A stretch of DNA of 64,000 nt from Cellulomonas sp. (GTDB lineage Bacteria > Actinomycetota > Actinomycetes > Actinomycetales > Cellulomonadaceae). Location of the stretch: positions 1 to 64,000 of the forward strand of contig NZ_JAGIBD010000017.1 in the NCBI RefSeq assembly GCF_017744555.1, written 5' to 3'. The position numbers were made by a program, and so were the translations under genes. How positions within the stretch are numbered: position 1 is the first letter of the stretch; each line of letters opens with the position of its first letter. The notes below the pieces were generated by a model. It had not been told where the DNA came from, made no database searches, and saw only the letters and a program-made list of their open reading frames with translations. Of the stretch, positions 1 through 64,000 are shown in pieces.

Positions 1-98
1 GCCTCAAGCTGCGACGCCAGCATCTCGACCGCCTCGTCCAGCCGACCGGTCTCGAGCAACTCGACCAGCGGGTCTACCTGTGCGGGGTCGAAGATCAT
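1..98 (-). CDS. Unidentified protein, N-terminal fragment at window edge
   Basis: The minus-strand reading frame from an ATG at 98 runs open to base 1, so only about 32 residues are visible and the C-terminus lies outside. The visible part begins MIFDPAQVDPLVELLETGRL and is acidic and helical in character. It follows the PRC-barrel gene by 48 bases and is the last visible member of the lipoprotein/Nramp/PRC operon. Leu-rich helices of this kind occur at the start of MgtE-type N-terminal domains, which would suit the metal-transport context, but 32 residues are too few to name a family. No clear Shine-Dalgarno precedes the ATG, so the start is uncertain. Confidence 0.45.
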   Translation of the reverse strand, partial: MIFDPAQVDPLVELLETGRLDEAVEMLASQLE

Positions 99-146
99 GG
101 CCGGGACGATATCCGTGCCGGCCCGGTGATGATCGCGACATCGCCG

Positions 147-500
147 TCAGGGCCGCTGGTGCGCGACCCCGAACATCGCCGGGGACCACCGCCGGTATCC
201 CTCCACGAGCGTGACCCGGTCGGCGGAGGCCTCCTCGACGTCCGTCCAGTGCACGAGGAACGACCCCCGGTGCCGCCACCGCAGGTACCGGGCGAGCAGG
301 GCGGGGGCGCGCAGGCCGGTGCGTTCGTAGCCGAGGAACGACGTCCCGGTCCGGGGGCTGACGAGCAGCCCGTGCACGCGCGGCGCGGCGAGCGGCCCCT
401 CGACCGGCCCGTCGAGCACGAGCCGCACGTCCACGACGAACCCGAGCGGCCGACCGGCGGGGTCGACGACGGGGGAGTCGAGCAGGTCACCGAGGATCAT
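147..500 (-). CDS. PRC-barrel domain protein (117 aa)
   Basis: Small soluble protein. The N-terminal half reads as a PRC barrel: a beta-rich stretch with the pattern 'DLLDSPVVDPAGRPLGFVVD' (about residues 5-24), then a strand carrying HGLLVSP. PRC barrels are small beta domains found in RimM, in photosynthetic reaction centres and in standalone stress or metal-related proteins. The start ATG at 500 lies inside the end of the preceding PRC gene (14-base overlap), so translation is probably coupled. It is the fourth gene of a minus-strand operon headed by a lipoprotein and an Nramp-superfamily transporter, which suggests an accessory or sensing role for that transporter; that role is inference. 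Confidence 0.7.
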   Translation of the reverse strand: MILGDLLDSPVVDPAGRPLGFVVDVRLVLDGPVEGPLAAPRVHGLLVSPRTGTSFLGYERTGLRAPALLARYLRWRHRGSFLVHWTDVEEASADRVTLVEGYRRWSPAMFGVAHQRP

Positions 501-921
501 GGCGGCCTCCCGGGATGCGTCCGATCACGCGGTCGCGGACCCAGCGCTCGAGCCACAGCACGTCGAGGGAGTCGCCGTGGACGCCGAGGCGGATCGTGGT
601 GCCGACGTCGGTCACGTGCCGCCAGTCGACGCGGTGCAGGCGGGACGCGGGTGGACGGCCGCCGAACACGCGGGTGACGGACACCGGACCGTAGAGCAGG
701 CCGGTGACGAGCACGGTGTCGGTGCCGCGCAGGGACGTCGACCCGTGCGGGCCGATCTCGAGGTCGTCGACGGTGGAGACGGGCACGCCGTCGACGTCGA
801 GCGTCTGGCGGTCGAGCAGGTGCAGCCGCGCGTCGAGGACCAGCCCGGCGGGCCGAGGGGGTTCGGGCAGGGTCTCGTCGGGCGGGAACGGCCGTGCCGA
901 GCGTCGGATGCGCGGGCTCAT
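487..921 (-). CDS. PRC-barrel-like protein (144 aa)
   Basis: Soluble protein without signal peptide or membrane segment. Residues about 27-60 show the PRC-type pattern LVLDARLHLLDRQTLDVDG followed by a V-D-D-L-E strand, as in actinobacterial PRC-barrel proteins that begin 'LHLLDRQ...D.DG'. The C-terminal half contains a WRHVTDVG strand and a tail rich in Trp and Arg. The ATG at 919-921 overlaps the TGA of the Nramp-like gene by an ATGA junction, so the two are translationally coupled. Together with the next gene this gives two different PRC-type proteins behind one transporter. Exact function unknown; a cytosolic partner of the transporter is the simplest inference. Confidence 0.7.
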   Translation of the reverse strand: MSPRIRRSARPFPPDETLPEPPRPAGLVLDARLHLLDRQTLDVDGVPVSTVDDLEIGPHGSTSLRGTDTVLVTGLLYGPVSVTRVFGGRPPASRLHRVDWRHVTDVGTTIRLGVHGDSLDVLWLERWVRDRVIGRIPGGRHDPR

Positions 922-2147
922 GATCCTGCTCCCGTCACGATCATCAGCGGGATCGCCGCGACGGACGCGACGACGATGACGACGAGGTAGACGAGCCCGA
1001 GGGCGTTCGTCGCGCGGCCGTTGACGTGCTCGCCCATGTACTCGGGGTCGTTCGCGACGAGCAGGATCGGCAGGTACGTGAGTGGCAGGGCGACGGCCGA
1101 GAACACCACGGAGAACTCGGTGACCCGGATGGGGTCGACGCTCGTCATGAGCACCGCCACCGCGACCAGCATCGCGATGATCATCGAGAGGTGGAACCTG
1201 GCGGCCTGGGCGGGCCGGCGGAACTTGCCCCACGACCAGCCGAAGTACTGCGCGAGCGTGTACCCGCTGGACAGGCCGGTCTCGAGGGCAGCGCCGAACG
1301 TCGCGGCGACGATCCCGACGATGACGACAGCCAGGGCGAGCTTGCCGCCGGCGAGGGCGACGGGCAGCACGATCTGCGACAACGACGACACCTCGATCGC
1401 CTGCGGCAGGAAGACGATCGCGCCGCACGCGGCGATGGCCACGGACAGCACCCCGCCGAACGGGAAGCCGACCATGACGTTGAGCCGGGACTCGGCGATG
1501 TCCTTCGCGGTCCACCGCTCCTCGCGGGCGCCCGACGAGAAGAAGAACACCTCGTAGGGCGTCATCGCGGCGCCGAACAGTGCGATCGCGTAGTACCAGT
1601 ACGACGCGGCGCCCTCCTGCGCGGGCACCGTGGGGGACAGCGCCTGCTCGGCGAGCGCCGACCAGTCCGGGCCGAGCTGGAAGACCGCGACGGCGAACAC
1701 CACCAGCGAGAGCCCGACCAGCCCGGTGACGTTCTCCATGATCTTGAACTTCGCGCGCCAGATGACGAGCCACACCGCCAGCGCGGCCACCGGGATCCAG
1801 AGCCTCGGCTCGACGCTGCTGGCGAGCTGCAGTGCGAGCGCGATGCCGCCGACCTCCGCGGTGAGCGTGAGCAGGTTGATGAGGAACGACGCGACGAGGT
1901 TGGCGCCGGCCGTGCGGGGGCCGAGGCGCTCGCGGATGATCTCGAACGTCGCCCGCCCGCTCACGGCTGCGACCCGCCCGGACATCTGGGCGAACAGGCA
2001 GATGCCGACGACGCCGACGAGCACGGCCCACGCGAGCGTGAGACCGAACCGGGACCCGACGACGGCGTTGGTGACGAGGTCCCCGATGTCGAGGAAGCCG
2101 CCGATGGCGGTGAGGATGCCGAGGGCGACGCCGAGCAGCCGCTTCAT
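918..2147 (-). CDS. Nramp-superfamily divalent metal transporter, divergent
   Basis: Integral membrane protein of 409 aa with about eleven hydrophobic segments, the usual length for Nramp/MntH. The first helix carries DIGD (residues 20-23) where classical Nramp has DPGN, and the sixth-helix motif is MTPYE (195-199) instead of MPH. The retained first Asp and the changed neighbours resemble Nramp-related carriers that move Mg2+ or lack the soft-metal methionine, so Mn2+/Fe2+ uptake should not be assumed. The start ATG overlaps the end of the upstream lipoprotein gene (ATGA), and the 3' end overlaps the PRC gene. Family assignment is firm; substrate is inference. Confidence 0.85.
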   Translation of the reverse strand: MKRLLGVALGILTAIGGFLDIGDLVTNAVVGSRFGLTLAWAVLVGVVGICLFAQMSGRVAAVSGRATFEIIRERLGPRTAGANLVASFLINLLTLTAEVGGIALALQLASSVEPRLWIPVAALAVWLVIWRAKFKIMENVTGLVGLSLVVFAVAVFQLGPDWSALAEQALSPTVPAQEGAASYWYYAIALFGAAMTPYEVFFFSSGAREERWTAKDIAESRLNVMVGFPFGGVLSVAIAACGAIVFLPQAIEVSSLSQIVLPVALAGGKLALAVVIVGIVAATFGAALETGLSSGYTLAQYFGWSWGKFRRPAQAARFHLSMIIAMLVAVAVLMTSVDPIRVTEFSVVFSAVALPLTYLPILLVANDPEYMGEHVNGRATNALGLVYLVVIVVASVAAIPLMIVTGAGS

Positions 2148-2599
2148 CGGCCCGCCGCCGCGTCGAGCCGGGTGCCGAGGTCGTCGAGCCGCTGCGCGCT
2201 GGCGTCGAGGTCGGCACGCACGGTGGCGGGGTCGCCGACGCCGTTCGCCCAGTCGCGCGCCCGCGCCACCGCACCGGAGGCCTCGTCGACCGCGTCGAGG
2301 GCCTCGTCGCGCCACGCGGCGGCCCGGGCGCCGCCCGGCACGAGCGTGGTGATCGCGAACGTCGCGTCGGAGAGCACGTGCACGGAGTCGTCCATGGTGG
2401 TGTCGACGACGGTCGCGGGCGCCCGGTCGGTGCGCAGCAGGCGGGCGGCGACCCGGGTCGTCTGGACCGCGGACGTGGCCTCGGCGACCGCGTCGCCGAG
2501 CGTCCCTGCGTCGGACCCGGGCGTCGCCGACGAGCCCACCGCGCAGCCGCTGACCAGGGCGAGCGCGGCGAGCGCGGGGACGACCCGGGTCCGCAGCAT
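2144..2599 (-). CDS. Small lipoprotein, first gene of the Nramp/PRC operon
   Basis: 151-aa exported protein with a typical lipoprotein signal: positive N-terminus, hydrophobic stretch, lipobox V-S-G-C with Cys19 as the lipidated residue. The mature part is mostly alpha-helical, rich in Ala and Asp, with no recognised catalytic motif; it contains a region DSVHVLSDATFAITTLVPGG near the middle. It ends in an ATGA overlap with the Nramp-like transporter, so they are co-translated. An extracellular accessory role for the transporter is possible but unproven. An alternative in-frame start a few codons upstream cannot be excluded. Confidence 0.75.
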   Translation of the reverse strand: MLRTRVVPALAALALVSGCAVGSSATPGSDAGTLGDAVAEATSAVQTTRVAARLLRTDRAPATVVDTTMDDSVHVLSDATFAITTLVPGGARAAAWRDEALDAVDEASGAVARARDWANGVGDPATVRADLDASAQRLDDLGTRLDAAAGR

Positions 2600-2755
2600 G
2601 GACGCATCGTCCTGCCCGACCCCGGTTCTCGCACCAGGAACGGACCGACCCGGACCCCGGATGCGCAGGTCGCGGACCGGTGCCAGCGTGGGGCGGGTGA
2701 CGAGCGCACCCCGACCGCCCACCGCGAGACCGACGAGCCGCACGGGGGCGCGCCG

Positions 2756-3802
2756 ATGAGGGTCGTCGTCGTCGGTGCGAGCGGGAACGTCGGGACCGCG
2801 CTGCTGCGGCGGTTCGCGACCGACCCGTCCGTGACGTCCGTGGTCGGGGTCGCCCGGCGCGTACCCCGAGGGCTGCCGCCGCTGCCGTACCGGGTGGCGT
2901 CGTGGGTCTCGTGCGACCTCGGCGAGGCGGTGCCGGACGACGTCGTCGTCACGCGTCTCACCGAGGTGTTCACCGGGGCGGACGCCGTCGTGCACCTCGC
3001 GTGGGCGATCCAGCCGAGCCACGACCGCCGTCGGCTGTTCGACGTCAACGTGTCGGGCACCCGCCGGGTCCTCGCCGCCGTCGTGCGCGCCGGCGTGCCG
3101 CACGTGGTGGCGGCGTCGTCGGTGGGGGCGTACTCGCCGGCGCCCGACGACGTGCCGCGTGGGGAGGGATGGCCGACCGACGGCGTCCGGTCGTCGTCGT
3201 ACTCGGTCCACAAAGCCGCGCAGGAACGGCTCCTCGACGAGGCCGAGGCGACCCACCCGAGCCTCGTCGTCGCCCGGCTGCGACCCGCGCTCGTGTTCCA
3301 GCGGGAGGCCGGCCACGAGATCGCCCGGTACTTCCTCGGGCCGTTGGTGCCGAAGCGACTGCTCGACGGCCGGCTGCCCGTCCTGCCGTGGCCGGAGGGA
3401 CTGCGGCTGCAGACCGTGCACGCGGACGACCTCGCGGAGGCCTACCGGGAAGCGGTCGTGCGGCAGGTGCGGGGCGCGTTCAACATCGCCGCACCCGGCG
3501 TGCTGCGCGGCGAGGACGTGGCCGACGTCGTCGGCGCGGGAGCCGTGCGGGAGGTCCGGCCCGGCACGGTGCGTGCCGCTCTCGCGACAGCCTGGCATGC
3601 GCGCGTGGTGCCGGTCGGGCCGGGCTGGCTCGACATGGCCCTCGCCGCGCCGGTGCTCGACACCGCACGCGCCGAGCGCGAGCTCGACTGGCGTCCCCGC
3701 GTGAGCGCCGCAGACGCGCTGCACGACGTCGTCGACGGGATCGTCGCGGGCGACGGCACCGCGAGCCCGCCGCTGCTGCCACGACGGCTGCACCGGCCGT
3801 GA
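2756..3802 (+). CDS. NAD-dependent epimerase/dehydratase (extended SDR)
   Basis: 348-aa extended short-chain dehydrogenase. The Rossmann glycine motif GASGNVG is at residues 7-13, a VVHLAW strand follows near 80, and the catalytic Tyr-x3-Lys pair is Tyr149/Lys153 in YSVHK. A conserved VHADDLAEA segment near 220 is typical of NAD-dependent epimerases. The substrate is probably a nucleotide sugar or similar NAD-linked molecule but cannot be named from sequence. It is transcribed divergently from the lipoprotein/Nramp operon and ends 33 bases before the DsbA-like gene. Confidence 0.85.
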   Translation: MRVVVVGASGNVGTALLRRFATDPSVTSVVGVARRVPRGLPPLPYRVASWVSCDLGEAVPDDVVVTRLTEVFTGADAVVHLAWAIQPSHDRRRLFDVNVSGTRRVLAAVVRAGVPHVVAASSVGAYSPAPDDVPRGEGWPTDGVRSSSYSVHKAAQERLLDEAEATHPSLVVARLRPALVFQREAGHEIARYFLGPLVPKRLLDGRLPVLPWPEGLRLQTVHADDLAEAYREAVVRQVRGAFNIAAPGVLRGEDVADVVGAGAVREVRPGTVRAALATAWHARVVPVGPGWLDMALAAPVLDTARAERELDWRPRVSAADALHDVVDGIVAGDGTASPPLLPRRLHRP

Positions 3803-3835
3803 CGCACGCCTTGACCCGCAGGGCATAGTCGTCGC

Positions 3836-4357
3836 ATGGCTGACCCGACCCCCGCCGACCGGCACGTCTACGGCGACCCGCACGCCCCGGTGACGGTGCT
3901 CGAGTACGGCGACCTCGAGTGCCCGTACTGCCGCGCCGCGTCCCCGGTGCTCCGCGAGCTCGTCGACACCTCGGCCGGCCGCGTCCGCCTCGTGTGGCGG
4001 CACTTCCCCCTGTTCGAGGTGCACCCGCACGCGCTCACGGCGGCGCTCGCCGCGGAGGCGGCCGCCGCGCACGGGCTGTTCTGGGAGATGCGCGACGAGC
4101 TCATGAGCCACCAGGACCGGCTGACGGAGCGCGACCTGCGGGCTGCGGCTCGCGCGCTCGGGATCGACCCCGACGAGGTCGCCGGCGACGGTGCGCAGCG
4201 GTTCGCCCGAGCGGTGCAGGACGACTACGCAGCGGGTGTCGCGGCGGGCGTGACGGGGACCCCGACGATCTTCGTCGGCGGCGTGCGGTACACGGGCCGG
4301 CCCGACCTGCGCCGGCTGCGCGAGGCCGTCGACCAGGCGGTCGCGGCCACGGCCTGA
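3836..4357 (+). CDS. DsbA-family thioredoxin-fold protein
   Basis: 173 aa, one thioredoxin fold with the inserted helical domain of DsbA/2-hydroxychromene isomerase relatives. The redox pair is Cys29-Pro-Tyr-Cys32 and the cis-proline loop is in GTPTIFVGG near residue 140. There is no signal peptide or membrane anchor, so this copy is predicted to be cytosolic, unlike classical DsbA. A hexamer CATAGT stands six bases before the ATG, consistent with a leaderless transcript. Likely role: thiol-disulfide exchange or a detoxifying oxidoreductase of the FrnE/DsbA clan. Confidence 0.85.
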   Translation: MADPTPADRHVYGDPHAPVTVLEYGDLECPYCRAASPVLRELVDTSAGRVRLVWRHFPLFEVHPHALTAALAAEAAAAHGLFWEMRDELMSHQDRLTERDLRAAARALGIDPDEVAGDGAQRFARAVQDDYAAGVAAGVTGTPTIFVGGVRYTGRPDLRRLREAVDQAVAATA

Positions 4358-4374
4358 TGCGGCACGATGGGCCG

Positions 4375-5187
4375 ATGACGTCACCGACCCCGCGGACCGC
4401 ACTCGTCACCGGCGCCGGGCGGGGGATCGGCCGCGGCGTCGCCCTGGGACTCGCCGCCGCCGGGTACGCGGTCGGGCTCGTCGGACGGACCCGCAGCCAC
4501 CTGGACGCCGTCGCCGAGGAGGTCGCGGCGACCGGTGTGCCCGTGGCCGTCGCCGCCGCGGACCTCGTCGACGTCACCGCGGTCGCCGACGCCGTCGCGC
4601 GCGTCGACACGGACCTGGGCGGCATCGGGCTGCTCGTCAACAACGCGGGCGTGCTGGAGCACGCCGAGGTGCCGTTCGGCGACGACGACGTCGAGGACAT
4701 GTGGCGGGTCGTCGAGACGAACGTGCGCGGGCCGATGCTCGTCACGCACGCCGTGCTGCCCGCGATGCTGGCCCGCGGCGGCGGCCGGGTGCTCAACATG
4801 AACTCGGGGTCGGGCCACAACCGCGGCACGTCGTACACCGGGTACGGCATCAGCAAGGGCGCGCTCGCCCGGTTCACCACGTTGCTCGACGCCCAGTACC
4901 GCGACCGCGGCGTCCGCGTGCTCGACCTCGCTCCCGGCGTCGTCGTGACCGACATGACCAGCGGCATGCCTGTGCACGCCGACCGCACCGAGTGGACGCC
5001 CGTCGAGGCGGTCGCCGAGCTCGTGGTCGCCTTCGGTGACGGCGAGCTCGACGAGCTCTCCGGCCGGTTCGTCCGGGCCGGCGCCGACACCGTCGCGTCG
5101 CTGCGCGCGGCCGCCGGCCGGATCGCCGAGCAGGACGCGCGCCGCCTCCGCCTGACCACCTACGGCCCCGACGACCCGATGGCCTGA
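4375..5187 (+). CDS. Short-chain dehydrogenase/reductase
   Basis: 270-aa classical SDR. Cofactor-binding TGAGRGIG is at residues 12-19, NNAG at 89-92, and the catalytic triad is Ser144, Tyr157 and Lys161 (YGISK). Arg38 after the second strand suggests NADP(H) preference. Substrate unknown. Two starts are possible: ATG 4357, overlapping the stop of the DsbA-like gene, and ATG 4375. I chose 4375 because CACGAT ends exactly six bases before it, the same spacing seen at several leaderless starts in this window. Confidence 0.85.
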   Translation: MTSPTPRTALVTGAGRGIGRGVALGLAAAGYAVGLVGRTRSHLDAVAEEVAATGVPVAVAAADLVDVTAVADAVARVDTDLGGIGLLVNNAGVLEHAEVPFGDDDVEDMWRVVETNVRGPMLVTHAVLPAMLARGGGRVLNMNSGSGHNRGTSYTGYGISKGALARFTTLLDAQYRDRGVRVLDLAPGVVVTDMTSGMPVHADRTEWTPVEAVAELVVAFGDGELDELSGRFVRAGADTVASLRAAAGRIAEQDARRLRLTTYGPDDPMA

Positions 5188-5238
5188 CGCCGACGGCGCA
5201 CGCTGGCGCGACTGCCGGTGTCGCGCCACCATCGGTCG

Positions 5239-5673
5239 ATGGACCTGTCGCCGATCAGGTACGAGTACCACCTGCGGTGCGCGCCGGGCCCGGCGTTCGA
5301 CGCGTACGTCCAGGAGATCGGCCGCTGGTGGCACCCGGACTACTCGCCCGACCCTGCCGGCTTCGTCGGCGCGACGATCGAGCCGTGGGTCGGCGGGCGG
5401 CTGCTGCTCGAGGACGCGACCCGCGGGGCGCTGCCGTGGGGCGAGGTCCTCGAGGTGGACGCCGCCGCGAGGCTGGTGCACTCGTCGACGCTCGGCCAGA
5501 CGCGCGAGCACCCGTCGCGCATCACGGTGACCTTCCGGGCGGACGCCGAGGGCGGCACGGTCATGACGTTCGAGCACGGCGGCTGGTCGCAGGAGAACGG
5601 CGCCGACCGCGGGAAGTTCACCGAGTGGCCGCGGATCCTCGACCGGTACGCGGCGCTCGCCGACGGCGTCTGA
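5239..5673 (+). CDS. SRPBCC (AHSA1-like) ligand-binding protein
   Basis: 144-aa protein with the START/Bet v1 fold typical of activator-of-Hsp90-ATPase-like proteins. Visible marks are the N-terminal strand IRYEYHLRCAPGPAFDAY, a W-W-H-P motif near residue 32, the GGRLLLED turn and the final C-terminal helix. Such proteins bind small hydrophobic ligands and the actual ligand is unknown. An in-frame GTG lies 21 bases upstream, but ATG 5239 is preferred because CACCAT stands six bases before it. The gene is convergent with nhaA, only 7 bases apart, with no room for a separate terminator. Confidence 0.8.
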   Translation: MDLSPIRYEYHLRCAPGPAFDAYVQEIGRWWHPDYSPDPAGFVGATIEPWVGGRLLLEDATRGALPWGEVLEVDAAARLVHSSTLGQTREHPSRITVTFRADAEGGTVMTFEHGGWSQENGADRGKFTEWPRILDRYAALADGV

Positions 5674-5680
5674 GGGTCGC

Positions 5681-7057
5681 TCAGGCCGGCGACCGCCACG
5701 GCAGCGGTGGCAGCGCGGGCGGCGGACCGACCGACGCGGGCGAGCACAGGGGCAGCTTCTCGCCGAGCCACCGCAGCAGCACCGACCCGAGCACGGCCGC
5801 GGTGAGCGACCCGGCGAGCACGCCGATCTTCGCCTGGGACAGCTGCGCGGGGTCGTCGAACGCGAGCTGCGCGATGAACAGCGAGATCGTGAACCCGATC
5901 CCCGCGAGCACCGCGCCGCCGAGCAGGTGGCCGTACCGCACCCGTCCGGGCAGCTCGCCGAGGCCCAGCCGGATCGCGAGCGTCGAGGCACCTGTGATGC
6001 CGATCGCGTTGCCGAGCACGAGCGCGACGGCCACGCCGATGCTGAGCCGCGAGTGGAGCGCCGCGCCGAGGGTCTCGGCGTCGAGTCGGATGCCCGCGTT
6101 GGCCAGGCCGAACAGCGGGACGACGACGAACGCGCTCCACGGGTGCAGCACGCGCTGCAGCCGGTCGCTCGTCGGGACCGCGGCCCGTGCGGCGAGCTCG
6201 GCGAGGTGCTCGCGCTCGGCGGTCGTGTCGTCGACCAGGTCGCCCGCGTAGACCGGCACGGCCTCGACCTGCTCGCGCTGCGGCACGGTCGCGGGGACGA
6301 GCAGCCCCACGAGCACACCGGCGAGCGTCGCGTGCACGCCCGACGCCTGCACGGCGAGCCACAGCACGATCCCGGCCACCACGTACGGCGCGAGCTGCCA
6401 CACCCGCAGCCACCGCATGACGAGCATCCCGGCCACGACGACGCCCGCGAGGGCCAGCGCCAGCGGGTCGACGTCGTCCGTGTAGAACACGGCCATCACG
6501 GTGATCGCACCGATGTCGTCGACGATCGCGAGGGTCAGCAGGAACAGCCGCAGCCGGTCCGGGCACGCCGGCCCGAACAGGGCGAGGATGCCGACGAGGA
6601 ACGCGGTGTCGGTCGACATGACGACGCCCCAGCCGTGCGCCGCGTCGGTGCCCCCGTTGAACGCCAGGTAGATGAGCACCGGCACGAGCAGCCCGCCGAG
6701 GGCGCCCAGCGCGGGGACGGCGACCGTCCGTTTGTCGCGCAGCTCACCGCTCGTGGCCTCGCGGCTGATCTCCAGGCCGACGACCGCGAAGAAGATCGCC
6801 ATCGCCGCGTCGTTGACCCAGTGCTGCAGGTCGAGGTCCAGGCTCCAGCCACCGACGTGCAGACCCGCGGTCGTGGTCCAGAGGTCGTCGTACGCGGCGC
6901 TCCAGGGCGAGTTCGCCCAGACGAGCGCGACGACGGTCGCGGACAGCAGCACGACCGCGGAGCCGGCCTCTGTCGCGAGGAAGTCCCGCACGGCGGGGTT
7001 GAGGCCGGGGACGCGGACGCGCAGCGCCGGTCCGGGGGTCATGGGGGGCGCGGCCAT
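5681..7057 (-). CDS. nhaA: Na+/H+ antiporter NhaA
   Basis: 458-aa inner-membrane antiporter with about twelve transmembrane helices, exchanging internal Na+ (or Li+) for external H+. Diagnostic motifs are STDTAF in helix 4 and AIVDDIGA in helix 5, which holds the paired aspartates that bind Na+. The WVNDAAMAIFFAVVGLEI segment is the usual NhaA signature of helix 2/3. The C-terminus is somewhat longer than in Escherichia coli and ends in a Pro-rich tail. An ATG three codons upstream (7066) is an alternative start. Role: pH and sodium homeostasis. Confidence 0.95.
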   Translation of the reverse strand: MAAPPMTPGPALRVRVPGLNPAVRDFLATEAGSAVVLLSATVVALVWANSPWSAAYDDLWTTTAGLHVGGWSLDLDLQHWVNDAAMAIFFAVVGLEISREATSGELRDKRTVAVPALGALGGLLVPVLIYLAFNGGTDAAHGWGVVMSTDTAFLVGILALFGPACPDRLRLFLLTLAIVDDIGAITVMAVFYTDDVDPLALALAGVVVAGMLVMRWLRVWQLAPYVVAGIVLWLAVQASGVHATLAGVLVGLLVPATVPQREQVEAVPVYAGDLVDDTTAEREHLAELAARAAVPTSDRLQRVLHPWSAFVVVPLFGLANAGIRLDAETLGAALHSRLSIGVAVALVLGNAIGITGASTLAIRLGLGELPGRVRYGHLLGGAVLAGIGFTISLFIAQLAFDDPAQLSQAKIGVLAGSLTAAVLGSVLLRWLGEKLPLCSPASVGPPPALPPLPWRSPA

Positions 7058-7122
7058 GCGGTCCAACGTCGCAGGTCAGTGGCCCGGGTGCAACGCCGGT
7101 TCGCGGCCGGCTGACAGAGCGG

Positions 7123-7971
7123 TCAGAGATGCTTCTCCGGGTCGCCGCGCAGCTCCGCCACGTGGTCCGGCACGTAGGTCGACAGCTCGCGGGGCGGCCG
7201 CACGTACCCGTTCGAGGCTGCGGGCCGATCCGGCAGGACGACCTTCTCGTGCGGCACGTCGGTGTAGGGGATGGTCGACAGCAGGTGGCTGATCATGTTG
7301 AGTCGGGCCGCCTTCTTCACGTCCGACTCGACGATGTACCAGGGGCTCGCCGGCACGTCGGTGTGCACGAGCATCTCGTCCTTGGCCCGCGAGTACTCCT
7401 CCCACCGGCTGATCGACTCGAGGTCCATCGGGCTCAGCTTCCACTGCCGCACGGGGTCGTTGAGCCGCGACCGGAACCGGCGGAGCTGCTCCTCGTCGGA
7501 CACCGAGAACCAGTACTTGCGCAGCAGGATCCCGTCCTCGACGAGCATCTGCTCGAAGATCGGCGTCTGCCGCATGAACTGGCTGTACTCCTGCGGCGTG
7601 CAGAAGCCCATGACCCGCTCGACGCCTGCGCGGTTGTACCAGGACCGGTCGAACAGCACGATCTCGCCCGCCGCCGGCAGGTGGGCCACGTACCGCTGGT
7701 AGTACCACTCGGTCTTCTGGCGCTCGGTCGGCGTCGGCAGCGCGGCGATGCGTGCGACGCGGGGGGAGAGGTACTCGGTGATCCGCTTGATCGTGCCGCC
7801 CTTGCCGGCGGCGTCGCGGCCCTCGAACAGGATGACGATGCGTGCGCCCGTGGCCTGCGCCCACAGCTGGACCTTCACGAGCTCGGCCTGGAGGCGGAAC
7901 AGCTCGGCCTCGTAGACCTTGTTGGAGATCTTGGGGGTGTCCTGCTTCTTGTCCTTGTGCGCCTTCGCCAT
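7123..7971 (-). CDS. ppk2: Polyphosphate kinase 2 (PPK2)
   Basis: 282-aa cytosolic kinase of the PPK2 family, which transfers phosphate between polyphosphate and nucleoside di- or monophosphates. The P-loop GRDAAGKGG is at residues 51-59 and the lid/Walker B segment FDRSWYNR at 107-114. One PPK2 domain of normal length suggests a class I NDP-phosphorylating enzyme, though class cannot be fixed by eye. TAACGT stands six bases before the ATG on the minus strand (7978-7983), indicating a leaderless start. The next minus-strand gene, nhaA, begins 66 bases downstream. Confidence 0.93.
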   Translation of the reverse strand: MAKAHKDKKQDTPKISNKVYEAELFRLQAELVKVQLWAQATGARIVILFEGRDAAGKGGTIKRITEYLSPRVARIAALPTPTERQKTEWYYQRYVAHLPAAGEIVLFDRSWYNRAGVERVMGFCTPQEYSQFMRQTPIFEQMLVEDGILLRKYWFSVSDEEQLRRFRSRLNDPVRQWKLSPMDLESISRWEEYSRAKDEMLVHTDVPASPWYIVESDVKKAARLNMISHLLSTIPYTDVPHEKVVLPDRPAASNGYVRPPRELSTYVPDHVAELRGDPEKHL

Positions 7972-8066
7972 GAGCGGACGTTACCGCTGGTGGGGTGGTT
8001 GCGCGGCTGGAGGGCGGATCTCCGCGTGAGCGGATGAGGAGAGTGTTTCGAGGCGCAGATGCGGGC

Positions 8067-8072
8067 TAAGAT
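8067..8072 (+). promoter_or_regulatory. -10 element of a leaderless promoter for the mod operon
   Basis: TAAGAT lies eight bases before the GTG start at 8081, so the transcript should begin at or next to the start codon. A weak -35 candidate TGTTTC sits 17 bases upstream (8044-8049). No Shine-Dalgarno precedes the GTG. Confidence 0.55.
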
Positions 8073-8080
8073 CCCCGTTC

Positions 8081-8485
8081 GTGACGCACTATCGGATCAG
8101 CGAGGCCGCGGCGCTCCTGGGCGTCAGCGACGACACGCTCCGCCGGTGGGTCGACGCGGGCACGCTGGCCGCCGGCGTGGACGAGTCGGGGCGCCAGGTC
8201 GTCGACGGGGCCGACCTCGCCGCGGTCGCCGTCGAGCGCGCCCGGACCCCGGACGACACCGACGCGGGCCGCACGTCCGCGCGCAACCGGTTCACGGGGA
8301 TCGTGACCGCCCTGACGCTCGACACCGTGATGGCGCAGGTCGAGCTGCAGTGCGGGCCGTACCGGGTGGTCTCGCTCATGTCGAGCGAGGCGGTCCGCGA
8401 GCTCGGGCTCGAGGTCGGGTCCCGTGCGACGGCCGTGGTCAAGGCGACGACGGTGCTGGTCGAGACCCCGAGGGGGCACCGATGA
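8081..8485 (+). CDS. HTH-Mop molybdate-responsive protein
   Basis: 134 aa in two parts. Residues 1-50 form a MerR/excisionase-type helix-turn-helix (SEAAALLGVSDDTLRRWV), and residues about 66-130 form a single Mop/TOBE molybdate-binding domain (SARNRFTGIVTALTLDTVMA). This helix-turn-helix-plus-Mop layout is typical of actinobacterial genes placed first in modABC clusters, where the protein is thought to bind molybdate or act as a ModE substitute. It overlaps modA by four bases (ATGA), so it is in the same operon. The GTG start appears leaderless. Confidence 0.88.
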   Translation: MTHYRISEAAALLGVSDDTLRRWVDAGTLAAGVDESGRQVVDGADLAAVAVERARTPDDTDAGRTSARNRFTGIVTALTLDTVMAQVELQCGPYRVVSLMSSEAVRELGLEVGSRATAVVKATTVLVETPRGHR

Positions 8486-9318
8486 GGCGCGCCACGACCC
8501 GGCGAGCCGCGACGGTCGGGACGCTCGCGCTCGCGGCCGTCCTCGCGCTCGTGGCATGCAGCGACGGCACGGACGGGCCGGCCGACGCCTCGACGTCGAC
8601 CGGGTCTGCCGAGCCGGAGCTGACCGGTGACCTCACGGTGTTCGCCGCGGCGTCGCTGCAGGCGGCGTTCGACGAGCTCGCGACGACGTTCATGGAGCAG
8701 CACCCGAGCGTGCAGGTGGCACCCGTGACGTACGACGGCTCGTCCACGCTCGCCACGCAGCTCGTCGAGGGCGCGTCCGCGGACGTGCTGGCGACGGCCG
8801 ACGAGAAGAGCATGGCGACGGTCGTCGACGCGGGGCTAGTCGAGGGGGCGCCGACGGTGTTCACGACGAACACGCTGCAGATCGTCGTCCCCGCGAGGAA
8901 CCCTCGGCACGTGCGGTCGCTCGCGGACCTCGCGACCCTCGCGTCGTCGGGCGGGATCGTCGTGCTGTGCGCGCCCGAGGTGCCGTGCGGGTCCGCCGCC
9001 CACAAGGCCCTCGACACTGCCGGCGTGACGTTCACGCCCGGGAGCGAGGAGCAGAACGTCAAAGCCGTGCTCACGAAGGTGCAGACGGGCGACGCGGACG
9101 CGGGCATCGTCTACCGGACGGACGTGCTCGGCGCCGGCGACGCCGTCGAGGGTGTCGACTTCGCGGAGGCCGCGTCCGCCGTCAACGCGTACCCGATCGC
9201 GTTGCTCGCAGAGCCGACGCGCACGCACGGCGACGACGTCGCGCAGGCGTTCGTCGACCTCGTGCTCTCCGACGAAGGGCAGCAGGTGCTCGCCGACCAC
9301 GGGTTCGTCAGCCCGTGA
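8482..9318 (+). CDS. modA: Molybdate ABC transporter substrate-binding lipoprotein ModA
   Basis: 278 aa. A lipoprotein signal ends at Cys26 (lipobox L-V-A-C), so the mature protein is anchored outside the membrane. After a Ser/Thr-rich spacer comes the ModA fold with the motif LTVFAAASLQAAFDEL (about residues 51-66), the usual anion-binding start, and VTYDGSSTLATQL, a further oxyanion-binding loop. It delivers molybdate or tungstate to ModBC. Both junctions (with the Mop gene and modB) are four-base overlaps, marking one operon. Confidence 0.93.
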   Translation: MRRATTRRAATVGTLALAAVLALVACSDGTDGPADASTSTGSAEPELTGDLTVFAAASLQAAFDELATTFMEQHPSVQVAPVTYDGSSTLATQLVEGASADVLATADEKSMATVVDAGLVEGAPTVFTTNTLQIVVPARNPRHVRSLADLATLASSGGIVVLCAPEVPCGSAAHKALDTAGVTFTPGSEEQNVKAVLTKVQTGDADAGIVYRTDVLGAGDAVEGVDFAEAASAVNAYPIALLAEPTRTHGDDVAQAFVDLVLSDEGQQVLADHGFVSP

Positions 9319-10124
9319 GCGAGCCGCGGGACCGGCACGGCGTCCCGCGCCTGCTGTGGGCGCCGGCCGGGCTCGCGCTCGGGCTGCTCGTGCTGCCGAT
9401 CGTCGCGCTGCTCGTGCGGGCGGACTGGCGGTCGCTGCCGGCGGACGTGACGTCGGCGGCGGCCGTGTCCGCGCTGACGCTGTCGCTCGTGACGTCGACG
9501 CTCGCGACCGCCGTGTGCCTCGTGCTCGGGGTGCCGCTCGCCGTGGTGATGGCCCGGTCGCGGGGGTGGACGTCCGACGTGCTGCGCGCGCTCGTCACCC
9601 TGCCGCTCGTGCTGCCGCCCACCGTCGGCGGCATCGCGCTGCTGTTCCTGCTCGGGCGGCGCGGGCTCGTCGGGCAGACGCTCGACCTGTGGTTCGGCAT
9701 CCGCCTGCCGTTCACCACGACCGCGGTCGTCATCGCGCAGGCGTTCGTCGCGATGCCGTTCCTGGTGCTCGGCGTCGAGGGCGCCCTGCGGACCGCAGGC
9801 ACCCGGTTCGAGACGGTCGCCGCGACGCTCGGCGCCGGCCGGTGGACCGTGCTGCGGCGCATCACGCTGCCGCTCGTCCTGCCCAGCCTCGTGTCCGGGA
9901 CGGTCCTGTGCTTCGCACGGGCGCTCGGCGAGTTCGGCGCGACCGCCCTGTTCGCCGGCAACACCCCGGGCGTCACGCGGACCATGCCGCTCGCGATCTA
10001 CTCGGCGTTCAACGGCGCCGGCGTCAGCCAGGGCACCGCCGTCGCGCTGTCGCTGCTGCTCGTCGCGGCCGCCGCCGCAGTGCTCCTCGCCGCGCGGGCC
10101 TGGCGACCGGGGAACGCGACGTGA
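9315..10124 (+). CDS. modB: Molybdate ABC transporter permease ModB
   Basis: 269-aa inner-membrane permease with about six helices. The cytoplasmic coupling loop is recognisable as ETVAATLGAGRWTVLRRITL, followed by LPLVLPSLVSG. The GTG start overlaps the modA stop as GTGA. It forms the membrane channel through which molybdate passes, driven by ModC. Length and motif order are normal for ModB/CysT-type permeases. Confidence 0.93.
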   Translation: MSEPRDRHGVPRLLWAPAGLALGLLVLPIVALLVRADWRSLPADVTSAAAVSALTLSLVTSTLATAVCLVLGVPLAVVMARSRGWTSDVLRALVTLPLVLPPTVGGIALLFLLGRRGLVGQTLDLWFGIRLPFTTTAVVIAQAFVAMPFLVLGVEGALRTAGTRFETVAATLGAGRWTVLRRITLPLVLPSLVSGTVLCFARALGEFGATALFAGNTPGVTRTMPLAIYSAFNGAGVSQGTAVALSLLLVAAAAAVLLAARAWRPGNAT

Positions 10125-11176
10125 GCCTCGAGGTCGACGTGCGCGTACGCCGCGGGGTGTTCGCGCTCGACGTCGCCCTGACCGCAGGCCCGGGCAAGAT
10201 CGTCGCGGTGCTCGGGCCGAACGGTGCCGGGAAGTCGACGCTGCTCGACGTGATCGGCGGGCTGCTGCTGCCCGTCTCCGGGTCGGTGCGCGTGGGGTCT
10301 CGGGTGCTGACCACCGTCGGCGCCGAGGGCCGCGTGCACGTGCGGCCCGACCGGCGGTCCGTCGGCCTGCTCGGCCAGGACCCGCTCGTGTTCCCGCACC
10401 TGGACGCCCGGGAGAACGTCGCGTTCGGGCCGCGCGCGGCGGGGTCGGCGGCCGCCGCGGCCCGGACGTCGGCCGACGCGTGGCTCACCGCCGTCGGGCT
10501 CGACGGGCTGGGCGACCGCCGCCCCCGCGCGCTGTCCGGCGGTCAGCGGCAGCGCGTCGCCCTCGCCCGCGCGCTCGCCGCCGAGCCCGCCGCGCTGCTG
10601 CTCGACGAGCCGTTCGCGCAGCTCGACGTCCGCACCGCCGCCGAGCTCCGCGACGTCGTGCGCGACCAGGTCCGCCGCACGCAGACGCCGACCGTGCTCG
10701 TCACGCACTCCGTGCTCGACGCCCTGACGCTCGCCGACGAGGTCGTCGTGCTCGATCACGGGACCGTCGTCGAGCGTGGCCACCCGCTCGACGTCCTCAC
10801 CGACCCGGCCCACCCGTTCACCGCGGCGCTTGCCGGCGTCAACCTCGTGGTCGGCGAGATCGCCGCCGGCCCCGTGCTGGCCGGACCTGACGGGCTGCGG
10901 CTCCCGTGCCGCACCGAGCTGCCCGTGGGAACGCCCGCACAGGCGTCGTTCGCGCCGACCGCGGTGTCGGTGGCCGAGCCCGACGCCGACGACCTGGTGT
11001 GGACCTCGCACGTCGTCGACCTGGAGACGGGGACCACGGGCGTGCGCGTCCGGACCACGGGGGACGTGCTCGTCGACCTGGCTCCCACGCTGGTCGGGCG
11101 GGTCGACCTGCAGGTCGGAGCCCCTGTGCGGCTCGCGGTGCCCGCGTCGGCCGTGCGGGTGCGGCGGCGCGCGTAG
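10121..11176 (+). CDS. modC: Molybdate ABC transporter ATPase ModC
   Basis: 351-aa ABC ATPase. Walker A GPNGAGKST is at residues 32-40, the signature LSGGQRQRVALARAL near 135, and Walker B ALLLDEPFAQLD near 160 with a following H-loop VLVTHS. The C-terminal third (after about residue 255) is a TOBE-type regulatory domain, as in classical ModC, where molybdate can feed back on transport. The GTG start overlaps modB by four bases. This is the last gene of the Mop-modABC operon; the narK promoter follows within 140 bases. Confidence 0.93.
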   Translation: MSLEVDVRVRRGVFALDVALTAGPGKIVAVLGPNGAGKSTLLDVIGGLLLPVSGSVRVGSRVLTTVGAEGRVHVRPDRRSVGLLGQDPLVFPHLDARENVAFGPRAAGSAAAAARTSADAWLTAVGLDGLGDRRPRALSGGQRQRVALARALAAEPAALLLDEPFAQLDVRTAAELRDVVRDQVRRTQTPTVLVTHSVLDALTLADEVVVLDHGTVVERGHPLDVLTDPAHPFTAALAGVNLVVGEIAAGPVLAGPDGLRLPCRTELPVGTPAQASFAPTAVSVAEPDADDLVWTSHVVDLETGTTGVRVRTTGDVLVDLAPTLVGRVDLQVGAPVRLAVPASAVRVRRRA

Positions 11177-11219
11177 CCGCGTCTTCTCACAGACACCCCG
11201 GGCACTCAGTGCGCGAAAG

Positions 11220-11276
11220 GTTCCACCCGCGCAACGCCGCGGACCGGCCCGTCGAAACATCTGCTCCCTAGCGTCG
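11220..11276 (+). promoter_or_regulatory. narK upstream element shared with nirB
   Basis: GTTCC (11220-11224) is followed after exactly 29 bases by GAAACA (11254-11259), then GCT, CCTA (11267-11270) and CGTCG. The region before nirB has the same elements with the same 29-base gap. TAGCGT at 11269-11274 may serve as the -10 box. This is a candidate site for NnaR and/or GlnR. Confidence 0.55.
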
Positions 11277-11314
11277 CCGATGTCCGAGCCCCACCCGATC
11301 TGCCGGAGGTCCCC

Positions 11315-12691
11315 ATGGCGACACCGCTCGTGACCGCCGACGCCACCGCGGCGTCCCCCCTCGTCGGCGCGCCAGCGCCGGGCCAGCTCACCACCCGTCC
11401 CGGCCGCTGGATCGACGGCTGGAACCCCGAGGACGAGGGCCAGTGGTCCTCCGTCGGCAAGCCCATCGCCCGCCGCAACCTCGGGCTGTCCGTGTTCGCC
11501 GAGTTCCTGGGCTTCGGCGTCTGGGCGCTGTGGAGCATCGTCGTGCCGCAGCTCGCGTCGGCGGGCTTCGCCCTCACGGTCGACCAGTCGTTCTGGCTCA
11601 TCGCGGTGCCGATCCTCGTCGGTGCCACGCTGCGCATCCCGTACACGTTCGCCGTCCCGGTCTTCGGCGGCCGCAACTGGACGATCATCTCGGCGCTGCT
11701 GCTGCTGGTCCCGACGATCTCGCTCGCCATCGTCGTGCAGAACCCCGACACGTCGTTCGGGGTGCTGCTCGGGATCGCGGCGCTCGCAGGCCTCGGCGGC
11801 GGCAACTTCGCGTCGTCCATGGCGAACATCTCGTTCTTCTACCCGGAGAAGGAGAAGGGCCGCGCGCTCGGCTTCAACGCGGCCGGCGGCAACATCGGGA
11901 CCGCCGCCGTGCAGATCGCCGTGCCGCTCGTCATCGTCGGGGCCGCCGGCGTGCAGCTCGAACGGGCCGGGCTCATGTTCGTCCCGTTCGTCCTCATCGC
12001 CGCGCTGCTGGCCTGGCGGTTCATGGACAACCTGTCGAACGCGAAGTCCGACCCGCGCTCGTACGGTGCCGCCACCCGCGTCAAGCACACGTGGATCATC
12101 TCGTTCGTCTACATCGGCACGTTCGGCTCGTTCATCGGCTTCGCCGGGGCGTTCCCGACGCTGCTGAAGAACCAGTTCCCCGAGATCACGCTGTCCGTCG
12201 CGTTCCTCGGCGCGCTCGTCGGGTCGTTCGCCCGGCCCCTCGGTGGCGCCCTCGCCGACAAGCTCGGCGGCGCCCGCGTGACGATCGGTGCGTTCACGGT
12301 CATGGGCATCGGCACGGTCTGCGCGATCTTCGCCCTGCGCGCCCACTCGTTCGGCGGGTTCCTCGCGTCGTTCCTCGTGCTGTTCGTCGCGACCGGTGCG
12401 GGGAACGGCTCGGTGTACCGGATGATCCCCGCGGTGTTCCGGCACGGCGCGACCGACGACGAGGACAAGGCCCGGCGCGCCAAGGCTGCGGCCGGCTGCC
12501 TCGGGATCGCCGGGGCGATCGGGGCGTTCGGCGGGTTCCTCATCCCGCGCGGCTTCGCTGTCTCGACGACGGCGACGGGCAACATCCAGGCGGCGCTGTG
12601 GGTGATCGTCGGGCTCTACGTCGTGATGTCGCTGACCGTGTGGGCCGTGTACCAGCGGCGCGGCTCTGCGTTCGGGTCCACCGTCATCTGA
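11315..12691 (+). CDS. narK: NarK-type nitrate/nitrite transporter (MFS)
   Basis: 458-aa major facilitator with about twelve helices after a 45-residue hydrophilic N-terminus. NarK marks are the GGGNFASSMANISFFYPEKE signature in helix 5 (near residue 160) and the second Gly-rich repeat GAGNGSVYRMIPAVF (near 365), both part of the nitrate path. A conserved Arg in helix 2 (LRIPYTF) is present. GGAGG at 11304-11308 is a good ribosome site. It probably imports nitrate or exchanges nitrate and nitrite. The promoter motif in common with nirB links it to the assimilation genes 6 kb downstream. Confidence 0.93.
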   Translation: MATPLVTADATAASPLVGAPAPGQLTTRPGRWIDGWNPEDEGQWSSVGKPIARRNLGLSVFAEFLGFGVWALWSIVVPQLASAGFALTVDQSFWLIAVPILVGATLRIPYTFAVPVFGGRNWTIISALLLLVPTISLAIVVQNPDTSFGVLLGIAALAGLGGGNFASSMANISFFYPEKEKGRALGFNAAGGNIGTAAVQIAVPLVIVGAAGVQLERAGLMFVPFVLIAALLAWRFMDNLSNAKSDPRSYGAATRVKHTWIISFVYIGTFGSFIGFAGAFPTLLKNQFPEITLSVAFLGALVGSFARPLGGALADKLGGARVTIGAFTVMGIGTVCAIFALRAHSFGGFLASFLVLFVATGAGNGSVYRMIPAVFRHGATDDEDKARRAKAAAGCLGIAGAIGAFGGFLIPRGFAVSTTATGNIQAALWVIVGLYVVMSLTVWAVYQRRGSAFGSTVI

Positions 12692-12702
12692 CGGCTCCAG
12701 CC

Positions 12703-12748
12703 CGACGACGCGGCGGCACCCCGAGCAGGGGGTGCCGCCGCGTCGTCG
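12703..12748. terminator. Strong bidirectional terminator hairpin
   Basis: A perfect 20-bp stem (12703-12722 with 12729-12748) closes the six-base loop GAGCAG. It lies between the convergent ends of narK and the molybdopterin oxidoreductase gene, so it can serve both. There is no U-tract, as usual in this GC range. Confidence 0.85.
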
Positions 12749-12791
12749 TGCCGACGGCCCCGCCGAGCGGCGTCGACTCAGCGCCTGCGTC

Positions 12792-14336
12792 TCAGCGCAC
12801 CGTCACGCGCACGTCGTCGTACCCGGTGGCGCCGTCCGGGACCTCGCCCTGGGCGACGCCCGTCTGCGGCCCGTCCGGGTCGAACGCCCGGACGTACAGC
12901 GTGTGGTCGCCGCTCGGCGCGTCGGGCCACGTCCAGGACCACTGCCGCCACGAGTCGATGCCACCGTCGGCCGCGAGGGTCACGTCGTTCCACGCGCCGT
13001 CGTCGACCCGCACCTGCACGCGCGTGATCCCACGGTGCTGCGCCCACGACGTCCCGGCGACGACCACGTCCCCGGCGTCGACGGTCGTCCCGGTGCGGGG
13101 GACCTCGATGCGGGACTGCGTCTTGACGGGCCCTCGTTCCGACCAGCCGCGGTCGGTCCAGTAGGCCGTCGCGTCGGCGAACCGGGTGACCTCGAGGTCG
13201 ACGACCCACTTCGTCGCCGACACGTACCCGTACAGCCCCGGCACCACCATCCGCACGGGGAAGCCGTGCTCGATGGGCAGCGGCTCGCCGTCCATCCCGA
13301 CCGCGAGCAGCGCGTCGCGTCCGTCGGTCAAGGCTTCCAGGGGCGTCGACGCCGTGAACCCGTCGGCGCTCGTCGAGAGCACCATGTCCGCGTCGGCGTG
13401 CGGCTGCGCGCGGGCCATGACCTGCTGCAACGGCAGCCCGAGCCACTTCTGGTTGCCGATGAGGTCGCCGCCGACGGGGTTGGAGACGCAGCACAGCGTG
13501 ACCCACGCCTCGACGAGGTCGCTGGCGAGCAGCTCGTCCCACGTCATCGTGAAGGGGTTGTCGACCAGGCCGTGGACCGTGAGCGTCCACGTGTCCGGGT
13601 CCACCTGCGGGACGACGAGGGCGGTGTCGATCCGGTAGAACTCCGGCGGCGGCGTCTCCCACGGCTGCACGCCGTCGACGTCGACCTGCACCCCGGCGGG
13701 GACCGGCGGCGCGGACGTGGCGGCGGACGGCAGCCGGATCGCGGCCCGGGCCGTCGTCGCGCCGCGCGTCGCGGCCGTGAGCGCCCGCCCGACGAGCACC
13801 GCGACGAACCCCGCACCTGCCGCGACGGCCCCGGCCTGCAGGAACCCGCGCCGCGTGGCGCCCGTGCGGGTGGCCGCCGTGCGGGCGGCCTTCTCGTCGG
13901 GTGCAGGGATGCGGCGGACCAGCTCGCGCAGCGTCAGCAGCCCCGCGATCGTGCCGATCACGCTCGGTGCTCCCGCCAGCACGCCCGCGTCAGGTCTGCC
14001 CGTGGCGGCGAGCGCGGCGACGGCACCGAGCAGGACGACGAGCGTCGCGCCCCACGCCCACCGACGCGCCGCGAGGATGCCGGCGAGCGCGCACAGCCCC
14101 GCCACCACGAGCACCTCGCCGAGTCGCAGGACCGCCTTGTCGTTCGTGCCGAACGTCGACGTCGCGAAGTCCTTCAGCCACGCCGGCGTCGCGTCGACGA
14201 ACGCCGCCCCGACCGCGTTGAGCGGGTCCGACGACGGCCCCGTGAAGATCGCGACGAGGGACCCCACGCCCACCGTCACGAGACCCGCGGCGAGACCGGC
14301 GAGCGCAGACAGCCAGGTCCAGGTCCGCCGTGTCAT
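12792..14336 (-). CDS. Membrane-anchored molybdopterin oxidoreductase, sulfite-oxidase fold
   Basis: 514 aa. The first about 150 residues hold four hydrophobic helices; a twin-arginine-like segment TRRGFLQAGAVAAGAGF follows, then the sulfite-oxidase-type molybdenum-cofactor domain and a C-terminal dimerisation domain. Cys283 in TLCCVSN is the expected molybdenum ligand, in place of the CxGN motif of classical sulfite oxidase. The catalytic part should lie outside the membrane. Substrate unknown; proteins of this architecture are common in actinobacteria. ATG 14336 is preferred because AGGAG precedes it; an ATG at 14363 is possible. Its need for molybdenum fits the nearby mod genes. Confidence 0.87.
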   Translation of the reverse strand: MTRRTWTWLSALAGLAAGLVTVGVGSLVAIFTGPSSDPLNAVGAAFVDATPAWLKDFATSTFGTNDKAVLRLGEVLVVAGLCALAGILAARRWAWGATLVVLLGAVAALAATGRPDAGVLAGAPSVIGTIAGLLTLRELVRRIPAPDEKAARTAATRTGATRRGFLQAGAVAAGAGFVAVLVGRALTAATRGATTARAAIRLPSAATSAPPVPAGVQVDVDGVQPWETPPPEFYRIDTALVVPQVDPDTWTLTVHGLVDNPFTMTWDELLASDLVEAWVTLCCVSNPVGGDLIGNQKWLGLPLQQVMARAQPHADADMVLSTSADGFTASTPLEALTDGRDALLAVGMDGEPLPIEHGFPVRMVVPGLYGYVSATKWVVDLEVTRFADATAYWTDRGWSERGPVKTQSRIEVPRTGTTVDAGDVVVAGTSWAQHRGITRVQVRVDDGAWNDVTLAADGGIDSWRQWSWTWPDAPSGDHTLYVRAFDPDGPQTGVAQGEVPDGATGYDDVRVTVR

Positions 14337-14448
14337 GCCGCTCCGCTCCTGTGTGCTCGTCATCGGGGCCGATCCTGCACCCTCATGCTGAGGAACATCC
14401 CGTCCCGGCCGAGCGATTCCGGTGACGGCAACCTGACGGTCGAGACCG

Positions 14449-14488
14449 GTGACGGCCCACCCGGGTCGGTCGAGGGGTGGGCTGTCAC
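14449..14488 (-). terminator. Terminator of the HIT gene
   Basis: A 14-bp stem with one G-U pair (14449-14462 with 14475-14488) and a 12-base loop, located 38 bases after the stop of the minus-strand HIT gene and upstream of the oxidoreductase gene. Confidence 0.7.
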
Positions 14489-14525
14489 CGCTCACGCGGT
14501 ACTCACCCAGGTGCCGGGGCTCGGA

Positions 14526-14972
14526 TCAGAGAGCGGGCGAGCCGATCGAGGCGGGGACGTTCGCCGCGTGGCCGGCGTCCCGGAGCGCCTGCCGCACGCG
14601 CTCGGCGGCCGCGTCGAGGTCGGCGGCCGGGACGTCGGTCCGGGCGTTCCGGAACGACAGGCTCGCCTCGTCCCACGCAGGCAGCACGTGCAGGTGCAGG
14701 TGCGGCACCTCGAACCCGGCGACCAGGAGCGCCGCCCGGGGTGCGTCCCACGCGCTCTGCTGCGCCTGCCCGATGACCTTCGCGACGCGGGTCAGGTGGG
14801 CGAGCAGGTCGTCGGACGCGTCGGTGAGCTGGACGACCTCGTCGCGCGGGACGACGAGCGTGTGCCCGTCGGTGATGGGGGCGATGGTCGCGAACGCGAC
14901 CGCCACGTCGTCGGCCCAGACGAACCGGCCGGGGATCTCGCCGTCGATGATCTTGGTGAAGAGCGTGGCCAT
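14526..14972 (-). CDS. HIT-family nucleotide hydrolase/transferase
   Basis: 148-aa HIT protein. The histidine triad is HLHLHVLP near residue 90; the N-terminal TLFTKIIDGEIPGRFVW and DGHTLVVPRDEV match the HINT/HIT pattern. Members hydrolyse nucleotide phosphoramidates or dinucleoside polyphosphates. TAACCT stands six bases before the ATG (14979-14984 on the minus strand), indicating a leaderless transcript and supporting this start. Confidence 0.92.
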   Translation of the reverse strand: MATLFTKIIDGEIPGRFVWADDVAVAFATIAPITDGHTLVVPRDEVVQLTDASDDLLAHLTRVAKVIGQAQQSAWDAPRAALLVAGFEVPHLHLHVLPAWDEASLSFRNARTDVPAADLDAAAERVRQALRDAGHAANVPASIGSPAL

Positions 14973-15013
14973 GCGGCCAGGTTATCGGTGTGCCGCGACG
15001 GGTCCCGGCGGTC

Positions 15014-15427
15014 CTACGACAGCCAGGGATCGATCAGGGGGACACCCAGCAGATCGAAGTCCGCTGTGTTGCGGGTCGCGAGAGAGGCACCGCGTGCGGC
15101 ACACGTCGCGGCGATCATCCCGTCCTCGGTCGGGAGCGGCCGTCCTGCCTGGCGACGTCGCGTCTGCATGACGGAGTAGTGGCGCGCAGCCGTCTCGTCG
15201 TACGGCAGGACGCTTCCGCGGAAGTCCACGAGGGTGCGCTCGATCAGCTCGACGAGCAGGGTACGTCGGCGTCCGTCCGGCAGCGCGAGGGCACCCGTCA
15301 GCAGCTCTCCGGCGCTGACCGACGTGATCGCGGCCGGCTCGCGGAGGCCGTCGAGCCAGGCGAGGACCCGCTCGTCGGGACGTTGCTTGAGTGGTTCGGA
15401 CAGGACGTTGGTGTCGAGGACGATCAA
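15014..15427 (-). CDS. vapC: PIN-domain ribonuclease toxin VapC
   Basis: 137-aa PIN-domain protein of the FitB/VapC type. The acidic active-site residues are in MIVLDTNVLSE (Asp5), SAGELLTG (Glu near 41), TEDGMIAA (Glu/Asp near 102) and NTADFD near the C-terminus. Toxins of this class cut specific tRNAs or rRNA and are neutralised by the partner antitoxin. It overlaps the upstream vapB gene by four bases (ATGA), typical of toxin-antitoxin operons. Confidence 0.93.
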   Translation of the reverse strand: MIVLDTNVLSEPLKQRPDERVLAWLDGLREPAAITSVSAGELLTGALALPDGRRRTLLVELIERTLVDFRGSVLPYDETAARHYSVMQTRRRQAGRPLPTEDGMIAATCAARGASLATRNTADFDLLGVPLIDPWLS

Positions 15428-15651
15428 TCGAGATCGACCTCACGGGGCGCGGAGCGGGCGGGGAGCGGGATCTCGGGCCCGCGCAGCTCGGCCGCGGCCG
15501 TGAGCCACGACTCGACGAGGCTGTCGCCCGAGACTGCCGCACTCAGGATCGCCCGGGCCTCGGCCTCCATCGACCGGTTGTGGTGGGCGGCTCGCACCTT
15601 GAGCCGTCGTTGGATCTCGGGGTCCAGGTTCCTGACCGTGATCGTCGACAT
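15424..15651 (-). CDS. vapB: FitA/VapB-type ribbon-helix-helix antitoxin
   Basis: 75-aa antitoxin. The N-terminus MSTITVRNLDPEIQRRLKVR is the ribbon-helix-helix motif of FitA-like proteins, which bind operator DNA as dimers. The C-terminal 30 residues are acidic and Pro-rich and should wrap the toxin. It precedes vapC by a coupled overlap, and a palindrome 22 bases upstream of its start is the likely autoregulatory operator. Confidence 0.92.
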   Translation of the reverse strand: MSTITVRNLDPEIQRRLKVRAAHHNRSMEAEARAILSAAVSGDSLVESWLTAAAELRGPEIPLPARSAPREVDLD

Positions 15652-15672
15652 GTCAGCCCTCCCGCGTCTCGT

Positions 15673-15700
15673 CTGCCAGCGATGCTAGCGGTGCTGGCAG
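15673..15700. promoter_or_regulatory. Candidate vapBC operator palindrome
   Basis: CTGCCAGC (15673-15680) and its exact complement GCTGGCAG (15693-15700) flank a 12-base centre that itself contains GCTAGC. A minus-strand -10-like hexamer TAGCAT lies inside (15682-15687). The position just upstream of the antitoxin suits FitA/VapB autorepression. Confidence 0.65.
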
Positions 15701-15761
15701 CAGCCACGCCATGGGCCGGATCCGGAATCCATCCGAGCCTCACGGTCTCAGCGATGTCCCG

Positions 15762-16997
15762 TCAGGAGGTCGCCCCCGACACCGGGGCACCGCGTAGGGC
15801 GTCCTTCAGCTTGATCCGGCCGCCCGAGTGCAGCACCGCGTTCGAGTACACGCGCCCCGCGAACCAGACGAGCACCGGGATGAGGGCCAGGCACAGGGCC
15901 GCGGCGAGCAGCACCTCCCACAGCGCGGCGGCGTCGAGGGCGATGCGGATCGGCATGAGGAACGGCGAGAAGAACGGGATGTACGACAGCCACCGGATCA
16001 GCGGGTTGTCGGGGTCCCAGGGCGCGATCGAGATCCCGATGATGTACGGGATGATCATCAGCCCGATCACGGGCGAGATGACGGACCCGACGTCCTCCTG
16101 ACGGGACACGAGCGAGGCGAGCGCGGCGAGGACCAGCGCGTACATCGCGAACCCGATCGCGAACCACAGCACGGCCCATACGGCCGTGACACCGAGATCG
16201 AGCGACGACGAGTCGACGAGCCCGAACGCGAGCGCGGTCGCGACGCCGGAGCCGACGACCGCGACGATCTGGATGAGCCCGATGACGCCGATGCCGAGCA
16301 CCTTGCCGGCCATGAGCTGCCAGGGCCGGACGGTCGCGAGCAGCAGCTCGACGACGCGGCTGGACTTCTCCTCGACGACGCCCTGAGCGACGAGCTGTCC
16401 AGCGGTCATGAGCGAGATGAACAGCAGGATCCCGGCGATGTAGCCGGCGATGATCTGGGCACCGTCCACGGACGGGTCGGGTTCGAGCGACGTGACCTGA
16501 GGCTCGGCGGACGCGATGTCGGCCGCGACGGAGGCGGGGTCGCCGCCGAGGTCGGTGACGGCCGACCCGAGGGCGAGCTGCTGCGCGAGCGGGCCGAACA
16601 CGGCCGAGCCAGTGTCGCCGAGGCTCTGCTTGACGACGACGGTGAGCTCGGGCGACGTCGACGTGACGAGCGCGTCGAGGTCGCCCGACTTCACGAGGTC
16701 ACGGCCGGCCGCCTCCGACTCGACCTCCTGCGTCTCGACCGGCACGCCGACGGCCTTGCCGGTCGCGACGAGCTGGTCGGCGACCCCGGCGGCTGCCGAC
16801 GTGAGCCCGACCTGCTGCGGGGGAGTCTCGCGGTCGGCGAGCAGCCCGGCCGCGACGCCGCCGAGGACGACGGCGGCGACGAGCGCGACCGTGGTCCAGA
16901 TGAACGCCTTCGACGTCAGGCGGAACCGGATCTCGCGGCCGGCGATCATGCGGATCGCCGCGCCGGAGCTGATGGCGAGCGGGTTCCCGGCGCTCAT
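15762..16997 (-). CDS. ABC-2 type exporter permease (NatB-like)
   Basis: 411-aa membrane protein. One helix near residue 40 is followed by a large extracytoplasmic domain of about 150 residues, then five or six helices, the usual NatB/ABC-2 layout. The GVVEEKSSRVVELLLATVRP segment near 235 is the hallmark of this exporter class. It overlaps the ATPase gene by four bases (ATGA). NatAB systems in other bacteria expel Na+; the substrate here could equally be a drug or lipid. Confidence 0.88.
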   Translation of the reverse strand: MSAGNPLAISSGAAIRMIAGREIRFRLTSKAFIWTTVALVAAVVLGGVAAGLLADRETPPQQVGLTSAAAGVADQLVATGKAVGVPVETQEVESEAAGRDLVKSGDLDALVTSTSPELTVVVKQSLGDTGSAVFGPLAQQLALGSAVTDLGGDPASVAADIASAEPQVTSLEPDPSVDGAQIIAGYIAGILLFISLMTAGQLVAQGVVEEKSSRVVELLLATVRPWQLMAGKVLGIGVIGLIQIVAVVGSGVATALAFGLVDSSSLDLGVTAVWAVLWFAIGFAMYALVLAALASLVSRQEDVGSVISPVIGLMIIPYIIGISIAPWDPDNPLIRWLSYIPFFSPFLMPIRIALDAAALWEVLLAAALCLALIPVLVWFAGRVYSNAVLHSGGRIKLKDALRGAPVSGATS

Positions 16998-17929
16998 GCC
17001 GACACCTCCTCGAGGTCGGCGGCGGGCGTGGCCTCGGTCGTGACGACGTGCCGGTACAGCTCGACGAGCGTCGGCCGCTTGCGGGCGAACTCGCGCACCG
17101 GCCCGGCGGCGAGCGCGGCCCGCAGGAGCTCCTGGTCGACGTCGGCGGGCGCCGACGTCCCCACCGCGACGACGGTCCGGGCACCGTCCGCCGACACCAC
17201 GCGCGCGGCAGGAACGGCGGACGCGAACGACGCGGGTGGACCGTCGACCACCCACTCCCGCTCGTCTGTCTGCCGCAGCTCGTCGATCCCGCCGACGGCG
17301 ACCATCGACCCGGACCGCACGATCCCGACCCGGTCGCAGAGCCGTTCGACGAGCTCGAGCTGGTGCGACGAGAACAGCACGGGCACCCCGCGGTCGGCCT
17401 GGTCGCGCAGCACGGCGCTCATGACGTCGACCGCGACGGGGTCGAGCCCGGAGAACGGCTCGTCGAGCACCAGGATCTCCGGGTCGTGCACGAGCGCCGC
17501 GGCGAGCTGCACGCGCTGCTGGTTGCCGAGCGACAGCTTGAGCACCTCGTCGCCCCGACGCTCCTCGACGCCGAGCGTCTCGGTCCACCGTTCCATCGAC
17601 CGGCGCGCGGCCGCGGCGTCCATGCCGTGCAGGCGGGCCAGGTAGACGAGCTGGTCGGCGACCTTCATCCGCGGGTACAGGCCGCGCTCCTCGGGCATGT
17701 ACCCGATGCGGCGCCGCACGGCGTGGTCGACGACGCGGCCGTCCCACGTGACCGTGCCCGCGTCGGCGGCGAGCACGCCGACGGCGATCCGCATGGTCGT
17801 GGACTTGCCGGCGCCGTTCGAGCCGACGAACCCGAAGATCTCGCCGCCGCGCACGTCGAACGTCATGTCCCGCAGGGCGCGCACGGTGCCGTAGGACTTC
17901 TCGAGGGAGGAGATGCTGAGGACGGTCAC
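16994..17929 (-). CDS. ABC exporter ATPase (NatA-like)
   Basis: 311-aa ATPase paired with the NatB-like permease. Walker A is GSNGAGKST near residue 38; the signature is unusual, LSLGNQQRVQLAAALVHDP, where LSLGNQQR replaces LSGGQ, as commonly seen in NatA/ABC-2 ATPases; Walker B is ILVLDEPFSGLDP, and SSHQLELVERL holds the H-loop. The C-terminal about 90 residues form the variable domain of DUF4162 type. Start is GTG at 17929. Confidence 0.9.
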   Translation of the reverse strand: MTVLSISSLEKSYGTVRALRDMTFDVRGGEIFGFVGSNGAGKSTTMRIAVGVLAADAGTVTWDGRVVDHAVRRRIGYMPEERGLYPRMKVADQLVYLARLHGMDAAAARRSMERWTETLGVEERRGDEVLKLSLGNQQRVQLAAALVHDPEILVLDEPFSGLDPVAVDVMSAVLRDQADRGVPVLFSSHQLELVERLCDRVGIVRSGSMVAVGGIDELRQTDEREWVVDGPPASFASAVPAARVVSADGARTVVAVGTSAPADVDQELLRAALAAGPVREFARKRPTLVELYRHVVTTEATPAADLEEVSA

Positions 17930-17973
17930 GCGATCGATCCAACCAAAGAGGACACGGTGAGCGACATCGTTCT

Positions 17974-18522
17974 TCAGGACCGTTCCTGGACGAGCTTCTG
18001 GAGGGCCAGCACGGTCCTCCAGTTTCGGGCGGTGCCGACCCGGCCGGCGGCCTTGGACAGCACGGGCAGGGTGAGCTTGGACCGGCCGATCCCGTCGGGG
18101 TAGTACGCGTAGGTCTCCCGTCCGTGCCAGATCACGGACTCGTTCCCGTACACCGACGCGTCGAACGTGCGGATCGACGCGACGTCGGGCACGCCGTCCC
18201 AGCAGCACACGACGAGGTGCGACGGGTCGGACTCCGCCTGCGCGGGGAACGGGAGCGCCCGCACGACGAGCTCCCACTCGGTGGCGCTGCGTGCGATCAC
18301 GGGTACGTCGAACCCGAGCTCGGACTCGAAGGCGGCCGACAGCCCGGCGGCCACGTCGTCCGGGGCCGCCCCGCCGGCGGGCACCAGCACGAGGTTCCCG
18401 CTGTTCACGTAGGTCGTCACCTCGGTGTGCCCCAACGACTCCGCGACCGAGCGAAGCTCCGCCGACCTCACGGTCCGGCCACCGACGTTCACGGCCCTGA
18501 GCAGGGCGACCACGGCACTCAT
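17974..18522 (-). CDS. DUF1697 family protein
   Basis: 182-aa cytosolic protein. The beginning MSAVVALLRAVNVGGRTVRS and the later TYVNSGNLVL are diagnostic of DUF1697, a conserved family of unknown function. The middle contains a VVCCWDGVP segment with adjacent cysteines. The next minus-strand gene, the NatA-like ATPase, starts 45 bases downstream. It is divergent from nirB, so the 160-base intergenic region serves both. Confidence 0.88.
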   Translation of the reverse strand: MSAVVALLRAVNVGGRTVRSAELRSVAESLGHTEVTTYVNSGNLVLVPAGGAAPDDVAAGLSAAFESELGFDVPVIARSATEWELVVRALPFPAQAESDPSHLVVCCWDGVPDVASIRTFDASVYGNESVIWHGRETYAYYPDGIGRSKLTLPVLSKAAGRVGTARNWRTVLALQKLVQERS

Positions 18523-18594
18523 GGGCCCCACCGTGCCAGCCAGCACCCACACCGCCGCGGCTCACACGCCCATCGCGCGGGATGTGCGGACAAC

Positions 18595-18650
18595 GTTCCT
18601 TCGGGGTAACGGACCCGCGACACCGCGCGAAACACGCGCTTCCTACCGTC
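18595..18650 (+). promoter_or_regulatory. nirB upstream element shared with narK
   Basis: GTTCC (18595-18599), 29 bases, GAAACA (18629-18634), then GCT, CCTA (18642-18645) and CGTCG. Spacing is identical to the narK element. Between them GTAAC (18606-18610) and GCGAC follow with the AC-N9-AC spacing of GlnR half-sites. TACCGT (18644-18649) may be the -10 box. Confidence 0.55.
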
Positions 18651-18686
18651 GGTCTTGCCCTCGTCCCCGACTGACCGGAGCCACCC

Positions 18687-21272
18687 ATGGATCCCCGTCA
18701 CCTCGTCGTCGTCGGCGGCGGCATGGTCGCCCAGCGGCTCGTCGAAGCCCTGCGCGACCGCGACACCGCCGGCACCTGGCGGATCACCGTGCTCGCCGAG
18801 GAGCCGCGCCGGCCCTACGACCGCGTCGCCCTCACGAGCTACTTCAGCGGCAGGGACCCCGAGGACCTCGAGCTCGGCGACGCCGACCTCTGGCGCGACC
18901 CGCTCGTCCGCCTGGTCCGCGACGACAAGGTGACGCACATCGACCGCGAGGCGCGCACGGTGACCGCCGCGTCGGGCCGCACGTACTGCTACGACCACCT
19001 GGTCCTCGCCACCGGGTCGTACGCGTGGGTGCCGCCGACGGAGGGCGCGGACCTGCCCGGCGTGTTCGTCTACCGCACGATCGACGACGTCGCCGCGCTG
19101 CGCGGGTACGTCGAGAAGCTCCAGTCCGACCTGCGCCGCCCGGTCCGCGGTGCGGTGCTCGGCGGCGGTCTGCTCGGCCTCGAGGCGGCGGGGGCGCTGC
19201 ACGCGCTCGGTGCGCAGGCGACGGTGCTGCAGGTCGGCACGCACCTCATGGACACGCAGCTCGACCTCGGCGGCGGCGAGGCGCTGCGGCGGCTCATCAA
19301 CAACATCGGCGTGGGCGTCCGCGTCAACGCGATGACGGTGCGGATCCGTCCGCACCGGCGGGGCGGGGTCGGCCGGCTCGACCTCGCCGACGGCGGCCGG
19401 GTGGACGCCGACGTGGTGGTCGTGGCCGCGGGCGTGCGGCCGCGCGACGAGCTCGCACGCGCCGCCGGGCTGGGGATCGGCCCGCGCGGCGGCGTGGTCG
19501 TGGACGACACCTGCCTGACGGACGACCCCGACGTGTCGGCGGTCGGAGAGGTCGCGTGCATCCAGGGCGCCTGCATCGGGCTCGTCGCCCCCGGCTACGC
19601 GATGGCCGAGGTCACCGCGGACCGCCTGCTCGGCGGCGCGGCGGAGTTCCCCGGCGCGGACACCGCGACGAAGCTCAAGCTCGCGGGCGTCGACGTCGCG
19701 TCCTTCGGCGACGCGTTCGGGCGGACCGAGGGTGCGCTGGAGCTCGTGTGGGCCGACCCGGTGAACGGCGTCTACAAGAAGCTCGTGATGTCGGACGACG
19801 CGCGCACGCTGCTCGGCGGCGTGCTCGTGGGCGACGCGTCCGCCTACGCGAGCCTGCGGCCCATGCTCGGTCGCGAGCTGCCCGGCGACCCGGCGGTGTT
19901 CTTGCTGCCCGAGGGCGGCGGCGGGGGAGCGCCGGACCTCGAGCTGCCCGACGACGCGGGCGTCTGCTCGTGCAACAACGTGTCCGCCGGCACCATCCGC
20001 GGCGCGGTCACCGAGCACGGCTGCACCGACGTCGGGGCCGTCAAGGCGTGCACCAAGGCCGGCACGAGCTGCGGGTCGTGCCTCCCGCTCGTCAAGAAGC
20101 TCGTCACCACCGAGCTCACCAAGCAGGGCATCACCGTCAGCTCGGCGCTGTGCGAGCACTTCGCGCTGTCCCGCGCCCAGCTCTACGACGCCGTCCGGGT
20201 CGCGGGCCTGCGCAGCTTCACGGAGGTCGTCGAGCGGTTCGGCACGGGCCGCGGCTGCGACATCTGCAAGCCCGCGGTCGCGTCCATCCTCGCGACGACG
20301 GCCCCCGCGCACGTGCTCGACGGCGAGCGGGCCGCGCTGCAGGACACCAACGACCACGTCATGGCGAACCTGCAGAAGGACGGCTCGTACTCGGTGGTCC
20401 CGCGCATCCCCGGGGGCGAGGTGACCCCGGAGGGGCTCATCGCGATCGGCGAGGTCGCGAAGGACTACGGCCTCTACACCAAGATCACCGGCGGCCAGCG
20501 GATTGACCTGTTCGGCGCCCGCATCGACCAGCTCCCGCTCATCTGGCAGCGGCTCGTCGACGCCGGCTTCGAGTCGGGGCACGCGTACGGCAAGTCGCTG
20601 CGGACCGTGAAGTCGTGCGTCGGCTCCACGTGGTGCCGGTTCGGCGTGCAGGACTCGGTGGCGCTCGCCGTGCTGCTCGAGCTGCGGTACCGGGGGCTGC
20701 GCTCGCCGCACAAGCTCAAGCTCGGCGTCTCCGGGTGCGCCCGCGAGTGTGCGGAGGCCCGCGGCAAGGACGTCGGCGTCATCGCGACCGACAGGGGCTG
20801 GAACCTGTACGTGGGCGGCAACGGCGGCTTCACGCCGCGGCACGCGCAGCTGCTCGCGGAGGACCTGTCCACCGAGGACCTCATCACCGCGATCGACCGG
20901 TTCCTCCTGTACTACATCCGCACCGCCGACCGTCTGCAGCGCACCGCGCCGTGGGTCGAGGAGGTCGACGGCGGGCTCGACGGCGTCCGGGCGGTCGTCA
21001 TGGAGGACTCGCTCGGCATCGCCGCGGACCTCGACGCGCAGATGGCGCAGCACGTCGAGCAGTACGAGGACGAGTGGCGCGCGACGCTCGAGGACCCCGA
21101 GAAGCTGCGGCGGTTCGCGTCGTTCGTCAACGCCCCCGAGGTGCCCGACCCGTCCCTGGCCTACGTCCCCGAGCGGGGCCAGGCACGACCTGCCACACCC
21201 GACGAGCGTGCCGCGGCCGGCCGCGGCGAGCCCGTGCTCGTCGCCGGATCGACGCTGGAGGTGCGGTCATGA
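18687..21272 (+). CDS. nirB: Assimilatory nitrite reductase large subunit NirB
   Basis: 861-aa NAD(P)H-dependent nitrite reductase, cytosolic, reducing nitrite to ammonium. Order of domains: FAD/NAD(P)H pyridine-nucleotide-disulfide oxidoreductase (about 1-400, starting VVVGGGMVAQRLV), a BFD-like [2Fe-2S] domain (GVCSCNNVSAGTIRGAV near 428 and the following CTKAGTSCGSC), a ferredoxin-like half domain, and the siroheme/4Fe-4S domain with SCVGSTWC near 645 and GCARECAEA near 683. Length is standard for the NirB family. It heads the nirB-nirD-siroheme-nnaR-cbiX operon, in which every junction is a four-base overlap. Confidence 0.96.
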   Translation: MDPRHLVVVGGGMVAQRLVEALRDRDTAGTWRITVLAEEPRRPYDRVALTSYFSGRDPEDLELGDADLWRDPLVRLVRDDKVTHIDREARTVTAASGRTYCYDHLVLATGSYAWVPPTEGADLPGVFVYRTIDDVAALRGYVEKLQSDLRRPVRGAVLGGGLLGLEAAGALHALGAQATVLQVGTHLMDTQLDLGGGEALRRLINNIGVGVRVNAMTVRIRPHRRGGVGRLDLADGGRVDADVVVVAAGVRPRDELARAAGLGIGPRGGVVVDDTCLTDDPDVSAVGEVACIQGACIGLVAPGYAMAEVTADRLLGGAAEFPGADTATKLKLAGVDVASFGDAFGRTEGALELVWADPVNGVYKKLVMSDDARTLLGGVLVGDASAYASLRPMLGRELPGDPAVFLLPEGGGGGAPDLELPDDAGVCSCNNVSAGTIRGAVTEHGCTDVGAVKACTKAGTSCGSCLPLVKKLVTTELTKQGITVSSALCEHFALSRAQLYDAVRVAGLRSFTEVVERFGTGRGCDICKPAVASILATTAPAHVLDGERAALQDTNDHVMANLQKDGSYSVVPRIPGGEVTPEGLIAIGEVAKDYGLYTKITGGQRIDLFGARIDQLPLIWQRLVDAGFESGHAYGKSLRTVKSCVGSTWCRFGVQDSVALAVLLELRYRGLRSPHKLKLGVSGCARECAEARGKDVGVIATDRGWNLYVGGNGGFTPRHAQLLAEDLSTEDLITAIDRFLLYYIRTADRLQRTAPWVEEVDGGLDGVRAVVMEDSLGIAADLDAQMAQHVEQYEDEWRATLEDPEKLRRFASFVNAPEVPDPSLAYVPERGQARPATPDERAAAGRGEPVLVAGSTLEVRS

Positions 21273-21652
21273 CCGTTCTCGACACCCAGAAGACCACGTG
21301 GACCGCGGTGTGCCGGGTCGACGACCTCGCGCCCGAGCGCGGTGCCGCGGCGCTGCTGGACGGCCAGCAGGTCGCGCTGTTCCGGCTGGTCGACGGGCGC
21401 GTGCTCGCGGTCGACCAGCACGACCCGTACAGCGACGCCTACGTCATGTCGCGCGGGATCGTCGGCTCCCGCACGGTCGACGGCGTCGAGGTCGCCACGG
21501 TCGCGTCGCCCATGTACAAGCAGGTGTTCGACCTCGTCACGGGCGTGTGCCTCGACGCCGCGGGCAAGACGCCGGTGGCCGGCGCGTCCGGCGACCTCAC
21601 CGTGTGGCCCGTCCGGGTCAGCGACGGCGTCGTCGAGGTGGGGACCCCGTGA
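21269..21652 (+). CDS. nirD: Nitrite reductase small subunit NirD
   Basis: 127-aa partner of NirB with a Rieske-like beta fold. The Cys/His cluster ligands of true Rieske proteins are absent (the region reads VDQHDPYSDAYVMSRGIVG), as in other NirD proteins that carry no cluster. It starts in a four-base overlap with nirB and ends in one with the siroheme gene. Confidence 0.94.
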   Translation: MTVLDTQKTTWTAVCRVDDLAPERGAAALLDGQQVALFRLVDGRVLAVDQHDPYSDAYVMSRGIVGSRTVDGVEVATVASPMYKQVFDLVTGVCLDAAGKTPVAGASGDLTVWPVRVSDGVVEVGTP

Positions 21653-22908
21653 CGACGATGCTCGGGCTCGACCTCACGGGCCGCCCGGTGCTCGTGGTCG
21701 GCGGCGGTCCGGTCGCGGCTCGCCGGGTGCAGGGACTGCTCGCCGACGCGGCGCGCGTGGTCGTCGTCGCGCCACAGCTGTGCGAGGTGCTGCTCGACCT
21801 GCACCGGTGGGGACTGGTCGAGTGGCGTGCCCGCGAGGTCGTCGAGAGCGACGTGGACGGCGTGTGGCTCGTGCACACCGCGACCGGGGACCGCGCGACC
21901 GACGCCGCCGTGGGGGAGTGGGCAGCGGCGCGCCGCACGTTCTGTGTGGACGCCGGGTCCGGAGCGGCCGGCACGGCCCGCACGCCCGCGACGACCCGCA
22001 GCGGCGACGTGCTCGTCGGCGTCGTCTCGACAGGCGCCCCCGACCCGCGGCGCACCGCGGCGGTGCGGGACGCGCTATCCGACGTGCTCCACGAGGGCGA
22101 CCTGGACCTGCGCGCGCGGCGGCCGCGCCCTGCCGGTGAGGGCCGCGTGGTGCTCGTCGGCGGCGGCCCGGGCGACCCGTCGCTCATGACGGTCGCGGCC
22201 CGCCGGGCGCTCGCGCAGGCCGACGTCGTCGTCGCGGACCGGCTCGGCCCGGTGGAGGTCCTCGACTCGTTGCCGGCCGACGTCGAGGTGATCGACGTCG
22301 GCAAGACCCCCGGTCACCACCCCGTGCCGCAGGACGAGATCAACCGGATCCTTGTCGAGCAGGCGCAGCGCGGGCGGTTCGTCGTGCGGCTCAAGGGCGG
22401 CGACCCGTTCCTGTACGGCCGCGGCGGCGAGGAGGTGATCGCGTGCCGTGAGGCCGGGGTGCCCGTGGAGGTCGTCCCAGGTGTGAGCAGCGCGTTCGCC
22501 GCGCCCGCGGCCGCCGGGATCCCGCTGACCCACCGCGGCACCGTCGGCGCCGTGCACGTGATGAACGGGCACGACGGCTGGTCGTCCGCCGCGCTCACGG
22601 GCCTGCGCGACGCGTCGTGCACGGTCGTCGTGCTCATGGGTGTCGCGGTGCTGACCGACCTGACGGCGGAGGCCGCCGCGGCCGGCGTCGACCCGTCGAC
22701 CCCGGCCGCCGTCGTCGAGAACGGCACGCTCTCGACCCAGCGCGTCACGCGTGCGCCGCTCGGCGAGATCGCCGCGCGGGCCGCCGAGGTCGGCGTCCGT
22801 GCGCCGGCCGTGGTGGTGCTCGGCCGGGTCGCGGCGGAAGGTCTGCTCGACGGGATCGGTGGCGCCGACGCACTCGCGCCACAGACGCACGACACAATGA
22901 CCTCGTGA
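21649..22908 (+). CDS. cobA: Siroheme synthase: precorrin-2 dehydrogenase plus uroporphyrinogen-III methyltransferase
   Basis: 419 aa. The N-terminal about 150 residues form a Rossmann domain like the precorrin-2 dehydrogenase/ferrochelatase part of CysG (VLVVGGGPVAARRV). The C-terminal about 250 residues are the SAM-dependent uroporphyrinogen-III C-methyltransferase, with VVLVGGGPGDPSLMTVAA, RLKGGDPFLYGRGGEE and AAAGIPLTHRG. It makes precorrin-2 and probably sirohydrochlorin for the siroheme of NirB. GTG start overlaps nirD. Confidence 0.93.
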   Translation: MTTMLGLDLTGRPVLVVGGGPVAARRVQGLLADAARVVVVAPQLCEVLLDLHRWGLVEWRAREVVESDVDGVWLVHTATGDRATDAAVGEWAAARRTFCVDAGSGAAGTARTPATTRSGDVLVGVVSTGAPDPRRTAAVRDALSDVLHEGDLDLRARRPRPAGEGRVVLVGGGPGDPSLMTVAARRALAQADVVVADRLGPVEVLDSLPADVEVIDVGKTPGHHPVPQDEINRILVEQAQRGRFVVRLKGGDPFLYGRGGEEVIACREAGVPVEVVPGVSSAFAAPAAAGIPLTHRGTVGAVHVMNGHDGWSSAALTGLRDASCTVVVLMGVAVLTDLTAEAAAAGVDPSTPAAVVENGTLSTQRVTRAPLGEIAARAAEVGVRAPAVVVLGRVAAEGLLDGIGGADALAPQTHDTMTS

Positions 22909-24023
22909 GCGACCCCATCGACCAGACGCTTGCCGGGTGCGTCGTCCTCATCACGGCCGACCGCCGGTCCGCCGAGCTCGCCGCTGCCCTGACCAGGCGC
23001 GGCGCCTCGGTGCGGCACGCGCCGGCCCTCGGCATGGTCCCGCACACCGACGACGCGGCCCTGATCGAGGGCACGCGCGCGCTGCTCGCCGACCCCCCCG
23101 ACACGGTCGTCGTCACGACCGGGATCGGGTTCCGCGGCTGGATCGAGGCCGCCGACGCGGTGGGCCTCGCCGAGCAGCTGGTGGACACTCTGAAGGGCAC
23201 GCGGATCGTCGCGCGGGGCCCCAAGGCACGAGGCGCCATCCAGGCCGCCGGGCTCACGGCCGACTGGGTCGCCGAGTCGGAGACGAGCGCCGAGATCGCG
23301 GAGGTCCTGCTCGACGACGGGGTCGCCGGCCTGAAGATCGCCGTGCAGCACCACGGTGCCGGAGCGGACGGGCTCGACGAGGCGTTCGCCGCCGCGGGAG
23401 CGACCGTGCGCAGCCTCGTCGTCTACCGCTGGGGCCCTCCGCCCGACCCGGCCGTCGTCACCGCGTCCGTCAAGGCGGTGGCCGCCGGCGAGGTCGACGC
23501 CGTCGTGTTCACGTCCGCTCCCGGTGCCGCCGCGTGGCTCGCCGCCGCCGACGACGCCGGTGTCACCGACCGGATCGTCGACCTCGCGCAGTCGGGCCAC
23601 GTCGTGATGGCCGCCGTCGGTCCCGTGACCGCCCGGCCGCTCCTCGACCGCCACATCGAGCCGCTCGTCCCCGACCGGGGTCGGCTCGGGTCGCTCGTCC
23701 GCTCGCTCGTCGCGCACTACGGAGGGCTGCAGGCGCTCAGCACCGTCGCGGGGCCGCTGCAGGTGTTCCGCGGCGCGGCCGTGCTCGACGGCCACGTGCT
23801 CCCGCTGACGCCGTCCGGCCTGGAGGTGCTGCGCCTGCTCGCGTCGGCGCAGGGGTCGGTCGTGCCCCGCGACCAGGTGCTGCAGGTGCTGCCCGGCGAC
23901 TCCCGCGACCCCCACGCGGCCGAGGTCGCGATCGCGCGGCTGCGCGACGCGACGGGGAGCCGCGAGCTCATCAAGACGGTCGTGAAGCGCGGGTACCGCC
24001 TCGAGCTCGAGCACACCGCATGA
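22905..24023 (+). CDS. nnaR: NnaR-like nitrate/nitrite assimilation regulator (HemD domain plus winged helix)
   Basis: 372 aa. Residues about 10-260 have the uroporphyrinogen-III synthase (HemD) fold. Residues about 280-370 are an OmpR/PhoB-type winged helix, with LTPSGLEVLRLLA, RDQVLQVL and the wing KTVVKRGYRLE. This fusion is known from NnaR of Streptomyces, which acts with GlnR on nitrate and nitrite genes, and from the mycobacterial relative next to a CbiX gene. The neighbours here (siroheme synthase before, cbiX after) match. It is therefore better called a regulator than a heme enzyme, although HemD activity cannot be excluded. GTG start, four-base overlaps on both sides. Confidence 0.88.
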   Translation: MSDPIDQTLAGCVVLITADRRSAELAAALTRRGASVRHAPALGMVPHTDDAALIEGTRALLADPPDTVVVTTGIGFRGWIEAADAVGLAEQLVDTLKGTRIVARGPKARGAIQAAGLTADWVAESETSAEIAEVLLDDGVAGLKIAVQHHGAGADGLDEAFAAAGATVRSLVVYRWGPPPDPAVVTASVKAVAAGEVDAVVFTSAPGAAAWLAAADDAGVTDRIVDLAQSGHVVMAAVGPVTARPLLDRHIEPLVPDRGRLGSLVRSLVAHYGGLQALSTVAGPLQVFRGAAVLDGHVLPLTPSGLEVLRLLASAQGSVVPRDQVLQVLPGDSRDPHAAEVAIARLRDATGSRELIKTVVKRGYRLELEHTA

Positions 24024-24751
24024 CGAACGCGATGCACGCCGCCCCGCCGGCGCCCGCTCTCGTCGGCTGCTCGCACGGCACCGGCAACCACGACGGGCGT
24101 GCGGCGATCCGGTCGATCGTCGACGGCGTCCGGTCCCGCCGGCCCGAGCTCACCGTGCGCGAGGCGTTCGTCGACGTCCAGCAGCCCGAGGTCGCGGACG
24201 TCGTCCGGGACACGCTCGGCGACGGGGCCCCCGGTGTGGTCGTCGTGCCGCTGCTGCTGTCCGTCGGCTTCCACGTGAAGGTCGACATCGCGGCCGCGGT
24301 CGACCTGCCGTCCGCCGAGGCGTCCGCCCCGCTCGGCCCGGACGACCGTCTCGTCGAGATCCTCGCCGACCGGCTCGCGGCCGCGGGTCTGCGCGACGGC
24401 GACGTCGTGGTGCTCGCCGCCGCCGGGTCGAGCGACGCGGCCGCCGCGCTCGCGGTCGAGGCCGTCGCCGCCGGCTTGTCCGACACGCTCGACCAGCCCG
24501 TCACGATCGGCTACGGCGCGGGGGCCGAGCCGCGAGTACCTGCCGCCGTCGCCGCCGCCCGCGAGGGGCTCACGGGTGACGGACGGGTGGTGGTCGCGTC
24601 GTACCTGCTGGCGCCGGGCTTCTTCCACGACCGGGTGCTCGAGGCGGGGGCCGACGTGGTCACCGACCCGCTCGCCCCCGACGAGAGGCTCGTCGACATC
24701 GTCCTCGACCGGTACGACGCCGTCGCTCCCGGGCTGCCTCGGCGCGACTAG
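24020..24751 (+). CDS. CbiX-type sirohydrochlorin chelatase
   Basis: 243 aa, CbiX/SirB family. The first half holds the metal-binding His19 in GCSHGTG and a second conserved His in LLLSVGFHVKVDI near residue 88; the second half is a degenerate repeat of the same fold. The expected reaction is insertion of Fe2+ into sirohydrochlorin to give siroheme for NirB. It is the last gene of the nir operon and overlaps nnaR by four bases. Confidence 0.9.
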   Translation: MTNAMHAAPPAPALVGCSHGTGNHDGRAAIRSIVDGVRSRRPELTVREAFVDVQQPEVADVVRDTLGDGAPGVVVVPLLLSVGFHVKVDIAAAVDLPSAEASAPLGPDDRLVEILADRLAAAGLRDGDVVVLAAAGSSDAAAALAVEAVAAGLSDTLDQPVTIGYGAGAEPRVPAAVAAAREGLTGDGRVVVASYLLAPGFFHDRVLEAGADVVTDPLAPDERLVDIVLDRYDAVAPGLPRRD

Positions 24752-24820
24752 CGGGCGAGCCGTCGTCGCAGGTCCCGGTCGTCTGAAGCGTTTCGGCAGG
24801 CTCGGTCCGTGGACATGGGC

Positions 24821-24849
24821 TTGCCCTGCTGACGCACCCGCCGTAGGAA
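24821..24849 (+). promoter_or_regulatory. Promoter of the lipoprotein hydrolase gene (leaderless)
   Basis: -35 TTGCCC (24821-24826), 17-base spacer, -10 TAGGAA (24844-24849), then six bases to GTG 24856. The transcript probably starts on the start codon. Confidence 0.6.
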
Positions 24850-24855
24850 TCGTCG

Positions 24856-25623
24856 GTGCACATCCACTCGCCTCGCTCCCGTGCCCTCGTCCCGCTGTTC
24901 GCGCTGGTCGCAGGGGGTGCGCTGCTCACCGGCTGCACTTCCGGCGGGGGTGACGACGCCACCGCCCCCACCGGCGCCGCCCCCACAATCGGACCGTCAC
25001 CCGACATGCGGCCGGCCGAGACGCTCGACTGCCTCCCCCAAGGGACCGCGACCGCCGCGACCGGGCCCGAGGACGACCCGACGCTCGTCGCCTGGACCGG
25101 CTCCGGCACCAAGGCCGTGGTGCTCGCGCCGCAGCGTGGGGGCGGCCCGTGCCAGTGGGCCGACCAGCTGACCCGGCTCGCGGGTGAGGGGTACCTCGTC
25201 GGCACGTTCAGCTGGTCCTCGGACGGGCCCCAGTCCCTCCGCGACGCGGTCCAGGTGCTCCGCACGATCGGCGGCCAGGACTTCGCTCTCGTCGGGGCAT
25301 CGAAGGGCGGAGCCGTCGTCGCCGCCGGCGCCGACGAGATCTCGCCCAAGACCGTCGTCGCGCTCAGCCCACCCTCGGAGATCGAAGGCGTGGACGCCCG
25401 CTCCGCATCCAGCACCTACGACGGGCCGCTGCTCGTCGTCGCGTCGGCCGACGACCAGGACGTCCATGCGGACGACTCGAAGCTCGTGGCACGGGCGGAC
25501 GACGCGTCCACGTTCCTGCTGCTCGACGGTGCGTCGCACGGCGTCGCGCTGTTCGGCGGGCCGCACAGGGACGAGGTCCTGCAGCGGATCGACGACGCCC
25601 TGTCGTCGGGCTTCGCCGGCTGA
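24856..25623 (+). CDS. Alpha/beta-hydrolase-like lipoprotein
   Basis: 255 aa. Lipoprotein signal with lipobox L-T-G-C and Cys27; a low-complexity spacer to about residue 55. The rest resembles a small alpha/beta hydrolase: nucleophile elbow G-A-S-K-G-G with Ser149, an aspartate-rich ASADDQDVHADD segment, and a C-terminal GASHGVALF that supplies the likely His. A surface esterase or peptidase-like role is inferred; no substrate can be named. The GTG start is supported by a leaderless promoter. It is convergent with the YhgE-like gene and shares a terminator with it. Confidence 0.8.
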   Translation: MHIHSPRSRALVPLFALVAGGALLTGCTSGGGDDATAPTGAAPTIGPSPDMRPAETLDCLPQGTATAATGPEDDPTLVAWTGSGTKAVVLAPQRGGGPCQWADQLTRLAGEGYLVGTFSWSSDGPQSLRDAVQVLRTIGGQDFALVGASKGGAVVAAGADEISPKTVVALSPPSEIEGVDARSASSTYDGPLLVVASADDQDVHADDSKLVARADDASTFLLLDGASHGVALFGGPHRDEVLQRIDDALSSGFAG

Positions 25624-25639
25624 CAGCACCCGCACACAG

Positions 25640-25684
25640 CACCGCGGGCGCCGCGACCGGGGGGAGGTCGCGACGCCCGCGGTG
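25640..25684. terminator. Bidirectional terminator hairpin
   Basis: A 19-bp stem with a single G-U pair (25640-25658 with 25666-25684) and a seven-base loop between two convergent stops. Confidence 0.85.
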
Positions 25685-25696
25685 GGCTTCGTGGGG

Positions 25697-28084
25697 TCAG
25701 ACGAGCCGGCGACGCACCACCGTCGCGATGCCCGCACCGATCGCGAACAGAGCGACCGCCGCGAGCCCGCGGCCCGTCGCGTTGACGCCCTCGCCGTCGA
25801 CCCCGGCGATCTCGATCGAGTACGCCGTCGCCCCGAGCGCACCGTCCGGAGCGCCGTACGCCATGCCCTCGGTCGACGCCCGCTCGGCGCCCGCCTTGAG
25901 GACCGCGTACTTCACGCCGTAGTCCGCCGCCGTCTCCTCGCCGCTGTCGACGAGCTGCGACGTGCCCTCGTCCGACAGGCGCTGCGCACCGTCGACCAGG
26001 CCGGGGGCGCCGTCGGCCGCCGTGGCCAGGCCGTCCGCGAGCTGCGTCGACCCGTCCGCGGCGTCCTTGAGTCCGGACGCGAGGTCGTGCGCACCTCGGT
26101 CAAGCCGCACGGCTCCGGCGCCGAGCTGGCCGAGCCCGCTCTTCAGAGCGTCACCACCGGCCGAGAGCTGGTCCACGCCGCCCTGCAGCGAGTGGATCCC
26201 GCCGCGCAGCGTGCCGTTCGCCTGGGTGTCCGAGTCGCCACCGACGCCGGACTGCACGCTCGTGACGACCTTCGTGACGAGCAGGCTCACGCCCGCGTCG
26301 ACGGCGTCGAGCCCCTCGAGGAGCCCGGCGGTGGGCTTGCCGTCGGCGTCCACCTTGGGGCAGAAGGACAGAGAGACCGTCAGGCCGCACTGCAGCTTGC
26401 CGAAGCCGGCGCCGGCCACGTTCGCGAGCCTGCCCTGCAGGTAGGCCAGTGCCTGCTGCATGGTCGGGTCCGCGGGCGCTGCGCCGCCGTAGAGGTACGC
26501 GAGGGCCTGCTCGATCGTCGGGTTCGTCGAGGTGGCGAGGTAGTACGCGGGGTCGTTCGGGTTCGCGATGGCGGCCGGGTCCGCGAGCGCGTTCCTCCCG
26601 GCCGTGAGCTGCGTACTGACGGCGTCGACGACGGCCGCCGACGCCGGCGACACGGTGGCCAGCGCCGGCATCGGCGGGCGGCCCTGCGGATAGCACCCGC
26701 CGGCGGCCGCCGGCCCGGCCCCGCTCAGCACGTCGCCGAGGACCGTGATCGCGCACGTGAGCTTCTGGTACGCGCCCGGCGCCGTCGGGTCGTTGGCGTA
26801 GACCGCGGCCGACAGGTCGGCGAGCGCTGCAGGCGCGTCGCCGGAGACCTGCTTCTGCAGCTGCTGCAGGCCCGCGAGCAGGGGGCCCGGGGCGGTTGCT
26901 GTGCCGATGCCTGCCCGCAGACGGGCGATGCCGTCGTGCAACGCCTGGGCCTCGGTGGGCAGCGTCCCGATCTGGCCGTACATCTTCTTCAGTCCGGCGT
27001 CGACCTGCGAGAGACCGCCGTCCACCAGGGTCAGCCCGGCGATGAGCTGCGGCGCCTTGGCGTTCGCCTCGGCGAGGCCGGAGGCGAGCTGGCGGCTGCC
27101 GTCGGCGAGCTTCGCGGCGCCCGGGGCAGCCTCGTCGTTCAGCCCGGACTCGAGCTGGTCAGCGCCGTCGCGGAGCTGCAGCAGCCCGGCGAGGAGCTCG
27201 GACGCCCCGTCGCGCAGGAGCAGCAGGTTCGAGTCGATCTGCACGGCGCCCGACGTCAGGTCGACGCCGCTGTTCGCGCCGGACTGGTAGCTCGCCGAGC
27301 CGGCCTTGTAGGACGGGAAGTCGAGCGGCGACACGGGCAGGGACGTGAGGGTCGCGGGCGGGATGACGCCCTTCGACACGTGCGCCGTGTAGCCGAACTC
27401 GGCGGTCGCGGACCCGATGGGCGGGAACAGCGTCATCTGGAACGTCATGAGCGTGCCGCCGTGCCCGTCGCCGGCCATCGCAGCCTCGTCGGACCGGACC
27501 TCGGTGAACGACGACGGCAGTGTCGTGGTGAGCGACCCGATCATCGGCACGACCGTCTCGGCGCTGGCCTTCGCCTTGCCGCCGGTGCCGTCGTCGTACT
27601 CGACGGCCTGCTGCTTGCCGGTGACGTTCTTCACCGTGTACCTGACCGTGAGCGTGCCGGTCTTGCCGACGACGGCGCCGGGCTCGACGGGCTTGCCGTC
27701 GAACAGGTAGCTCACGGCGACCTGCAGCGGGAGCTCCTGGTCGTAGTCGCTCACGGAGCGCAGGCGCTTCTCGCCGTCGACGTCGACCGACGTGACGACC
27801 GCGCCGTCCCGCACCTGGTAGCCGCCGAACCCGTCGAGATTCCGCAGGCCGTGCGTCGAGACCGGGTTGGTGATCGTCGCGGTGCCGTGGCCGGACAGGT
27901 CGAGCTGCTCGTAGACGCGGGCCTTGAGCAGGGCACCGTTCGCGTTGAGGCGCGCCTGGACGGTCTCGGTGTTGGTGACGGTCACGTCACCGGAGTCCGC
28001 GGCGCTCGCGGCGCCGCCCGTCGTGCCGACGAGCAGCGGGACCAGGGCGAGGGCGCACAGGCTGGTGGCGGTGGAACGGCGCAC
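25697..28084 (-). CDS. YhgE/Pip-like exported protein with repeated helical region
   Basis: 795 aa. A signal peptide of about 28 residues ends at A-S-A-A; the next about 300 residues are beta-rich; then come repeated helical blocks of the type L-x-x-G-x-x-x-L (for example LADGSRQLASGLAEANAK and LGAGAVRLDRGAHDLASGL), as in the YhgE/Pip family, whose helices build long extracellular structures. A single C-terminal helix (near 775-790) with R-R-R behind it anchors the protein. Members have been linked to phage receptor function, secretion systems or export; the role here is unknown. GTG start one base after the stop of the upstream gene, so co-transcribed. Confidence 0.8.
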   Translation of the reverse strand: MRRSTATSLCALALVPLLVGTTGGAASAADSGDVTVTNTETVQARLNANGALLKARVYEQLDLSGHGTATITNPVSTHGLRNLDGFGGYQVRDGAVVTSVDVDGEKRLRSVSDYDQELPLQVAVSYLFDGKPVEPGAVVGKTGTLTVRYTVKNVTGKQQAVEYDDGTGGKAKASAETVVPMIGSLTTTLPSSFTEVRSDEAAMAGDGHGGTLMTFQMTLFPPIGSATAEFGYTAHVSKGVIPPATLTSLPVSPLDFPSYKAGSASYQSGANSGVDLTSGAVQIDSNLLLLRDGASELLAGLLQLRDGADQLESGLNDEAAPGAAKLADGSRQLASGLAEANAKAPQLIAGLTLVDGGLSQVDAGLKKMYGQIGTLPTEAQALHDGIARLRAGIGTATAPGPLLAGLQQLQKQVSGDAPAALADLSAAVYANDPTAPGAYQKLTCAITVLGDVLSGAGPAAAGGCYPQGRPPMPALATVSPASAAVVDAVSTQLTAGRNALADPAAIANPNDPAYYLATSTNPTIEQALAYLYGGAAPADPTMQQALAYLQGRLANVAGAGFGKLQCGLTVSLSFCPKVDADGKPTAGLLEGLDAVDAGVSLLVTKVVTSVQSGVGGDSDTQANGTLRGGIHSLQGGVDQLSAGGDALKSGLGQLGAGAVRLDRGAHDLASGLKDAADGSTQLADGLATAADGAPGLVDGAQRLSDEGTSQLVDSGEETAADYGVKYAVLKAGAERASTEGMAYGAPDGALGATAYSIEIAGVDGEGVNATGRGLAAVALFAIGAGIATVVRRRLV

Positions 28085-28085
28085 G

Positions 28086-28679
28086 TCAGGCCTCCGTGGC
28101 GGGCTGGTACGGACGGGGGTCGGCGGGGACGAACGTGTCGTCGAACGACGTGTCCTCGGCGGCGGCCAGCTCGCGTTCGCGCTCGCGGTCGGCCTCGACC
28201 TGCGGGCCGAGCAGCGACGTGGCGACGAAGCCGGCGCCCGCGGCGAGCAGCACGGACGTCGCGGTGCTCCACGACGAGCTGACGAACGCCGTCGGGTCTG
28301 CCGCGTACGTGAGCTCGTACGCGCCGGACATCGCGGCGGCGCCGAGCAGGGTCGCCCACAGCGGGAGGCGGCCGCGCGTGCCGGCGGCGACGGCGAGGCA
28401 CACCAGCAGCACGAGCAGCACGGCGACCGCGCGGCCGCCGCTGGTGTCGGGCAGCACGGCGGCGCGGACGGCGTACCCGACCCAGGCCGCGACGAAGCCC
28501 ACGCCGAACGCGCCGGCACGCTGCACGGGGGATCGGTCCGGGACGAGCCCGAGGGCGCCGCCGAGGGCCGCGCCGAGCAGGGCGACTCCCTGCACGTCGA
28601 GGCCGAACGCGTCGGAGAGCAGGACGATCGCCGTCGTCAGGACCGCGAGGAAGACCCCCGCGAGGATGTGTCGCCTCAT
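28086..28679 (-). CDS. Membrane protein, unknown function
   Basis: 197 aa with five or six predicted helices followed by a charged C-terminal tail (EADRERERELAAAED) that is probably cytoplasmic. No family recognised. It is the first gene of a two-gene operon with the YhgE-like protein and may assist its insertion or stability; this is inferred from adjacency only. ATG 28679 is preceded by GAGGTGG, a good ribosome site. Confidence 0.75.
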   Translation of the reverse strand: MRRHILAGVFLAVLTTAIVLLSDAFGLDVQGVALLGAALGGALGLVPDRSPVQRAGAFGVGFVAAWVGYAVRAAVLPDTSGGRAVAVLLVLLVCLAVAAGTRGRLPLWATLLGAAAMSGAYELTYAADPTAFVSSSWSTATSVLLAAGAGFVATSLLGPQVEADRERERELAAAEDTSFDDTFVPADPRPYQPATEA

Positions 28680-28824
28680 GACCACCTCGATGTGGTGAAC
28701 CGCTGGATGGACGTCCACCCCGGTCCGGCGCGCGCCCGCCGTCGCCGTTGACGGGTGCGCGTGCCGGCGTACCGGGGTGGAACCGAGCCGATGTCTACCA
28801 GCGCGGGCGACACGTGAGCCACGC

Positions 28825-28872
28825 GGTACTAGGTAATTGGTCCCGCGTCCTAGGTACTTCGGGCCGAGTACC
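28825..28872. promoter_or_regulatory. Repeated operator-like motifs upstream of the YhgE operon
   Basis: CTAGGTA occurs at 28829-28835 and again at 28850-28856, a period of 21 bases or two helical turns. GGTACT (28853-28858) and AGTACC (28867-28872) form an inverted repeat with an eight-base gap. The region lies 150-190 bases upstream of the first gene, as expected for a TetR-like or MarR-like operator. No such regulator gene is adjacent. Confidence 0.5.
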
Positions 28873-28890
28873 AGATAACCGTTACAGGTC

Positions 28891-28906
28891 TGTGACCTGG
28901 GTCACG
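28891..28906. promoter_or_regulatory. CRP/GlxR-like palindrome
   Basis: TGTGACCTGGGTCACG fits the TGTGA-N6-TCACA consensus with one mismatch; the core GTGACC-TG-GGTCAC (28892-28905) is a perfect palindrome. Candidate cAMP-receptor-type site upstream of the YhgE operon. Confidence 0.55.
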
Positions 28907-28937
28907 AAACCGGCCGAAACGGGAGCGGCCCGGCGCG

Positions 28938-29513
28938 TCAGAGGTAGCGCAGCGGGTCGAACTCCTCGAGCGGGATGATCCGCAGGCGCGGCAGCTGCAC
29001 GTTGAACGCCGCGACGTCGGACTCCAGGTCGAACGTCGCCAACCCGCGTGCCGTCAGCCCGGCCAGCGCGGTGCTCGTGAACTCCCGGAAGGCGAGCAGC
29101 CCCACGCGCCGGTCGGGGTCGTCGACGAGCAACTCGACCTCGGGTGCGAAGTCACCGTCGTGGCTCGCCAGCAGCACGTCACCGTCACGCTGCGCGATCG
29201 CCGCGAGGGTGCGCTTGATGCCGATGTCGACGACCTTCTCGTACGACTCGCCCGACAGCGGGATCGGCTGGAACCCGATCGCGAGCAGCGCCTGCACGAA
29301 CGACATCGGCAGGTTGCCGTTCGACGCGTTGAGGAAGAACAGGCCCTTCACCGGCTGGTCCCACGTCTGCTGCGCGAACGACAGCACGCGCTCCCAGCGC
29401 GGACGCTGCTCGGGCGTCGGGCGTCCGCCCAGGATCGACGAGCCGAGCGTCGCGTCGATGTTCTCGCCGTCGACGAGGAGGTACGTGGTCCTGCCGGCGG
29501 TGTCCTGGCTCAT
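28938..29513 (-). CDS. NYN-domain (LabA-like) protein
   Basis: 191 aa, NYN/PIN-like nuclease fold. Acidic residues sit in YLLVDGENID (near residues 11-20), in ERVVDIGIKRTL and in LLASHDGDFAPEVELL, the usual metal-binding aspartates of the LabA/NYN group. A role in RNA cleavage or regulation is inferred from the fold. TACGCT stands six bases before the ATG on the minus strand (29520-29525), supporting a leaderless start here rather than at codons further upstream. Confidence 0.88.
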   Translation of the reverse strand: MSQDTAGRTTYLLVDGENIDATLGSSILGGRPTPEQRPRWERVLSFAQQTWDQPVKGLFFLNASNGNLPMSFVQALLAIGFQPIPLSGESYEKVVDIGIKRTLAAIAQRDGDVLLASHDGDFAPEVELLVDDPDRRVGLLAFREFTSTALAGLTARGLATFDLESDVAAFNVQLPRLRIIPLEEFDPLRYL

Positions 29514-29562
29514 CGGGCCAGCGTATCGGCGCGGTGCGCCCGTGCCGTCGGGGGACGACGAC

Positions 29563-29600
29563 GGCCCGGTGCCCGCAGGAGGTCCTGCGGGCACCGGGCC
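29563..29600 (-). terminator. Terminator of the xylanase gene
   Basis: A perfect inverted repeat of 18 bases (29563-29580 with 29583-29600) starting 37 bases after the xylanase stop. The centre is too tight for full pairing, so the real loop is about six to eight bases. Confidence 0.8.
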
Positions 29601-29636
29601 GCCCGAGACGCACGCCCGCTCAGCGGGCGAGCGACG

Positions 29637-31112
29637 TCACGAGCAGGTCGTGCCGTTCAGCGTGAACGACGACGGAGCCGTGTTCGTGCCCGTGTGCGAG
29701 CCGTTGAAGCCGATCTGCGTGCTGCCACCGGGCGGCAGCGAGCCGTTCCACGACTCGTTCGTGAGCGTCACGGCCGAGCCGGACTGGCTCGCCTTGGACG
29801 ACCACGCCTGCGTGATCGCCTGGCCCGACGGGAAGGAGAACTTCAGCGTCCAGCCGTTGATCGCGGCCGACGAGGTGTTCTTGATCGTCACGTTCGCGGT
29901 GAAGCCGGTGTTCCACTGGTTGACGCTGTACGTGACCTGGCAGCCGGCCGGGCCCTGGGTCTGCGTGGGCGTCGGGGTCGGCGTGGTGGGGGTCGGCGTC
30001 GGGGTGGTGGGCGTGGGGGTCGGCGTCGTCGGGGTGGGCGTCGGGGTCACGCCGCTGAAGGCCGACACGATGCCGTCGTACGCCGGCTTCTTCGCGTAGT
30101 TGTCGTCCCAGACGAGCGCGGCGCCCTGGCCGGAGAACGTGCCGGGGACCCACGAGTACTTGTCGGTGATGCCCCAGATGGTCACGCCCTGGCAGCGGGT
30201 CACGCCGAGGCACGCCTGGAACACCTTCTTGTAGTCCGCGGCCTGCTGCGCGAGCTTGCTGGAGTCGGAGGGCGTGTTCATGCGGATGTCGAGCTCGGTG
30301 ATCCGGACGTCGACACCGAGGTCGGCGAACCGCTGCAGGTTCTGCTGGAAGTCGCCGGGCACCTGGCCGACGATCAGGTGGGACTGGAAGCCGACGCAGT
30401 CGATCGGGACGCCGCGCGACTTGAAGTCCTTGACCAGGTTGTAGATCGCGGTGCTCTTCGAGTTGATGTTCTCGATGCTGTAGTCGTTGATGCACAGCTT
30501 CGCGGTGGGGTCGGCGGCGCGCGCCGTCTTGAACGCCGTCTCGATGTAGCCGTCACCCAGCCGCTGCTGGAACACCGACTGGCGCCGGGAGCCGTTGTCC
30601 TCGAACGCCTCGTTGACGACGTCCCACGAGAAGACCTTGCCCTGGAAGTGCGTCGCGACGTTGGTGATGTGGTTCTTCATCGCCGACTCGAGGGCGGACC
30701 CCGACAGGTTCGAGACCCAGCCCGGGAGCTGCTGGTGCCACACGAACGTGTGCCCGTAGAGCTTCTTGCCGCTCTGTGCCGCGTACTGGGCCACCTGGTC
30801 GCCCGAGCTGTAGTTGAAGGAGTTCTGCGACGGCTCCGTCGAGTCCCACTTCATCGCGTTCTCGGGGACGACCAGGGAGAACTCGCTGTCCGCGATGGAC
30901 TTGTACGCGGACTCCGAGAGCCGGTTCGGGTCGAGCGCGAACCCGATGTCCTTGCCGGCGGCGGTGCCGTAGTCCTTCAGGGTGCTCGCAGCCTGCGCGG
31001 GGACGACGAGCGCGGTGCCGACCACCAGGGTCGCGGCGGCGGCGGCGATCGTCGTGCGCAGTGCGCTCCGCGTCCCGGCCTTGCGGCGGGCGAGCGGTTG
31101 TGTCGGGGCCAT
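29637..31112 (-). CDS. xyn10A: Secreted endo-1,4-beta-xylanase GH10 with CBM2
   Basis: 491 aa, secreted. Signal peptide of about 41 residues ends at A-Q-A, giving a mature start [20 protein letters not shown] that closely parallels Cex/Xyn10A of Cellulomonas fimi. GH10 catalytic domain to about residue 353: acid/base Glu168 in WDVVNE and nucleophile Glu273 in ITELDIR. A Pro-Thr linker (about 356-385) leads to a family 2 cellulose-binding module (about 390-491) framed by Cys391 and Cys490 with the surface tryptophans seen in NQW, GWTLKF and ESWNG. It cleaves xylan and can act on aryl cellobiosides. A strong ribosome site GAGGAGG precedes the ATG. Confidence 0.96.
29958..30047 (-). repeat. Pro-Thr linker tandem repeat inside the xylanase gene
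   Basis: About 90 bases of degenerate repeats that encode (Pro-Thr)n with T-T breaks every nine residues. They are coding and separate the catalytic domain from the CBM2. Such linkers vary in length between strains. Confidence 0.85.
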
Positions 31113-31181
31113 GGTTTTCCTCCTCGTCGAGCCAGTGCCGAACGAAGAGTGGTCATCGGCGCCAGACGCGCGCGAGGTGCT

Positions 31182-31215
31182 GAAACATTTCGGGCGCTTG
31201 CCCTCGGAACTTTCG
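31182..31215. promoter_or_regulatory. Xylanase-type GAAAC/TTTC regulatory repeats
   Basis: Two imperfect inverted motifs lie 70-100 bases upstream of the xylanase start and inside the MarR divergent region: GAAACATTTC (31182-31191) and CGGAACTTTCGA (31205-31216), about 24 bases apart. GAAAnTTTC-like sequences are known upstream of actinomycete xylanase genes. They could bind the divergently encoded MarR protein or a distant LacI-type regulator. Confidence 0.45.
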
Positions 31216-31301
31216 ATAGTGAAGCGGTCGGGAAGGATGGGGCGGGCGGAGGTGTTGTTGCGAACGCATGGACCTGACGGACGCACCTCACAGGAGAGCA
31301 G

Positions 31302-31775
31302 ATGACGCAGGGGCGCAAGCTTCCCGGGACGCGCGAGGCCGCGGAGGCCTGGGAGTCGCTCTTCCGTGCGCAGGTGGCGCTGATGCGGCGCTTCCAGCGC
31401 GACGACGTGTGGGAGCCGCTGTCCATCCGCGAGTACGACGTGCTGTTCACGCTGTCGCGCTGCCCCGGCAGGTCCGCCCGGCTCAAGGAGCTCGGCGAGG
31501 GGTCGCTCCTCACCCAGCCCAGCCTGTCGCGGCTCGTCGAACGCCTCGAGGCCGACGGGCTCGTCACCCGCGGTCCCGTGCCGGACGACGGCCGCGGCGT
31601 CGCCGTGACCCTGACCGACGAGGGGTCGCGCGTGCAGCGGGAGATCGGCCGACGGCACGTCCGCTCGATCCGTAGGCTCGTCGGCGGGGCGCTCGACACC
31701 GACGAGCTCGCGACGCTGCGGGCCCTCACCGACAAGCTCCGCGCAGCCCAGGCCGGCATCCCCGACCCGTCCTGA
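31302..31775 (+). CDS. MarR-family transcriptional regulator
   Basis: 157 aa winged-helix regulator. The DNA-binding part spans about residues 40-105, with [20 protein letters not shown] as helix-turn-helix and the wing [19 protein letters not shown]; flanking helices make the dimer interface. AGGAGAG precedes the ATG. The gene is divergent from the xylanase gene with 189 bases between them, so it may control its neighbour, itself, or the flavodoxin-like gene downstream. Ligand unknown; a small phenolic compound from lignocellulose would be typical of the family. Confidence 0.88.
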
Positions 31776-31788
31776 TGCACGTCAGGAC
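31769..31788 (+). terminator. Weak hairpin at the end of the marR gene
   Basis: GTCCTGA and TCAGGAC form a seven-base stem that includes the marR stop codon, with a six-base loop. It may attenuate rather than stop transcription. Confidence 0.35.
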
Positions 31789-31872
31789 CTCCGGCCCATC
31801 CGTTCGTCCGGTCTGTCCTTGACGATGGATGAGTTGCCGGCGACGGTCCGGCACAGAGGGGAGCGAGGTCAC

Positions 31873-32370
31873 ATGCGCGTGCTCGTCACGATCGCATCTC
31901 GGCACGGGGGCACCTGGGGCATCGGCGAGACGGTCGCGGAGGTCCTGCGGCAGCGCGGTCACGAGGTGACGATGCGCGAGCCCGAGGACGTGGCCACCCT
32001 CGACGGAGTCGACGCCGTGGTGCTGGGCTCCGCCGTCTACACCGCGCACTGGCTGCCCGCGGCCCGTGAGCTCGCCGACCGCCTGGCCGACGACCTCGCC
32101 CAGCGTCCCGTCTGGCTGCTGTCGTCCGGGCTCGCGACGCAGCCCGCCGCCGCGGCGAACTCGCCCCACGAGATCCGCGAGCTCGTCGAGCGCATCGGCG
32201 CCCGAGGGCACCGCAGCTTCCGCGGCCGGCTCGACCGCAGCGTCCTCACGTTCGCCGAGCGCGCCGTCATCGCCGGTGCCCGTGCGCGCGACGGGGACCA
32301 CCGTGACATGGAGGCCGTCGCCGCGTGGGCCGAGGAGGTCGCGGACACGCTGACGCCCGCGCACGCCTGA
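31873..32370 (+). CDS. Flavodoxin-domain protein (HemG-like)
   Basis: 165 aa, single flavodoxin fold. The start MRVLVTIASRHGGTWGIGET matches the FMN-phosphate loop of menaquinone-dependent protoporphyrinogen oxidase (HemG) relatives; AVVLGSAVYTAHWLPAA is the second FMN-contact region. No membrane segment. Actinobacterial flavodoxin-domain proteins of this type are usually of unknown function and often found in stress or latency-related loci. ATG 31873 is chosen for its GAGG ribosome site; the upstream extension is not flavodoxin-like. Confidence 0.85.
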   Translation: MRVLVTIASRHGGTWGIGETVAEVLRQRGHEVTMREPEDVATLDGVDAVVLGSAVYTAHWLPAARELADRLADDLAQRPVWLLSSGLATQPAAAANSPHEIRELVERIGARGHRSFRGRLDRSVLTFAERAVIAGARARDGDHRDMEAVAAWAEEVADTLTPAHA

Positions 32371-32388
32371 CGCACGCCGTACGCGTCG

Positions 32389-33282
32389 TCAGCCGACGCG
32401 CGGGCCCACGTGCCGCAGCGCGCGCAGCTCGGCCGCCACGGCCGCCGTCGCGGGCCGCCTGGTCGGCTCCTGCGCGGTCATCGCCGTGAGCAGCCGGCCC
32501 CACTCGGGCCCGAGCTCGGCCGGGATCTCCGCGGGGTGCAGCAGGCGCGCGAGCGAGCTCGTGAGCGCGTCGCCCGGGTACGCGCGCTCGCCCGTCAGGC
32601 ACTCGAGGAGCACGAGACCGAGCGAGTACACGTCGCTCGACGGCCCCGCCTCGCGGCCCAGCGCCTGCTCGGGGCTCTGGTAGCCCGCCGTGCCGGTCGT
32701 CGTGCCGGTGACCGGTCGACCAGGAGTTGTCGCGCCCGCGGTCGTGGCGGACGCGATCCCGAAGTCGGCGAGCACCACCGGGAGCCACGGCGCGTCGCCG
32801 CGGCCGGTCGGCGCCGCCGTCGACGAGACGAGGACGTTCGACGGCTTCACGTCCCGGTGGGTCACCCCGGCGGCGTGCGCGTGGCCGAGCGCCGTCGCGA
32901 GCTGCCGGCCGACGTCCGCCGTGAGCGCCGGCTCGAGCGGGCCCGCCGCGATCGTGTCCCGCAGCGTCCGCCCCTCGACGAGCTCCATGACGAGGAACGC
33001 GACCGGTCCCACGCCGTCCAGCACGTCGGCGCCGACGTCCAGCAGCGCGACGAGGTTCGGGTGCGCCAGACCCGACAGGACGCGGGCCTCGTGCGCGTAG
33101 CGGCGGATCTCGTCTGGCGACGCGGTGCCGAGCGTGAAGACCTTGACGGCCACGCGCCGGTCCAGCCGGGTGTCGACGGCGACGAGCACGTCGCCCGAGC
33201 CGCCCCGGCCGAGCGGTCCGACGAGCCGGTACCGGCGGCCGAGCACGGCTCCGCCCGTCGACGGGTCGTCGGTCAGCGACAC
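32389..33282 (-). CDS. Serine/threonine protein kinase
   Basis: 297 aa, cytosolic kinase domain only, without membrane anchor or PASTA repeats. P-loop GRGGSGDV near residue 26, invariant Lys47 in VAVKVF, catalytic HRDVKPSN (142-149), DFG at 173-175, and the APE-equivalent SPEQALG near 203. All catalytic residues are present, so it should be active. It starts at GTG 33282, 200 bases from the LacI-type gene on the other strand. Target unknown. Confidence 0.92.
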   Translation of the reverse strand: MSLTDDPSTGGAVLGRRYRLVGPLGRGGSGDVLVAVDTRLDRRVAVKVFTLGTASPDEIRRYAHEARVLSGLAHPNLVALLDVGADVLDGVGPVAFLVMELVEGRTLRDTIAAGPLEPALTADVGRQLATALGHAHAAGVTHRDVKPSNVLVSSTAAPTGRGDAPWLPVVLADFGIASATTAGATTPGRPVTGTTTGTAGYQSPEQALGREAGPSSDVYSLGLVLLECLTGERAYPGDALTSSLARLLHPAEIPAELGPEWGRLLTAMTAQEPTRRPATAAVAAELRALRHVGPRVG

Positions 33283-33426
33283 GGTGTCCTCGGGTGGTCG
33301 GTGCGTTCCTGGGCGCAGGCGGAGCCGGTCGGTCCGCCTGGGGACGACGGTAGGAGCGCGCCGTCCTGGCCGCATGTCCAGCGGACCTGGCGTCGCCCGT
33401 CCAGGTGAGCCGGCGACGCGTGGTCG

Positions 33427-33458
33427 GCCGCTTGCAAGCGAATGCAAGCGGCTTGCAA
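33427..33458. promoter_or_regulatory. Nested operator for the LacI-type regulator
   Basis: GCCGCTTGCA (33427-33436) and TGCAAGCGGC (33443-33452) are exact complements; the second half also pairs with GCTTGCA (33451-33457) around one base. Three CTTGCAAG-like half-sites therefore overlap. The array spans the expected -35 area of the regulator's own promoter, so autorepression is likely. Confidence 0.7.
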
Positions 33459-33468
33459 CGCTGGGCCG

Positions 33469-33474
33469 TAGACT
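33469..33474 (+). promoter_or_regulatory. -10 element of the lacI-type gene, leaderless
   Basis: TAGACT lies seven bases before ATG 33482. It adjoins the operator array at 33427-33458. Confidence 0.6.
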
Positions 33475-33481
33475 TCGCTGC

Positions 33482-34492
33482 ATGTCACGTCGACTCGCAG
33501 AGGTAGCGCGCAAGGTCGGTGTCTCGGAGGCGACCGTCAGCCGGGTGCTCAACGGCAAGCCGGGGGTGTCGGAGCAGACCCGCGAGGCGGTGCTCACCGC
33601 GCTCGACGTGCTCGGCTACGAGCGACCCACCAAGCTGCGCGGCGAGCGCGCCCGGCTCGTCGGCCTGGTGCTCCCCGAGCTGCAGAACCCGATCTTCCCC
33701 GCGTTCGCCGAGGTCGTCGGGGGAGCGCTCGCCCAGCAGGGGTTCACCCCGGTGCTGTGCACCCAGACGGCCGGCGGCGTGTCCGAGGCCGACTACGTCG
33801 AGCTCCTGCTGGGGCAGCAGGTGTCGGGCATCGTCTTCGCGGGCGGCCACTACGCCCAGCGCGACGCCACGCACGGGCACTACGAGCGGCTGACCGGCCG
33901 CAACCTGCCGGTCGTCCTCATCAACGCGTCGATCGAGGAGCTGCCGTTCCCACGCGTCTCGTGCGACGACCAGGTCGCGATCGAGCAGGCCATCGGCCAC
34001 CTCGCGTCGCTCGGGCACACCCGGCTCGGGATCGTGCTCGGGCCGGTCGACCACGTGCCGTCCGAGCGCAAGCTCGCGGCCGCCAAGGCCTGCGCCGAGC
34101 GGCTCGGCATCGACCTCGGCGGCCACCACGTGGTGCGCTCGGCCTACTCGCTCGAGTCCGGGCAGGCCGCCGCGACGCGCCTGCTCAAGGAAGGGGTCAC
34201 CGGCATCGTCTGCGCGAGCGACCCCCTCGCGCTCGGTGCGATCCGGGCCGCCCGACGGGCCGGTCTGCGCGTGCCCGAGGACGTGTCCGTGGTCGGGTAC
34301 GACGACTCCGCCTTCATGAACTGCACCGAGCCGCCGCTCACGACCGTCCGTCAGCCGATCGAGCCCATGGGCCGGGCGGCGATCGACCTGCTGGTGAGCC
34401 AGATCAACGGTGCGTCCGTGCCGCAGGAGGAGCTCCTGTTCGAGCCCGAGCTCGTCGTCCGGGGCTCGACGGCACCCGCGCCGACCGCCTGA
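33482..34492 (+). CDS. LacI-family repressor, probable MalR/AglR
   Basis: 336 aa. N-terminal helix-turn-helix (RRLAEVARKVGVSEATVSRV, residues 3-22) with the LacI hinge, then the periplasmic-binding-like sensor domain (about 60-330) containing GLVLPELQNPIFPAF and SVVGYDDSAF. It precedes an alpha-glucosidase and a sugar ABC transporter on the same strand, so it most likely represses alpha-glucoside/maltose use and is released by the sugar. The overlapping CTTGCAAG sites before its start are the obvious operator. A hairpin follows its stop. Confidence 0.88.
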   Translation: MSRRLAEVARKVGVSEATVSRVLNGKPGVSEQTREAVLTALDVLGYERPTKLRGERARLVGLVLPELQNPIFPAFAEVVGGALAQQGFTPVLCTQTAGGVSEADYVELLLGQQVSGIVFAGGHYAQRDATHGHYERLTGRNLPVVLINASIEELPFPRVSCDDQVAIEQAIGHLASLGHTRLGIVLGPVDHVPSERKLAAAKACAERLGIDLGGHHVVRSAYSLESGQAAATRLLKEGVTGIVCASDPLALGAIRAARRAGLRVPEDVSVVGYDDSAFMNCTEPPLTTVRQPIEPMGRAAIDLLVSQINGASVPQEELLFEPELVVRGSTAPAPTA

Positions 34493-34497
34493 CCTGC

Positions 34498-34516
34498 CCG
34501 GGAGCTCGTCTCCCGG
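34498..34516 (+). terminator. Hairpin after the LacI-type gene
   Basis: CCGGGAG and CTCCCGG form a seven-base stem with a five-base loop just behind the stop codon. Short but well placed. Confidence 0.5.
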
Positions 34517-34899
34517 ACGCCTCCACGGCCCCGCCGCGACCGTCGGGGCCCACCGGGGCCTACCTTCACGGGCGCCCCCGCGGCGTCGGCCCCTTGAGCT
34601 GCGGGACGCGCATACCGACGTCGCCCGGGGCCGCCGAGGTCGGTGCCGACTGCCGACGTCGGCGACCTCGCGCACCCCTCTCGTCGCCGAGTCCGGGGGA
34701 TGTCGTCGAGTCCGGCGGTTGCAGGTGCGGGTCTCGCCGGGAAGCCACGGACTCGCCGAGAAGCCACGGACTCGGCGGGAAGCCGCGGACCGGGGCGTCT
34801 TGGCCCGCTGCACCGCCGGCGCGACGGTGTGCCCTCGGTCACGCCAGCGCGTGACGTCCTTCGCACCGGTTCGTCCAGTCGCGGGTCACACTTCGATAA
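34517..34899. other. Non-coding stretch with repeats
   Basis: About 380 bases of the 582-base gap between the LacI-type gene and the alpha-glucosidase gene. No convincing gene is present: frames through it lack start signals and family motifs. The left part holds imperfect inverted repeats around 34635-34670; 34684-34789 holds the repeat cluster listed separately; the right part leads into the operon promoter. Confidence 0.6.
34684..34789. repeat. Intergenic repeat cluster with tandem 19-mers
   Basis: Three consecutive 19-base units begin at 34733, 34752 and 34771; they share CTCGCCGGGAAGCCACGGA with one to three changes. Upstream, TCGCCGAGTCCG (34684-34695) and TCGTCGAGTCCG (34703-34714) are near-exact complements of CGGACTCGCCGA (34748-34759) and CGGACTCGGCGG (34767-34778). 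The whole block can fold as two long arms. It resembles a REP-type or other dispersed intergenic element. Confidence 0.75.
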
Positions 34900-34945
34900 C
34901 GCAACTGTCAGATTCTTGCGTGGTTTCAGTCGAGACCTTTAGTGT
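34900..34945 (+). promoter_or_regulatory. Candidate promoter and operator of the alpha-glucoside operon
   Basis: -35 TTGCGT (34916-34921), 18 bases, -10 TAGTGT (34940-34945). CGCAA (34900-34904) and TTGCG (34916-34920) form an inverted repeat over the -35, which loosely echoes the CTTGCAA half-sites of the regulator operator. Confidence 0.45.
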
Positions 34946-35074
34946 CGGGCTCACGCCGACGACACGACGGCGGCCGCGGCCCGACGAGGGGTTGACTGCC
35001 GGACGTGACGAACGACGCAGCAGCGAGCACCGGCCCGACGACGCCGTCGGAGCCCACGAGAGACGAGAGACCGC

Positions 35075-36724
35075 GTGCCCCAGGCCCAGCCCGAGACCGA
35101 CGCCCAGTGGTGGCGCGGTGCGGTGATCTACCAGGTGTACCCGCGCAGCTTCGCCGACGGGAACGGCGACGGCACGGGTGACCTGGCGGGTCTCCGCGCC
35201 CGTCTGCCCTACCTGCGCGACCTGGGCGTCGACGCGATCTGGGTGACCCCGTGGTACGTGTCCCCGCTCGCCGACGGCGGGTACGACGTGGCCGACTACC
35301 GGGCCATCGACCCGGCGTTCGGCACGCTCGAGGAGGCCGAGCAGCTCATCGCCGAGGCGCTCGCGCTGGGCATCCGCACGATCATCGACGTCGTCCCCAA
35401 CCACGTCTCCGACCAGCACGCCTGGTTCCAGGCCGCGCTGGCCGCCGGACCGGGCAGCCCCGAGCGGGAGCGGTTCTGGTTCCACCCCGGCAAGGGCGAG
35501 CACGGCGAGCAGATGCCGACGCAGTGGGTGTCCGACTTCCAGGGCAGCACGTGGACCCGGACGACGAACCCCGACGGCACGCCCGGCGAGTGGTACCTGC
35601 ACCTGTTCGCGCCCCAGCAGCCCGACGTCAACTGGTCGCACCCCGACGTGCGCGCCGAGTTCGAGGACGTGCTGCGGTTCTGGTTCGACCGGGGCGTCGC
35701 GGGCATCCGCATCGACTCGGCCGCGCTGCTCATCAAGGACGGCAGCCTCCCCGAGTACGACGAGACGGACCAGCACCCGCACGCCGACCGTGACGAGATC
35801 CACGACGTCTACCGCGCGTGGCGCAAGGTCGCCGACTCGTACGAGGGCACGCGCGTGCTGGTCGGCGAGGTGTGGCTGCAGGACAAGGCCCGGTTCGCGC
35901 AGTACCTGCGGCCCGACGAGATGCACACTGCCTTCAACTTCGACTTCATGGCCCGGCCGTGGGACGCGAAGCAGCTGCGCGAGTCGATCGACATGACGCT
36001 CGCCGCGCACGGTCCCGTCGGCGCGCCCGCGACCTGGGTGCTGTCCAACCACGACGTGACGCGGCCCGTCACCCGGTACGGCCGCGAGGACTCGTCCTTC
36101 GCGTTCACCGCGAAGCGCTTCGGCACGCCGACGGACCTCGTCGTCGGGGCTCGTCGGGCCCGTGCCGCGGCGCTGCTCACCGCCGCACTGCCCGGTTCGC
36201 TGTACGTCTACCAGGGCGACGAGCTCGGCCTGCCCGAGGTCGAGGACCTGCCGCGCGAGCTCCTGCAGGACCCTATGCATTTCCGGTCGCAGGGGGTGGA
36301 TCCCGGTCGCGACGGCTGCCGGGTGCCGCTGCCCTGGTCCGGGACCGCCGCACCGTACGGGTTCAGCCCGGACGGCGCGACGGGGGAGCCGTGGCTCCCG
36401 CAGCCCGCCGCGTGGGCCGGCCTCACGGTCGAGCACCAGGAGGCGGACCCGCACTCGATGCTGCACCTGTACCGCGCGGCCCTCGGGGTCCGTCGCGCCG
36501 AGCCGTCGCTCGGTGACGGGCCCATGACCTGGGTCGACGCCCCCGAGGGCGTGCTGGCGTTCGCCCGGGGCGACGTCGTGTGCGTCGTCAACCTGGGCGC
36601 GTCTCCCGTCGAGCTGCCGGGACACACCGACGTCCTGCTCACGAGCGACCCGCTCGACGCAGGCCTGCTGCCCCGCGACACCGCCGCGTGGCTGCGCACC
36701 GACCGACCCGTTCCGACCTCGTAA
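35075..36724 (+). CDS. GH13 alpha-glucosidase
   Basis: 549-aa cytosolic glycoside hydrolase, family 13 (oligo-1,6-glucosidase/alpha-glucosidase group). Conserved regions: DVVPNH near 106, GIRIDS with nucleophile Asp near 213, LVGEVW with acid/base Glu near 265, and LSNHD with transition-state Asp near 326. It should release glucose from maltose-like alpha-glucosides brought in by the ABC transporter encoded next. Start is GTG 35075; the sequence before the start is a weak purine-rich ribosome site. Confidence 0.93.
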   Translation: MPQAQPETDAQWWRGAVIYQVYPRSFADGNGDGTGDLAGLRARLPYLRDLGVDAIWVTPWYVSPLADGGYDVADYRAIDPAFGTLEEAEQLIAEALALGIRTIIDVVPNHVSDQHAWFQAALAAGPGSPERERFWFHPGKGEHGEQMPTQWVSDFQGSTWTRTTNPDGTPGEWYLHLFAPQQPDVNWSHPDVRAEFEDVLRFWFDRGVAGIRIDSAALLIKDGSLPEYDETDQHPHADRDEIHDVYRAWRKVADSYEGTRVLVGEVWLQDKARFAQYLRPDEMHTAFNFDFMARPWDAKQLRESIDMTLAAHGPVGAPATWVLSNHDVTRPVTRYGREDSSFAFTAKRFGTPTDLVVGARRARAAALLTAALPGSLYVYQGDELGLPEVEDLPRELLQDPMHFRSQGVDPGRDGCRVPLPWSGTAAPYGFSPDGATGEPWLPQPAAWAGLTVEHQEADPHSMLHLYRAALGVRRAEPSLGDGPMTWVDAPEGVLAFARGDVVCVVNLGASPVELPGHTDVLLTSDPLDAGLLPRDTAAWLRTDRPVPTS

Positions 36725-36822
36725 CCGCACCGACCGCGCCACCCACCCAGCACCACCGACCGAACCCCCGAGCAGTACCAGGCCCGACCCCCCGTCCGGC
36801 CGCAACTCACGAAGGAGTGACG

Positions 36823-38214
36823 ATGAGGTCCTCACGCACCACCGCGCTGGCCATGGCCGGCGTGCTGTCGCTCGGCCTCCTGGCCGCGTGCAGCAGCAAC
36901 GACGACTCGAGCGACTCGTCCAGCGACGCCGCGGGCAAGGTCTCGATCAAGGTCGCGGGGCTGCTCCCGACGGCCGACGACGCCGCGAAGCAGCAGCTCG
37001 CGGACCGCGTCGCGTCGTTCGAGGAGAAGTACCCGGACATCTCGATCGAGACCGAGGACTACGACTGGAAGGCGTCGACGTTCACCGCGCAGCTCGCCGG
37101 TGGCACGCTCCCGAACGTCTTCGAGATCCCGCTGACCGACGGCAAGACGCTCATCGAGAACAACCAGCTCGCGGACATCGACTCGTACGTCCGGGCGCTG
37201 CCGTACGGCGACCAGTTCAACGAGAAGCTCATCGCGAACGGCACGGGCGACGACGGCAAGATCTACGCCGTCCCCGCCAAGTCCATCTACGCGGTCGCGC
37301 TGCACTACAACCGGAACCTGTTCGAGCAGGCCGGCCTCGACCCGAACGACCCGCCGACCACGTGGGACGAGGTCCGCGAGGACGCCAAGAAGATCCACGA
37401 CGCCACCGGCGTCGCGGGCTACGCGATGATGGCGCTCGACAACGCGGGCGGCTGGCAGCTCGCCGCCGGCGCGAACTCGCGCGGCGGCGTCATCGAGACG
37501 TACGACGGCAAGAGCTACACCGCGACGCTCGACGACAAGGCCGTCAAGGAGCACCTGCAGTGGCTCCACGACCTGAAGTGGGAGGACGGCTCGCTCCTCG
37601 ACCGGACCGACCTCGGCTGGGGCGACATCAACACCGAGTTCGCGGCCGGCAACCTCGCGATGTACACGTCGGGCTCGGACGTCTACAACTCGCTCGTCGA
37701 GTCGAACGGCGTGAACAGCGACTGGGGCTACGGCCTCACCGCGATCCCGACGTCGGGCGACGGCGGTGCCCTCACCGGCGGCACGATGGCGGCCGTCACG
37801 AAGGACTCCACCGACGCGCAGAAGGACGCCGCGGTCAAGTGGATCGACTGGTGGTACCTGAGCAAGCTGCAGGACAAGGACCAGGCGGTCGCCGACGCGC
37901 AGTCCCGCGTCGCCGCGAACCCGCCCCAGGCCGTCGGCACCCCGGTGCTGCCGATCTTCTCGCAGGCCAACTACGAGCAGAGCCAGGAGTGGGTCAAGCA
38001 GTACATCAACGTGCCGCTCGAGGACATGAAGGGCTACACGGACGTCATGTTCACGCAGAACCTGGTGCCCGAGGCCTCGGCGTCGGTCCAGGACCTGTAC
38101 GCGCAGCTGTTCCCGGTGGTCCAGGCCGTGATCTCCGACCAGAACGCGGACATCGACCAGCTGCTCGAGGACGCGAACGCGGCCGGCCAGTCGGCCATCG
38201 ACAGCGCCAAGTGA
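36823..38214 (+). CDS. Sugar ABC transporter substrate-binding lipoprotein
   Basis: 463-aa extracellular solute-binding protein, family 1 (MalE-like). Lipoprotein signal with lipobox and Cys23, a Ser/Asp-rich spacer, then the two-lobe fold; aromatic residues such as those in YDWKAST and WYLSKL are typical of the ligand cleft. AAGGAG precedes the ATG with good spacing. Context with a GH13 glucosidase and a LacI regulator points to maltose or related alpha-glucosides. Confidence 0.92.
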   Translation: MRSSRTTALAMAGVLSLGLLAACSSNDDSSDSSSDAAGKVSIKVAGLLPTADDAAKQQLADRVASFEEKYPDISIETEDYDWKASTFTAQLAGGTLPNVFEIPLTDGKTLIENNQLADIDSYVRALPYGDQFNEKLIANGTGDDGKIYAVPAKSIYAVALHYNRNLFEQAGLDPNDPPTTWDEVREDAKKIHDATGVAGYAMMALDNAGGWQLAAGANSRGGVIETYDGKSYTATLDDKAVKEHLQWLHDLKWEDGSLLDRTDLGWGDINTEFAAGNLAMYTSGSDVYNSLVESNGVNSDWGYGLTAIPTSGDGGALTGGTMAAVTKDSTDAQKDAAVKWIDWWYLSKLQDKDQAVADAQSRVAANPPQAVGTPVLPIFSQANYEQSQEWVKQYINVPLEDMKGYTDVMFTQNLVPEASASVQDLYAQLFPVVQAVISDQNADIDQLLEDANAAGQSAIDSAK

Positions 38215-38242
38215 GCCAGCCCGGCTGACTCCAGCGCGGTGG

Positions 38243-38273
38243 CGCCGGACGGGGACGACCTCCCCGTCCGGCG
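38243..38273 (+). terminator. Intercistronic hairpin between binding protein and permease genes
   Basis: A perfect 12-bp stem (38243-38254 with 38262-38273) with a seven-base loop. It lies between the binding-protein stop and the first permease, a usual place for partial termination or 3'-end protection that gives more binding protein than permease. Confidence 0.7.
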
Positions 38274-38316
38274 TCGCCGCAGCCGCTCCGCCCGACCGAC
38301 CGACAGAAAGCGCGCC

Positions 38317-39285
38317 ATGACCACGGACGACGTCGTCCTCGCCGACCGCCACCGCGCGGGCACGGCGACGACACCCACCCGCGGGACCCCCCGAGGGACA
38401 CCCGCCACCTGGGCCCGGCGGGGCGGCCTGACCGCCCTCGTCTTCGGCCTGCCGATCCTGCTCGTCTTCGGCATCTTCTCGTGGTGGCCGATCATCTCCG
38501 CGGTCGTCATGAGCTTCCAGAAGACGAACATGACCGACGCCGCGGTCTGGGTCGGCTGGGACAACTTCGCGGCGATCTTCACCGACCCGTTGCTGCCCAA
38601 GGTCATCCGCAACACCGCGTGGTTCGCGCTGCTCGCGCTCGTGTTCGGCTACCCGGTGCCGCTCGTCGGGGCGGTGCTCATGAGCGAGCTGCGCCGCCGC
38701 AAGGGCCTGTACTCGGTGCTCGCGTACCTGCCGGTCGTGGTGCCGCCCGTCGTCGCGGTGCTGCTGTGGAAGTTCTTCTACGACCCGCGGCCGCAGGGCG
38801 TGTTCAACACGATCCTCGGGTGGGTGGGCCTCGGCCCGTACAGCTGGCTCAACGACCAGGCGATGGCGATGCCGTCGCTCGTCCTCGAGGCCACGTGGGC
38901 CGCCGCCGGAGGCACGGTCATCATCTACCTCGCCGCGCTCCTCACGGTGCCGCCCGAGCTGTACGACGCCGCCGAGGTCGACGGTGCCTCCGTCTGGCGC
39001 AAGGTGTGGCACGTGACGATGCCGCACCTGCGCGGCGTGCTGCTCATCACCCTGATCCTGCAGATCATCGGCACGGCCCAGGTGTTCCTCGAACCGTTCC
39101 TGTTCACCAACGGCGGCCCGAACCACGCGACCCTCACCGTGATGCTGTGGGTGTACCAGCTCGCGTTCACGTCGATCGGCAACCACTTCGGCGAGGCCAC
39201 GGCCCTGAGCCTGCTGCTCGCCGTGTTCCTCGCGGTCCTGTCGCTCGCGTACTTCCACCTGACCCGGAGCTGGAGCGAATCGTGA
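38317..39285 (+). CDS. Sugar ABC transporter permease (MalF-type)
   Basis: 322 aa, six helices after a 35-residue hydrophilic N-terminus. The EAA coupling loop is YDAAEVDGASVWRKVWHVTM near 215. It pairs with the next permease to form the channel; no ATPase gene is in the operon, so a shared MsiK-like ATPase encoded elsewhere is expected, as in other actinobacteria. It overlaps the next gene by four bases. Confidence 0.92.
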   Translation: MTTDDVVLADRHRAGTATTPTRGTPRGTPATWARRGGLTALVFGLPILLVFGIFSWWPIISAVVMSFQKTNMTDAAVWVGWDNFAAIFTDPLLPKVIRNTAWFALLALVFGYPVPLVGAVLMSELRRRKGLYSVLAYLPVVVPPVVAVLLWKFFYDPRPQGVFNTILGWVGLGPYSWLNDQAMAMPSLVLEATWAAAGGTVIIYLAALLTVPPELYDAAEVDGASVWRKVWHVTMPHLRGVLLITLILQIIGTAQVFLEPFLFTNGGPNHATLTVMLWVYQLAFTSIGNHFGEATALSLLLAVFLAVLSLAYFHLTRSWSES

Positions 39286-40256
39286 CCACCACCGACACCG
39301 GCACGAAGCTGCAGCGGACGAAGATCGCGGTCATCGACCCCGTCGCCGCGCCCAGGCCGCCCCGCCGGCGGCGCAACGACGAACCCGTCGACCGCGGCGC
39401 CCTGTCCACCGCCGACTGGCACCGGCCGACCGTCAAGCACACGTGGCGCACGATGCACTTTCTGCTGCTCGTGCTGCTCGTGGTGTGGTGCCTCGGCCCG
39501 CTGCTGCTGCTCGGCAAGTTCGCGTTCACGCCGACGCAGGACATCCAGAGCGCGCCGCTCGCGTTCTTCCCGAACGGCGCCACCTGGCACAACATCGACA
39601 TGGCGTGGAACAGGTACCACATCGGCCACTTCTTCATGAACACCGTGTGGGTCGCGCTGGGCTCGTGGTTCGTGCAGATCCTCGTCGCGACGACGGGCGG
39701 GTTCGTGCTGTCGGTGCTGCGGCCGCGCTGGGCGAAGGTGCTCAACTGGGCGGTGCTGACCACGCTGTTCGTGCCCGCGGTCGTGCTGCTCGTGCCGCTG
39801 TACAAGATCGTCGTCGACCCGCCCGTCGGCGAGAGCCTCGTGAACAACTTCTTCGCCGTGTGGCTGCCGGCCGGGGCGAGCGCGTTCAACGTGGTGCTCG
39901 TCGCGCGGTTCTTCGCGGGCCTGCCCCGGGAGATCTTCGAGGCGGCGCGCATGGACGGTGCCGGGCCCTTCCGGCTGTTCTGGAACATCGTGCTGCCGAT
40001 GAGCAAGCCGATCATCGGGGTCGTGTCGGTGTTCGCGGTGATCGCGTCGTGGAAGGACTTCCTCTGGCCGTTCCTGGTGCTCAAGGACCAGTCGGTCATG
40101 CCGCTGTCGGTCTACCTGCAGTCCATGGCGAACGTGGACAAGGGGACGCTCATGGCGGCGCTCGCGATCTCGACGCTCATCCCGATCGTGATGTTCCTGG
40201 TGTTCCAGCGGATGTTCCTCAGCGGCGCGGGTCTCGGCGGCGCCGTCAAGGGCTGA
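39282..40256 (+). CDS. Sugar ABC transporter permease (MalG-type)
   Basis: 324 aa. A long charged N-terminus (to about residue 57) precedes six helices; the EAA loop is FEAARMDGAGPFRLFWNIVL near 223. The GTG start overlaps the previous permease as GTGA. Last gene of the alpha-glucoside operon, followed by a terminator with a T-run. Confidence 0.92.
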   Translation: MTTTDTGTKLQRTKIAVIDPVAAPRPPRRRRNDEPVDRGALSTADWHRPTVKHTWRTMHFLLLVLLVVWCLGPLLLLGKFAFTPTQDIQSAPLAFFPNGATWHNIDMAWNRYHIGHFFMNTVWVALGSWFVQILVATTGGFVLSVLRPRWAKVLNWAVLTTLFVPAVVLLVPLYKIVVDPPVGESLVNNFFAVWLPAGASAFNVVLVARFFAGLPREIFEAARMDGAGPFRLFWNIVLPMSKPIIGVVSVFAVIASWKDFLWPFLVLKDQSVMPLSVYLQSMANVDKGTLMAALAISTLIPIVMFLVFQRMFLSGAGLGGAVKG

Positions 40257-40262
40257 CCGCCC

Positions 40263-40307
40263 CGGCGTGCACCCGTCCGGACCGGGCGGGTGCACGCCGC
40301 TGTTTTC
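40263..40307 (+). terminator. Rho-independent terminator of the alpha-glucoside operon
   Basis: A 13-bp perfect stem (40263-40275 with 40287-40299), an 11-base loop and a following CTGTTTT tract. One of the few hairpins here with a T-run. Confidence 0.88.
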
Positions 40308-40333
40308 CTGACGGCTTGTCGCATCAAGATCAC

Positions 40334-40347
40334 GTGCCGATCGGCAC
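40334..40347. promoter_or_regulatory. Palindrome upstream of hemH
   Basis: GTGCCGATCGGCAC is a perfect 14-base palindrome 44 bases before the hemH start. Candidate operator of unknown regulator; it is not a DtxR/IdeR-type iron box. Confidence 0.45.
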
Positions 40348-40390
40348 CCTCCGGGCCGGCCGCCGCGCGGTCCGGTGCGATGATCGATCG

Positions 40391-41566
40391 GTGGCCCCCA
40401 ACACGTCGCTGAGCCCCCGCACGCCCGCCGAGCAGACCGTCGGCACAGCCCCGTACGACGCGCTGCTGCTCTTCTCGTTCGGAGGGCCGAACGGCCCCGA
40501 GGACGTGCTGCCGTTCCTGCGCAACGTCACGGCCGGCAAGGGCATCCCGGACGAGCGGCTCGCCGAGGTCGCCGAGCACTACCACCACTTCGGCGGCGCG
40601 AGCCCGATCAACGGCCAGAACCTCGCGCTCCAGAAGGCGCTCGCCGCCGAGCTCGAGCGGCGCGGCCTCGACCTGCCGGTCGTGTGGGGCAACCGCAACT
40701 GGGAGCCGTACACGCGCGACGCGCTCGCGGCCGCGCACGCCGACGGCGCCCGCCGCGTGGTCGCGCTCGTGACCAGCGCCTACGCGTCGTACTCGGGCTG
40801 CCGGCAGTACCGCGAGAACCTCTGGACGGCGCTCGATGAGCTCGGCGCCGAGGTGGGCCTGCCCCAGGGCGAGCACCCGCTGGTCGTCGACAAGGTCCGC
40901 ACGTACTTCAACCACCCGGGCTTCGTCGAGGCGAACATCGACGCCGTCACGGAGGCCTACGAGAAGCTCGGTGCGGACGGCCGCCTCGTCTTCGTCACGC
41001 ACTCCATCCCGGACACGATGGAGGCCGCGTCGGGCGTCGCCGGTCCGACGTACAGCGAGCAGCACCTCGACGTCGCCGCGACCGTCGCCGCCGCGGTGGG
41101 GGAGCGGCTCGGGCGGACGCTCGAGTGGGACCTCGCGTACTGCTCGCGCTCCGGTCCGCCGAGCCAGCCGTGGCTCGAGCCTGACGTGAACGACCACCTG
41201 CGGGCGCTCGCCGCAGCCGGCACCACGGCCGTGGTCATCGCGCCGATCGGGTTCATCTCCGACCACATGGAGGTCGCGTTCGACCTCGACACCGAGGCGC
41301 TCGAGACGGCCGCCGAGCTGGGCCTGACGGCGGTCCGCGCGGACACCGTGGGCACGCGGGACGCGTTCGTGCGCGGCCTCGTCGACCTGGTGCTGGAGCG
41401 CGCAGCGCGCGCACGCGCTGTCGAGGCCGGCGAGCCCGCACCCGCACCCGCCGTGGTCGGCGGCCTGCCCGCCCGGGCCGACGTGTGCGCGCCCGGCTGC
41501 TGCCGCATGCGCGACGGCGTCGACTCCGGCCGGCTCGCCGCCTGCTCCGTCGACCCCCGGTCCTGA
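40391..41566 (+). CDS. hemH: Ferrochelatase, probable coproporphyrin ferrochelatase
   Basis: 391 aa. Motifs: LLFSFGGPNGPEDVLPFL at the N-terminus, FVTHSIPDTM with the catalytic His, and IAPIGFISDHMEVAFDLD with the active-site Glu. A C-terminal cysteine cluster (CAPGCCRM) plus an internal Cys in YSGCRQY match the [2Fe-2S] ligands of actinobacterial enzymes. With chdC next to it, the organism should use the coproporphyrin-dependent heme pathway, in which this enzyme inserts Fe2+ into coproporphyrin III. GATGAT six bases before GTG suggests a leaderless start. Confidence 0.93.
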   Translation: MAPNTSLSPRTPAEQTVGTAPYDALLLFSFGGPNGPEDVLPFLRNVTAGKGIPDERLAEVAEHYHHFGGASPINGQNLALQKALAAELERRGLDLPVVWGNRNWEPYTRDALAAAHADGARRVVALVTSAYASYSGCRQYRENLWTALDELGAEVGLPQGEHPLVVDKVRTYFNHPGFVEANIDAVTEAYEKLGADGRLVFVTHSIPDTMEAASGVAGPTYSEQHLDVAATVAAAVGERLGRTLEWDLAYCSRSGPPSQPWLEPDVNDHLRALAAAGTTAVVIAPIGFISDHMEVAFDLDTEALETAAELGLTAVRADTVGTRDAFVRGLVDLVLERAARARAVEAGEPAPAPAVVGGLPARADVCAPGCCRMRDGVDSGRLAACSVDPRS

Positions 41567-41608
41567 CCCCCGCGTCCTGACCCACCCGCGCACCCGAGAG
41601 GACGACCC

Positions 41609-42310
41609 GTGAGCCACCCCGCCCCCGACGCCGAGGCGCTCAACAGCACGATCCGCTACACCATGTGGTCCGTGTTCGCCCTCGAGGAGGTGCTCCCGGA
41701 GGACGACGACGAGCGCGCCACCCTCATCGCGGCCGCGCAGCAGGCGGTCGGTGCCGACGGCCTCGTGGTCCGCGGCTGGTACGACGTCGCGGGTCTGCGC
41801 GCCGACGCCGACCTCATGGTCTGGTGGCACGCCGAGACCGTCGAGGAGGTGCAGGGCGCCTACCAGCGGCTGCGCGCGAGCGACCTCGGCCGGCACCTGC
41901 TGCCCGTGTGGTCCGTCGTCGGGCTGCACCGTGCCGCCGAGTTCAACCGCGCGCACGTCCCCGCGTTCCTCGCGGGCGAGCCGGCCGGCGACTACCTGTG
42001 CGTGTACCCGTTCGTCCGGTCGTACGACTGGTACGTGCTGGACGGCGACGACCGCCGCCGGATGCTCGTCGAGCACGGCGAGGCCGCTCGGGACTACAAG
42101 GACGTGCGCGCCAACACGGTGTCCGCGTTCGCGCTGGGCGACTACGAGTGGATCCTCGCGTTCGAGGCCCCCGAGCTGCACCGCATCGTCGACCTCATGC
42201 GCGACCTGCGGAACACGCAGGCGCGTCTGCACGTGCGCGAGGAGGTCCCGTTCTACACGGGTCCGCGCACGACGCTCGAGGCCTGGGCGGACCGCCAGCC
42301 GCGCGGCTGA
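41609..42310 (+). CDS. chdC: Coproheme decarboxylase ChdC (HemQ)
   Basis: 233 aa of the chlorite-dismutase-like family. It turns coproheme into heme b with peroxide. The radical-forming Tyr is in [14 protein letters not shown] (near residue 145), the proximal His in [12 protein letters not shown], and a substrate-contact segment is [13 protein letters not shown]. It follows hemH by 42 bases with its own GAGAGGA ribosome site; the two encode consecutive steps of the pathway. Confidence 0.95.
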
Positions 42311-42375
42311 CCGCCCGGCGCGATCCGCCGCGTGGGACCCGCCCACGACGGCCGTGCCGGTGCCATCATCGGCAG

Positions 42376-42732
42376 ATGGTCGACGTGGACGGGACATGGC
42401 GGTTCACCGCGCTCACCGGTGCGGACGTCTCGGCCCTGGGGCAGCACGTCCCCTGGCTGACGTTCGACGGCGACGGGCAGGTCTACGGGATGGCAGGCGT
42501 CAACCGGGTGCGCGGCACCTGGACGGCGCAGGACGACACGATCACCTTCGGGCCGGTCGTGTCGACGCTCATGGCCGGGCCGCCCGAGGCGACCGACGCC
42601 GAGCGTGCGGTGCTCGCGCTGCTCGGGTCGACGCTCACGGTGCGCGCCCCGGACGCCGACCGACGGCAGGTGACCTCGCCGGACGGCGGGACCGCCGAGC
42701 TCGTCCGCGACGAGAGCGCCGGCCGGGTCTGA
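42376..42732 (+). CDS. META-domain (HslJ-like) small protein
   Basis: 118 aa. The single domain follows the META/HslJ pattern: a first strand GTWRFTALTG, then VYGMAGVNRVRGTW where classical members have 'GxxGCNR', then TITFGPVVSTLMAGPPEA. No signal peptide is seen, so it seems cytosolic, unlike the lipoprotein members. CATCAT precedes the ATG by six bases. Function unknown. Confidence 0.8.
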   Translation: MVDVDGTWRFTALTGADVSALGQHVPWLTFDGDGQVYGMAGVNRVRGTWTAQDDTITFGPVVSTLMAGPPEATDAERAVLALLGSTLTVRAPDADRRQVTSPDGGTAELVRDESAGRV

Positions 42733-42741
42733 CGCGCGCGC

Positions 42742-43800
42742 TCAGCCGCCCCAGCCCGCGGCGAGCGCCTTGAGCGTGCCGATCCGCGTCTCGACGTCGT
42801 ACGCGGTGCCCGTGACCATGAGCTCCGCGGCGCCGGTGCGGGCGACCAGGTCGGTCAGCTCCGCGACGGCGCGGTCCGCGGTCGTGGCGACCTGCGTGCC
42901 CGGCACCTTGGCGAACAACTCGGCGGCCGCGGTCGGGTCGAGCTCGGCGAGCGCGGTCGCGGCGTCCTCGGGGGACAGGATCGGGGCGAGCGGACGGCCC
43001 GTGCGCAGGCTCAGGGCCATGACCCGGCTGGGGCCCGCGAGGAACTGCGCCTCCTCGTCCGAGTCCGCGACCAGCACCGACGCGGACACCATGAGCCGCG
43101 GCACGTCGAGCACGACGGACGGCCGGAACGCGCGACGGTAGGTCTCGGCGGCCTGCAGGGTGTGGCCGGTGTTGAAGTGGTGCGCGTAGCTGAACGGCAG
43201 GCCGAGGCTCCCGGCGAGCTCCGCGCTGAACAGGCTCGACCCGAGCAGCCACACCTCGGGGCTCGACGTCGCGACCGGCGTCGCCGTGAGTCGCTGCGCC
43301 CGTGCCGACGGGGCGAGCCCGTCGAGCCGGACGCCGAGGAGCGCGAGCACGTCGATCACCTCCGCGGGGAAGTCCTCGTGACCGAGGCCCTCGACGGTCC
43401 GGCGCAGCGCCGCCGCGGTCGTCGGGTCCGCCCCGGGCGCCCGCCCGATGCCGAGGTCGACCCGCCCGGGGTGCAGGGCCTCGAGCATCGCGAACTGCTC
43501 CGCGACCACGAGCGACGGGTGGTTCGGCAGCATCACGCCGCCCGACCCGACCCGGATCCGCCGGGTCGCGGCGGCGAGGTGGGCGAGCAGCACACCGGGC
43601 GACGTCGAGGCGACGGCCGGCATCGCGTGGTGCTCTGCGACCCAGAACCGGTGGTACCCGAGCGAGTCGGCCGCGGCCGCGAGGCGGGTCGTCGCGGCGA
43701 GGGCGTCGCCGCTGGTCGCGCCCGCGCTCACGGGGGCGGTGTCGAGCACGGACAGGGGCACGGAGGCGGGTGCGGACGAGGGCACGGCTGCGGTGGTCAC
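42742..43800 (-). CDS. LLM-class flavin-dependent oxidoreductase
   Basis: 352-aa luciferase-like monooxygenase (TIM barrel, FMN or F420). Family marks: YHRFWVAEHHAMPAVAS, VGSGGVMLPNHPSLVVAEQF and GRVDLGIGRAPG. Many actinobacterial members are annotated as MsnO8-type oxidoreductases of unknown substrate. GTG start at 43800. It lies between the convergent META gene and the glutamate dehydrogenase, 42 bases behind the latter on the same strand. Confidence 0.88.
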   Translation of the reverse strand: MTTAAVPSSAPASVPLSVLDTAPVSAGATSGDALAATTRLAAAADSLGYHRFWVAEHHAMPAVASTSPGVLLAHLAAATRRIRVGSGGVMLPNHPSLVVAEQFAMLEALHPGRVDLGIGRAPGADPTTAAALRRTVEGLGHEDFPAEVIDVLALLGVRLDGLAPSARAQRLTATPVATSSPEVWLLGSSLFSAELAGSLGLPFSYAHHFNTGHTLQAAETYRRAFRPSVVLDVPRLMVSASVLVADSDEEAQFLAGPSRVMALSLRTGRPLAPILSPEDAATALAELDPTAAAELFAKVPGTQVATTADRAVAELTDLVARTGAAELMVTGTAYDVETRIGTLKALAAGWGG

Positions 43801-43842
43801 GCTGACCGCAACGCGCGCGGCGGCCGCGCTAGTCCCCGGCCG

Positions 43843-45117
43843 TCACGGGTACAGCCCCCGGATCTGGTGCGCCTCCGCGACGCGACGCACGCCGATGGCG
43901 AGCGCGGCGTCCCGCATCGACAGGCCCTCCGCGTGCGCGAGCGACGCGACGGACCGGTACGACGCGAGCATCCGCTGCTCGAGCCGCTCCGCGATCTCGT
44001 GCTCCGTCCACCAGTACGCCTGGTTCGCCTGCACCCACTCGAAGTACGACACGACGACGCCGCCCGCGTTGGCGAGGATGTCCGGCACCACGACCACACC
44101 GCGGTCGGCCAGGATCCGGTCGCCCTCGGTCGTGGTGGGTCCGTTGGCCGCCTCGACGACCCAGCGCGCCTTGACGCGCCCCGCGGACTCTTCGTCGAGC
44201 ACGCCCTCGACGGCTGCCGGGATGAGCACGTCGACGTCGAGCGAGAGGAGCTCGGCGTTCGTGATCGCCTCACCGCCGACGAAGCCCGTCACGCTGCCGG
44301 TGTCCTGGACGTGTCGCAGCAGCGCCGGGACGTCCAGCCCGTCCGTGGCGCGCACGCCGCCGTGCTCGTCGCTCACCGCGACGACCCGGGCGCCGGCCTC
44401 GTGCAGGAACCGTGCCGCGTGCGAGCCGACCTTGCCGAACCCCTGCACGGCCGCGGACACCTCGTCGAGCTTCACGCCGGCGTCGGCGAGCGCGGCCTCG
44501 GCCGCGTGCACGACCCCGCGCGACGTCGCGGTGGGCCGCCCGAGGGACCCGCCGACGGCGAGCGGCTTGCCCGTCGTCACCGCCGGGATCGTGTACCCGA
44601 GGTTCACGGAGTACGTGTCCATCACCCAGGCCATGATCTGCTCGTCGGTGCCGATGTCGGGCGCCATGATGTCCCGCTCGGGGCCGATCATCGGCATGAT
44701 CTCGCTCGTGTACCGCCGGGTGACGCGCTCGAGCTCGGCCGACGAGTGGAGCCGAGGGTCGATCGTCACGCCGCCCTTCGCGCCGCCGTACGGCACGTCG
44801 ACGACGGCGCACTTCCACGTCATCCACATCGCCAGCGCCCGGACCTCGTCGACGTCGACGGAGGCCGAGTACCGCAGGCCGCCCTTGCCGGGGCCGCGCG
44901 AGATGTTGTGCTGCACCCGGTAGCCGGTGAACAGGACGATCTCGCCGTCGTCGCGGCGCAGCGGGACGGCGACGTTCATCTCGCGCCGTGGCGTGGCGAG
45001 CATCTGGTGCAGGCCCTCGCCGTAGCCGAGGATCTCGATCGCCGAGGCCAGCTGCGCGCGCGCGGTCTCGAGCGGGGACGTGTGCGGGGGACGGGGCTCC
45101 GTTGCCTGGTCGGTCAC
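43843..45117 (-). CDS. gdhA: Glutamate dehydrogenase
   Basis: 424 aa of the Glu/Leu/Phe/Val dehydrogenase family; reversibly converts 2-oxoglutarate and ammonium to glutamate. Substrate-binding GPGKGGLRYS and catalytic-Lys segment DVPYGGAKGG are near residues 77 and 110; the Rossmann motif AVQGFGKVGSHAA is near 225. Length fits the roughly 420-residue hexameric class. GTG 45117 is preferred over an upstream GTG because AAGGTGGGGG precedes it. With putA upstream on the other strand it forms a glutamate-centred neighbourhood. Confidence 0.93.
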   Translation of the reverse strand: MTDQATEPRPPHTSPLETARAQLASAIEILGYGEGLHQMLATPRREMNVAVPLRRDDGEIVLFTGYRVQHNISRGPGKGGLRYSASVDVDEVRALAMWMTWKCAVVDVPYGGAKGGVTIDPRLHSSAELERVTRRYTSEIMPMIGPERDIMAPDIGTDEQIMAWVMDTYSVNLGYTIPAVTTGKPLAVGGSLGRPTATSRGVVHAAEAALADAGVKLDEVSAAVQGFGKVGSHAARFLHEAGARVVAVSDEHGGVRATDGLDVPALLRHVQDTGSVTGFVGGEAITNAELLSLDVDVLIPAAVEGVLDEESAGRVKARWVVEAANGPTTTEGDRILADRGVVVVPDILANAGGVVVSYFEWVQANQAYWWTEHEIAERLEQRMLASYRSVASLAHAEGLSMRDAALAIGVRRVAEAHQIRGLYP

Positions 45118-45209
45118 GCCCCCACCTTGGTCATCGCCGCAGGTTCCCGCCACCGCGACCGACGGACGAGCCGATCACGTCCGCCCCTCGGTCGGGTGAA
45201 GACCTGACC

Positions 45210-45611
45210 TCAGCAGATCTGCGACTCCTCGATGGGCTTGAGCACTGAGCCACCCAGGTGACGCGAGTGCCGTGCGGGCACCAGCACGCACGTGCCGAAC
45301 GTGCCGTTGAGGTGCACGGGCTTGACGAACACGTCGGTGTACCGGCAGTTGATCGTCCGCACCGAGTAGTACGCCGGGTGGAAGACGTAGACGCCGGTGA
45401 GGTAGCCGCACCACGCCTCCTCGTCCTCGATCGTCGACATCACGCCGACGCCCGACCGGGGCTGCGACAGCGCCGGCAGCGGCTGCACGGGGACGTCCGG
45501 GCCGGCGACCGGACCGGCCTGCGCCGGCGCCGCGCCGAGGGTCAGCGCAGCGCCCAGGACGAGGGCGGCGACGGCCACGGGAACGGCTCGAGTGGAGGCG
45601 CGCAGGGTCAT
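45210..45611 (-). CDS. Small secreted protein with four cysteines
   Basis: 133 aa with a clean signal peptide (cleavage after A-Q-A, near residue 32). The mature part of about 100 residues has cysteines at 68, 89, 108 and the very last position 133, so two disulfides are likely. The pattern CGYLTG, a central aromatic strand VYVFHPAYYSVRTINC and the end IEESQIC resemble the small secreted DUF6355 type, which I offer only as a candidate. Role unknown. A GAGAGGA-like ribosome site precedes the ATG. Confidence 0.75.
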   Translation of the reverse strand: MTLRASTRAVPVAVAALVLGAALTLGAAPAQAGPVAGPDVPVQPLPALSQPRSGVGVMSTIEDEEAWCGYLTGVYVFHPAYYSVRTINCRYTDVFVKPVHLNGTFGTCVLVPARHSRHLGGSVLKPIEESQIC

Positions 45612-45814
45612 GGAGGTCCTCTCGTTCGACGACGGCGTCGCCGGCGCTCGGCCGGGCGCCCAGGATGTCCGGCTCGTCCCCTGCGGTGCAAACCGGGTGG
45701 TCCGGGCGTCGCCGGTCCGGGCGCCGCGGCGCGGTCCGGCAGCGTCCGCCGTCGGCAGGGCACACACTGTGAGCACCAACGGCGGGGGACGACGAAGGCG
45801 GGTGCGGGCGGGAC

Positions 45815-48800
45815 ATGGCGGACGACGCGCAGGTGGTCGAGGAGGCCGTCCGGCTCGCGGAGGGCTGGCTGGAGGCGACCACGTCCGGGGAGACCGCGGC
45901 CGAGCGCCGCACGACGGGCCGGCTCGCGGCGCTCGTCGCCGACCCTGCCGGGCTCGAGCTCGCGGTCCGGTTCGTCGACCGGGTGGCCAGGCCCCGGGAC
46001 GTGCGCGTCGCCGCCCGCGAGCTCACGGCCCTCGGGGCGACCGCCCACGCGGCCGCCGGGTTCCTCGGGCCGCTCGACCGGGCGCTGCTCGGCGTCGGCA
46101 CCCGCGTCGCGCCGCTGCTGCCGGCCGCGGTCGTTCCCGCGGCGCGGTTCCGGCTCCGGCAGCTCGTCGGGCACCTCGTCGTCGACGACGGGCCCGCGCT
46201 GCGCCGCCACCTCGCGTCGATGCGCGCCGCCGGCTACCGGCTCAACCTCAACCTGCTCGGCGAGGCGGTCCTCGGTGAGCACGAGGCCGTCGCGCGGCTC
46301 GCCCGGGTCCGTGCGCTCGTGGAGCGGCCGGACGTGGACTACGTGTCCGTGAAGGTGTCGGCCGTCGCGAGCCAGCTGTCCACCTGGGACACCGAGGGGA
46401 GCGTGCGACGCGTCGTCGAGCGGCTCCGGCCCCTGTACCTGACCGCCGCGCACCACGGCACGTTCCTCAACCTCGACATGGAGGAGTACCGCGACCTCAC
46501 CCTCACGGTCCGGGTGTTCGAACGGCTCGTGACCGACCCCGAGCTGCTCGGCGCGCCCGCCGGCATCGTGCTGCAGGCCTACCTGCCCGACGCGGCCGAC
46601 GCGCTCGACGAGCTCACCGACCTCGCCCGCCGGCGCCGCGAGGACGGCGGCACACCGCTCAAGGTTCGCCTCGTCAAGGGCGCGAACCTCGCGATGGAGC
46701 GCGTCGAGGCCGAGCTGCACGGCTGGCCGCAGGCGCCGTACCCGACGAAGGCCGACGTCGACGCCGCGTACCTGCGGCTCGTCGACCGCGCGCTGACGCC
46801 CGGCCGGGCCGACGCGCTGCGGGTCGGCGTCGCGAGCCACAACCTGTACCACGTCGCCGCCGCGCACCTCCTCGCGACGTCGCGCGGGGTGCAGGACGCG
46901 CTCGACGTCGAGATGCTGCAGGGCATGGCACCCGCGCAGGCGCGTGCGGTGCGCGACGAGGTCGGCAGCGTGCTCCTCTACACGCCCGTCGTCGCGCGCG
47001 ACGACCTCGACGTCGCCGTCGCGTACCTCGTGCGGCGGCTCGAGGAGAACGCAGCCGGGGAGAACTTCCTGCACGCGCTGTTCGCACCCGACGACGACCG
47101 TGCGATGCCCGACCAGGAGCAGGCGTTCCGTACGGCGTGGGCGGCCCGGGACGAGCCGTCGACCGCGCCCCGCCGGGTCGCCCGGCCCTTCGCGGACGCC
47201 CCGTCGGTCGGCCGGTTCGTCAACACCCCGGACACCGACCCCGCCGTGGCGGTCGCCCGTGCGTGGGCGCGCGGCGTGACCGACCGCGACGTGCCCGTGC
47301 CGTCCGGCGCCGTGCCCGTCTCGACGGTCGCCGAGGTCGACGCCGTCGTCGCGCGTGCCGTGACCGCCGCTCCGGCCTGGGCCTCGACACCGGTCTCGAC
47401 GCGCGCGGATGCGCTCCGGCGCGTCGCCGACGCCCTCGAGGACGCCCGCGCCGCGCTCGTCTCGACCATGGTGCACGAGGCCGGCAAGACCGTCGCCGAG
47501 GCCGACCCCGAGGTGAGCGAGGCCGTCGACTTCGCGCGCTACTACGCCGACCGCGCCGAGGACCTCGTTCGCGTCCCGGGCGCGGTCCACGAGCCGACGG
47601 GCGTCACTGTCGTGACCCCGCCGTGGAACTTCCCGGTCGCGATCCCCGTCGGCTCGGTGCTCGCCTCGATCGCCGCCGGCTCGCCCGTGCTCGTCAAGCC
47701 CGCGCCGCAGACGCCGCGGTGCGCGCAGGTCGCGATGGCCGCCGTCGCGGACGGTCTGCGTGCGGCCGGTGCGCCCGACGACGTGCTGACCGTCGTGCTC
47801 AGCCCCGAGGGCGACGTCGGCCGGCGTCTCGTCACGCACCCGGACGTCGCCCGTGTGCTGCTCACGGGCTCGATCGAGACCGCCCGCCTGTTCGCCGGGT
47901 GGCGGCCCGACCTCGACGTGTTCGCCGAGACCTCCGGGAAGAACGCGCTCGTCATCACGCCGTCGGCCGACGTCGACCTCGCCGTCGCCGACGTGGTGCG
48001 GTCCGCGTTCGGGCACGCCGGGCAGAAGTGCTCGGCCGCGTCGCTGCTCATCCTCGTCGGCTCCGCGGGACGCGACGACCGGTTGCGCCGGCAGCTCGCC
48101 GACGCCGTCGCCTCGCTGCACGTCGGACCCAGTGACGACCTGTCGACCGCTGTCGGTCCGCTCGTCGAGCCCGCGTCGGGCAAGCTCCTGCGCGCCCTGA
48201 CGACCCTCGAACCGGGGGAGGGCTGGCTCGTCGCCCCGCGCCGCCTCGACGACGACGGTCGCGCCTGGTCACCCGGCGTCAAGCACGGCGTCGCCCCCGG
48301 GTCGTGGTTCCACGTCACCGAGTGCTTCGGGCCCGTGCTCGGCGTCATGCGCGCCGACACGCTCGACGACGCGATCGAGCTGCAGAACGCCGTGCCGTTC
48401 GGCCTCACCGGCGGGCTGCACAGCCTCGACGACGACGAGATCGACCACTGGCTCGACGAGGTGCACGTGGGCAACGCGTACGTGAACCGCCACATCACCG
48501 GCGCGATCGTGCAGCGGCAGCCGTTCGGCGGGTGGAAGGCGTCCGTCGTCGGACCCGGGGCCAAGGCAGGCGGCCCCCACTACGTCGCACAGATCGGCAC
48601 CTGGTCCGACGGACCCGACGTGCCGCAGGACGACGACGCCTGGCTCGACTGGGCCACCGCCGACGACGAGCGCGCGTGGCGGGACGTCTTCTCCCGCGAG
48701 CACGACGCCACCGGGCTGCGGGTCGAGTCGAACGTGCTGCGCTACCGGCCCGTGCCGCTGCTCACCGTGCGGGTCGGCGACGGTGCACGGGATCGCGACG

Positions 48801-49111
48801 TCGAACGCGTGCGGCGGGCCGCCCGGACTGCGGGGGTCCCCGTCGTGGTGAGCCGGGTCGACGACGAGTCGCACGAGACGTTCGCCCGCCGCGTGCGGTC
48901 CGGCGCGGTGCAGGGGCGGGTCCGCGTCGTCGGAGCCGCCCCCGGCCTGAGGGCGGCGGCGGCCCACCACGCGGGGGAGGTCACCGTGCTCGACGGGCCC
49001 GTGCTGGCGAGCGCCGAGCGTGAGCTGCTCACCGTGCTCCGGGAGCAGGCAGTGAGCCGGACCCGCCACCGGTTCGGGCACGTCGACGAGTCGCGGGTCG
49101 ACACAGCCTGA
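45815..49111 (+). CDS. putA: Bifunctional proline/pyrroline-5-carboxylate dehydrogenase PutA
   Basis: 1098 aa. Residues about 60-430 form the FAD-dependent proline dehydrogenase barrel (NLDMEEYRDLTLTV, LKVRLVKGAN, and GVASHNLYH). Residues about 500-960 are the aldehyde-dehydrogenase domain: PPWNFPVAIPVGSVL, SGKNALVI and nucleophile Cys near 739 in GHAGQKCSAAS. The tail of about 140 residues after it is less conserved. It oxidises proline to glutamate in two steps. No DNA-binding ribbon-helix-helix domain is present at the N-terminus, so this is not the self-regulating type of Escherichia coli. Confidence 0.94.
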   Translation: MADDAQVVEEAVRLAEGWLEATTSGETAAERRTTGRLAALVADPAGLELAVRFVDRVARPRDVRVAARELTALGATAHAAAGFLGPLDRALLGVGTRVAPLLPAAVVPAARFRLRQLVGHLVVDDGPALRRHLASMRAAGYRLNLNLLGEAVLGEHEAVARLARVRALVERPDVDYVSVKVSAVASQLSTWDTEGSVRRVVERLRPLYLTAAHHGTFLNLDMEEYRDLTLTVRVFERLVTDPELLGAPAGIVLQAYLPDAADALDELTDLARRRREDGGTPLKVRLVKGANLAMERVEAELHGWPQAPYPTKADVDAAYLRLVDRALTPGRADALRVGVASHNLYHVAAAHLLATSRGVQDALDVEMLQGMAPAQARAVRDEVGSVLLYTPVVARDDLDVAVAYLVRRLEENAAGENFLHALFAPDDDRAMPDQEQAFRTAWAARDEPSTAPRRVARPFADAPSVGRFVNTPDTDPAVAVARAWARGVTDRDVPVPSGAVPVSTVAEVDAVVARAVTAAPAWASTPVSTRADALRRVADALEDARAALVSTMVHEAGKTVAEADPEVSEAVDFARYYADRAEDLVRVPGAVHEPTGVTVVTPPWNFPVAIPVGSVLASIAAGSPVLVKPAPQTPRCAQVAMAAVADGLRAAGAPDDVLTVVLSPEGDVGRRLVTHPDVARVLLTGSIETARLFAGWRPDLDVFAETSGKNALVITPSADVDLAVADVVRSAFGHAGQKCSAASLLILVGSAGRDDRLRRQLADAVASLHVGPSDDLSTAVGPLVEPASGKLLRALTTLEPGEGWLVAPRRLDDDGRAWSPGVKHGVAPGSWFHVTECFGPVLGVMRADTLDDAIELQNAVPFGLTGGLHSLDDDEIDHWLDEVHVGNAYVNRHITGAIVQRQPFGGWKASVVGPGAKAGGPHYVAQIGTWSDGPDVPQDDDAWLDWATADDERAWRDVFSREHDATGLRVESNVLRYRPVPLLTVRVGDGARDRDVERVRRAARTAGVPVVVSRVDDESHETFARRVRSGAVQGRVRVVGAAPGLRAAAAHHAGEVTVLDGPVLASAERELLTVLREQAVSRTRHRFGHVDESRVDTA

Positions 49112-49134
49112 CCTGCCGCCGCCCCCGGGGAGGC

Positions 49135-50178
49135 TCAGGCGGACGCGCGGATCACCAGCTCGGGCGCGAAGATCAGCGGCTCGTTGGGCGGCGTCGCCCC
49201 CTGCAGCTGGTCGAGGAGCCGCGCACCCGCGGCCCGGGCCATCGCCACCACCGGCTGGATCACGCTGGTCAGCGGCGGTGTCGTCGACGCGGCCACGCCG
49301 AGGTTGTCGTACCCGACCACCGCGACGTCGCCCGGGACGTCCTTGCCGTGCTCGGCGAGCACACCCAGCGCCCCCGCGGCCATGAGGTCCGACGCGATGA
49401 AGATGGCGTCGAGGTCGGGGAACCGCTCGAGCAGCTCACGCGCCGCGCGGGCACCCGACGCGATCGTGAAGTCGCCGTGCACCACGGCGTCCTGCGGCAG
49501 GTCGGCGGCCTCCATGGCGTCCCGCCAGCCGAGCAGCCGGTCGATACCGGCGGACATGTCCTGCGGACCGGCGATCGTGCCGATGCGGCGACGGCCCTGG
49601 TCGATGAGGTGCTGCGTCGCCATCCGACCGCCCTCGTGGTTGTCCGTGTCGACGTACTGGACGTCGCGCTCGTCGGCGGACAGCGGCCGGCCGACGAAGA
49701 CGTTCGGGACGCGGGAGGCCAGCAGCGCGCGGTCCAGCTCGTCGTCGCGGTGGTGCGACACGACGATCGCGCCGTCGACGTGACCGTTGCGCAGGTAGCG
49801 GATCGTCCGCTCGCTCTCCCCGGGACGGGCGATCACGAGGACCACCTGGATGTCCGAGTCCGCGAGAGACGTGCTCAGCCCGTTGAGAGTGCCCGCGAAG
49901 AACGGGTCGGACAGGACGCGCTCGTCCGGCTCCGGGACCACGAGCGCGATCGAGTCGGTCCGCTTGGTCACCAGCGAGCGTGCGGCGCGGTTCGGCGTGT
50001 AGCCCAGGTCGGCCACGGCCGCCTCGACGGAGGCGAGCGCCTCGGGGGAGACCCGCAGGCCGCCGTTGATGGCACGCGAGGCCGTCGAGCGGGAGACGCC
50101 CGCACGCTCGGCGACCTCCTCGAGCGTCGGCGCGGGCGGCCGGACCGGCTCGGTACGGGTCGGGATGTTGTCGACCAC
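49135..50178 (-). CDS. cebR: LacI-family repressor, probable CebR/CelR
   Basis: 347 aa. Helix-turn-helix TLEEVAERAGVSRSTASRAI near residues 18-37, hinge with ARSLVTKRTDSIALVV, sensor domain with VAVVGYDNLGVA near 290. Its position directly behind the cellobiose-type transporter, with the expected operator upstream of the first gene, fits CebR/CelR, which is released by cellobiose. It has its own transcription unit because a strong terminator separates it from cebG. GTG 50178 is chosen; AGGAGGG precedes it with a rather long spacer. Confidence 0.85.
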   Translation of the reverse strand: MVDNIPTRTEPVRPPAPTLEEVAERAGVSRSTASRAINGGLRVSPEALASVEAAVADLGYTPNRAARSLVTKRTDSIALVVPEPDERVLSDPFFAGTLNGLSTSLADSDIQVVLVIARPGESERTIRYLRNGHVDGAIVVSHHRDDELDRALLASRVPNVFVGRPLSADERDVQYVDTDNHEGGRMATQHLIDQGRRRIGTIAGPQDMSAGIDRLLGWRDAMEAADLPQDAVVHGDFTIASGARAARELLERFPDLDAIFIASDLMAAGALGVLAEHGKDVPGDVAVVGYDNLGVAASTTPPLTSVIQPVVAMARAAGARLLDQLQGATPPNEPLIFAPELVIRASA

Positions 50179-50236
50179 CGTTGGTCTTCCCTCCTGTGGC
50201 TGCCGGGGCGGGCAGCGGATACGTGCTGAACGGACG

Positions 50237-50271
50237 ACGAGGGCGGGGTGCCGGGGGCACCCCGCCCTCGT
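50237..50271 (-). terminator. Terminator after cebG
   Basis: A perfect 16-bp stem (50237-50252 with 50256-50271) and three-base loop, between cebG and the LacI-type gene. Confidence 0.85.
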
Positions 50272-50337
50272 GACCTTCACCGGATCATCGCGCAGACGTG
50301 CTGGCGTGACATCCGGGTACCACCAGATGCGGGGACG

Positions 50338-51252
50338 TCAGCCCTTGACGGCGCCCTGCATGATGCCTGCGACCAGCTGACGGCCGGCCACGAAGAACAG
50401 GACGAACAGCGGGACGATCGAGACCGTGACACCGGCCATGATCAGCGCCATGTCCTTGAAGTACGACGCCTGGAGCAGCTGGACCGCCACGGGGAGCGTC
50501 GGGTTCTCGCTGCCGAGGACGATGAACGGCCAGAAGAAGTTCGTCCACGAGCCGACGAACGTGAACAGGCCGAGCATGACGGCCGCGGGCCGTGCGGCGG
50601 GCAGTGCGACGTGCCAGAACGACCGGATCATCGACGCGCCGTCCACACGGGACGCCTCGATGAGCTCGTAGGGGAGCGCCCCCTCGAGGTACTGGGTCAT
50701 CCAGAACACACCGAACGCCGTGACGAGACCCGGCACGATGACCGCGACGAGCTTGCCCGTCCAGTGCAGCTGCGACATCACGATGAACAGCGGGACGATG
50801 CCGAGCTGCGTCGGCACGGCCGTGGTGGCGATGACGAACACCAGCAGGCCGTTGCGCCCGCGGAAGCGCAGCTTCGAGAACGAGAAGCCCGCGAGCGTCG
50901 AGAACAGGACGACCGACAGCGACGTGATCGTCGCGACGATGATCGAGTTGCCGAGCGCCTTCCAGAACTGGATGTCGGAGTTCAGGACGCGGCTGACGTT
51001 GTCGAAGAACTCGCCCTGCGGGATCAGCGACGGGATCGGGTTCTGCGCGATGTACGCCGAGTTCGACGACGCGAGCAGGAACGCGTAGTACAGCGGCAGG
51101 ATCGAGGCGATGATCGCGAGGGCGAGGATCAGGTAGGTCACCCAGCCCGGCCGGCGGTCCGAGCCGCCGACCTTGCTCCGCTTGCGCGCGGCCGCACGGG
51201 CCGCACCCTTGCCCGCGGTCTGGGCGATGACGGGGACGGAGGGGGCGCTCAT
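50338..51252 (-). CDS. cebG: Sugar ABC transporter permease, CebG-like
   Basis: 304 aa, six helices after a basic N-terminus of about 37 residues. The EAA coupling loop is LIEASRVDGASMIRSFWHVA near 205. It overlaps cebF by four bases and forms the second half of the channel. The missing ATPase is probably a shared MsiK-type protein. Confidence 0.9.
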   Translation of the reverse strand: MSAPSVPVIAQTAGKGAARAAARKRSKVGGSDRRPGWVTYLILALAIIASILPLYYAFLLASSNSAYIAQNPIPSLIPQGEFFDNVSRVLNSDIQFWKALGNSIIVATITSLSVVLFSTLAGFSFSKLRFRGRNGLLVFVIATTAVPTQLGIVPLFIVMSQLHWTGKLVAVIVPGLVTAFGVFWMTQYLEGALPYELIEASRVDGASMIRSFWHVALPAARPAAVMLGLFTFVGSWTNFFWPFIVLGSENPTLPVAVQLLQASYFKDMALIMAGVTVSIVPLFVLFFVAGRQLVAGIMQGAVKG

Positions 51253-52256
51253 CGCCGCACCTTCTTTCGCGACTTGCTGGACTCGTCGGACGAGATGCGC
51301 CGGGTGAGCGAGAAGTTGATGATGCCGACGACGACGATGATGAGGAAGAGGATCCACGCGACGGCCGACGCACGACCGAAGCTCTTCTGGTTGCCCCAGC
51401 CGACCTCGTAGATGTACATGGTGGCGGTCATCCACTGGCGGCTCGGGCCACCCTGTCCGGTCTGGTCGAACAGACGCGGCTCGTCGAAGATCTGCAGGCC
51501 GCCGATGGTCGACGTGATGACCACGAAGATGATCGTGGGGCGCAGCATCGGCACGGTGACCGAGAAGAACTGGCGGACCCGGCTCGCGCCGTCGAGGACC
51601 GCGGCCTCGTACAGGTCCCGCGGGATCGCCTGCATGGCGGCCAGGAGGATCAGGGTGTTGTAGCCCGTCCACCGGAAGTCGACCATCGTGGCGATCGCGA
51701 TGTGGCTGGGCAGCACCTGGGCGTGCCAGCCGATCGGGTCGATGCCGATCTTGCCGAGCAGCGTGTTGATGATGCCGGACTGGTCGGCGAAGAGCTTGCC
51801 GAAGATCAGGCTGACGGCCACGGGGGCGACGACGTAGGGCAGCAGGACACCCATGCGCCAGAACGTCTTCGCGCGCAGGTTCGCGTCGAGGAGCGCCGCG
51901 AGGATGATCGCGATGATCAGCTGCGGGATCGTGGAGATGAAGAAGATGGAGAAGGTGTTGCGGATGCCCTTCCAGAAGTTCGGCTGCTGGAGGACGTAGG
52001 CGTAGTTCTCGAACCCGACGAAGTCACCCTTGCCGCCGATGAGGTTCCAGTCGTGCACCGACACGAAGGCGGTGTAGAGCAGCGGGAACAGACCGGTCAG
52101 CGCGAACAGGATGAAGAACGGGGAGACGTAGAGGTAGGGCGAGAGCTTGACGTCCCAACGCCCGAGAGTCTGGCTGAAACCGACCCGGCGCGGCGTGCGT
52201 CCTGGGTCGGCCTGTCCGCCGCGGTTCAGCTGCGGAGACGTGGTGGAGGTGGCCAT
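51249..52256 (-). CDS. cebF: Sugar ABC transporter permease, CebF-like
   Basis: 335 aa, six helices. EAA loop LYEAAVLDGASRVRQFFSVT near 225; the N-terminal segment LSPYLYVSPFFILFALTGLF is typical of CebF/LacF permeases. A hairpin separates it from the binding-protein gene upstream. Confidence 0.9.
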   Translation of the reverse strand: MATSTTSPQLNRGGQADPGRTPRRVGFSQTLGRWDVKLSPYLYVSPFFILFALTGLFPLLYTAFVSVHDWNLIGGKGDFVGFENYAYVLQQPNFWKGIRNTFSIFFISTIPQLIIAIILAALLDANLRAKTFWRMGVLLPYVVAPVAVSLIFGKLFADQSGIINTLLGKIGIDPIGWHAQVLPSHIAIATMVDFRWTGYNTLILLAAMQAIPRDLYEAAVLDGASRVRQFFSVTVPMLRPTIIFVVITSTIGGLQIFDEPRLFDQTGQGGPSRQWMTATMYIYEVGWGNQKSFGRASAVAWILFLIIVVVGIINFSLTRRISSDESSKSRKKVRR

Positions 52257-52298
52257 CGGTTGTCCTTAGCGGGGGGCGAGCGTCGGGGTCTGCTGCGG

Positions 52299-52339
52299 TG
52301 AAGCCGGGCCGGTGCGACCAGCGCACCGGCCCGGCTTCA
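52299..52339 (-). terminator. Intercistronic hairpin between cebE and cebF
   Basis: An 18-bp perfect stem (52299-52316 with 52322-52339) and five-base loop immediately behind the cebE stop. Probably limits read-through or protects the cebE 3' end, so that the binding protein is made in excess. Confidence 0.8.
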
Positions 52340-52348
52340 GCGATGACG

Positions 52349-53653
52349 TCAGCCCAGCGCGTTCACGGCCGTGATGAACGTGTTCCACTGCTCGTCGGGG
52401 TTGCCCTTGTTCACGTCCACCTCGGTGAGCGCGGACTGCATCGCGTCGTTGATCGCGAAGAAGTTCGGGCCCTTGTGGGTGGAGATGATGCCCTGGCCAC
52501 GGTTGGCGAGGATCTCACCGGTGGGGGCGTTGTTGAAGAACGCGTTCACGGCGCCCGTGAACTTCGGGTCCTTCAGGCCGTCCACCTGCGACGGGACGGT
52601 GCCCTTGTTGAGGAACGCCTGCACCTGCTGCTCGGGAGCGGTGAGCCATGCGGCGAGCTCCTTCGCCTCCTCGGGGTGCGCACCCTGCGCGGGGACCGTG
52701 AGGAACGAACCGCCCCAGTTGCCGGCGCCGCCGGGGTAGACGTCCGCGAGGTCCCAGCCCGTCACGCCGGCCGAGTTGCCCTCGATGACACCGAGCATCC
52801 AGCCCGGCGCGAGCATCGTCGCGAAGCCGTTGTTCTGGAACGAGGCCGTCCAGTCGTCGCTCCACTGCGAGAGGTGGGCCGACAGGTTGTCCGTGACGGA
52901 GGCCTTGACGACCGCGTCGTAGATCTCCTTCACGCGCGGGTTGTCCGCGGCGATGATCTCGTTGGTCTTGGCGTCCTCGTACGGAGCCTCCTCCTGGTAG
53001 ATCATGCCCTGCCAGATCGCGCCGGCCGAGTCGAACCACGCACCGCCGCCACCGGCCTGGTACTGCTTGCCCGCGGCGAAGTAGTCGTCCCAGCTGTTGT
53101 CCTTGCCCTTGATGAGCGCGGCAACGGCGTCACGGTCCTTGGGCAGGCCGGCCTTCTCGAGCAGGTCGCCGCGGTACGCGATGCCCTCGGGACCGAAGTC
53201 CGTGCCGTAGCCGAGGAGCTTGCCGTCGTCCGTCGTGACGGCGTCCGTCTTGAACTTGAGCCAGCGACCCTCGAGAGCCGGGTCCGTCAGGTCGACGAAC
53301 TTGTCGGGGTACTGCATGAGCTCGGGCATCCAGTCGGTGTCGACCGCCTCGATGTCGGAGAGGCCGGAGCCGGCGGCGAGACGCGTGTTGAGGTTCTCGC
53401 GAGCCTCGTTCGACGTCGCGGCCTTCTTCTCCTTGACCGTGATGCCGGGGTGCGACTCCTCGTACTGCTTGAACATGTCCTCGGTGTAGCCGAACTCGTT
53501 GAACGTCGCCACGGTGAGCGTGATGTTCTTGGAGCCGCCGTCAGTGGCGTCGTCGGAGCTGTCACCCGAGCCGGAGGAGCACGCGGTGGCGAGGAGGGCG
53601 ATGCCCGTGACCCCGGCCGCGGCTGCCCACATCTTGCTTGTGGTCTTGCGCAC
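52349..53653 (-). CDS. cebE: Cello-oligosaccharide-binding lipoprotein, CebE-like
   Basis: 434-aa extracellular solute-binding protein, family 1. Lipobox L-A-T-A-C with Cys25; the mature protein starts with a Ser/Asp-rich spacer and has aromatic residues of the sugar cleft (AWFDSAGAIW, GNWGGSFLTV). GTG 53653 has AAGGGAG upstream at good spacing. The CelR/CebR-type operator upstream and the two permeases downstream indicate uptake of cellobiose or longer cello-oligosaccharides. Confidence 0.9.
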   Translation of the reverse strand: MRKTTSKMWAAAAGVTGIALLATACSSGSGDSSDDATDGGSKNITLTVATFNEFGYTEDMFKQYEESHPGITVKEKKAATSNEARENLNTRLAAGSGLSDIEAVDTDWMPELMQYPDKFVDLTDPALEGRWLKFKTDAVTTDDGKLLGYGTDFGPEGIAYRGDLLEKAGLPKDRDAVAALIKGKDNSWDDYFAAGKQYQAGGGGAWFDSAGAIWQGMIYQEEAPYEDAKTNEIIAADNPRVKEIYDAVVKASVTDNLSAHLSQWSDDWTASFQNNGFATMLAPGWMLGVIEGNSAGVTGWDLADVYPGGAGNWGGSFLTVPAQGAHPEEAKELAAWLTAPEQQVQAFLNKGTVPSQVDGLKDPKFTGAVNAFFNNAPTGEILANRGQGIISTHKGPNFFAINDAMQSALTEVDVNKGNPDEQWNTFITAVNALG

Positions 53654-53791
53654 TATGACTCCCTTGTCAGTCGGACGGCGTCCTCGCCGTACCCCTAGGG
53701 CGTCCGCCGACCGTCTGCCGCAGGGGCCGCTGGCGGGCGTCGGACGTGGGCCTGGTGGACCCCGCGCGAGAGGCTCCCATCCGCAGTTATG

Positions 53792-53805
53792 CGGGAGCGT
53801 TCCCA
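53792..53805. promoter_or_regulatory. CebR/CelR operator
   Basis: CGGGAGCGTTCCCA differs at two positions from the actinobacterial cellobiose operator TGGGAGCGCTCCCA. It lies directly downstream of the predicted transcription start of cebE, where a bound repressor blocks elongation or initiation. Confidence 0.75.
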
Positions 53806-53817
53806 CGCGCTGCATGA

Positions 53818-53846
53818 ACTGTCGTCGGCCGCCCCTGCGGTGTCAA
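53818..53846 (-). promoter_or_regulatory. cebE promoter
   Basis: Minus-strand -35 TTGACA (53841-53846, a perfect consensus) and -10 GACAGT (53818-53823) with a 17-base spacer. The 5' untranslated region would be about 150 bases. Confidence 0.6.
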
Positions 53847-53940
53847 GGATGGAGCGTCCGATCGTGGCCGTGGTAGCGATCTCACACCAGCGTTCCTGCA
53901 GGTCAGAGCCATTTCGACCGCCAGCCGTGTTACCGAATCG

Positions 53941-54456
53941 TTACGGCTGGTTCGCCGGGCCGTGATCAGCGATCCACCGGGCGGCGACGTCCTCCTCGGC
54001 GCCCAGCGCGGCCGTGACGGCTCCGGCGGCCGCCTGCTCCACCGCGGACCCGAACAACGGGATCGCGGCGTGCAGGTCACCCTCGTACACGAGCCGGCTG
54101 CCGTCGGCGACCGGCTGCAGCGACGCCCGACCGGTCAGCCGCACGGGTGCGCCCGCGATCTCGACGACGACGGTCCCAGCGCGGCTCCCGTCGGGCGCTG
54201 CGGCCTCCCACGCCTCGACGTGCCGCACGTCGAGGCTGCTCCCGACGAACCCGCGCAGGTGCGCCGGGATGCTGTCGGTCGGCAGCGAGCGGCGCGTCGT
54301 GACGGTGAACGCCTCCTGCGCGGACCCGGTGACGTCGACGTGCTGGTCGAGCGCGCCGCTGGCGGCGAGCTTGAGCTGCACGTACTCGGGGTCGGCCAGC
54401 ATGACGGCCGCCGACGTGGGGTCGGTCGCGATCGCGACCGAGACGCTCAGGTGCAC
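53941..54456 (-). CDS. DUF2505 family protein
   Basis: 171 aa, SRPBCC-like fold typical of the actinobacterial DUF2505 group: an N-terminal strand VHLSVSVAIATD and SAAVMLADPEY, then paired beta strands and a long C-terminal helix with FGSAVEQAAAGAVTAAL. Ligand unknown. The GTG start at 54456 has GGAAGG at ideal distance; an ATG six codons upstream is less likely. The gene is divergent from pdtaS. Confidence 0.82.
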   Translation of the reverse strand: MHLSVSVAIATDPTSAAVMLADPEYVQLKLAASGALDQHVDVTGSAQEAFTVTTRRSLPTDSIPAHLRGFVGSSLDVRHVEAWEAAAPDGSRAGTVVVEIAGAPVRLTGRASLQPVADGSRLVYEGDLHAAIPLFGSAVEQAAAGAVTAALGAEEDVAARWIADHGPANQP

Positions 54457-54637
54457 GATGTTCCTTCCGGGCATGCGACGGGCGCCCGGGCGGGGGGTTC
54501 CGCTCCGGCGCGGCACGTGGGTGGCGGCTCCGCCGTGGAGACGAGGGTATCCGGCCGCCTTCCCGGGTCGTCGGTGCCGCGCGCGTGCCGCGTGTCCGCG
54601 GGACCCGGGAGGGGTCCGGCGGGGTCGTCCGGCCACC

Positions 54638-54643
54638 TACCCT
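54638..54643 (+). promoter_or_regulatory. -10 element of pdtaS, leaderless
   Basis: TACCCT lies seven bases before GTG 54651, which fixes this start over in-frame codons upstream. Confidence 0.55.
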
Positions 54644-54650
54644 GGTGTGC

Positions 54651-56132
54651 GTGTCCACCCTGAGCACGCTCGTCGCCCGCCACGCCTCGCTCGACGCCGC
54701 CGACCTCGAGTGGCTCCACCTGCTCGTGGGGGACTGGCAGGTCCTGTCCGACCTCGCGTTCGCCGACCTGGTGCTGTGGCTGCCGACCGAGGACGGCGAC
54801 TTCGTCGCGGTCGCGCAGTGCCGCCCGTCGACCGGTGCGACGGTGCACTACGACGACGTGGTCGGGTCGCGGGCGCCCGAGGGGCAGCGCCCGCAGCTGC
54901 AGCGCTCGCTCGACGAGGTCGCCGCGCAGCGTTCGCGCGAGCCGCGGTGGTTCGGCTCGTACGCCGTCCGCGAGGAGGCCGTGCCCGTCGTGCGACGCGG
55001 CAGGGCCATCGCCGTGGTCGCGCGGCAGACGAACCTCGGAGGCGCGCGCACGCCGAGCCGGCTCGAGCTCAACTACGTCGAGGCCGCCGACGACATCTTC
55101 GCGATGATCTCGCGCGGCGAGTTCCCCGCGACCGACGCACCGACCGGCCCGCGCCGTGGCGCGCCGCGCGTCGGCGACGGCCTGGTCCGGCTGAACTCCG
55201 AGGGTGAGGTGCTGTACGCGAGCCCCAACGCGCTGTCCTGCTTCCACCGGCTCGGCGCGCTCGGCGACCTGACCGGCCGCTCGCTGGTCGAGGTCACGGC
55301 CGACCTCATCGAGCAGGAGGCCACGGTCGACGAGTCGATGCCCCTCGTGCTCATGGGCCGGGCGCCCTGGCGGACGGACGTGGAGGCGCGCGGGGTCGCC
55401 CTGTCGCTGCGCGCCGTGCCGCTCACGGAGCACGGTCAGCGGATCGGTGCCGTGCTGCTGTGCCGGGACGTCTCGGAGCTGCGCCGGCGGGAGCGCGAGC
55501 TCATCACCAAGGACGCGACGATCCGCGAGATCCACCACCGCGTGAAGAACAACCTGCAGACCGTCGCCGCGCTGCTGCGGCTGCAGTCGCGGCGCATGGA
55601 GTCGCCCGAGGCCCGGGAGGCGCTCGCCGAGGCCATGCGCCGGGTGTCGACGATCGCGCTCGTGCACGAGACGCTGTCCCAGACCCTCGACGAGATCGTG
55701 CCGTTCGACGACCTCGTCGGGCGCAGCCTGCGGCTGGCTGCCGACGTCGCGACGGCCGGTGCGCACGTGCGCACGCTCGTCCGCGGCTCGTTCGGGGCGA
55801 TCCCGGCGGAGGACGCGACCGCGCTCGCACTGGTGCTCACCGAGCTCGTGACGAACGCCGTCGAGCACGGTTTCGACGGGCGCGAGTCCGGGACCGTCGA
55901 GATCGTCGTGGAGCGGGAGGCCGACCACCTGCGCGTCGAGGTCGCGGACGACGGTGCCGGGCTGCCCGAGGGACGCGGGGCGGGCAGCGGCCTGGGCACG
56001 CAGATCGTCTCGACGCTCGTGACGAACGAGCTCGGGGGGACGATCGCCTGGGCGGCGCGCGAAGGTGGGGGCACGTCGGTCGTCATCGAGGCCCGGCTGC
56101 GCGCCCGGGACGCCGCCGTCTCGGGTCCGTGA
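54651..56132 (+). CDS. pdtaS: PdtaS-like sensor histidine kinase
   Basis: 493 aa, soluble. A GAF-like domain (about 10-145), a PAS-like domain (about 180-285), a HisKA_2 dimerisation domain with phospho-acceptor His296 in HRVKNN, and a HATPase domain with LTELVTNAVEHGF and ADDGAGLPEG. No membrane helices. PdtaS acts with the RNA-binding antiterminator PdtaR, which is not in this window. The neighbour order pdtaS-whiB is the same as in mycobacteria. The substrate signal could be c-di-GMP or copper/NO as in mycobacteria. Confidence 0.9.
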   Translation: MSTLSTLVARHASLDAADLEWLHLLVGDWQVLSDLAFADLVLWLPTEDGDFVAVAQCRPSTGATVHYDDVVGSRAPEGQRPQLQRSLDEVAAQRSREPRWFGSYAVREEAVPVVRRGRAIAVVARQTNLGGARTPSRLELNYVEAADDIFAMISRGEFPATDAPTGPRRGAPRVGDGLVRLNSEGEVLYASPNALSCFHRLGALGDLTGRSLVEVTADLIEQEATVDESMPLVLMGRAPWRTDVEARGVALSLRAVPLTEHGQRIGAVLLCRDVSELRRRERELITKDATIREIHHRVKNNLQTVAALLRLQSRRMESPEAREALAEAMRRVSTIALVHETLSQTLDEIVPFDDLVGRSLRLAADVATAGAHVRTLVRGSFGAIPAEDATALALVLTELVTNAVEHGFDGRESGTVEIVVEREADHLRVEVADDGAGLPEGRGAGSGLGTQIVSTLVTNELGGTIAWAAREGGGTSVVIEARLRARDAAVSGP

Positions 56133-56214
56133 CGAGCCGGCCCCACCCGGGCGACGCCGGCGTGCGTCGCCGGTCCGGACCTGTGCACCGGGTGCGCCGG
56201 TCCCCACACACGAA

Positions 56215-56247
56215 CGGACCGGCCGCGCCGTGTGGCGGGCCGGTCCG
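56215..56247. terminator. Bidirectional terminator between pdtaS and whiB
   Basis: A 10-bp stem (56215-56224 with 56238-56247) continued by a second stem of CGCC and GGCG across one bulged base, with a GTGT loop. Placed between convergent genes. Confidence 0.75.
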
Positions 56248-56268
56248 GTGTGGTGCGTGCGGGCTGGG

Positions 56269-56517
56269 TCAGCCGGCGCGACGCTGGCGGGCCGTGCGGC
56301 GCTTGAGCGCGCGGCGCTCGTCCTCGGACAGGCCGCCCCAGACGCCCGCGTCCTGACCGGTCTCGATGGCCCACTTGAGGCACGTGTCGACGACGGGGCA
56401 ACGGCGGCAGACGGCCTTGGCCTCGTCGATCTGCAGCAGCGCAGGGCCGGTGTTCCCGATGGGGAAGAACAGCTCGGGGTCCTCGTCGAGACACGCTGCG
56501 CGGTGGCGCCAATCCAT
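56269..56517 (-). CDS. whiB1: WhiB-family iron-sulfur regulator (WhiB1-like)
   Basis: 82 aa. Four cysteines hold the [4Fe-4S] cluster: Cys9, Cys37, Cys40 and Cys46. The GVWGG turn and the basic tail (KRRTARQRR) that contacts DNA follow. WhiB1 binds the primary sigma factor and responds to nitric oxide. The location beside pdtaS supports the WhiB1 name. GAGGAGA precedes the ATG. Confidence 0.93.
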   Translation of the reverse strand: MDWRHRAACLDEDPELFFPIGNTGPALLQIDEAKAVCRRCPVVDTCLKWAIETGQDAGVWGGLSEDERRALKRRTARQRRAG

Positions 56518-56832
56518 GGGACTCTCCTCGGGCGCACGACTGCCCACCGCCCGGGGTGAGGGCGCGCGGCAGTGGTGCAAGATCAGGGTTGGGGGGGAAC
56601 GTGCTTCATCAAGGGTCACACCGGGACCGCCGGGGCACAAGGGGTTACGGGCAGGTTTCGACCCGGTAAAGGCTGAGGCGTTGGTCACATCTGTGCGCCC
56701 GCTCTGAGGCCTTGTCGGCGACATGTCGGGCTCGTCCGGCGACGTGCCGGACGAATGTCCAGGTCAGCGCCCCGCCCGGCATCGGCGCTGGCCACGTCCG
56801 TCCCAGCGTGTCTTCCTGCCTACGCTGGAGCC
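56518..56832. other. Intergenic region between whiB and a membrane-protein gene
   Basis: 315 bases between divergently transcribed genes. It contains the whiB ribosome site next to its ATG, two GTCACA half-site-like words (near 56615 and 56685) that could be parts of CRP-type sites but are not palindromic, and a GC-rich inverted block near 56740-56755. The -10 box of the right-hand gene is listed separately. No gene seen. Confidence 0.5.
56821..56826 (+). promoter_or_regulatory. -10 element of the small membrane-protein gene, leaderless
   Basis: TACGCT lies six bases before GTG 56833. Confidence 0.5.
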
Positions 56833-57288
56833 GTGAGCCGCTCCCGCCCCGCCCCCCTCGTCGTCGTCGCCGCCCTGGTCGTCCTGGAGGCGATCGCGTT
56901 CCTCGGGCTGGGCGTCGTTCTCGTGGCGGACCTCACACGTGGTAATGCAGCGCTGCCGGCGGCGACCGTGTTCATGGCGCTGTTCGCGCTGGGTGTGGCG
57001 GCCCTCCTTGGCGGCGCGGCCCGGGGTCTGTGGCGGGGGCGGCGCTGGGCCCGTTCACCGGTGATGACGTGGCAGATCCTCCTCGTCGTGATGTCGCTCG
57101 GCTGGCTCGGTGTCGAGGCCTCCGTGTGGGCCGTGGCGGTGACCGTCGTCGCGGTCCTCGTCGCCGTCGGGCTGCTGCTGCCGTCGGTGGTCGCGGCCAC
57201 GACGGGATCGGCGTCCTCGGACCCGGGGAGCGGCCCTCACGACGACGGACCCGGCACCGCCGTGGACCCGGCGCGCTCCGGGGCGTAG
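56833..57288 (+). CDS. Small membrane protein, unknown function
   Basis: 151 aa with four predicted helices (about 8-32, 43-65, 76-95 and 99-125) and a Ser/Gly/Asp-rich C-terminal tail. No known family. Its last 52 bases overlap the 3' end of the EssC-like gene on the other strand; this is a tail-to-tail overlap, so both proteins share DNA for their C-termini. GTG 56833 has both a leaderless-type -10 box and a GGAG. Confidence 0.75.
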   Translation: MSRSRPAPLVVVAALVVLEAIAFLGLGVVLVADLTRGNAALPAATVFMALFALGVAALLGGAARGLWRGRRWARSPVMTWQILLVVMSLGWLGVEASVWAVAVTVVAVLVAVGLLLPSVVAATTGSASSDPGSGPHDDGPGTAVDPARSGA

Positions 57289-60200
57289 ACCTGCACGGGC
57301 GTCGTCGTCCGACCCAGGACGAGGGCGCCGCGGCCCACGGGCCGGTCCCCGGGGTCGGCGAGCCAGGCGGCTCGGGCCCCGACCAGCTCCGCCGACGCGG
57401 GGTCGTGCACGTCCAGGACGAGGCTCCTGCGCAGCCGCAGCAGCATCGGGGTGAGCCCACGGAACGCCCCGAGGGCCGCCTGCGACGTCGTCGCCGCGAC
57501 GAACCTCTGCCCTCCCGCAGCCGCTCGCGCCCAGGCGTCCACGAGCTCCGGGTGCATGCGTTCCAGGTCGTCGAGGTCGTCCACCAGGACGGTCGCACCA
57601 CCGGCCCGGTCGAGCGCGGCCCTCACGTCGTCTCGGCCCACCTGCACGTCGACGACACCGGGCAGCCCGGTGGCGGGACCGCTCGCGGGGTCGACGAGCC
57701 GGAGCACGCGGTCGCCCGCGGCCACCAGCCCGGCGGCGACGACCGTGAGTGCCGCCGACCTGCCCGACCCGGGCGGGCCCGCGATCAGCAGCCCGGTCCC
57801 GACGTCGACCAGGACCGGGGCGGCGTCGTCACCGCCCACCCCCAGCGGCACGCCTCCGCCGACCCCGGGCGGCACGCCTCCGCCGACCCCGGGGCGGGCG
57901 ACGTGCCGGGGGAGCGCCTCCACCCGGACCACACCGGACGAACCCCGCCGGACCGCTCGCGGCGTGCAGACGGCGGGCCGCGCGCGACGTGCCGGCGCGG
58001 CGGCCGGCAGCGCGACCTGGCACAGGACGGCACCCGCCGGTCCGACGTGCACGGCTCGTCCGGGAGCCGGACGCGGCCCCGACAGCGGCGCCGGGACCCC
58101 CGCGACGGCGTCGAGCGCGGCGTCGGGCACCCGCAGGACGAGGCGGTCGCGGAAGTGCGTGCCGTGCCGCACCGCAGCGCCGGTGACGTCGGCGCTCGCG
58201 ACCACGGCGACACGGGCAGCGCCGCCCGACCGCCACAGCGTAGTGAGCCGGTCGGCGCCCGCGCCCCGCGCGAGGAGGGCGAGCGCCTCGAGCGCCGCCG
58301 GGAGGTCGTCGACCAGCAGGACCGCCGGCCTTCCGCAGCCGCCGTCGGCGGCCGGGCCGGGAGCGGCGGCGGAGAGCAGCTCGGCCAGGCGTGCGACCCG
58401 GACCTGCTCGTCGGTCCGGGCCACGGTCCCGAGCAGGCCGTGCGCGTCGTGCGCGCGCAGCTCGGCCGCGGCGTCCGGGGGCAGCCCGACGGCGTGCACG
58501 GCGAACCCGCACCGGAGGGCCTCGACCCCGAGCGTGACGAGCGTGGTCGTGCGGCCGGACCCCGCGCCGCCCAGGACGAGCAGGTGTCCGTCCTGCGGGT
58601 CCCACCGGACCGGCGCGCGGCGCTGCTCGTCGGGGACGTCGGCGACGGCGAGGGCGAGCCCGGGGCCGGCCGCGACGTCCTCGACGGCGACCCGGTCGGG
58701 CAGCGCGGGGACCCACGGGATCGGCCGGCCGGGTCGGTCGGCCGCGGCCTCGCGAACCGCGCGCACCCAGGCCGCGATCTCGTCGTCGGGCGTCCGCGGC
58801 GGGACCGCCGGTGCCCAGGCGGGCAGGGACTGCGCTGAGCCGACGACGGACCGGACGGCGTCGGGTGCGATCAGGGTGTGCCGCGGGCGTGCGAGGGCGA
58901 CGCGGCCGGGGCGGGCCGCACGTCCGGCCGGGCGGGCCACCTGGACCGCTTCGGGTGGACCGGCGGCGCGCCGCAGCAACGCACGGCCCGGTGCCGACGG
59001 GGGGATCAGTGCCGCGTCGGCGACCTCGACGACGTCGAGCGAGTCGGCCGGGTCCGCGACGCGCAGCGCGATCCGCAGGGACGTGTTCGCCCGCAGGTCG
59101 GCGCTCACGGCCCCGGCGGGTCGTTGCGTGGCGAGGACGAGGTGGACGCCCAGTGCGCGCCCCTGCGCGGCGAGCCGGACGAGCGTGGCCGTCGCGTCGG
59201 GCACGTCGTCGACCAGCGCCCGGAGCTCGTCGACGACGACGAGGAGCCTCGGCGGTGTCGCGGCGTCGTCGGGGTCGAGGTCCGCGACGTCACGGGCGGC
59301 GTGGGCGGCGAGGATGCGCTCGCGGCGCCGCAGCTCGGCCCGCAGGCCGGTCAGGACCCGGCGTGCGCGGGCCGCGTCGAGGTCGGTGACGTGGTCGACG
59401 ACGTGGGGCAGCCCGGCGACCGCACCGAGCCCGGCGCCGCCCTTGAAGTCGACGAGCAGCACCGCGAGCCGTTCGGGCGGGTGGCGCAGGGCCGCCGCGA
59501 GCACCCAGGTGGTGAGGAGCTCGGACTTGCCGGCGCCCGTGGTTCCGGCGACGAGCGCGTGCGGACCGTCCTCGACGAGGTCGACCTCGACGGGTGCCAG
59601 GCCCGACGTCCGGCCGACCGGCACCGCGAGGCCGCGTCGCCCGGACGCCCACGCCGCGGCCACGCTCCGCGCGTCGGCCCCCGGCACGTCGGGCAACCCC
59701 GCGAGCGGCACCTGCGCAGGGAAGTCGGCGCGCGCGGCGTGGGTCGCCGTGCCGGTGCCGGGTCCGTTGACCTCTCGGACGCCACAGGTCCGCGCGACCT
59801 GTGCCCGGGCGGTGGCGGTCGAGACCGCATGGAGCGGGACGGGTCGCGAGCCGCGATCGTCCCCGGCCGTGCGTCGGCGGCCGGACCGCGCGCCGGGCGG
59901 GGGATCGTCGGCGACGCCGTGCAGGCGCGCCGATGCCGGGCCGACCTCGAGCACGTGGCGGCACCACGCGGGGACCTGGTCGCGCGAGGGCAGGACGAGG
60001 AGCATCCGCTGCCCGGGCGTCGCCTGGGCGCGACGCGCGGCGGTCTCGTCCGTGACGCGTGCGAGGTCGACGACGACGAGCCGGTCGGCGTCGTGCGGGC
60101 CGTCGGCGTCGTCCGGTCCGGCGACGGCCGCCGCCCACGCCCACGCGCCAGGGTCTCCGGTCAGGATCGTCAGCGTCCGGCGCAGGTGTGTGCCGAGCTC

Positions 60201-61241
60201 GCCGAGGACCACGCCGCGCGCGACAGCCAGCGCGGCGGCCCGCGGCCCGACGACCGCCAGGGCTCCGTCGGCGTCCCACGGTGCGCGTCCGTATGCAGCC
60301 GGGCCACCGTCGAGTGCGCGGACGGTCGACGCCACGAGCTCGGCCGGGTCGTCCACCTCCCGCATGCTCGGCGCGGCGTCCGGTGCTGCGTCCCGCTGTC
60401 CGTGGCCGGTCGCGAGCAGGAGGAGCGGGCCGGTCACGGCCGTGAGCAGCAGGAGCGGCTGCCGGAGCGCGACGGCGAGCGCGACCGACCCGACGAGCGG
60501 CGCGAGCGCCATCAGCCGGGCCGGACCGGCTCGGCCCGCCGACGGTGCACGCCGGCCGGACGCCGGGTCGACCGGCCCGGACCGGGCCCGCAGCACCAGC
60601 GTCGTCGCACCCGCCCGGAGCTCGTCGTCCGGCCGCCACCGCACCCACGCCCGACGTCCGACGCGCACCCTCCGCACGCCGTGCCACCACCGCGGGGCAC
60701 CGGGGACGAGCGTCGCGGCACCGTCGACCCGCACCCGCACGCGGACCCCGGCACGGCCGCGGCCGCAGCGCACCCGGACCCGGCCGAGGTCGGGGTCGGC
60801 GAGCGTCAGCCGGTCGCCGACGGGCACCGGGACCCCGGGGCCGTGGACCGTCGCCTCCCCGCCCGGCACCACGGGGTGCAGCCGTCCGCAGTCGGGGCCG
60901 GCGACGACGGCCACGTGCAACGACGCGTCGAGCGCGCTCTCGGCCTCCGCGCGGGCCCCGGGTCCCGGCCGCAGTCGGCTGCCCGCCACCAGCGGGTACG
61001 TGCCGACGCGGTGGGTGTCGTCGAGCACCGCGTCGTCGACGGCGATCCGCACGGTGGCGCTCGACCACCCCGCCCACCCGGTGAGCCGGGCCAGCTCGGG
61101 ACGCAGGCGGGAGACGGGCGTCCCGCGCTCGGCCTCGACGTCGGTCGCGACCAGGCCGGGACCGCGACGGGGGTCGGGGTGCAGAGCGGTGAGGAGCACC
61201 TCGACACGGTGCCGCACGCGACGGACCGCACGGCCGCCCAC
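57237..61241 (-). CDS. EssC/EccC-like FtsK/SpoIIIE ATPase
   Basis: About 1334 aa. An N-terminal beta-rich region (about 1-200) with FHA-like character, two membrane helices near 243-282, then three P-loop domains: GTTGAGKSE near 567, GGAGSGRTT near 890 and GPPGSGRSA near 1153; Walker B of the first is LLVVVDELRALV. This is the layout of the type VII secretion motor EssC/EccC. No WXG100 substrate or other type VII component is in the window. Start is uncertain: GTG 61241 is the longest, but GTG 61217 is equally possible and no ribosome site is clear. A 24-base exact tandem repeat lies between the second and third ATPase domain. Confidence 0.85.
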   Translation of the reverse strand: MGGRAVRRVRHRVEVLLTALHPDPRRGPGLVATDVEAERGTPVSRLRPELARLTGWAGWSSATVRIAVDDAVLDDTHRVGTYPLVAGSRLRPGPGARAEAESALDASLHVAVVAGPDCGRLHPVVPGGEATVHGPGVPVPVGDRLTLADPDLGRVRVRCGRGRAGVRVRVRVDGAATLVPGAPRWWHGVRRVRVGRRAWVRWRPDDELRAGATTLVLRARSGPVDPASGRRAPSAGRAGPARLMALAPLVGSVALAVALRQPLLLLTAVTGPLLLLATGHGQRDAAPDAAPSMREVDDPAELVASTVRALDGGPAAYGRAPWDADGALAVVGPRAAALAVARGVVLGELGTHLRRTLTILTGDPGAWAWAAAVAGPDDADGPHDADRLVVVDLARVTDETAARRAQATPGQRMLLVLPSRDQVPAWCRHVLEVGPASARLHGVADDPPPGARSGRRRTAGDDRGSRPVPLHAVSTATARAQVARTCGVREVNGPGTGTATHAARADFPAQVPLAGLPDVPGADARSVAAAWASGRRGLAVPVGRTSGLAPVEVDLVEDGPHALVAGTTGAGKSELLTTWVLAAALRHPPERLAVLLVDFKGGAGLGAVAGLPHVVDHVTDLDAARARRVLTGLRAELRRRERILAAHAARDVADLDPDDAATPPRLLVVVDELRALVDDVPDATATLVRLAAQGRALGVHLVLATQRPAGAVSADLRANTSLRIALRVADPADSLDVVEVADAALIPPSAPGRALLRRAAGPPEAVQVARPAGRAARPGRVALARPRHTLIAPDAVRSVVGSAQSLPAWAPAVPPRTPDDEIAAWVRAVREAAADRPGRPIPWVPALPDRVAVEDVAAGPGLALAVADVPDEQRRAPVRWDPQDGHLLVLGGAGSGRTTTLVTLGVEALRCGFAVHAVGLPPDAAAELRAHDAHGLLGTVARTDEQVRVARLAELLSAAAPGPAADGGCGRPAVLLVDDLPAALEALALLARGAGADRLTTLWRSGGAARVAVVASADVTGAAVRHGTHFRDRLVLRVPDAALDAVAGVPAPLSGPRPAPGRAVHVGPAGAVLCQVALPAAAPARRARPAVCTPRAVRRGSSGVVRVEALPRHVARPGVGGGVPPGVGGGVPLGVGGDDAAPVLVDVGTGLLIAGPPGSGRSAALTVVAAGLVAAGDRVLRLVDPASGPATGLPGVVDVQVGRDDVRAALDRAGGATVLVDDLDDLERMHPELVDAWARAAAGGQRFVAATTSQAALGAFRGLTPMLLRLRRSLVLDVHDPASAELVGARAAWLADPGDRPVGRGALVLGRTTTPVQVYAPERAGSTAVPGPSS
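57846..57893. repeat. Exact 24-base tandem duplication in the EssC-like gene
   Basis: Two identical 24-base units (57846-57869 and 57870-57893), each encoding an eight-residue P-G-V-G-G-G-V-P repeat in a linker. It is in frame and likely to change length by slippage. Confidence 0.85.
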
Positions 61242-61295
61242 CCGGAGGTCCGGGGGACGACCGTGCGGTCCACAGGTCCGCGCGTCGGCTCGGGG

Positions 61296-63806
61296 TCAGT
61301 CCACCGCGAGCGCCGCGACGGGCGACGTCCGGGCCGCAGCCCGTGCCGGGAGCACCGACGCGACGAGCCCGGCGAGCAGGGCGACCACGAGCACCAGCCC
61401 GAGGTCACGCCACGGCACCGCGAGCCGCAGGTCGCCCGTCTGGCCGAACGCCGTGGCCGCACCTGCCCAGCCGTACAGCAGCCCGAGGGCCACGCCGAGC
61501 ACGGCACCGACGACGGCGATGAGCATCCCCTCGACGGCGAGCATCCACCGCAGCTGCCGCCGGGTCAGCCCGATCGCCCGCAACGTCGCCGACTCGCGGC
61601 GGCGCTCGATGACCGACAGCGACAGGGTGTTCGCGACCCCGACGAGCGCGATGACGACCGCGACGGCGAGCAGCCCCACGACGACCGCGAGCAGCGACGA
61701 GATGAGCCGCTCGTAGCCCTGACGCTGCGCGGCTGCGCTGACCACGTTGACGGGGGAGTCGGGCAGCGCGTCGCGGACGTCCTGCAGCACCCGGGTGGGA
61801 TCGGCGGAGTCGTCGAGCCGGACCCAGACCACCGAGGTCGGGGCGCCGGGCGCGAGCCGCTCGAGCGTCGCTGGGGTGACCAGGGCCTCCTGCCCGCCCA
61901 GGTCGGTCCCGACCGTCTCCAGGTCGAGCGACGGCCCGTCGGACCTCAGCTCGCCGGTGTCCGGGTCCATCGCCTGCACCGCGACGGTCCCGTGGGCCTC
62001 GCCGGCCTGCTTCGGCAGGAGGACGGTGCCGTCGGTGAGGTGCTCGAGCGCCCCGGCGCTGCGCAGCACCCGGGCCGCCTGCTCGGGTTCGGGCGCGGCG
62101 ACGCGGAAGACCGAGTCCCCGACCTGCGCGAGCGCGACCGGGACGGGCACGACCTCGTCGACCCCCGGGACGTCGGAGATGACCGCGACGGCGTCCAGGT
62201 CCGTGCTCACGTCGTCCGTCTGCTCGACCGTGAGGTCCACGGGGTAGTGGTCGGCGAGGTCCTTCGCGAGCGACTCGCGGGCGCTCGCCGCGCCCGTGCT
62301 CATCATGACGACGAGCGTGACGCCGATGAGCAGCGCGGTGCTGGTCGCGGCCGTGCGGCGGGGGTTGCGGACCGTGTTGGCGGACGCGATCCGTGCGCTC
62401 GTCCCCGTCCGGGCGAGCAGCCGGCCCGCGAGCGACACGACGCGCGGCACCCAGAACACGGCGCCGAGCAGGATGCCGAGGAACGACACGGTGCCGGCGA
62501 GGATGCCGACCCCGAGCAGGGCGAGCTCGTTGCCGCTGGTGGCGCGGGACGCCGCGACGGTGAGCAGCAGGCCGGCGACCCCACCGACCGTGAGGACGGC
62601 GGAGAACGCGAACCGCACCCGGCCGGCCTTGCCGCTGACGGTGGGTGCGTCGGCCGGGCGCAGCGCCGCGACCGGGGGCACGCGGGTCGCCGCGCGGGCC
62701 GGGACGAGCGACGCGAGGACGGTGACGAGCGTGCCGACCACCAGCGGGACGAGCACGACCGTGGCGGTCACGTCGATGGTCCGGGGCAGCGGGACGCCGT
62801 CGCTCATGCCTCCGAGGATGCTGAGCGCGCCCTGCGCGAGCGCGGTGCCGGCGAGCAGCCCGACGACCGACGAGGCGGCGCCGAGGATCGTCGCCTCGAG
62901 CAGCACGGACCGGCGCAGCTGCCGCTTCTCCGCCCCGACGCACCGCAGCAGGGCGAGGAGCCGCACGCGCTGCGCGACGAGCACCTGGAACGTGTTCGAG
63001 ATGACGAGCGCGGCGACGAGCAGCGCGACGGCCGCGAAGCCGAGCACGACGGTGACCAGCACGTTCCCCTCGCCGGACACCTCGGACACCGCCTTCGCGG
63101 CGGCCTCGTCCTTGGTCAGCACGTCGAGCCCGGGAGCCGCGGCGGTGAGCTCGGCACGGGCGTCGGCCACGTCGCCCGTCGTCGCGACCAGGACGGTGTC
63201 GGCGCCGACGCCGTCGAACGTCGTCCCGTACCAGCGCGTGAGGTCGTCGGTGAGCCCGAGCCCGGCGCCGCCGTACTGCGACCACGCCCCGCGTGGGTCT
63301 CCGGCGATCCCGACGACCGTGAGCGTCTGCTCGGTCGGCTCGTCGGCGTCCTGAGCCCAGTACTCGGTGGTGAGCGTGTCGCCGACCTCGACGCGGAGCC
63401 GCTCGGCGGTCTTGGCGGGGATCGCGATCTCGCCGGACGCGGCGGGCATCGACCCGTCGGTGATGGTGAGCGACGCCAGGCGCTCGTCGGACGGCACCGG
63501 CAGGAGGTTCTGCCACTGGCGCGCGCCGCCCTTGCGCAGCTCGACGCCGCCGACGAACAGCGGGTCGGCAGCGGCGACCCCGGGCGTGCCCCGCACGTCG
63601 GCGAGCGAGCGCGCGGTGACGGTCCCGGTCGCGACGAGGTCCGCGTCGCCGAACGTGGCGGTCACGGCGTCGTAGCCGGTCCGCGTGATGACGCCGCCAG
63701 CGATCAGCGTCGTCGTGAGGAAGGCCGTGCCGATCGTGATGGCGATGGCCGCGGCGACGAGCCGCCCGGCGCTGCGGCGCATCTGGGCGAGGGTCAGCTG
63801 CAGCAT
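61296..63806 (-). CDS. ABC exporter permease with two FtsX domains
   Basis: 836 aa. MacB/FtsX-type permease in one chain: helix near 20-40, extracytoplasmic domain, three helices (about 255-370), a further helix pair (about 400-460), a second extracytoplasmic domain, and a final set of helices (about 700-830). Conserved signatures are the ERRRESATLRAIGLTRRQLR coupling segment near 740 and VLPARAAARTSPVAAL at the end, which repeats LVPARAATRVPPVAAL near 375. It pairs with the ATPase gene upstream (ATGA overlap). Typical cargo: lipoproteins or peptides. Confidence 0.9.
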   Translation of the reverse strand: MLQLTLAQMRRSAGRLVAAAIAITIGTAFLTTTLIAGGVITRTGYDAVTATFGDADLVATGTVTARSLADVRGTPGVAAADPLFVGGVELRKGGARQWQNLLPVPSDERLASLTITDGSMPAASGEIAIPAKTAERLRVEVGDTLTTEYWAQDADEPTEQTLTVVGIAGDPRGAWSQYGGAGLGLTDDLTRWYGTTFDGVGADTVLVATTGDVADARAELTAAAPGLDVLTKDEAAAKAVSEVSGEGNVLVTVVLGFAAVALLVAALVISNTFQVLVAQRVRLLALLRCVGAEKRQLRRSVLLEATILGAASSVVGLLAGTALAQGALSILGGMSDGVPLPRTIDVTATVVLVPLVVGTLVTVLASLVPARAATRVPPVAALRPADAPTVSGKAGRVRFAFSAVLTVGGVAGLLLTVAASRATSGNELALLGVGILAGTVSFLGILLGAVFWVPRVVSLAGRLLARTGTSARIASANTVRNPRRTAATSTALLIGVTLVVMMSTGAASARESLAKDLADHYPVDLTVEQTDDVSTDLDAVAVISDVPGVDEVVPVPVALAQVGDSVFRVAAPEPEQAARVLRSAGALEHLTDGTVLLPKQAGEAHGTVAVQAMDPDTGELRSDGPSLDLETVGTDLGGQEALVTPATLERLAPGAPTSVVWVRLDDSADPTRVLQDVRDALPDSPVNVVSAAAQRQGYERLISSLLAVVVGLLAVAVVIALVGVANTLSLSVIERRRESATLRAIGLTRRQLRWMLAVEGMLIAVVGAVLGVALGLLYGWAGAATAFGQTGDLRLAVPWRDLGLVLVVALLAGLVASVLPARAAARTSPVAALAVD

Positions 63807-64000
63807 CAGACGCCCACCGCCGGGGCGCCCGCGGGGCCGTCGAGCGTGCGCAGGGCGTCGAGGCCGGTGAGGACGGACTCGGGCGTCGGGTCGACGATGT
63901 CGCCCGCGACCCGACCGTCGGCCAGCATGACGACTCGGTCCGCGTACGCGGCGGCGGTGGGGTCGTGCGTGACCATGATGACCGTGCGGCCGAGCTCGCG
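63806..64000 (-). CDS. ABC exporter ATPase, C-terminal part (truncated by window)
   Basis: The last 64 codons of an ATPase gene that begins outside the window. The H-loop reads VIMVTHDPTAAAYADRVVML, followed by a short C-terminal tail, as in the LolD/MacB-type ATPases that serve FtsX-like permeases. It overlaps the permease start by ATGA. Confidence 0.9.
   Translation of the reverse strand, partial: RELGRTVIMVTHDPTAAAYADRVVMLADGRVAGDIVDPTPESVLTGLDALRTLDGPAGAPAVGV

Follow-up and report, generated by a model that had tools for sequence, protein, structure and literature searches.

The promoters of narK and nirB are, with a probability that we put at about 0.9 from their sequences, composite activation sites for NnaR and GlnR, at which GlnR would act on a series of half-sites and NnaR on an adjoining palindrome. 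This predicted narK/nirB switch is a clear and well-resolved new instance of a circuit known from related bacteria, and our literature search found no study of NnaR in Cellulomonas. The sequence shared by the two promoters can thereby be divided between the regulators, giving the most likely assignment of each part to NnaR or GlnR, and its genome-scale signature separates predicted NnaR targets from general GlnR targets.

Architecture of the two upstream regions

Both genes lie in the window, the whole stretch of 64,000 nucleotides analysed here, which has a GC content of 73.5%. The original prediction described a motif shared by narK and nirB with an identical 29-base spacing, and direct reading of the sequence showed this to be exact: GTTCC-N29-GAAACA followed by GCTnCCTAnCGTCG is present in two copies (Table 1). 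The coordinates given for the narK copy and for the start of the nirB copy were also correct, while the nirB copy ends at 18651 and not at 18650. A genome scan had been named beforehand as a test of this motif. When the assembly (4,301,452 bases in 139 contigs, completeness 89.86) was searched on both strands, the core GTTCC-N29-GAAACA gave exactly two matches, the narK and nirB copies; about 0.3 are expected from base composition alone and the reversed pattern gave none in the same assembly, so that the two-part motif is not common in these 4.30 Mb. When the two upstream regions are laid side by side without gaps, the motif positions are alike and the background is patchy (3–7 of 10 positions identical in each block but the last, which has 2), which does not indicate a duplicated block and agrees with the earlier proposal that the likeness did not arise by duplication.

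Table 1. Features of the narK and nirB loci, with positions in the window
Feature	Position	Strand	Details
NnaR-type palindrome, narK upstream	11186..11213	+	CTCACA-N16-aGTGCG; half-sites 11186-11190 and 11209-11213; pattern match
Shared motif, narK copy	11220..11276		GTTCC 11220-11224, 29 bases, GAAACA 11254-11259, then GCTcCCTAgCGTCG to 11276
GlnR-type half-site array, narK upstream	11220..11258	+	GTTCC 11220, GCAAC 11231, weak GACCG 11242, GAAAC 11254; 11-bp steps, final step 1 bp off
Predicted −10 element, narK	11269..11274	+	TAGCGT; TAnnnT 15 bp after GAAAC start
Predicted transcription start, narK	~11281
narK, nitrate/nitrite MFS transporter	11315..12691	+	PF07690; homologues
NnaR-type palindrome, nirB upstream	18561..18588	+	CTCACA-N16-TGTGCG; half-sites 18561-18565 and 18584-18588; pattern match
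Shared motif, nirB copy	18595..18651		GTTCC 18595-18599, 29 bases, GAAACA 18629-18634, then GCTtCCTAcCGTCG to 18651
GlnR-type half-site array, nirB upstream	18595..18633	+	GTTCC 18595, GTAAC 18606, GCGAC 18617, GAAAC 18629
Predicted −10 element, nirB	18644..18649	+	TACCGT; TAnnnT 15 bp after GAAAC start
Predicted transcription start, nirB	~18656
nirB, nitrite reductase large subunit	18687..21272	+	NirB domain set
nirD, nitrite reductase small subunit	21269..21652	+	TIGR02378 86.7 bits, cut-off 74.65
cysG-type siroheme synthase	21649..22908	+	NAD_binding_7 and TP_methylase
nnaR, within nirB gene run	22905..24023	+	HEM4 (HemD-like) PF02602 8e-36 fused to OmpR-type winged helix PF00486 1.7e-10
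sirB/cbiX-type chelatase, final gene of nirB run	24020..24751	+	PF01903

The likeness between the two regions reaches 34 bases beyond GTTCC on the 5′ side, where both carry CTCACA-N16-NGTGCG. This pattern, which was chosen with both sites known, matches twice in the window against 0.08 expected from shuffles. The published NnaR motif is a partly degenerate palindrome, CTCAC[A/C]-N16-[T/G]GTGAG, as given in PMC6277429; its spacing equals that of the palindromes in the window, each of which has one mismatch on the + strand (GTGCG for GTGAG), the narK palindrome having in addition an A for T/G ahead of the right half-site. GTGCG is a frequent right half-site among the palindromes of relatives. 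The two palindromes are predicted NnaR sites, separate from GTTCC…GAAACA. The GTTCC…GAAACA…CCTA motif itself is a predicted GlnR half-site array with a TAnnnT −10 box. When compared with the a-b-a-b consensus gTnAc-n6-GaAAc-n6-GtnAC-n6-GAAAc described for GlnR (PMC10704036), the half-sites at +34, +45 and +68 are clear, with a 1-bp slip ahead of the last, and the half-site at +56 is weak in narK (GACCG) and reads GCGAC in nirB.

The gene names of the original prediction were upheld: the best-named NCBIfam models for narK are NarU/NarK nitrate/nitrite transporters, at scores below their cut-offs, and nirB has the NirB domain set. Both regulators that had been proposed are encoded, nnaR within the nirB gene run and glnR elsewhere in the genome. 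The glnR product combines a GlnR-type pseudo-receiver (PF21695, 7.5e-44) with a PF00486 winged helix; its best PDB match is 8hih (1.1e-86), labelled merely 'transcriptional regulatory protein', and 4o1h, named GlnR, matches at 2.1e-28. A second and better HEM4 match in the genome (185 bits versus 125.1 for nnaR) is a separate hemD at C139:86115-86801, so the HemD-like domain of NnaR need not be the housekeeping enzyme.

Distribution in the genome and among relatives

We scanned the genome with a model, R1, a profile of 72 composite sites of relatives from which the window sites were excluded. R1 and A1 were built from sites that had been picked by CTCAC-N18-GTG[AC]G-N39/40-GAAA[CT], the letters of which are therefore fixed by choice in both; the tests independent of this picking are the two window sites kept out of the profile, the controls with reversed patterns, the association with nnaR and the columns that played no part in the selection. 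Of 5952 first-look candidates, 150 were scored in the scan, so that weak sites may have been missed. The nirB site ranked first (67.9 bits) and the narK site second (55.5 bits), the next best match reaching 27.2 bits. Among the 6–7 best matches after these two, down to E 0.02, four precede urtA, a urea carboxylase gene, a probable nitrate reductase gene and glnA. The GlnR half of R1 alone matches ahead of glnA (TIGR00653), urtA (TIGR03407) and urea carboxylase (TIGR02712, a cut fragment), in line with the expectation that the motif would lead to further regulon members; a weaker R1 match precedes the probable nitrate reductase (nasA-like) gene. The same half without the palindrome also stands ahead of amt and urea genes of relatives. 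CTCAC was absent from the palindrome position in all nine aligned GlnR-type sites examined (three from this genome and six from relatives), a count that omits L193 and the first L201 site, for which ungapped placement failed, as well as the nitrate-reductase and transporter sites. At rank 8, a weak R1 match (C45:76335, 17.3 bits) precedes a phosphoglycerate-mutase-like gene, named by eye.

We rejected the palindrome alone as a genome-wide predictor of NnaR sites, since without the GlnR half it is unspecific: CTCAC-N18-GTGNG gave 46 matches in the genome versus 20 for the reversed control. Within the window, CTCACM-N17-GTGAG with up to two mismatches gave 24 matches versus 42.65 in shuffles, which is not above chance. 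The sole perfect palindrome elsewhere (C66:35598-35625, rank 5 in the R1 scan) has GTTCC correctly spaced on one strand; more GlnR half-sites, a −10 box and an adjoining nitrate gene were looked for in its surroundings and none was seen, and it was therefore excluded as a composite. In Mycobacterium smegmatis, NnaR did not shift msmeg_5360 despite its putative motif (PMC6277429).

A comparison of promoters from relatives, drawn from the best 80 of at least 584 confirmed nirB loci (79 nirB and 44 narK upstream regions), showed that the composite is conserved upstream of both genes in many, although not all, cases. In this best-80 sample, 46 of 79 nirB genes have the palindrome in the 350 bp ahead of them (shuffle mean 0.18, largest 2), and in 44 of 79 it is joined by GAAA[CT] at +67/68 (shuffles 0); for narK the palindrome is found in 27 of 44 regions (shuffle mean 0.04) and the joined pair in 25 (shuffle mean 0), and the composite was found upstream of none of 79 nirD, 45 cysG and 73 nnaR genes. 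The strict palindrome is absent from 33/79 nirB and 17/44 narK regions of the same sample, and the fullest pattern, with the +45 half-site and the −10 box, occurs in 39/79 and only 9/44, respectively. Variants account for some of the misses: L041, L042 and L044, for example, have GTGAG two bases nearer or GAGAG at the usual position. Two columns that were not used for site picking stand out: GTNNC peaks at +34 (40 of 72 composites from relatives, 20 of 25 class-wide), and TAnnnT begins at +15 from the GAAAC start (66 of the 72 from relatives, 20 of the 25 class-wide). The +56 half-site is GNNAC in 8/72 and 9/25. The 29-base gap varies, being 28 bases in 44 and 29 in 28 of the 72 composites, and 28 in 18 and 29 in 7 of those found class-wide.

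The composite accompanies nnaR. Of the family genomes, 50 of the 62 that bear NnaR have it, versus 1 of the 19 that do not (Fisher p = 2.9e-9, ignoring relatedness), and with our own removed it is present in 49 of 61 NnaR-bearing genomes (p = 3.8e-9, likewise ignoring relatedness); NnaR-negative meant no match or a winged-helix match only (G052, G067, G071), and many of the 81 genomes are probably of the same species as loci underlying R1. The exact composite is missing from 12 of the 62 and present in the NnaR-less G001, and 9 of the 19 NnaR-less genomes have some R1 match. The family genomes contain 90 composite places versus 0 for the reversed pattern, a few of the 90 appearing accidental. 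All 34 exact composites found class-wide outside our genome were inspected; 25 precede narK, nirB or nasA homologues, one lies ahead of a sirB-like gene and eight have no such gene.

Which regulator reads which element

The original prediction took the shared motif to be the site of NnaR and perhaps of GlnR; on this reading GTTCC-N29-GAAACA itself would be the NnaR site, with GlnR as an auxiliary at most. The presence of the element at both narK and nirB, and nowhere else in the assembly, would suit this assignment, but the same downstream half, with its half-sites and −10 box, is found without CTCAC ahead of GlnR-type targets, namely glnA and urea genes in this genome and amt and urea genes of relatives, and the published NnaR motif is the palindrome (PMC6277429). 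The assignment was thus not borne out and we consider it very improbable; the element appears as a GlnR-type array with a −10 box, and the separate palindrome starts 34 bases upstream.

A somewhat less remote, although still improbable, explanation is that the main reader of the downstream array is not GlnR but a different member of the OmpR family, such as MtrA or PhoP. The motifs of MtrA and GlnR are described as near-identical, and MtrA and PhoP as competing with GlnR at its sites, and the genome has 17 PF00486 matches above the cut-off, GlnR and NnaR included, some of the others being MtrA-like by eye. Against this, four of the 6–7 best R1 matches after nirB and narK precede nitrogen genes, and GlnR, which is reported to activate such genes elsewhere (PMC10704036), is encoded here. 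MtrA or PhoP may compete alongside GlnR. We give almost no weight to a conserved RNA leader or riboswitch in place of DNA sites: the element is close upstream of both start codons, but it lies upstream of the predicted transcription starts, the leaders would span just ~31–34 bases, and no Rfam match at gathering score was found in 10800-19000.

Proposed mechanism and related systems

In the composite NnaR–GlnR promoter that we propose, the order from 5′ to 3′ would be the NnaR palindrome CTCAC-N18-GTGcG, the GlnR half-sites and the TAnnnT −10 box, with GTTCC as the first GlnR half-site, 11 bp from the right half-site of the palindrome, and further 11-bp steps ending in GAAAC. Under nitrogen limitation, GlnR would occupy the half-sites, a stretch of about −61 to −23 that includes the expected place of a −35 box, and recruit RNA polymerase, while NnaR near −81 would serve as a second key, restricting strong activation to nitrate/nitrite genes, on which the palindromes adjoin the GlnR motif at conserved spacing. 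The glnA and urea genes, with the GlnR half and no palindrome, would be served by GlnR alone. Since nnaR is located in the nirB gene run, the nirB promoter should raise NnaR as well, giving positive feedback.

PMC6277429 describes the NnaR motif of M. smegmatis near similarly spaced GlnR motifs, NnaR shifting nirB, narK and trHbN promoter DNA, and cooperation between NnaR and GlnR. The palindromes on nirB and narK lie near a GlnR motif in a similar manner here; unlike that account, the right half-site is GTGCG, the two GlnR boxes are resolved at 11-bp steps and nnaR lies within a nirBD-cysG run. For Streptomyces coelicolor, a different genus, the NnaR regulon is given as narK, nirB, nirA and nasA (Amin 2012, via PMC10704036), and binding of NnaR to the nirB promoter is reported to be cooperative with that of GlnR (PMC10704036); narK, nirB and probably nasA are likewise predicted targets here. 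The Mycobacterium abscessus operon narK3-nirBD-nnaR-sirB is described behind one NnaR site, and a second such site serves nasN, a nitrate reductase gene (PMC11162112). As in that species, nnaR and sirB share one run with nirBD, presumably co-transcribed, behind a predicted NnaR site, whereas narK and nirB have separate promoters here, in place of one site with narK3 leading the operon, and a cysG-type gene is inserted. A GlnR motif has also been described in M. smegmatis (PMC3662644). In PMC10704036, GlnR boxes follow an a-b-a-b order, a GlnR tetramer forms the activation complex and a 1-bp separation between two boxes is reported for nasA. The half-sites here resemble these in their 11-bp steps with a 1-bp slip and differ in that the first a-site, GTTCC, is less canonical and +56 is weak.

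The precise geometry renders cooperation between NnaR and GlnR testable through spacer mutants. More tentatively, the promoter might form one continuous five-step array on the same face, with one NnaR subunit docked at the head of the GlnR tetramer as an additional protomer and with assembly gated by the HemD-like domain of NnaR, which would sense a siroheme-pathway tetrapyrrole; we consider this reading rather unlikely as a whole. It arises because the right half-site of the palindrome, GTGmG at +23, shares the 11-bp register of the GlnR half-sites at +34, +45, +56 and +67; the siroheme pathway is encoded in the same gene run as nnaR.

A composite element upstream of narK and nirB

Direct reading of the sequence confirmed the two stretches described in the original prediction, with the narK coordinates (11220-11276) and the nirB start (18595) as written and the nirB end placed instead at 18651. 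In a scan of the whole 4,301,452-base assembly, GTTCC-N29-GAAACA matched exactly twice, both times in the window, at narK and nirB, as compared with ~0.3 matches predicted from base composition alone and none for the reversed pattern. The original observation of a shared motif holds and stands well above what chance would give. By its NirB, 92% identical over the best segment to the NirB of a strain labelled Cellulomonas fimi HM71, the source organism is close to Cellulomonas.

The likeness of the two promoters starts 34 bases before the motif, at a palindrome, CTCACA-N16-NGTGCG, whose sole two matches in the window are the narK and nirB sites (0.08 expected from shuffles, to be read knowing that the pattern was picked after both sites had been seen). 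A motif search in M. smegmatis reported the NnaR motif as c-t-C-A-C-a/c-N16-t/g-G-T-G-a-g, near GlnR motifs (PMC6277429), and the M. smegmatis NnaR motif was also used in PMC11162112. It is thus the palindrome that has the published NnaR spacing in these promoters, and GTTCC...GAAACA sits between palindrome and gene. The palindrome alone would not convince as evidence of an NnaR site, because allowing two mismatches gave 24 window matches, fewer than in shuffles (42.65), and the looser CTCAC-N18-GTGNG gave 46 genome matches versus 20 for its control.

GTTCC...GAAACA had itself been taken for the NnaR site; a GlnR-type array fits instead, the published NnaR spacing being that of the upstream palindrome. 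That assignment was incorrect in detail but right in its general idea. The review PMC10704036 gives the Streptomyces GlnR consensus as gTnAc-n6-GaAAc-n6-GtnAC-n6-GAAAc and reports a 1-bp box separation for nasA. Judged by its letters, the motif is a consensus of this type in which the last half-site is shifted by 1 bp, with a TAnnnT −10 box downstream.

Features of the promoters, regulator genes and scan targets (+n, offset from the first base of the palindrome; R1, profile of relatives' composites)
Feature	Position	Strand	Basis or remark
narK product, major-facilitator protein	11315-12691		NarU/NarK models closest, scores below their cut-offs
nirB	18687-21272		NirB domain set present
NnaR-type palindrome CTCACA-N16-NGTGCG, narK	11186-11213		Pattern match
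NnaR-type palindrome CTCACA-N16-NGTGCG, nirB	18561-18588		Pattern match
Half-site GTTCC (narK and nirB)	+34		Direct reading
Half-site GCAAC or GTAAC	+45		Direct reading
Half-site GACCG or GCGAC	+56		Direct reading
Half-site GAAAC (narK and nirB)	+68		Direct reading
−10 box TAnnnT (TAGCGT or TACCGT)	+83		Direct reading
nnaR	22905-24023		HEM4 8e-36, Trans_reg_C 1.7e-10
glnR	contig C47, L112:853-1794		PF21695 7.5e-44
urtA (R1 rank 3/4/7)			TIGR03407, over cut-off
Urea-carboxylase gene (R1 rank 3/4/7)			TIGR02712, fragment
glnA (R1 rank 3/4/7)			TIGR00653, over cut-off
1379-residue molybdopterin oxidoreductase-CysJ-like flavoprotein fusion (R1 rank 6)	C117:201181-205320, start C117:205320	minus	Locus L151, 19.6 bits

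Conservation of the composite and co-occurrence with NnaR

Conservation was surveyed up to 350 bases upstream of genes in the best 80 of at least 584 confirmed nirB loci from named genomes (79 usable nirB and 44 narK promoters). CTCAC-N18-GTG[AC]G was present before nirB in 46/79 and narK in 27/44 (shuffle means 0.18 and 0.04); with GAAA[CT] at +67/68 the composite was kept in 44/79 and 25/44, and with GnnAC at +45 and a −10 box also required in 39/79 and 9/44, both with no shuffle matches. In the same 80 loci the composite was absent upstream of nirD (0/79), cysG (0/45) and nnaR (0/73), where the palindrome without the GlnR part appeared once, before nnaR.

The relatives' loci (1.38 Mb) held 124 palindromes and 72 composites, 69 of the latter within 500 bases upstream of an aligned nirB or narK start; the remaining three (L098, L105, L110) lie ~1.1-1.2 kb upstream of nirB, before another gene. 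Two columns not used in site picking recurred, GTNNC peaking at +34 in 40/72 and TAnnnT 15 bases after the GAAAC start in 66/72. The GTTCC-to-GAAAC gap was 28 bases in 44 composites and 29 in 28, so the identical 29-base spacing, true of narK and nirB here, is a local state and not a rule. Three Cellulomonas nirB promoters (L041, L042, L044) carry GTGAG at +21.

The class-wide scan, of 296 genomes, found the exact composite at 36 places in 34 genomes, as compared with 2 for the control. Every one of the 34 places outside our genome's two was inspected: 25 lie 105-364 bases upstream, on the same strand, of an aligned narK, nirB or nasA homologue start, one precedes a sirB-like gene, and eight precede no narK, nirB, nasA or sirB-like gene. 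Among the 25, GTNNC peaked at +34 in 20, with no other offset exceeding 3, and in 20 TAnnnT stood at +15 from GAAAC.

The genes nirB-nirD-cysG-nnaR-sirB form a run in which each chosen start overlaps the preceding stop. A second HEM4 gene elsewhere in the genome, a better match than that of nnaR, can be the source of the housekeeping enzyme. The closest solved relative of GlnR is 8hih (1.1e-86), and 4o1h, named GlnR, matched at 2.1e-28. In the family, the exact composite occurred at 90 places in 51/81 genomes, our own included, and the reversed control at none in the same 81. NnaR, matched over more than the winged helix alone, was found in 62/81, and the composite in 50/62 genomes with NnaR versus 1/19 without (Fisher p = 2.9e-9; 49/61 versus 1/19, p = 3.8e-9, with our genome excluded; neither corrected for relatedness). 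The R1 profile matched in 71/81 family genomes; all 10 non-matching genomes lack NnaR, and nine NnaR-less genomes still have some match.

Probable GlnR targets with and without the NnaR-type palindrome

R1, a sequence-only model built from the relatives' 72 sites with the window sites excluded, gave its best score in our genome to nirB (67.9 bits, E 2.7e-18) and its next best to narK (55.5 bits, E 2.0e-14). Ranks 3, 4 and 7, upstream of urtA, the urea-carboxylase gene and glnA, matched the downstream, GlnR half of the model alone. The proposed use of the motif as a finder of regulon members was thus borne out, the scan giving urtA, the urea-carboxylase gene, glnA and a probable nitrate reductase.

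The last, the fusion protein on C117, is probably an assimilatory nitrate reductase; it scored 455 bits with NasA, 447 with NasC and 512 with a formate-dehydrogenase model, all below their cut-offs. Its promoter has CGCAC at 0, GTGAG at +23, GTGCC at +34, GACAC at +45, GTCAC at +56 and GGAAC at +67, with no good −10 on sequence inspection and the ATG 94 bases after the palindrome start. A congener's homologue (L184, ~64% identical) is preceded by a 42-bit R1 composite with CTCAC, GTGCG, GTTAC at +34, GCAAC at +67 and TAGCGT. Rank 5 is a perfect palindrome, CTCACA-N16-TGTGAG, at C66:35598-35625 (L031, L134). On one strand a GTTCC lies at the proper distance from it, but neither a −10 nor additional GlnR half-sites were seen; flavoprotein-like and 2-oxoacid oxidoreductase-like genes, both assigned by eye, flank the palindrome. 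A weak C45 site takes rank 8.

In relatives, full R1 marks a formate/nitrite-transporter-family gene (L185 and L188 by model matches below cut-off, L186 and L190 by eye). All four composites have GAGCG as right half-site at +23, and L185, L186 and L190 have (G/C)TGAG at +21; with GTGAG at +21 in the L041, L042 and L044 nirB promoters too, a relaxed or two-base-shorter variant of the NnaR palindrome may exist. The GlnR half marks urtA (L194 by model, L201 by eye), amt (L203, by model) and, by eye, glnA (L193) and urea-use genes (L191, L192). CTCAC is absent from the palindrome position in all nine aligned GlnR-type sites (three from our genome, six from relatives), two of which have GTGCG at +23. 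Given this and the hits by target, the GlnR half is therefore general, and the full palindrome tracks nitrate/nitrite genes among strong hits.

The urtA and urea-carboxylase genes (C51:97928, C51:103891; L132, L133, L152; also L191, L192) have the GlnR half-array and a −10. After the array, near the inferred transcription start, lie TGTATACA-type palindromes (C51:97928, C51:103891; L191, L192), which, with a nearby GntR-like gene (by eye), suggest that a second regulator acts locally on urea use.

Proposed promoter arrangement and neighbouring genes

Taking the last TAnnnT base as −7, transcription would start near 11281 (narK) and 18656 (nirB). The palindrome centre would then lie near −81. 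Of the two putative GlnR boxes, the first would span roughly −61 to −46, and the second, from roughly −39 to −23, would cover the position of a −35 box. According to the review PMC10704036, a GlnR tetramer occupies four head-to-tail sites and bridges to polymerase, and NnaR binds the nirB promoter cooperatively with GlnR. For M. smegmatis, PMC6277429 reports two promoters shifted only with both proteins present and one motif-bearing promoter that NnaR alone did not shift. It also reports an NnaR-GlnR association weak in pull-downs and not seen in a two-hybrid test; any contact may therefore be DNA-dependent. The right NnaR-type half-site (+23) precedes the first GlnR half-site by 11 bases and keeps the register of the array, and side-by-side docking of NnaR and GlnR on one DNA face is therefore plausible. 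The narK/nirB NnaR-GlnR system is already known, and this is a new, cleanly resolved member; added here are the exact promoter geometry, its class-wide conservation, and the split of predicted GlnR-only from predicted NnaR-plus-GlnR targets in our genome.

Upstream of narK, a set of ABC transporter genes at 8059-11176, with the domains in the order binding protein, permease and ATPase (ModABC-like by eye), stops 138 bases short of narK; the narK palindrome begins 9 bases past the last stop codon. A DUF1697 gene (17974-18552, minus), divergent from nirB and with its listed start at most 10 bases from the NnaR-type palindrome, may be affected by that site. A molybdopterin oxidoreductase gene (PF00174; 12792-14495, minus) follows narK on the opposite strand.
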